A stretch of DNA of 21,252 nucleotides from a virus. The first letter of the stretch is position 1. Each line of letters begins with the position of its first letter. The DNA lies in the IMG/VR virus record IMGVR_UViG_3300025771_004295, positions 1 to 21,252 of that record. The stretch is one strand, 5' to 3'. A program made the translations under genes and the position numbers. This document shows positions 1 through 21,252 of this stretch, one piece after another. The notes under the pieces are model-generated. The model saw only the letters and a list, made by a program, of their open reading frames with translations. It made no database searches and was not told the DNA's origin.

Positions 1-1
1 A

Positions 2-1498
2 TATAATTCTACAAAAGGTGCGTGGAAAACTACCGCTGCTTCCGGCGGAGCCGGGGGAGGCGGCGCTTCGGTGACTGTATCAGAAACAGCACCTACTAGT
101 CCGAGTGAAGGCGATCTTTGGTTTGATCCGAGCGTACTCAAAACATTTGTATATTATAATGACGGCACTGCAAATCAGTGGGTACAAAGCAATCCTACAG
201 GTAGTGGAGGCGGCGCGTCTGGAGGTGCATCTGTAACTGTATCAGAAACAGCACCTACTAGTCCTTCTGCAGGAGACCTGTGGTGGAGCTCTTCCGAAGC
301 AGTTATGTATATTTATTATACGGATACTGACTCAAGTCAGTGGGTTAGTACAAGTGTTCCTGGAGCTGACGGAGCTGACGGAGCTGACGGATCCGCACAG
401 TCTTATACAAACCTCGCTGCATTTCCTTCTACTGGAAATACTCTTGGAGACCTAGCTGTAGCTCAAGATACAAAAGCACTTTATATGTGGGATGGTACAG
501 AGTGGGATAGAATTTACAATGGCCCAAACGAAGATGTCACATGGACTACAGAACCTCCTGAAAGAATAGATCTAGCTATTGATGGCTCTACTTCGTCTTT
601 TACTGTTGCTGCAACTGATCCTGAAGGATTCGATATTACATATAGTTATGATACTAGCCCCAGCAACCAAACACAGGCAACAATAAGTCAAAGTGCCGGT
701 ACTTTTACTTTTACTCCTTCCACAACTCTTTCGGACGCAGGAGCGTTCACATTTAGATCAAAAGCTAGCGATGGATTAAATGTTAGTGCACGAACATCAA
801 CAATTAGCTTACAATTTTTTGATGGTCCCTATCTAGTAGCAGGCGACGGTACACAAATAATTGGAAGTGGTGGAGGAACCACAGTAACATTAGCCGATAC
901 AGTTTCAGATGCCTTACTGCAAAATGATGCAGGTAGAATAGATAATACAGGAGAACTTATACTCTTTACCGGTATGCCCGCATTTAGTTTTGATCCTACC
1001 TCTAGCGATAGAATACTAGTATATGCTGTGCAATATGATTATTTAGGGGGTGCATCAATTGGTATAAGTGCAGTTGATAATTCTAGTAGAGGTTTACAAG
1101 ATATAGCATACTCTGGAGCAGGTTGGGCGTTCGGAACTAGTAGCGGGTACTATTCAGGGAGCAATTCTTTAACTACAGGTAAATGGTACATTATTGCAAT
1201 ACAACTAGCGACAGGTGCGGGTGCGGGTTTTGATGCAAGAATTTATAATGTTACTGATAATACATGGCTTGATGAAACTACAAGTGGAGGTTCCCAAGGG
1301 TATGGCTTATGTTACTTACCTATAGACGGAACATATGATAATCATATGGCCTTTTTTGGGGCAAATGCGCCTTCCCCAGTAGCAGGATATGTTGCTAGAG
1401 GCACTATGAGCCATAAGGTAGGGGGTGTTGGAGTAATGAATAATAGTGCTCCTATAGATACTCTTATAACACAGTTTAAAAACTTTATATTTACGTAA
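2..1498 (+). CDS. Phage tail fibre/adhesin paralogue 1, 5'-truncated
   Basis: The reading frame is open from base 2, so the gene enters from outside the window; 498 residues are visible. The first residues (YNSTKGAWK) match the end of the N-terminal module of the four downstream genes, so only about 20 residues are probably missing. Next come a Gly-rich linker, two copies of a SETAPTSPS-GDLW module, three Gly-Ala-Asp repeats, and an Ig/cadherin-like domain with DPEG and ASDG motifs near visible residues 180-270. The last 220 or so residues are beta-rich, Gly/Ser/Thr-rich, and not recognisable as LamG. The likely role is a virion fibre or surface-binding protein, inferred from architecture and neighbours. 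A GTG at 71 could look like a start but lies inside the conserved module and has no Shine-Dalgarno site. The stop is followed by AAGGAG, the ribosome site of the next gene. Confidence 0.75.
   Translation, partial: YNSTKGAWKTTAASGGAGGGGASVTVSETAPTSPSEGDLWFDPSVLKTFVYYNDGTANQWVQSNPTGSGGGASGGASVTVSETAPTSPSAGDLWWSSSEAVMYIYYTDTDSSQWVSTSVPGADGADGADGSAQSYTNLAAFPSTGNTLGDLAVAQDTKALYMWDGTEWDRIYNGPNEDVTWTTEPPERIDLAIDGSTSSFTVAATDPEGFDITYSYDTSPSNQTQATISQSAGTFTFTPSTTLSDAGAFTFRSKASDGLNVSARTSTISLQFFDGPYLVAGDGTQIIGSGGGTTVTLADTVSDALLQNDAGRIDNTGELILFTGMPAFSFDPTSSDRILVYAVQYDYLGGASIGISAVDNSSRGLQDIAYSGAGWAFGTSSGYYSGSNSLTTGKWYIIAIQLATGAGAGFDARIYNVTDNTWLDETTSGGSQGYGLCYLPIDGTYDNHMAFFGANAPSPVAGYVARGTMSHKVGGVGVMNNSAPIDTLITQFKNFIFT
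33..76 (+). repeat. 44-bp exact direct repeat, copy A (in gene 1)
   Basis: Identical over 44 bases to 4148-4191 in gene 3. It encodes the Ala-Ser-Gly-Gly-Ala linker and runs into the Ser-Val-Thr that starts the GDLW module. By my count 34 of 44 bases are G or C, which stands out in an AT-rich region. Confidence 0.9.
74..102 (+). repeat. 29-bp repeat within gene 1 (other copy at 236-264)
   Basis: Exact repeat of 29 bases encoding the TVSETAPTSP part of the GDLW module, present twice inside gene 1. The rest of each module has diverged (FDPSV versus WSSSE), so this is an internal duplication with only its core preserved. Confidence 0.88.
362..388 (+). repeat. Tandem 9-bp repeat encoding Gly-Ala-Asp
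   Basis: Three perfect copies of GGAGCTGAC. Similar Gly-Ala-Asp or Asp-Gly-Ala runs occur in gene 3 (about 4327-4372) and in gene 4 (6995-7030, four copies, the last two imperfect). Such collagen-like stretches are common hinge or trimerising linkers in phage fibres. Copy number could change by replication slippage without a frameshift. Confidence 0.85.
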
Positions 1499-1508
1499 GG
1501 AGTAAACA

Positions 1509-4043
1509 ATGGCAGCAATTAATTTTCCAGCAAGTCCTTCAAATGGTGATACTCATCAGGGTTTTGTATACAACTCTACTTTAGGAGTATGGCAAAGTGC
1601 TGCTTCACAGACAGCAGTCACTTCTTTTACAGGACTGTCTGACACTCCTTCAGCTCTCGGAACTGCGGGCCAGATTGCAAAAGTAAATTCTGGTGGTACA
1701 GCTCTTGAGTTTGCGGATCAAAGCGGTGTTACAGTTTACGCAACTATAGACTTGCTTCCAGAAACTGCAAATGCAGGAGATCTTGCATTTGTAACAGCAA
1801 GCAATCGACTATATCTATGGAACGGTAGCGGATGGTATAATATTGCTTTGATCAATACAAATCCAACTATTTCTGGAGCCTCTTCAAGCTATGGTCTTGC
1901 AACTGATGGTACTCCAACTGTAGTTACAATTACTGCTACAGATCCAGAAGGACTTCCAATTACTTATAGTATAGCAAGTGATACTTCGGGAAATACTGCG
2001 ACCGTAACACAAGGCACTGGAGCAAACACAAATGTATTCACAATTACTCCATCTACAAACGATGCAGATGCAGGAACATTCTCACTTACATTCCGAGCTT
2101 CTGACGGTGTGAATATTGCATCCGCAATTTCTGAGTTTACTTTGGCATTTCAGGTACAAAACAGCAACTATACGACTGCATTGATTACATCAGTAGGTAC
2201 TAATAATCAAGTCAATAATACTTTTGTAGATTCAAGTACCAATAGTCATACGATTACTGTAGCTGGAAATGTAACTCAAAATACGTTTAGTCCGTATCGC
2301 CATGGTGGATATAGCATTTACTGTGATGGTGCCAACGTAATGGATTTAGGGTTTTCTACTTTACAACCTGGTGACTGGACATTCGAATGTTGGATGAAAC
2401 TTGATGGGTATACGGGTGATGCTATTGTGCTAGGAAAATATGGTGGGGGAAATCAATTAGAAGCCTTTGGTGTATCAGGTACAACAGGATATATGATGAC
2501 TCATACAAACGTTGGTGTAGAAACTCCAACGTGTAATACTGATTTACGAGATGGAAAATGGCACTATCTTGTTTGGGAGAGATATAATGGTACTTATTAT
2601 TATTGGGCTGATGGATCACTAGAAACTAGTTTTTCTAATTCAGAAACACCCGGTGCAACTGGTAATTGGATAATAGGCGGTGTTGCAAGCAGCCGTTTCA
2701 AAGGAAGCATAAAAGAAGCTCGATTTAGTTTGAGTACTGCAGTGTATAGCGGTAACGCGCCTACTACTCCAACAGAGCCTCAGACTACCTCTAACGCTAC
2801 TGATGCCTTTTTTACAGGTGTAGGCTTAGAGATAAAAGATTACTCGAGTAATAATAGAACCTTTACTGTTCCTAGCACATTTGTGTCAGCACCTACAGCT
2901 CCGTATGATTACATTAAATATTCAGCTGGTACCAACGGCGGGTCAATGTATTTTTCAGATGGCAATGCGTATTTAACCGCTTCGCCCACCGCTCCCGGTA
3001 CTGGCGATTTTTGTTATGAGTGCTGGATAAATGTTTCGCAAGCATCCGACGATGCTATTTTTGATACACGAACCCCCGCTTCCAGCGCAAGCGGTTTTAC
3101 CTTGACTGTTTTGGACCCCTCAACAATTCGGATATATTCAGACAGCGCAGACGTAACGGCGTCTGGGCTGTCTTATTTGAATCAGTGGACTCATTTGTGT
3201 GTTGAAAAAGTTGGATCAACAACAACTCTGTATGTCAATGGAACTTCTTTCGGAACTACAACAGCCTATAGTAATATGTCTGACACAAGTCTCCGCATTG
3301 GAGAGAGTCCGCATTATGGAGCGTTTTCTGGTCACATTGCTGACTTTAGGTACGTAAGAGGAGGATATGTATATAACGGCAACTTCACTCCACCCACAGC
3401 ACCACTAACAGCAATCAGTGGCACTGAGTTATTAATCAACGGTACCAACGCTGGCATTATTGATAAATCACAGTCCGTTAAAACGATCACGTTAAACGGT
3501 GACGTGAAGTCGTCTACAGCTCAGACAAAGTACCTAACGTCGTCAATGGCTTTTGATGGGACAGGGGATTATTTAAATATTTCATCATCTGAGATTCATG
3601 CATTAGGCAGCGGTGATTATACTGTTGAATGTTGGGTATATTTAAATTCAAGTAAAAATCAAGGTATTTGGGATACAAGAACAACAAACACATCTACAAC
3701 TGGCGTTGCTTTGTATGTAACATCTGGCAATGAGTGGAGGATGGTTGTAAATAATTCAACTTTTACTGTGGGTGGTAGTATTACTAATTCAACATGGACT
3801 CATGTTGCTGTTGTTAGAAGTGGATCAACAATAACTGTTTATGTTGCAGGATCTTCAGTCAATACTGCAACATCAAGTATTAATTTAACTGACGAATCAA
3901 TGTTAATTGCGACTCTAAGAGATAATGTGGATACATCCGCTACTTTTAAGTTAGACGGTTATATGTCAGATTTTCGTGTCACCAAAGGCCTCGCTCGATA
4001 CACAGCTAACTTCACTCCACCCACAGCAGCTTTACAAGGATAA
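1509..4043 (+). CDS. Tail fibre/adhesin paralogue 2, Ig-like plus three LamG-like domains
   Basis: 844 residues, starting at ATG behind AAGGAG with six bases between. Layout: shared N-terminal module at 1-30; a LSDTPSALGTAGQIAKVNSG linker near 43-62; the RLYLWNGSGWYNIAL module near 100-114; an Ig/cadherin-like domain near 119-215 with DPEGLPITYSI and RASDG; then three concanavalin/LamG-like jelly-roll repeats near 265-412, 475-625 and 676-830. Each LamG repeat has the family pattern of an FDGTGDYL-type strand, GDYTVECWV, a W-H-AVVR strand and FRV-KG-A-YTANFTPPTAPL. LamG-like folds commonly bind carbohydrate, so receptor or glycan binding is inferred. No signal peptide or membrane segment is seen. 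The C-terminal 20 residues are nearly the same as in genes 3 and 5. It could be a baseplate-associated or decoration protein instead of a distal fibre. Confidence 0.82.
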   Translation: MAAINFPASPSNGDTHQGFVYNSTLGVWQSAASQTAVTSFTGLSDTPSALGTAGQIAKVNSGGTALEFADQSGVTVYATIDLLPETANAGDLAFVTASNRLYLWNGSGWYNIALINTNPTISGASSSYGLATDGTPTVVTITATDPEGLPITYSIASDTSGNTATVTQGTGANTNVFTITPSTNDADAGTFSLTFRASDGVNIASAISEFTLAFQVQNSNYTTALITSVGTNNQVNNTFVDSSTNSHTITVAGNVTQNTFSPYRHGGYSIYCDGANVMDLGFSTLQPGDWTFECWMKLDGYTGDAIVLGKYGGGNQLEAFGVSGTTGYMMTHTNVGVETPTCNTDLRDGKWHYLVWERYNGTYYYWADGSLETSFSNSETPGATGNWIIGGVASSRFKGSIKEARFSLSTAVYSGNAPTTPTEPQTTSNATDAFFTGVGLEIKDYSSNNRTFTVPSTFVSAPTAPYDYIKYSAGTNGGSMYFSDGNAYLTASPTAPGTGDFCYECWINVSQASDDAIFDTRTPASSASGFTLTVLDPSTIRIYSDSADVTASGLSYLNQWTHLCVEKVGSTTTLYVNGTSFGTTTAYSNMSDTSLRIGESPHYGAFSGHIADFRYVRGGYVYNGNFTPPTAPLTAISGTELLINGTNAGIIDKSQSVKTITLNGDVKSSTAQTKYLTSSMAFDGTGDYLNISSSEIHALGSGDYTVECWVYLNSSKNQGIWDTRTTNTSTTGVALYVTSGNEWRMVVNNSTFTVGGSITNSTWTHVAVVRSGSTITVYVAGSSVNTATSSINLTDESMLIATLRDNVDTSATFKLDGYMSDFRVTKGLARYTANFTPPTAALQG
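2219..2251 (+). repeat. 33-bp exact repeat between genes 2 and 3 (other copy 4857-4889)
   Basis: Identical 33-base segment in front of the first LamG-like domain, encoding most of TFVDSSTNSHT. Gene 5 carries a close version near 8650 with two differences in its core. It marks a conserved boundary between the Ig-like domain and the variable LamG block. Confidence 0.85.
3981..4040 (+). repeat. 60-bp gene-end cassette, copy 1 (gene 2)
   Basis: Encodes TKGLARYTANFTPPTAALQG and finishes in AAGGA, which serves as the ribosome site for gene 3. By eye it matches copy 2 at 54 of 60 positions and copy 3 at 55 of 60. Confidence 0.85.
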
Positions 4044-4047
4044 TACT

Positions 4048-6738
4048 ATGGCAGTAATAAATTTTCCCGATAGTCCTTCGGACGGCGATACTCAAGACGT
4101 CGGAGGAATTACATATACTTATAGCTCCAGTAAAGGTTACTGGACAGCCGCTGCTTCCGGCGGAGCCGGGGGAGGCGGCGCTTCGGTGACTACCGATGAT
4201 ACTGCTCCAAGTAGCCCGAGTGATGGAGATCTGTGGTATGATACCCATGATGGAGGTATGTTCGTATACTATGAAGATACTGACTCAGCTCAGTGGGTAG
4301 AAGTAATTGGTTCTGCCGGAGCCGCAGGAGCTGACGGAGCTGACGGAGCTACAGGTCCTGCAGGTGCGGATGGAAGTGCTGCGGTATATGCAACTGTAGA
4401 TGATTTGCCTGGAACTGCGAGCGCAGGAGACCAAGCATTTGTTACAGCAAGTAATCGTCTCTACCTTTGGAATGGTAGTGGATGGTATAATATCGCTTTA
4501 ATCAATACAACGCCCAGTATTAGTGGCGTATCTTCAAGTTATGGATTAGCAATTGATGGTACAGCTACAACAGTCACGATTACTGCTACGGATCCTGAAG
4601 GCCTCCCAATTACTTATAGTATTGCTTCTGATACGTCTGGAAACATTGCAACCGTCACTCAGAATGCAAATGTATTTACGATCACACCTTCAACGAATAC
4701 TGCAAATGCCGGTTCGTTCAGTCTTACATTCCGTGCTTCGGATGGAGTCAATATTGCGACTGCTCCGGCGACTTTTACATTGCAATTTAAAGTTGTAAAT
4801 CAAAAATATACTACTGCATTAATTACATCGGTTGGTACGAATAATGCTACAAATAGTACTTTTGTAGATTCAAGTACCAATAGTCATACTATCACTGCTG
4901 CTGGTAATGCAACACAGACTACGTTTAGTCCTTATCGCCATGGTGGGTATTCTATGAGGACTACAGCGGGCACGAGCTTAAACATACCAGCTTCTACTGA
5001 TAATCAATTTACAGGTGACTTTACTATAGAAGGATGGGTATATTCATTAGACACTGGAGATAAAAGTCTCTATGTACACGGCTCGTATTTTGCTTTTAAT
5101 GTAAATTTTGGGGGAGGTTTTAATATTTATTTAAATTCTGGGGGGGCAACCTTTTCTCCAACAGACATTGTTCCTGCTGCAAATGAGTGGAATCATGTCG
5201 CATTAGTTCGTAGCGGAAGTACTGTATCTGTTTACTTAAATGGAGTAGCATCGGCAACTACTGCAACAAATAGCGCTACTCTTGGGTATAACTCGATAGC
5301 CTATATTGGAGGTCTAGGAACTCAAGCTGCTGGAAGTATAAATGGATATATTACTGATTTTCGCGTTGTAAATGGCAGTGCAGTCTATACTTCTAATTTT
5401 ACCCCTCCGACAGAACGACTCACAGCAATCACCAATACTAGCGTACTAGCTTGCCATTTACCTTACATTGCCGATGGCTCAACAAATAATAAAAATTTAA
5501 CTTCCAGCGGCAACACCAAAACAGAACCATTTTCGCCATACGACTCACAAGAATACTCAGCCGGTAGTCATGGCGGGTCGATGTATTTTGATGGTACTGG
5601 CGATTATTTAAGTATTGCAGATCATGCGGACTTAGACATGGGCAGCTCTGATTTTACAATAGAAGGTTGGTATTATCCAGTTGTAACTCCGGGAGGAAGT
5701 AATGGATTGCTTTCAAAACGAGCAAATAGCAGTGAAGCAAACGGAATTTTAATATATTTTGGAGGCACTAGCACGGGCCAACCCTCCCTTTTAGTTGCAC
5801 AGTCTGGTTCCTGGGCAATCAACACAGCTTCAAGTATAACTTTTAAAACTGGCCAGTGGAATCATTTTGCAATTGTAAGAAATGGAACTAGCTTTAAATT
5901 ATATATAAATGGAAAGGCGGGGGTATCAGTTACTAGTTCTATTACTGTAACTGATAATGGACATCCTTTTATTATAGGTACAATGGGAGCAGATGGCTCT
6001 AACGTCTTAGCTGAAAGTAATATTGCAGATTTTCGTGTAGTAAAAGGAGCGGCAGTTTATACGGCAGACTTCACACCACCCACAGCACCGTTAACAACAA
6101 TCACGAACACGTCTTTGCTAGTGCAAGGAACGAACGCTGGTATTATTGATAAAGCTCAAGCAGTAAAATCAGTCAAGCTTATGGGAGATACTAAATCATC
6201 TACAACTGAGAGTAAATATTTAACTTCATCAATAAAATTTGATGGAAATGATCATATGCTGATGCGGTCGATAGAACTTGGTAGCTCAGACTATACCGTT
6301 GAATGTTGGGCTTGGATCTCTGCACAGGGAGGCACTGCTGGAATATTTTCAAAAGGCTCTCCCGGAGGTTTGTCGAGTATAACTTGGTCATTAGAGTTTA
6401 GTAGTAGTAACAATTATGTTGCTTTGTACATTTACGCGGCTAACTCCGGTGCTTATGTAATTACAGGCTCAACAAATATAATAACCAGTAGTTGGAATCA
6501 TATTGCTGTCACAAGATCGGGCAATGAAACAAAATTATTTGTAAATGGCACGCAAGACGGTTCAACTTATACAGGTAATTACACGGTAGCGGACGGCGGA
6601 GATTTTTATCTTGGAGGCGGATTTTATGCTCCAACCTCAAGAACTATTACAGGTTATATGTCCGATTTCCGAGTAACCAAAGGACTAGCTCGATACACCG
6701 CAAACTTCACACCACCCACAGCAGCTTTAGAAGGATAA
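4048..6738 (+). CDS. Tail fibre/adhesin paralogue 3, Ig-like plus three LamG-like domains
   Basis: 896 residues from the ATG at 4048, chosen because AAGGA sits seven bases upstream and the protein then begins MAVINFPDSPSDG like its paralogues; an in-frame earlier codon at 3976 would overlap gene 2 by 68 bases. Layout: N-terminal module (1-33), a Gly-rich linker (38-45), a TAPSSPSDGDLWYD module (52-65), collagen-like Gly-Ala-Asp repeats (91-110), the RLYLWNGSGWYNIAL module (137-151), an Ig/cadherin-like domain (about 155-248), and LamG-like repeats near 300-450, 510-680 and 728-885. The linker before the third LamG domain (GTNAGIIDKAQAVK) matches genes 2 and 5. Probable receptor- or polysaccharide-binding virion protein. 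Part of its linker DNA is identical to gene 1 over 44 bases, which suggests recent exchange. Confidence 0.82.
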   Translation: MAVINFPDSPSDGDTQDVGGITYTYSSSKGYWTAAASGGAGGGGASVTTDDTAPSSPSDGDLWYDTHDGGMFVYYEDTDSAQWVEVIGSAGAAGADGADGATGPAGADGSAAVYATVDDLPGTASAGDQAFVTASNRLYLWNGSGWYNIALINTTPSISGVSSSYGLAIDGTATTVTITATDPEGLPITYSIASDTSGNIATVTQNANVFTITPSTNTANAGSFSLTFRASDGVNIATAPATFTLQFKVVNQKYTTALITSVGTNNATNSTFVDSSTNSHTITAAGNATQTTFSPYRHGGYSMRTTAGTSLNIPASTDNQFTGDFTIEGWVYSLDTGDKSLYVHGSYFAFNVNFGGGFNIYLNSGGATFSPTDIVPAANEWNHVALVRSGSTVSVYLNGVASATTATNSATLGYNSIAYIGGLGTQAAGSINGYITDFRVVNGSAVYTSNFTPPTERLTAITNTSVLACHLPYIADGSTNNKNLTSSGNTKTEPFSPYDSQEYSAGSHGGSMYFDGTGDYLSIADHADLDMGSSDFTIEGWYYPVVTPGGSNGLLSKRANSSEANGILIYFGGTSTGQPSLLVAQSGSWAINTASSITFKTGQWNHFAIVRNGTSFKLYINGKAGVSVTSSITVTDNGHPFIIGTMGADGSNVLAESNIADFRVVKGAAVYTADFTPPTAPLTTITNTSLLVQGTNAGIIDKAQAVKSVKLMGDTKSSTTESKYLTSSIKFDGNDHMLMRSIELGSSDYTVECWAWISAQGGTAGIFSKGSPGGLSSITWSLEFSSSNNYVALYIYAANSGAYVITGSTNIITSSWNHIAVTRSGNETKLFVNGTQDGSTYTGNYTVADGGDFYLGGGFYAPTSRTITGYMSDFRVTKGLARYTANFTPPTAALEG
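4148..4191 (+). repeat. 44-bp exact direct repeat, copy B (in gene 3)
   Basis: Second copy of the GC-rich linker sequence at 33-76. The flanking codons differ immediately on both sides, so identity is confined to the linker, as expected from a short gene-conversion or recombination tract. Confidence 0.9.
6676..6735 (+). repeat. 60-bp gene-end cassette, copy 2 (gene 3)
   Basis: Same cassette as at 3981-4040 with the same length to the stop codon. Its terminal GAAGGA codons also provide the Shine-Dalgarno of gene 4, with the same seven-base spacing to ATG. Confidence 0.85.
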
Positions 6739-6742
6739 TATT

Positions 6743-8038
6743 ATGGCAACGAACTTTCCAAGCAGTCCCTCAAACGGAGCCACACATACATTTGGCGGTA
6801 CTGTATATACATATAATTCAACAAAAGGTGTGTGGAAGGCTGCTGCTGGAGAAGCTGTTACAATCTCAGATACTCCTCCGAGTAACCCCGGGGGTGGAGA
6901 TTTATGGTTTGATTCCAGTGTAGCAAAAACATATGTTTACTACAATGATGGATCTTCAAATCAATGGGTTCAAATGAATCCTTCGGGCGGCTCAGATGGT
7001 GCTGATGGTGCTGATGGTGCCGACGGAGCTGATGCTAGTATTACAACATATAGTGCAGTTTCTGATTTACCTACGAGTAATAATGTAATAGGAGATTTAG
7101 CTTACATTACTAGTACAGGACAATTTGCAATTGCAAAATCAACAACTGATTGGACTTTATTCAGCAAAGATGGTGCAACTGATTTGCCTTCTGTTACTGG
7201 AGGAGGAAGTTTAGGTACATATACATCAGGCGGCACTACATATAATTATGCAAAATTTACTGCTGATGGAAATTTTGTACTTAATTCATCTATAACTGCA
7301 GATATACTAATTATTGCAGGCGGTGGTGGAGGCGGAGGCACAGGAACAAACGGCGGTGGCGGAGGAGGAGCAGGAGGCCTTGTGTATGCTTCAAATCAAT
7401 CTCTTGCTGCAGGAACTTATTCTGCTATAGTAGGTGACGGAGGAGCAGTAGGATCGAATGGATCAAATTCTACATTTACCGGGCAAACTGATGCGATTGG
7501 TGGTGGTGCCGGTGGAGCTTATGGAACTGCAGGATCATCGGGCGGATCTGGAGGAGGTGGAGGTCGCGACGGATCTCCCTCAGCAGGTGGTGCAGGTACC
7601 GCTGGACAAGGAAATGCTGGCGGCCAAAGCGGAGGAACTGGTTGCTCTTCAGCAGGTGGTGGCGGAGGAGCAGGTGCCGTAGGCTCTAATGGTGGAACAG
7701 ACTGTGGTTCCTACACAGCGGGAATGAGCGATGGAGGTGTAGGAAGTTCTACATATTCTGATTGGCTTCAAGGAGCATCTGCAGGTGAAGAAGTAAATGG
7801 AACTTGGTACATTGCAGGGGGCGGAGGGGGTGCAATAGAAGCTAATGCATCTGCTGGTACATCTTCAGGAGGTTATGGCGGAGGAGGAAATGGCTCAAAC
7901 AATACAAATGGAGAACAAAACGCGACGAATGGACTTGCTAATACAGGAAGCGGCGGCGGTGGAGGCCAATTTCGAAGCAGTGTTCAAGCTGCAGCGGGTG
8001 CTGGAGGTTCTGGCATAATACTATTGAGGTGGACATAA
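6743..8038 (+). CDS. Tail fibre/adhesin paralogue 4 with long glycine-rich C-terminal domain
   Basis: 431 residues, ATG preceded by AAGGA seven bases upstream. It opens with the shared module (MATNFPSSPSNGATH, then VYTYNSTKGVW), followed by ISDTPPSNPGGGDLWFDSSV, which resembles gene 1, four Asp-Gly-Ala repeats (84-98), and a short domain ending near 150. From about 190 to 425 the protein is dominated by runs of glycine with Ala, Ser and Asn (for example IIAGGGGGGG) and ends GGSGIILLRWT. This gly-rich ending with a closing ILLRW strand is a recurring phage fibre-tip type. A polyglycine-II-like adhesin fold, as in the gp38 adhesin of Salmonella phage S16, is an analogy, not shown. Only two cysteines lie in this domain, 20 residues apart. 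No LamG or Ig-like domain is present, unlike genes 2, 3 and 5. Confidence 0.8.
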   Translation: MATNFPSSPSNGATHTFGGTVYTYNSTKGVWKAAAGEAVTISDTPPSNPGGGDLWFDSSVAKTYVYYNDGSSNQWVQMNPSGGSDGADGADGADGADASITTYSAVSDLPTSNNVIGDLAYITSTGQFAIAKSTTDWTLFSKDGATDLPSVTGGGSLGTYTSGGTTYNYAKFTADGNFVLNSSITADILIIAGGGGGGGTGTNGGGGGGAGGLVYASNQSLAAGTYSAIVGDGGAVGSNGSNSTFTGQTDAIGGGAGGAYGTAGSSGGSGGGGGRDGSPSAGGAGTAGQGNAGGQSGGTGCSSAGGGGGAGAVGSNGGTDCGSYTAGMSDGGVGSSTYSDWLQGASAGEEVNGTWYIAGGGGGAIEANASAGTSSGGYGGGGNGSNNTNGEQNATNGLANTGSGGGGGQFRSSVQAAAGAGGSGIILLRWT

Positions 8039-10536
8039 TGGCAATTAATTTTACAGACAGTCCCGCAGATGGAGCAACGCAAGTAATCAGCGGAAAAACT
8101 TACACATACAATAGTGCAAAAAATAAGTGGGATACTACAGCTACAGAAGTTGTAGGCCCCACAGCTAAAACTTATGCAACTGTAAACGATTTGCCTGGAA
8201 CTGCACTAACAGGAGATCAAGCATTTGTAAGCGGCACAAATCGTCTTTACATTTGGAATGGTTCCGGTTGGTATAATATTGCACTTGTAAATAGCACTCC
8301 CACTTGGACTACTCAGCCTGATTCTTCTTATATACTTGCAAGTGATGGCACCGCAACTACAATTACAATTGTGGCTACAGATCCAGAAGGATTGCCGATT
8401 ACTTATAGTATTGCAAGCGATACTTCAGGTAGTATCGCTACAGTTACTCAGAATGCAAATGTATTTACGATTACTCCTTCTACAAACGATGTGAATGCAG
8501 GAACATTCTCACTTACATTCCGTGCAAGTGATGGAGTCAATATTGCGACAGCAGTAAGCAGCTTTACTTTACAGTTTATTATTGAAAATAGTAACTATAC
8601 GACTGCACTTATCACTTCTGTAGGTACGAATAATCAAGTTAATAATAATTTTATAGATTCAAGTACCAACAGTCATACGATTACTGCTACTGGAAATGTA
8701 ACTCAAAGTACGTTTAGCCCTTATCGACACGGCGGGTATAGTTATTACTGGGATGGAAGTGGAACAGACTATTTTCAGATCCTATCTCCTACTGCTGCAT
8801 TAGATTTTGGTACTGGCGATTTTACTATAGAGATGTGGGTCTGGCTAAATGATTTATCATCTGGAATCATTCTTGCAGACCTTCGTCCTTCAGAAACAAA
8901 CGGAAACCAATACATTGGTGCATTTTCTATCGGAACAGATGGAAACTATCAAGTTGCAACTGGTAACGTGCAACGCATTGTAACAACTGGCGGTCCTATT
9001 ACAGCCCGTAGCTGGCACCACATTGCTTTACAAAGAAATAGCGGTACGTTAGAAGCATACGTAGACGGTTCTAGAAATGCTACAGCCTCGTTTACCCAGT
9101 CACTAGATGCAAATAGATGGAGTTTGTTTAAAAACTCCTTTGCAGGTGGTGGGGTTGCAGATGCTGGGGGAGGATACCTTAAAGATTATCGAGTAGTAAA
9201 AGGCACTGCTGTTTATAGTGGTGCTACGTATGATGTACCAACTGAGTCCCTAACTGCTATATCTGGTACATCACTCTTACTTTTCTCTAATAGACCTACT
9301 TTTACATATGACGCGGCCGACACAGAATCTATAACATGGACGAATGGAGAGTTGGCTCCTTTCTCTCCTTATAAATATGAAAGATATTCTGCTGCAGACA
9401 ATGGCGGGTCTTTAACAAATGATGGAACCGGAACAAATTATTTAAGTGTAACCTCTAGTGATTTTGAATTTGGAACCTCAGATGATTTTGTAATAGAAGC
9501 GTGGGTATATCCAACAGCAACTCCTAGTGGTGCAGCTCAAGTTGTTGATAATAGAGGCGCGGCAAATGGATTAAATTTAGCTTTTACCTCCTCTAATCAA
9601 TTCGCTAGTTATTCTGAGCCTCTCTCGTCGCAATTAACAGGAACAACAAAAACATTAAATCAATGGTATCATGTAGCTGTTGTTAGATATAACGGAACAA
9701 GAAAATTATTTGTAAATGGAGTATCGGAAGCAAGTGTATCAGATACAGGAGATTATAACTCAAATAGTCTTATTATTGCTAGCCGTTACTCTCAAGATCA
9801 ACAAGCATGGGCTGGAAACATCTCAGATCTCCGAATTATTCGAGGTACGATTCCTAGCGCATATCAAGGAACTTCTTTAACTATTCCTACTACACCATTA
9901 ACAGCTATCACTAATACTAAACTTCTTCTTAGTGGTACAAACGCAGGCATCATTGATAAGTCGCAGTCATTGCAAACATTAACACTCAGTGGTGATGTGA
10001 AGTCATCTACAACTCAGAGCAAGTACCTAACTTCGTCAATGTATTTTGATGGGACGGGTGATAGCATCTCTACCTCTGATAGTGCAGAGCTTGGAACTGG
10101 AGATTTTACTTTAGAGGCTTGGGTATACCCAACAACGTTAAATTCTAACGACACATTTATAGCAGAGCATTGGTCAGGCACTACCGCTGGATTTATTTTT
10201 AGGGCACACACGAACAACTATTTAAGTTTGTTCGACGGCACTACAAATCGGGCAAGCAGTACGGCAATTGTCACTAATCAATGGCAACACGTCGCGGCTA
10301 GTCGAGAAAACGGAACTTTAAAGTTGTTTATTGATGGAACGCAAGTTTTGAGCGTTGCTACTTCTAGTAGTTTAACCGGTCCCGGATCAGGAGAATCTGT
10401 AACTGTGGGGGCAATAACTACAAGCAGTGGGTTTGCTAATTACTTTACTGGTTATATATCAGATGCGCGCATCACCAAAGGCGTCGCTCGATACACAGCA
10501 AACTTCACACCACCCACAGCAGCGTTACAGGGATAA
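8038..10536 (+). CDS. Tail fibre/adhesin paralogue 5, Ig-like plus three LamG-like domains
   Basis: 832 residues from the ATG at 8038, whose A is also the last base of gene 4's TAA stop. GAGG lies eight bases upstream, and an in-frame GTG at 8029 would only add three residues before the conserved MAINFTDSPADG. Layout: N-terminal module (1-31), RLYIWNGSGWYNIAL (69-83), an Ig/cadherin-like domain (about 87-182) with DPEGLPITYSI, and LamG-like repeats near 232-400, 450-630 and 665-820. It lacks the GDLW module and the collagen-like linker of genes 1, 3 and 4. The C-terminal tail RYTANFTPPTAALQG matches genes 2 and 3. It ends with tandem TAA stops and runs straight into the hairpin terminator, so it is the last gene of its transcription unit. 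Likely role: virion adhesin, by homology with its neighbours. Confidence 0.82.
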   Translation: MAINFTDSPADGATQVISGKTYTYNSAKNKWDTTATEVVGPTAKTYATVNDLPGTALTGDQAFVSGTNRLYIWNGSGWYNIALVNSTPTWTTQPDSSYILASDGTATTITIVATDPEGLPITYSIASDTSGSIATVTQNANVFTITPSTNDVNAGTFSLTFRASDGVNIATAVSSFTLQFIIENSNYTTALITSVGTNNQVNNNFIDSSTNSHTITATGNVTQSTFSPYRHGGYSYYWDGSGTDYFQILSPTAALDFGTGDFTIEMWVWLNDLSSGIILADLRPSETNGNQYIGAFSIGTDGNYQVATGNVQRIVTTGGPITARSWHHIALQRNSGTLEAYVDGSRNATASFTQSLDANRWSLFKNSFAGGGVADAGGGYLKDYRVVKGTAVYSGATYDVPTESLTAISGTSLLLFSNRPTFTYDAADTESITWTNGELAPFSPYKYERYSAADNGGSLTNDGTGTNYLSVTSSDFEFGTSDDFVIEAWVYPTATPSGAAQVVDNRGAANGLNLAFTSSNQFASYSEPLSSQLTGTTKTLNQWYHVAVVRYNGTRKLFVNGVSEASVSDTGDYNSNSLIIASRYSQDQQAWAGNISDLRIIRGTIPSAYQGTSLTIPTTPLTAITNTKLLLSGTNAGIIDKSQSLQTLTLSGDVKSSTTQSKYLTSSMYFDGTGDSISTSDSAELGTGDFTLEAWVYPTTLNSNDTFIAEHWSGTTAGFIFRAHTNNYLSLFDGTTNRASSTAIVTNQWQHVAASRENGTLKLFIDGTQVLSVATSSSLTGPGSGESVTVGAITTSSGFANYFTGYISDARITKGVARYTANFTPPTAALQG
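10474..10533 (+). repeat. 60-bp gene-end cassette, copy 3 (gene 5)
   Basis: Third copy. Its last codons are CAGGGA, so a Shine-Dalgarno-like sequence remains, but no gene follows: tandem stops and the terminator hairpin come next. This looks like a leftover of the repeated gene-cassette organisation. Confidence 0.82.
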
Positions 10537-10538
10537 TA

Positions 10539-10563
10539 AAAAAGGGGCTTATTGCCCCTTTTT
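10539..10563. terminator. Bidirectional intrinsic terminator between convergent operons
   Basis: A perfect 10-bp stem, AAAAAGGGGC (10539-10548) with GCCCCTTTTT (10554-10563), and a five-base loop TTATT. Read on either strand it gives a GC-rich hairpin followed by a T-run. It sits right after gene 5 on the plus strand. On the minus strand the hairpin overlaps the end of the 84-aa gene, whose TAA stop falls in the loop and whose last codons (Lys-Gly-Gln) form one arm. Confidence 0.9.
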
Positions 10564-10803
10564 CATTTCTTCTTGAAGTGCGATACTAAATCCTTTTATA
10601 GCCATTTCAAGACGTTGAACTTTTAAATGTTCTTGTTCAAGTTGCTGTTGTAAGTCTTGAATTTGAGCCAAATATGTTATTGCTCTTTCAGATAAATTAT
10701 TTGGATCAACCCCTTCACTTTTTACTTTTGGCTGACGAGCTAAATTATCGGGGGACTCTTCCCACCCCTCTTCTGGGGCCAAGGGAATATCAATATCACT
10801 CAT
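10549..10803 (-). CDS. Small coiled-coil protein of unknown function (84 aa)
   Basis: Acidic N-terminal half (MSDIDIPLAPEEGWEESPDN) followed by a predicted amphipathic coiled coil from about residue 38 to 80 (ITYLAQIQDLQQQLEQEH, then RLEMAIKGFSIALQEEM). No enzyme motif, signal peptide or membrane segment is seen. The start is supported by AGGAGG nine bases upstream. It overlaps the end of the 88-aa gene by eight bases and is last in the minus-strand operon, with its stop in the terminator loop. Its C-terminal half lines up with the 88-aa neighbour (Y--Q-Q-L, then RLE----GF---L--E), so the two look like diverged tandem duplicates. Function unknown; a small oligomerising accessory protein is a guess from the coiled coil. 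Confidence 0.8.
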   Translation of the reverse strand: MSDIDIPLAPEEGWEESPDNLARQPKVKSEGVDPNNLSERAITYLAQIQDLQQQLEQEHLKVQRLEMAIKGFSIALQEEMKKGQ

Positions 10804-11062
10804 CTTTAGCGGCCTCCTCTACATCAATCTCCGGTATGGGAGTTATTTCTTCGCTTTCTTTATTTATTTCAAGTCTTAACAAGTTAATAAACCCTTCTCT
10901 AGAAAGCTCCAGTCTGTGCGTGGCACTTTGAGAAGCGGTTATTTCCTTGTTCAGTGTTTGTAGTTGTCCTACATAATATTTTGCTAGATCGGGTAAATCT
11001 GCATAGATATACTCTTCTCCGTCAAAAGTTATTTTTGGACGATCTTCAATTTCTTCAGTCAT
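10796..11062 (-). CDS. Small coiled-coil protein, paralogue of the downstream gene (88 aa)
   Basis: Begins with a beta-like segment PKITFDGEEYIYADLPD, then a helical coiled-coil segment (about 29-68) and an acidic tail (EEITPIPEIDVEEAAKDE). The pattern of 'K-T-DG-EY--DLP' followed by a heptad-rich helix recalls small uncharacterised proteins common in cyanophage-type genomes; this match is from memory and tentative. AGGA lies seven bases before the ATG, overlapping the stop codon of nrdB, so translation probably follows nrdB directly. No catalytic residues are recognisable. Related to the 84-aa gene in its helix (HRLELSREGFINLLRLEI versus QRLEMAIKGFSIALQEEM). Confidence 0.8.
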   Translation of the reverse strand: MTEEIEDRPKITFDGEEYIYADLPDLAKYYVGQLQTLNKEITASQSATHRLELSREGFINLLRLEINKESEEITPIPEIDVEEAAKDE

Positions 11063-11071
11063 AATTTATTC

Positions 11072-12034
11072 CTATTTAAATATATCTTGCCAGTTTCCAG
11101 TAGTGCTCGCACGAGCATACTCTGTGGCACGGTTTTCAAAAAAGTTAGTATGCTCTACTCCATTCAACATATAGTCAAGCCAGGGTAAAGGATTATTTTC
11201 ACTTCCAAATATTTTCTTCATTCCAAGACCTAAAAGCCTACGGTCTGCAATGTATCGAATATATTCTTTTACTTCCTCTGGAGTCAAATCAGGTATAGAT
11301 GCTCCAGCAAAGCATAAATCAATAAAAGCATCTTCTAATTCTACAGTACGCTCTGCAGCACAATAAATCTCATACTTTAGATCATCGTTCCACAGCTCGG
11401 GATGCTCTTTTATGAATGTTCGAAACAATTGACTCATACCTTCTACATGAAGAGTTTCGTCACGAACTGACCAAGTTATAATTTGCCCCATACCTTTCAT
11501 AAGGTTATGTCTTGGAAAATTCAGTAGAATTGCAAAACTACTAAATAATTGTACTCCTTCTGTAAATCCAGAGTAAATTGCCATAGTTTTTGCAATATTC
11601 ATTGGACTGTCCATTCCAAAATTTGAAAGGTACTCGTGTTTATCCATCATTTCTTTATGCTCAAAAAACTTTTGGTATTCGTCGTCTCCAAAACCAAGAG
11701 TTTCAAGCAATAAAGAGTAAGCTTCTTGGTGCACCGCTTCCATTGCTGCAAAAGCAGATAGCATCATTCTTACTTCAGGCTGCTTAAATGTAGGCAGATA
11801 GTGTTTTGCATATCCACAGCAAACATCTACATCAGCCTGTGTAAAAAATCTAAAAATTTGATTAATAAGTCTGCGATTCTCAGGAGTTAGTTTATCCCTA
11901 TAGTCTCGAAGATCATCAGCAAGATTTACTTCGTCAGGAAGCCAGTGCATGTGCTGTTGTGTTTTATAATGTTCATAAGCCCACGGATAATTAAATGGCT
12001 TATAATATTCTCTTTCATGTAACAAATTACTCAT
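11072..12034 (-). CDS. nrdB: Class Ia ribonucleotide reductase beta subunit
   Basis: Supplies the tyrosyl radical for reduction of ribonucleoside diphosphates to deoxy forms, working with the NrdA encoded just upstream. 320 residues, somewhat shorter than E. coli NrdB (376). Diiron ligands can be assigned as D68, E99, H102, E159, E193 and H196, and the radical tyrosine as Y106, in the MEAVHQEAY helix; RDETLHVEG carries the last two ligands. All key residues are present, so the protein should be active. I chose the ATG at 12034 because GAGGG lies five bases upstream and it is one base from the nrdA stop; a GTG at 12046 is also in frame but would overlap nrdA and lacks a ribosome site. The conserved C-terminal residues end WQDIFK. 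Cytoplasmic; provides dNTPs for phage replication. Confidence 0.96.
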   Translation of the reverse strand: MSNLLHEREYYKPFNYPWAYEHYKTQQHMHWLPDEVNLADDLRDYRDKLTPENRRLINQIFRFFTQADVDVCCGYAKHYLPTFKQPEVRMMLSAFAAMEAVHQEAYSLLLETLGFGDDEYQKFFEHKEMMDKHEYLSNFGMDSPMNIAKTMAIYSGFTEGVQLFSSFAILLNFPRHNLMKGMGQIITWSVRDETLHVEGMSQLFRTFIKEHPELWNDDLKYEIYCAAERTVELEDAFIDLCFAGASIPDLTPEEVKEYIRYIADRRLLGLGMKKIFGSENNPLPWLDYMLNGVEHTNFFENRATEYARASTTGNWQDIFK

Positions 12035-12035
12035 A

Positions 12036-13817
12036 TTAACCCTCACACGCTAAACACGCGCCTTCGTCAATGCTATCAAAAATGTACTGACGTAATGCTT
12101 CATCAGATACTTTTTCTGCTCGCTTGTACGCTTCACTTCTTAAATAATATAAAGTTTTTACTTTCTTTTTCCATGCCATCATATGAATAGCATGAAGTTC
12201 TTGCTTTGATACATTTGCAGGAAAAAATACATTTAAAGATTGACTTTGACAGATATATTGTTGTCGATCGGCTGCAAGATCGATAACCCATCTTTGGTCA
12301 ATTTCCACTGCAGTTTTAAAGACGTCTTTTGTCCAATCATCAAGAAAGTCAAGATGTTGAACCGAACCGCCGTTTGTAATAATTCCTTTCCATACTTCAT
12401 CTGTATCTTCTCCTAACTCTTGAAGAATGTGCTCTAGATATTCATTTTTTTGTAAGCTGGATCCTGATTTAGTTTTTTGAGTAAACGCATTAGCGCGATA
12501 AGGCTCGATACTTGGACTAGTATTACCGCAAATAATGGAACTACTAGCATTAGGAGCAACAGCGAGCAAATGAACGTTCCGAACTCCATAACCAACTGCA
12601 TCAGGTGCTTCACCCCTTTCAATAGCCAATTCACGAGTTGCACGATCCGCCTCCGATTTTATGTGCTTAAACATTCTCATGTTTGCACTCTTTGCCATTA
12701 TACCTTCAAATGGTTGATTGTGTCTTTGCAAGTAGGCATGAAATCCCATTGCACCTAGTCCAATACTTCTTTCTTGCATAGCACTATGTGCAGCTCTCCA
12801 TAGCTCTCGAGGTGCGTTATCAATAAAGTAAGTCAATACATTATCAAGCATTCCAATTAGATCAGGAATAAAAAGAGGATTATGCTGCCATTCATCAAAC
12901 TCTTCCAGATTTACACTTGACAAGCAGCATACTGCTGTTCTATCTTCTGCTGTAGCAAGTGTAATCTCACTACAAAGATTTGAATGATGTACTTTTAGTC
13001 CTTTCTCTTTTTGACAATCAGGCAAGGCATCTTGTACGGTATCCCCAAACATAATGTAAGGTTCTCCGGTTTCTACACGATTTTGAATAAGTTTTACCCA
13101 AAGTGTTTTTGCAGACACAGTTTTTACAATACGACCCGTATGAGGATCACGAAGATCCCAGCTATCGTCAAATCCTTCCTCTCTTGTAGCCCCTTCTATA
13201 AGGGCCATAAATCTATCTGGTACCACCACTCCATGATGTAGATTAGTAGACTTGCGGTTAATATCGCCTCCAGTGGGTTTTCGAACATCTAAAAATTCCT
13301 CTATTTCAGGGTGGGACATATCGAGATATGCTGCATAGCTACCTCGTCGAGTGACGCCTTGACTAAATGCAAGCATTTCGGCATCAACAACTTTCATAAA
13401 CGGAATAACTCCAGTACTCTCGGAGCCATTGCTCGTTTTCGAGCCTACACTCCGAACCCCGTTCCAACATCCTCCGACACCTCCGCCAACACTACTTAAA
13501 AAAGCATTCTCGGTGTAATGATTTGTGATGCCTTCGCGACTGTCCTCTACATAGTTTAGGAAACAACTAATTGGCAATCCTCGAGTAGTCCCTCCATTTG
13601 AAAGAACCGGGGTACTAAACATAAACCAAAGTTTACTAGCATAGTCATATAGTCTCTGAGCATGAGCTTCATCATTAGCAAATGCTTTTGCAGCACGCGC
13701 GAAAGCATCTTGAGGTGATAACTCACCATCAATCATGTATCTATCTGATAAAGTTTTTTTACTAAATTCAGAAAGATACGCGTCTCGCGCATAATCAACT
13801 TTTATATTATAACTCAC
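12036..13817 (-). CDS. nrdA: Class Ia ribonucleotide reductase alpha subunit without ATP-cone
   Basis: Catalytic subunit that reduces ribonucleotides. 593 residues against 761 in E. coli. The protein begins directly in the helical domain before STPVLSNGGTTRGLPISCF, so the N-terminal ATP-cone that senses ATP/dATP is missing. Active-site elements are present: C85 and C297 (redox pair), N280, C282 and E284 in NLCSEI, the APNASSSIICGNTSPSIEP loop (421-439), Y557-Y558 for radical transfer, and the C-terminal C588/C591 pair (CLAC) that passes electrons from thioredoxin or glutaredoxin. The start is GTG, with GGGAG eight bases upstream, and it overlaps the exonuclease gene by 11 bases. nrdB follows one base after its stop. 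Confidence 0.96.
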   Translation of the reverse strand: MSYNIKVDYARDAYLSEFSKKTLSDRYMIDGELSPQDAFARAAKAFANDEAHAQRLYDYASKLWFMFSTPVLSNGGTTRGLPISCFLNYVEDSREGITNHYTENAFLSSVGGGVGGCWNGVRSVGSKTSNGSESTGVIPFMKVVDAEMLAFSQGVTRRGSYAAYLDMSHPEIEEFLDVRKPTGGDINRKSTNLHHGVVVPDRFMALIEGATREEGFDDSWDLRDPHTGRIVKTVSAKTLWVKLIQNRVETGEPYIMFGDTVQDALPDCQKEKGLKVHHSNLCSEITLATAEDRTAVCCLSSVNLEEFDEWQHNPLFIPDLIGMLDNVLTYFIDNAPRELWRAAHSAMQERSIGLGAMGFHAYLQRHNQPFEGIMAKSANMRMFKHIKSEADRATRELAIERGEAPDAVGYGVRNVHLLAVAPNASSSIICGNTSPSIEPYRANAFTQKTKSGSSLQKNEYLEHILQELGEDTDEVWKGIITNGGSVQHLDFLDDWTKDVFKTAVEIDQRWVIDLAADRQQYICQSQSLNVFFPANVSKQELHAIHMMAWKKKVKTLYYLRSEAYKRAEKVSDEALRQYIFDSIDEGACLACEG

Positions 13818-14640
13818 CCAACATTCTCCCTCGAATATCTTCTAAGTAATTTTTACCTAGAGCATCATCACAGTATGTGATTAAATCCATTAATTCATAG
13901 TTTCTTAATATTTGATCTGGATTTTCATTAAGTCCTTGAATAAATTTATATCTACTATTTATAGGAATTGCTTCATATATATCATAAGCACTTCCATACT
14001 CTTTTACCAAGCTTACAGCTCTTTTTGGTCCGATACCTGGAAACCCTTCAACATTATCGCCCTTGTCTCCCATTAAACATTTTACGGAGATATATTCTTC
14101 CGGCGTACAGTCGTAGTGTGTATCCCAGTTTTCTAGCGTAACTTCCTTCCTCGTTACATAAGAAAATCTACTAACATCTTCTTTTATTAGTAGGTCCCAG
14201 TCTCGGTCACTTGAGATTAGCCAAATAGATCCTAAATTATACTTTTCTTTGTATTTTACAAGGTGGGCTGCAATATCATCTGCCTCCACTCCTTGATATC
14301 GAAGCACCATGTAATTTTCTGCGGCTACTTCTAGACTTGCTTCATACTCTTCAAAAAACTCTTCAAAAGCAATCTTTTCTTCTTCTGTTTGCTCTGCAAA
14401 CTTATCTTTTCGATTTTGCTTATACTTATCGCTTATAATTTTTCTATAAGAAGAGGAGCCCCAATCTGATGCAACTATAATACGACTACATGAGTAAGAT
14501 ACTGCTAAACTTTGTATTGTTCTATCAAAGTCATATCGAAAGTCTGTTCTTCCTTGGTGCTTCCATCTAAAAGCTAAGTTCAGGGCGTCTACAATTAGCG
14601 TTGAGTTTGACTCAAGCTTTTCATTGAAACTGAATCCCAT
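13807..14640 (-). CDS. 5'-3' exonuclease / flap endonuclease (RNase H-like phage family)
   Basis: 277 residues with the PIN-like FEN fold: LIVDALNLAFR (D18), GVEADDIAAHLV (E119, D121, D122), ISSDRDWDLL (D145, D147) and GDKGDNVEGFPGIGPKRA (D192, D195), the last running into the helix-three-turn-helix DNA-binding segment. These acidic residues bind the two metal ions in T4 RNase H, T5 D15 and the N-terminal domain of bacterial Pol I. Expected role: removing RNA primers and 5' flaps from Okazaki fragments. The visible polymerase C-terminus is encoded some 6 kb away, so this is a separate gene. The ATG is preceded by GGAG ten bases away, and the gene overlaps the resolvase-like gene by 20 bases and nrdA by 11. 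Confidence 0.93.
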   Translation of the reverse strand: MGFSFNEKLESNSTLIVDALNLAFRWKHQGRTDFRYDFDRTIQSLAVSYSCSRIIVASDWGSSSYRKIISDKYKQNRKDKFAEQTEEEKIAFEEFFEEYEASLEVAAENYMVLRYQGVEADDIAAHLVKYKEKYNLGSIWLISSDRDWDLLIKEDVSRFSYVTRKEVTLENWDTHYDCTPEEYISVKCLMGDKGDNVEGFPGIGPKRAVSLVKEYGSAYDIYEAIPINSRYKFIQGLNENPDQILRNYELMDLITYCDDALGKNYLEDIRGRMLGEL

Positions 14641-15079
14641 TTTTTAAAAACTCCACTGTTTCTGATTCTAGCCAAACTTCAGCAAGAAGAACAAAACAAT
14701 TTAAAAACTGTATGTATATCCAATCTTCTGTTTGCTTTGGCTGTAAATGTGTGACTACAAATACGGGCGAACGATTATATTTAAAAAATAAAAGAGGTTC
14801 TTGGTCTCCTCCTTCCGCTTGTACTTGTATTTTTTTCCACCATCTTATAAGATTATTTGTTTTTTTCGCGGTAAATATTTTATCTGAAAGGGGCGAATCA
14901 GAGTAGTTTTTTACTTCAATACAAAAACGATTTTTTTCATTTGGAACATACAAATCGCCTTTTAAATACTCTAATGCTCCCGACGCAGGAACTCGTTCAA
15001 ACTGTAATCCAGTTGCAGTTCTTAGCATATCTCGTACTAAATATTCTCCCCGCGCTCCTTTTGCTCTACTGTCGACCAT
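14621..15079 (-). CDS. Hjc-like Holliday junction resolvase (PD-(D/E)XK nuclease)
   Basis: 152 residues from the ATG at 15079 (a TTG two codons upstream is also possible). The early part fits archaeal Hjc-type resolvases: AKGARGEYLVRDML with E12, VPASGALEYLKGDLYV with S33 and D42, and FCIEVKNY with the E55-x-K57 catalytic pair. These residues make up the PD-(D/E)XK metal site. The remainder is an alpha/beta stretch with many aromatics. Family role: cutting four-way junctions. Its position beside the Mre11/Rad50-type pair and the flap nuclease supports branch resolution or debranching before packaging. A more general phage-encoded PD-(D/E)XK endonuclease remains possible, since specificity cannot be read from the motif. 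Confidence 0.82.
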   Translation of the reverse strand: MVDSRAKGARGEYLVRDMLRTATGLQFERVPASGALEYLKGDLYVPNEKNRFCIEVKNYSDSPLSDKIFTAKKTNNLIRWWKKIQVQAEGGDQEPLLFFKYNRSPVFVVTHLQPKQTEDWIYIQFLNCFVLLAEVWLESETVEFLKNGIQFQ

Positions 15080-15275
15080 TGTCAAGTTCTTCTAGTGCTT
15101 GAAACTTCTCTTGAGCTTCTGCTAATTTGGATATCTGGGTATCAATTGCGTCGATTATTTCGGGGTGCTCTCCAATACCAACTGGGTTTTCCAGATATAT
15201 CTCTATATTTGCCCGGGCTTCCTCGATCTGACCGAAGTACTTCGCCTTCAGGGCTGAAATTATTGCTTTCTTCAT
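15066..15275 (-). CDS. Small helical protein of unknown function (69 aa)
   Basis: MKKAIISALKAKYFGQIEEA, then IEIYLENPVGIGEHPEIIDA and a closing helix up to LEELDNGRQ. I recall similar small proteins with the YLENPVGIGEH motif in many phage genomes, usually annotated as hypothetical; that is memory, not a search. It appears to be three helices with a conserved turn at NPVGIGEHP and no catalytic signature. The ATG is preceded by purine-rich AAGAAGAAG. The stop lies inside the start region of the resolvase-like gene, a 14-base overlap. Two out-of-frame open frames over the same DNA (15095-15343 plus, 15142-15354 minus) are shadows. Confidence 0.8.
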   Translation of the reverse strand: MKKAIISALKAKYFGQIEEARANIEIYLENPVGIGEHPEIIDAIDTQISKLAEAQEKFQALEELDNGRQ

Positions 15276-15323
15276 TTTCTTCTTCTTGTAAACTCCATTG
15301 TCTGCGCTGTGATAGTTGTCTAT
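15276..15323 (-). other. Short untranslated gap between Rad50-like gene and 69-aa gene
   Basis: The longest intergenic gap in the window (48 bases). It contains a nine-codon frame (ATG GAG TTT ..., ending TGA over the next ATG) with no Shine-Dalgarno; I see no promoter, hairpin or RNA gene. Confidence 0.5.
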
Positions 15324-17120
15324 TTAGTACTCTAGTTTGCTGACGTTGTCGCACTTAATTACCTCGATTTTTTCAAGCAGTGGGTGACTCCACCCGTGAC
15401 TCACAATATAAGTATTTAACTCTTCCTTGAGTAACACTTCTACCATTTTTTCTCGACCGTTTTCATCAAGAACATTTATTACTTCGTCTAAAAATAATAC
15501 ATTGATTCTTGACTTTGATATACTACTCATAAGTTTGCGTATTGCAATTAGAGTAGCTGTGTTTACTCTTGCGAGTTCTCCGCTGGAGAGTGCAAGAATA
15601 TCTACAATATTTCCATTGTCGGTTACTTGAACATTTAGCTTATCATTTGTAACAACAAACTCTAGCGTAAATCTTCCGTCAGAAAGTTCCGCTAGGTAAT
15701 AATTTGCAAGCTCTTCTAATTCTTTTACAAGATTTTCTATCTTGTATGCAAGAAGGCCGTTTGTACTAAAAGACTTTTTTAACAGCTCTAAATTCGATGA
15801 AAGAACAGAAATTTCTTTTAATTCGTTTGTTGCTTTCTCTAGCTGCGATAAGAATTCTTCTGTTTGTTCTTGAATTACTTGGATTCGGGTGTTGTGTCTT
15901 GTTCTTCTTTCATTTTCTTTCGCTGCATCTGCCACTTCGCTTTTTCTTCGGCCCAAGTCATCTCGTACTCTAGCCAAGCGCTCTTCCAGCTCGTTTTTGT
16001 CCAGTAAGGCCACTGGGAGATCTCGGTCAATGCTTCTGTAAATTTCTTCCCACTCCCTTTCGATAGAACGGGCTCGATCGTACTCTGCATTGTCTCGTTT
16101 AATTTCTGTAATTCTTCTGGCAATTTCATCTTGTCTTTCCCTTGCTTCTGAAATTTTTCTTGATTCTGCTACAATTAGACTTTCTTTAAACTCAGGGTCA
16201 ACATCTTGCTCGCACGTGGGGCAGTGATCTCCTAGCTTATTCAACTTATCTAGAAGTTTCTTAGACCCCGCTACGACCCCGCTGAGAGTCCCAGATTCTG
16301 TTTGTAGATCATCATATGATACTTTGTTAGTAATTTTACAGTTTTGTGCTTCTGCTAAATTTATGGATTTCAACAGTTCGATGTACTGATTATTTTTAGA
16401 AATTTTTTTATTTTTTTCGGAAATATTTTCAATTTCTTTTGATAAAAATCGGAATTCTTTCTCTTCTTTTTCCGTGTCAATTTCTATATTTAACATGGGA
16501 AGTACATTCGTATCACTCAATTTGTTATCTTGCAACCATTTTTCAATCGTTTTTACCTGACTGTCAATACTATTAATTTGAAGAGACACATCCCTGGAAG
16601 CAGCCTTAAATATCTCAAACAGTTCTACATATTTTTCAAGAGCTAATAGCTCAATTAAAAACTTTTTACGGTTAGTATCTGTAGCTGTAAGAAATTGTAG
16701 ACTAGCGTTTGTATTTTGATAAACCAATTGAGAAAATGTTTTAAAGTCTATTCCAATAACTTCTTGAATCGACTTATAGGTATTTGTAGCCGTATGGCTA
16801 GAAATATCTTCTCCATTTTTTTCAAACTTTATCTTGATGTTTGACTTTCTGTTTACAGTAATTTTGTATACATCGTCGTCTTTTGTAAAATTCAATACGA
16901 TATCATAACCGTTATTTAAATAACGGTTAGGGATGTCTGCTTTTTTAATTCCTTTTGAATTTTTGTTGTAAAGTGCTTCTTCAATAATAAGAGGAATGGA
17001 CGACTTGCCCATTCCATTAGTTCCAAGAATTTGTGTTACTGTTTGCCCGTCCAGGTCTATTTCATTATTGGGCCCATAACTGAAGCAGTTATTCCATTGT
17101 AACTTTTGAAGCGTAATCAT
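15324..17120 (-). CDS. Rad50/SbcC-like recombination ATPase (T4 gp46 type)
   Basis: 598 residues, close to T4 gp46 (560) and far shorter than bacterial SbcC. It has every SMC-like ABC element: Walker A GTNGMGKSS (33-41), Q-loop around FSQLVYQ (129-135), a central coiled coil from about 170 to 440 broken by a zinc hook CPTC (300-303), signature LSSGE (511-515), Walker B VLFLDE (541-546) and the H-loop histidine at 575. It partners the Mre11-like nuclease encoded just upstream, and the two genes overlap by 32 bases. Expected role: ATP-driven control of DNA end resection for recombination-dependent replication or host DNA degradation. The ATG has AGGA at suitable spacing. The zinc hook suggests dimer bridging of DNA ends. 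Confidence 0.95.
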   Translation of the reverse strand: MITLQKLQWNNCFSYGPNNEIDLDGQTVTQILGTNGMGKSSIPLIIEEALYNKNSKGIKKADIPNRYLNNGYDIVLNFTKDDDVYKITVNRKSNIKIKFEKNGEDISSHTATNTYKSIQEVIGIDFKTFSQLVYQNTNASLQFLTATDTNRKKFLIELLALEKYVELFEIFKAASRDVSLQINSIDSQVKTIEKWLQDNKLSDTNVLPMLNIEIDTEKEEKEFRFLSKEIENISEKNKKISKNNQYIELLKSINLAEAQNCKITNKVSYDDLQTESGTLSGVVAGSKKLLDKLNKLGDHCPTCEQDVDPEFKESLIVAESRKISEARERQDEIARRITEIKRDNAEYDRARSIEREWEEIYRSIDRDLPVALLDKNELEERLARVRDDLGRRKSEVADAAKENERRTRHNTRIQVIQEQTEEFLSQLEKATNELKEISVLSSNLELLKKSFSTNGLLAYKIENLVKELEELANYYLAELSDGRFTLEFVVTNDKLNVQVTDNGNIVDILALSSGELARVNTATLIAIRKLMSSISKSRINVLFLDEVINVLDENGREKMVEVLLKEELNTYIVSHGWSHPLLEKIEVIKCDNVSKLEY

Positions 17121-18048
17121 TAAAAGTTCCTATAATTTCTGGTATCTTTGCTTCTTCTATCTCTAGTACAAATTGTAAGTATTCACTTAATTCTTCTTGT
17201 ACTGTCATTTCTTTTTCTAGTAAGAGAGTTGCTTCGGTACTTCGTCTTACTACTTTTTTATCCAATAGCTCTGAGTTTTTTACCTCTGCTAAATCCTGTA
17301 TATCTCCCTCTATTTCGTAGATTGTATGATCGTAGTCAGTAGGAACCATTTCTTCTTCACTTTGTACGGTTTTACGTATCAATTGTGGAAGGTCAAAAGG
17401 CTCCCATATCCAAGACCAGTCCTCTTCATTTATAAGTAAGTATCCTGTAGATACTCTACTTCTATGAAAAGAAGTCGTCATTGGACTCCCGGGGTATACA
17501 ATATTTCGTTGGGTATTACTGTGTGCGTGTAGGTCGCCTGCAAAGACAACTGGAAAATCCTCTAGCAAGTCTAAGTCCAGCTCTGGCTTGACATGAGGAG
17601 GAATTTCTCCACGAACATGAGTAAACAACGGATAGTGCTTAGGAAAATGATCTATAATATCTTTCTTATGTAGTTCTGCATACGGTAAAATACTAAAGCC
17701 CGTATCATTATCTATATATGAAATATCTATTACCTGTACTAAAGGATTTACTTCTCTACTCACTTCTTTTAACTGAGTAAAAAAAGTTTTATTTTTCTTT
17801 GTAGCTTCATGGTTTCCATCATAAATTACTGTTGGAACCTTAACATTTTTTATAAAAGAAAAATAAAGTTCTAATTCTTCTAAAGAAGGAGAGCGATCAA
17901 AAAGATCGCCCCCAATAATATGCATATTGCACATTTTTTCCAGACTGTGAATCTGTTCAAAAAAACTATTGTAACGATTTATAGCCCAAGAAACTGGGAC
18001 ATTTTTTTGTCCCAGTTTGATGTGCCAGTCTGCTGTAAAAAGAATCAT
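17089..18048 (-). CDS. Mre11/SbcD-like nuclease (T4 gp47 type)
   Basis: 319 residues, near T4 gp47 (339). Calcineurin-like metallophosphoesterase motifs appear in order: D7-x-H9 in TADWHI, GGDLFDRS (D48), YDGNHE (N79, H80), FTHVRGE (H144) and FAGDLHAHS (D172, H174, H176). These ligate the two manganese ions in Mre11/SbcD. The C-terminal third is helical (about 280-319) and probably docks on the coiled-coil base of the Rad50-like partner. Start and preceding ssb stop share ATGA, so translation is likely coupled to the abundant ssb message. Function: nuclease of the end-processing complex, creating 3' single strands for recombination. Confidence 0.95.
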   Translation of the reverse strand: MILFTADWHIKLGQKNVPVSWAINRYNSFFEQIHSLEKMCNMHIIGGDLFDRSPSLEELELYFSFIKNVKVPTVIYDGNHEATKKNKTFFTQLKEVSREVNPLVQVIDISYIDNDTGFSILPYAELHKKDIIDHFPKHYPLFTHVRGEIPPHVKPELDLDLLEDFPVVFAGDLHAHSNTQRNIVYPGSPMTTSFHRSRVSTGYLLINEEDWSWIWEPFDLPQLIRKTVQSEEEMVPTDYDHTIYEIEGDIQDLAEVKNSELLDKKVVRRSTEATLLLEKEMTVQEELSEYLQFVLEIEEAKIPEIIGTFNDYASKVTME

Positions 18049-18680
18049 GCAATATTAAACTCATTCTCTAGTGCTTCTTCATCGACATTAGTTGAATCAC
18101 TAACGCCTTCTCGTACTCTATCGAGTAGCTCTTTTTGTGCGTCTGGAGTCGGACGGGGCATAACATCATCCATAGACTTCAGATCAACAATAAGTGCTCG
18201 TTCATCTTCGTCAAGAGGACGAGACTTACACTTGAGTACCTGTACTTGGTACTCTACATTGTAAGGCAGAGGGCCAGTCTTTACTCGCTTGAATTTAACA
18301 TCCCAGCCAGTTTCTGGATCAGTAGGATCTCCTAGATCTTCTGCAGCAGTCATAATCTGCTCGAACAGCTTCTTCTTGAGATTGAAAACTTTCAGTTCTC
18401 CATTATGCAGACACTGCATTGCGTAGCTCCAGCCACACTTCAGATCTGGATAATATTCACGAACCCAATCTTTTTCCTTGTTGTTGAAACGCTCTTCATC
18501 TCTATCAAAAGAAAGACATTCGAGAGGAATGTTCTTACCATTCTCTCCTTCGATCCAGTAAACGTAACGTGCCAATACGTCGCCTACAAGGCGAACATTA
18601 TTGTCGCCGTCCTGTGGAACAAAAGTGTTGATAGAACTTTTTTGAGCTGCGCCCTTTGCTTTGTTAAATGTAATTGCCAT
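18045..18680 (-). CDS. Single-stranded DNA-binding protein (gp32-like role)
   Basis: 211 residues. The core NNVRLVGDVLARYVYWIEG, LKCGWSYAMQC, GELKVFNLKKKLFEQIM and DLGDPTDPETGWDVKFKRVKTG matches the pattern of phage ssDNA-binding proteins that I recognise from annotated genomes. An acidic C-terminal tail (NVDEEALENEF) fits an SSB that recruits partners through its tail. It is shorter than T4 gp32 (301), and C55, C82, C90 and H92 are candidates for a zinc site, unproven. GGAG lies eight bases before the ATG, and the start overlaps the upstream stop as TAATG. It is the second gene after a near-consensus promoter, consistent with strong expression. Role: coating template and lagging strands and presenting substrate to the polymerase, helicase and nucleases encoded nearby. 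Confidence 0.85.
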   Translation of the reverse strand: MAITFNKAKGAAQKSSINTFVPQDGDNNVRLVGDVLARYVYWIEGENGKNIPLECLSFDRDEERFNNKEKDWVREYYPDLKCGWSYAMQCLHNGELKVFNLKKKLFEQIMTAAEDLGDPTDPETGWDVKFKRVKTGPLPYNVEYQVQVLKCKSRPLDEDERALIVDLKSMDDVMPRPTPDAQKELLDRVREGVSDSTNVDEEALENEFNIA

Positions 18681-19087
18681 TAATGTATCTCCTGTTTTGA
18701 GGGACTTCTTTCGTATAAAAAATGAACTTGTCCATTTTCTATCTCCAGTAGCCTATTTTCATATATGTGTGGTAGTGTTTCTGCCGGTAAATGTAATAAA
18801 TCTAAAGTTATTTTATGAGAAGCATAGAAATCAGGAAGAGGCCTAAGAGCAGCAATACCTGTATATACAGCCATTTCTCGAAAAGTAAATTTATATCCAT
18901 TATATAACAGTCTTTCAGGATGTACTAAAAAACTTGTACCGTCAAAATTCATTTGTGAGTAAAAATACTCTTTTTCATATTTGTTCTTTGGTATTCTTTT
19001 TTCAACCAACATTCTAAGGATCCTTACTATGTCAGTAGGATCTCCCGCTGCGGTATTATATATTTTTTTCCAATCGAACAATAACAT
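18680..19087 (-). CDS. Unknown protein (135 aa) between helicase and ssb
   Basis: No family I can name. It begins MLLFDWKKIYNTAAGDPTDI and contains FDGTSFLVHPERLLYNGYKF and FREMAVYTGIAALRPLPDFY. It appears to be a soluble mixed alpha/beta protein with many aromatics and no membrane segment or metal motif. Lying between helicase and ssb suggests a replication or recombination accessory role, as inference only. The annotated ATG has no Shine-Dalgarno and directly abuts a promoter -10 box, so a transcript from that promoter would lack this start. ATG codon 26 (MLVEKRIPK) has AAGGA eight bases upstream and could give a 110-residue form. The full-length form would need the read-through message from the helicase side. 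Confidence 0.7.
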   Translation of the reverse strand: MLLFDWKKIYNTAAGDPTDIVRILRMLVEKRIPKNKYEKEYFYSQMNFDGTSFLVHPERLLYNGYKFTFREMAVYTGIAALRPLPDFYASHKITLDLLHLPAETLPHIYENRLLEIENGQVHFLYERSPSKQEIH

Positions 19088-19116
19088 ATTATACTAAAAT
19101 CTGAGGTAAAAGTCAA
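19088..19116 (-). promoter_or_regulatory. Near-consensus sigma70-type promoter, reading leftward
   Basis: On the minus strand: TTGACT (-35, at 19111-19116), a 17-base spacer, and TATAAT (-10, at 19088-19093). This is the best promoter I found in the window. It occupies most of the 40-base gap after the helicase gene start-to-end run and points at the 135-aa gene, ssb, Mre11-like and downstream genes. The expected start site near 19081 falls inside codon 3 of the 135-aa gene, just past its ATG. Confidence 0.82.
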
Positions 19117-19127
19117 GAACTATTTTT

Positions 19128-20411
19128 CTATACTTGATTGATTCGCCAACCTTGTTTTATGTAGTATCCCATTCTATTTGACGCCTGCTTGCGAGCAGTG
19201 TTTCCTTTTAAATGAATATCTACAATTACAGGTGTTTGTTTTCCTTCCCGTTCTCGTATAACTCTTCCGATAAGTTGTGTGAGGAGAGGTTCGTTGTTGA
19301 TAGGGGTACCGAGTATAAGGACAGATAAGGCATTAACCGAAATACCTTCACTAAATATTGCTTGAGTACCGAATAAAATATTTTTATTGCCATAGTTTAT
19401 CTGATTTAAAAGATCCTCTCGTTCTTCATGAGGAACCTCTCCCGTAACGCAGATAGCTTTTTCTCCGGCTAAAAGCGCACAATTTTTTAAAAATTGCACT
19501 CGGTCTGACACAACTAAAACTTTGTGTCCCTTTGCCGCATAAAAAGCTGCCAACATTGCAACTGTGTGGATGTACTCTTCGTTGTTCGCTAGATTCGTTA
19601 CTCGATTCGCCCACGGTATTCTAGCTCCATCCATAAATCTTATTTCAGATTTTATAATATCTACAACTGGGGTCATGAAATTTTCTTTTGGCGGCTTAAA
19701 TATTTTCTGGCCAAAATAATCTCGAAATACTACATGTTTTCCATCTTTTCTTTCAATTGTCCCGCTGAGACCAATTTTGTATCTTGCGTGATTTGTGTCG
19801 ATGATTTTGGAAAATGTTGGCGAAGATACATGGTGCATTTCGTCCAAGATAATTGTTCCAAACATTTTTCGAACTCGATCGATGTTTCTGTAGAGTGTTT
19901 GGGTATTACCAACCACAATACAAGAATCGGTGTTAAAAGAACCAGAACCAATAATTCCTGGAGTGATTCCATAGACTTTTTCTACCTCCTTTGCCCATTG
20001 ATTTCTCAAGGGTACTGTGTGTGTTATTACTAATGTCTTTTGCCCTAATTTTCCTGCTATCGCCAACCCCGTGAAAGTCTTTCCCCAACTTACCCACGCA
20101 TTGATGATACTATTATCGGAGAGCTCGTCGTAAACGGCTTGTTGAGATTCGCGAAGTACGTACTGAAAAGAAGGAAAATTAGCAGGAACCATAATCCTCT
20201 TGTCAATAATTTCATATTCATCTGGTATTAAATCCGTTCTTCCAATTGGTATGCTTACTAAGTTCTCCCTAACTCTTGCCATATTTTTTATAACAAGAGG
20301 AGGGTCTTTGGGATTAGGAGCAGGAACTTTATAGGTCAGTTCTTTACTAAGATGCTCCTTATACTCTGGAGTAACTTCCAAAAGTATTCTATTACTTATG
20401 ACTGCTTTCAT
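19128..20411 (-). CDS. SF2 DNA helicase, UvsW/DEAD-like
   Basis: 427 residues from the ATG at 20411, chosen because it overlaps the upstream stop as ATGA; an in-frame GTG at 20438 has no good ribosome site. Helicase motifs in order: Q-type residue near SQQ (89-91), Walker A-like VSWGKT (107-112), DEMHH Walker B (190-194), LSGT (215-218) and QLIGRVIRER (379-388) with arginine fingers. The first 80 residues form a short N-terminal domain (MKAVISNRILLEVTPEY). T4 UvsW, an SF2 enzyme of 503 residues, unwinds branched DNA and helps move replication from origin to recombination mode; a similar role is inferred. Walker A deviates from A-x-x-G-x-G-K-T because Ser and Trp occupy the usual Gly-x positions. 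It probably acts on R-loops, forks or junctions together with the resolvase. Confidence 0.92.
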   Translation of the reverse strand: MKAVISNRILLEVTPEYKEHLSKELTYKVPAPNPKDPPLVIKNMARVRENLVSIPIGRTDLIPDEYEIIDKRIMVPANFPSFQYVLRESQQAVYDELSDNSIINAWVSWGKTFTGLAIAGKLGQKTLVITHTVPLRNQWAKEVEKVYGITPGIIGSGSFNTDSCIVVGNTQTLYRNIDRVRKMFGTIILDEMHHVSSPTFSKIIDTNHARYKIGLSGTIERKDGKHVVFRDYFGQKIFKPPKENFMTPVVDIIKSEIRFMDGARIPWANRVTNLANNEEYIHTVAMLAAFYAAKGHKVLVVSDRVQFLKNCALLAGEKAICVTGEVPHEEREDLLNQINYGNKNILFGTQAIFSEGISVNALSVLILGTPINNEPLLTQLIGRVIREREGKQTPVIVDIHLKGNTARKQASNRMGYYIKQGWRINQV

Positions 20412-20902
20412 ACTTTCTTTCGCTTGTTCTTTAAACACTCAGTAGAATAGTCGTATAAAAGCCACGGCATATTATACATTAATAGAACTCCTGCCCATGT
20501 ACAATCAGGGTCAGGAGGTCGAGGAATAATAAAAGATTGTTTTACACCATACAAGTGCAGTAGAGAAGCTACTTCTTTTCTAGTTACTTCTTTAATTCTG
20601 TAATATTGTATGGGGCACATTTTAGTTTTTTCATATATAAAAACTTTGCCATTTGAATCAATAAAATGTTTATCCCGGGATTTAATTAGTCCTAGGTGAC
20701 TATTTAAAGATTTTTTTAAAACAAATAAGTTTTCATGTGGCGTTTGAAGTCTGCGCTTACCAAGACTGTCTCCTTCCATGTTCTTATCATCAAGAATGTA
20801 CTCGTCTAGAAAAAGCAGCCCATCTAAGAGCTGCCAGTTTCCGTTTGGTAAGTTAAATACAGGAAAATTAATTCTATCTATATTTCTGTATGTTATTATC
20901 AC
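20408..20902 (-). CDS. Conserved-looking phage protein of unknown function (164 aa)
   Basis: Starts with GTG, overlapping the polymerase stop as GTGA, and ends in ATGA with the helicase gene, so it is tightly coupled to both. Sequence features: MIITYRNIDRINFPVFNLPN, LLDGLLFLDEYILDD, GDSLGKRRLQTPHENLFVL and a C-terminal WLLYDYSTECLKNKRKKV with a basic end. I recall similar hypothetical proteins next to phage replication genes, but cannot name a family. The KRRLQTP and SRDKHFIDSNGKVFIYEKT stretches look like the most conserved parts. No nuclease, helicase or zinc motif is recognisable. Its position between polymerase and helicase suggests a replisome accessory protein, which is inference. Confidence 0.8.
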   Translation of the reverse strand: MIITYRNIDRINFPVFNLPNGNWQLLDGLLFLDEYILDDKNMEGDSLGKRRLQTPHENLFVLKKSLNSHLGLIKSRDKHFIDSNGKVFIYEKTKMCPIQYYRIKEVTRKEVASLLHLYGVKQSFIIPRPPDPDCTWAGVLLMYNMPWLLYDYSTECLKNKRKKV

Positions 20903-21252
20903 AAATATTGTTTTTCAAACTTGCCCATAGAGTAGTCATCACCAATCTCAAAGTCACATCCAATTGGTGCTCCAGGTATAAAAATACCTCTATCCATCTG
21001 AACAAGCTCTCGTAGTTTGTTGCAATAGGTATCAATTTCTTCCTCGGGTACTTCGGCAAGAATTGAGTCGTGAACAAGAGCAAAAATTCTTGACTTTAGT
21101 TTCTCGCTTTTTATAAATGCGTTCATATCTATAGCACCTAAGAGGTTAATATCAGAAGCAGCAGACTGCACCAAAAAATTAAGACCACTCCTAATGCTAT
21201 GAGATTTGATACCTTTGTCTTCTGAAGCGACATTTGGCAATCTCCTTTTACG
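20899..21252 (-). CDS. polA: Family A DNA polymerase, C-terminal end only
   Basis: 117 residues are visible; the gene continues beyond base 21252. The visible part covers the end of the palm: RKRRLPN, the NFLVQSAASDI helix (25-35; the family pattern is N-x-x-x-Q-x-x-A-x-D), and motif C, FALVHDSILAEVP, where the D of HDS (62) holds a catalytic metal. The ending GCDFEIGDDYSMGKFEKQYL fits phage and bacterial Pol I family enzymes. It is probably the replicative polymerase of the phage, given its neighbours. A TTG at 21240 preceded by AAGGAG resembles a start but lies inside the conserved polymerase sequence, and the frame runs on to the edge. Stop and next start share GTGA. Confidence 0.93.
   Translation of the reverse strand, partial: RKRRLPNVASEDKGIKSHSIRSGLNFLVQSAASDINLLGAIDMNAFIKSEKLKSRIFALVHDSILAEVPEEEIDTYCNKLRELVQMDRGIFIPGAPIGCDFEIGDDYSMGKFEKQYL

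Follow-up and report, generated by a model that had tools for sequence, protein, structure and literature searches.

What a promoter can serve when it ends at the base preceding a start codon is the question raised by the window studied here, a stretch of 21,252 nucleotides of viral DNA (IMG/VR record IMGVR_UViG_3300025771_004295). On the minus strand, positions 19116-19088 read TTGACT, a 17-nt spacer and TATAAT, and the next base opens the ATG (19087-19085) of a gene encoding a protein of 135 amino acids. The 40 nt lying between the stop codon of the upstream helicase gene (19130-19128) and the ATG at 19087 consist of AAAAATAGTTC, TTGACT, the 17 nt and TATAAT. With hexamers near consensus (11/12) and 17 nt between them, the site belongs to the sigma-70 type, whose spacing is 16-18 nt, and it is the best and the sole 11/12 match among the 56 promoter-like matches found in a scan of positions 1500-21252. 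As these are no more numerous than in shuffled sequences (mean 53.8, sd 7.5), a single match is weak evidence, and it is conservation that carries the case.

The surrounding genes (Table 1) correspond, by their PHROG matches and their order, to the D10/T5.125/D11 locus of the T5 group. Homologous genes in the same order are annotated in Pectobacterium phage DU_PP_V and were seen in Vibrio phage VPG01, both Demerecviridae, the latter with an extra small gene after the helicase, and the annotation note of Escherichia phage HdH2 names the homologue of the 135-aa protein T5.125. In the window the ATG of ssb and the stop codon of the 135-aa gene share one base, and a Shine-Dalgarno (SD) sequence, AGGAG, precedes this ATG at 18693-18689 of the minus strand. 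Elsewhere in the window, between 1509 and 10536, several long open reading frames have common repeated stretches (variants of FVDSSTNSHTIT...FSPYRHGGYS) and apparently encode paralogous tail-fibre-like proteins.

Table 1. Features of the focal promoter and of the genes around it (positions in the window)
Feature	Positions	Strand	Basis
A-tract element AAAAATAGTTC, 5' of the -35 hexamer	19117..19127	-	near-invariant in 130 contexts; weaker, visible consensus in 75 other promoters
-35 hexamer TTGACT	19111..19116	-	sequence and scan; TTGACA in 119/130 relatives
-10 hexamer TATAAT, abutting the ATG	19088..19093	-	sequence, scan, conservation
Predicted RNA start, 6-9 nt past -10, within codons 2-3	19079..19082	-	sigma-70 geometry, and leaderless-type genes of relatives with a gap of 5-8 nt
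AAGGA (19025-19021) and ATG codon 26 (19012-19010), candidate internal start	19010..19025	-	judged not functional
DNA helicase, T5 D10-like, upstream gene	19128..20438	-	ORF; PHROG 16, E 4.6e-66; same order in DU_PP_V and VPG01
135-aa gene, T5.125 homologue, start codon 19087-19085	18680..19087	-	PHROG 4258, E 3.5e-17, residues 1-127
ssb, T5 D11-like, probably served by the promoter	18045..18680	-	PHROG 1607, single strand DNA binding protein, E 9.6e-31
SbcD-like nuclease subunit, T5 D12 position, downstream gene	17089..18048	-	PHROG 100, E 4.5e-37
Gene in T5 D13 position, downstream	15324..17120	-	ORF and DU_PP_V gene order

Conservation of the promoter and its counterparts in relatives

Relatives were gathered by searches of viral contigs with the 135-aa protein, with its alignments and with ssb, which yielded 131 distinct start contexts of an uncultured clade, a term denoting contigs from a virus-contig collection and nothing more, and 27 of the T5 group. 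Loci whose homology match started after residue 12 or whose start lay less than 70 nt from an edge were excluded, and identical 100-nt contexts were merged. Two of the protein-anchored searches had N-terminal motifs among their patterns, which favours conserved N-termini; hence the ssb-anchored search, free from that bias, constitutes the fairer test.

A promoter matching the consensus at 11 or more of 12 positions was present in all 131 clade contexts, in sets built partly from the best 80 of 501, the best 80 of 555 (both protein-anchored) and the best 80 of 575 (ssb-anchored) relatives. The distance from the end of the -10 hexamer to the start codon was 0 nt in 37 contexts, 1 nt in 13, 2 nt in 79 and 3 nt in one, and in the remaining context (L159) the start codon overlaps the hexamer by 2 nt; the codon itself is ATG in 127, TTG in three and GTG in one. 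Among the best 80 of 575 relatives of the ssb-anchored set, eight were too short upstream to be counted, and the 72 loci that extend 480 nt or more upstream all have the promoter, at a gap of -2 to 2 nt, in 40 distinct contexts. Both results led us to reject a chance promoter. Promoter and abutment are thus conserved together, and the preliminary description, which had reported TTGACT-17-TATAAT followed at once by ATG, was right in coordinates and spacing and had understated the case.

In the 130 contexts with a 17-nt spacer, 10 of the 12 hexamer positions are invariant; the other two are the last base of the -35 hexamer (A in 119) and the fifth of the -10 hexamer (A in 127). The A-tract 5' of the -35 hardly varies, and spacer positions carry 0.02-1.48 bits. 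Changes of the gap were followed on a tree that covers 151 distinct proteins over 135 columns and has 148 inner branches, 22 of them open: the 125 clade rows require at least 12 changes, none of which leads above 3 nt, and some of the switches between 0 and 2 nt may come from slippage in an AT repeat. Over all rows of the tree, leadered and abutting arrangements need four changes.

Other promoters of the relatives served as calibration. The exact pattern TTGACN-17-TATAAT has 113 matches in nine relative contigs, some of them near-copies with promoters common to several, versus one match for the reversed pattern. Six contigs carry 85 of the 113 matches, and 81 of the 85 lie within the regions examined; four of these are focal, and two of the 77 others were set aside as duplicate or near an edge, leaving 75. 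Scored by ATG and SD alone, the frame not being part of the criterion, 43 of the 75 are leadered, with an ATG 16-47 nt downstream behind an SD. Another 15 have an ATG 5-8 nt past the -10, no SD and a frame of at least 40 codons, which is the look expected of leaderless RNA if transcription begins 6-9 nt past the -10; the remaining 17 were left unclassified. Such apparently leaderless phage genes occur in L203, L206, L215, L217, L224-L230, L235, L243, L246 and L251. An ATG at a gap of 0 or 2 nt is present in 14 of the 75, each time with a further start codon downstream, SD-led in 12 and at 5-8 nt only in two. Three of these abutting ATGs open long frames (62, 106 and 163 codons) and may be in use.

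RNAs and proteins expected from the locus

At sigma-70 promoters the RNA starts 6-9 nt past the -10 box. By this geometry, RNA polymerase at the focal site, which we read as a promoter inside an operon and of the consensus sigma-70 type of the phage, would begin its RNA in codons 2-3 of the 135-aa gene, and this promoter RNA would be devoid of the AUG. It would carry ssb, with its own strong SD, and the genes behind ssb; accumulation of SSB and of the later proteins would be raised, and that of the 135-aa protein would not. The full-length 135-aa protein would be made only from longer read-through RNA arriving from the helicase side, which, initiated at upstream promoters, would give some SSB and a little of the 135-aa protein, little relative to SSB because this RNA has no SD before the 135-aa ATG. 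We infer the transcript starts from geometry, and the RNA classes and protein amounts with them; to the reading as a whole, that is, a promoter whose RNA starts past the AUG and serves ssb and its followers while the 135-aa protein depends on read-through, we assign a probability of about 0.65.

Several observations are consistent with that assignment. Most spacer positions diverge among the 130 contexts while the hexamers are constant. The duplex with the anti-SD sequence is worth +0.4 kcal/mol before the 135-aa ATG, which has no SD, versus -7.4 before ssb, although the missing SD is not special, since neither the helicase gene nor the window's 164-aa gene has a good one. In a 101-kb relative the next exact forward promoter after the focal one is reached at 93.4 kb. 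The suggestion, made in the preliminary description, that the promoter is dedicated to ssb and downstream genes agrees with these energies, with the position of that next promoter and with the conservation of both promoter and N-terminus.

The conservation of the N-terminus is at the protein level: over 57 disjoint pairs, codons 2-25 have a dN/dS of 0.143 and codons 26-130 one of 0.200, which argues that the N-terminus is translated. The comparison of relatives proposed in the preliminary description, run here for promoter and N-terminus, found both to be kept. An AlphaFold2 model built from 31 sequences, with row L292 excluded from the alignment, has a mean pLDDT of 91.3 and a pTM of 0.85, and places a strand at residues 2-4 and helices at 6-12 and 17-29, all with high confidence; in this model the first 25 codons are part of the predicted fold. 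With the selection on the N-terminus, the model makes it very probable that the full-length 135-aa protein is produced. What the protein resembles was sought by several routes: a Foldseek search of the PDB with the model gave no match at E <= 0.001, a Pfam search gave nothing above the cut-offs, and the two matches in BFVD are one unnamed and one uncharacterised phage protein. No study of a T5.125-type small protein was found among open-access papers.

A different account of the abutment leaves these RNAs unchanged, as it concerns why the arrangement exists and not what it does. The space between the helicase and 135-aa genes may have been trimmed to the bare promoter during compaction, the exclusion of the AUG being a by-product without benefit and the geometry not an object of selection. 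The helicase side is equally tight, 10 or 11 nt separating the stop codon from the -35 in 110 of 127 contexts, and genes here overlap or abut, an example being ssb and the 135-aa gene, which have one base in common in 72 of 131 contexts. On the other hand, the gap has changed at least 12 times without ever reaching 4 nt in the clade, though leaderless-type starts at 5-8 nt exist in the same phages. We regard compaction as quite possible, if short of probable.

The 135-aa gene could instead be expressed from the focal promoter as a leaderless gene, if the RNA began at the A of its ATG despite the spacing of 0-3 nt. Leaderless translation seems available, for 15 of the 75 calibration promoters look leaderless; these, however, have gaps of 5-8 nt, whereas at the focal site the window has no gap at all and the 131 contexts range from -2 to 3, and the 14 other ATGs at 0 or 2 nt are all accompanied by another start. 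An RNA start 1-4 nt past the -10 is not known for sigma-70 polymerases. Expression of this kind is hence unlikely. A leaderless start at the predicted 5' end was considered as well, codon 3 of the window being TTG (19081-19079), and was rejected, as the codon is TTA in L007-L010 and L011.

Still less probable, and in our estimation very much so, is the isoform switch that the preliminary description had offered, in which the promoter RNA yields a shorter protein from ATG codon 26. The AAGGA it had pointed out eight bases upstream of that codon is indeed present in the window, methionine is kept at this column in 92 of 95 distinct relatives, and a parallel is known in Shigella virF, which is reported to have an internal promoter together with a short form that is leaderless (PMC5101355). 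The start signal, in contrast, is not conserved, AAGGA being found in five and AGGA in nine of the 95 rows, and a protein begun at codon 26 would be deprived of the strand at 2-4, the helix at 6-12 and most of the helix at 17-29, breaking the confidently modelled fold; we therefore reject the codon-26 start.

That the sequence only resembles a promoter, as the equal frequency of matches in the window and in shuffles (56 vs 53.8) might suggest, is barely conceivable in view of the near-invariant hexamers, spacing and A-tract beside a largely diverging spacer, and of the 113 exact motifs versus one reversed control in nine contigs, near-copies included.

Promoter-to-start distance in the T5 group and in known systems

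The T5-group (Demerecviridae) promoter between D10 and T5.125 resembles that of the window in its place, in the genes around it and in having a TATAAT promoter in the same gap, and differs from it in distance: 23 of the 27 distinct contexts have 18-35 nt between the -10 and the start, frequently with an SD, so that the promoter RNA there would include the start region. This difference speaks against the reading in which the promoter excludes the AUG. The exceptions are Yersinia phage phiR2-01 and Enterobacter phage KKP_3711, which read TATAAT-A-TTG (2/27), and two contexts with gaps of 4 (L289) and 11 nt (L296). In five of the 27 contexts an ATT stands at the place expected for the start codon; these and the two with an abutting TTG count in favour of that reading. 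The conserved T5.125 N-terminus seems to begin at an ATT behind GAGGAG in HdH2 (Tequintavirus), for which the annotated start of the homologue is an internal ATG lying 78 nt further on, and in 20 of the loci L263-L311, 49 in number. In Tequintavirus-type phages this apparent start stands at 392 in L258 and at 1201 in L269-L288. These sequences suggest that weak initiation of the T5.125-type protein came about in several ways.

In several T5-group phages two tandem TATAAT promoters, with a short hairpin-like stretch between them, lie between the helicase and T5.125 (L255 252-400, L258 237-391, L259 279-400). For phiLLS, T5.125 is listed with a 220-nt space before the helicase (PMC5519627). A transcript map of the D10/T5.125/D11 locus of the T5 group, or an account of an arrangement such as the present one, was not found among open-access papers.

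Three known systems share features with the focal promoter. In T4 gene e the distance from promoter to start signal decides, without a regulator, which RNA is translatable; there, however, it is the promoter RNA that can be translated, and a hairpin blocks the long RNA, whereas here the promoter RNA, lacking the AUG, would be silent for the small protein (PMC3014915). Single-sequence folds of the window, the corresponding hairpin test on one sequence, gave weak pairing around the 135-aa ATG. In Shigella virF the promoter is likewise in or at the gene and its RNA lacks the first start codon, but virF yields a second protein, for which there is no support here (PMC5101355). In E. coli the serS promoter overlaps the neighbouring gene rarA, a downstream gene being served from within its neighbour as proposed for ssb; the focal promoter differs in lying exactly at the start codon, a position kept in all 131 contexts of one clade (PMC9012371).

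The relatives also contain what appears as the mirror image. About 5.5 kb upstream, a promoter sits within a hairpin: the spacer of the promoter provides its 5' arm, and its 3' arm, after which a run of T follows, includes the SD of the next gene. Folding energies of the read-through RNA are -17.8 to -24.4 kcal/mol in eight of nine loci (-8.7 in L254), and those of the promoter RNA -3.0 to 0. Promoters nested in terminator-like hairpins of this kind, upstream of the window's end, occur in L016 (from 524), L019 (from 517), L022 (from 532), L026, L027, L144, L155 and L211. By these folds the hairpin would block the read-through RNA and spare the promoter RNA, making its gene usable on promoter RNA only, an arrangement that resembles T4 gene e (PMC3014915).

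Taking the two promoters together, we put forward tentatively, as a possibility that falls below even odds, that a promoter excluding the AUG has been selected across the clade and, separately, in a few T5-group phages whose -10 lies within about 3 nt of the start, so as to boost ssb and not the small protein, and that genes are sorted to RNA classes by promoter-to-start distance alone. The small protein, apparently weakly initiated by several routes, may be one whose dose matters. In T5-group phages the T5.125-type protein has the replication SSB as its neighbour, and the AUG-skipping reading is directly testable in those of them that grow on laboratory E. coli. If true, it would mean that the neighbours of an operon can be uncoupled without a regulator, by a promoter placed so near a start codon that its RNA omits that codon.
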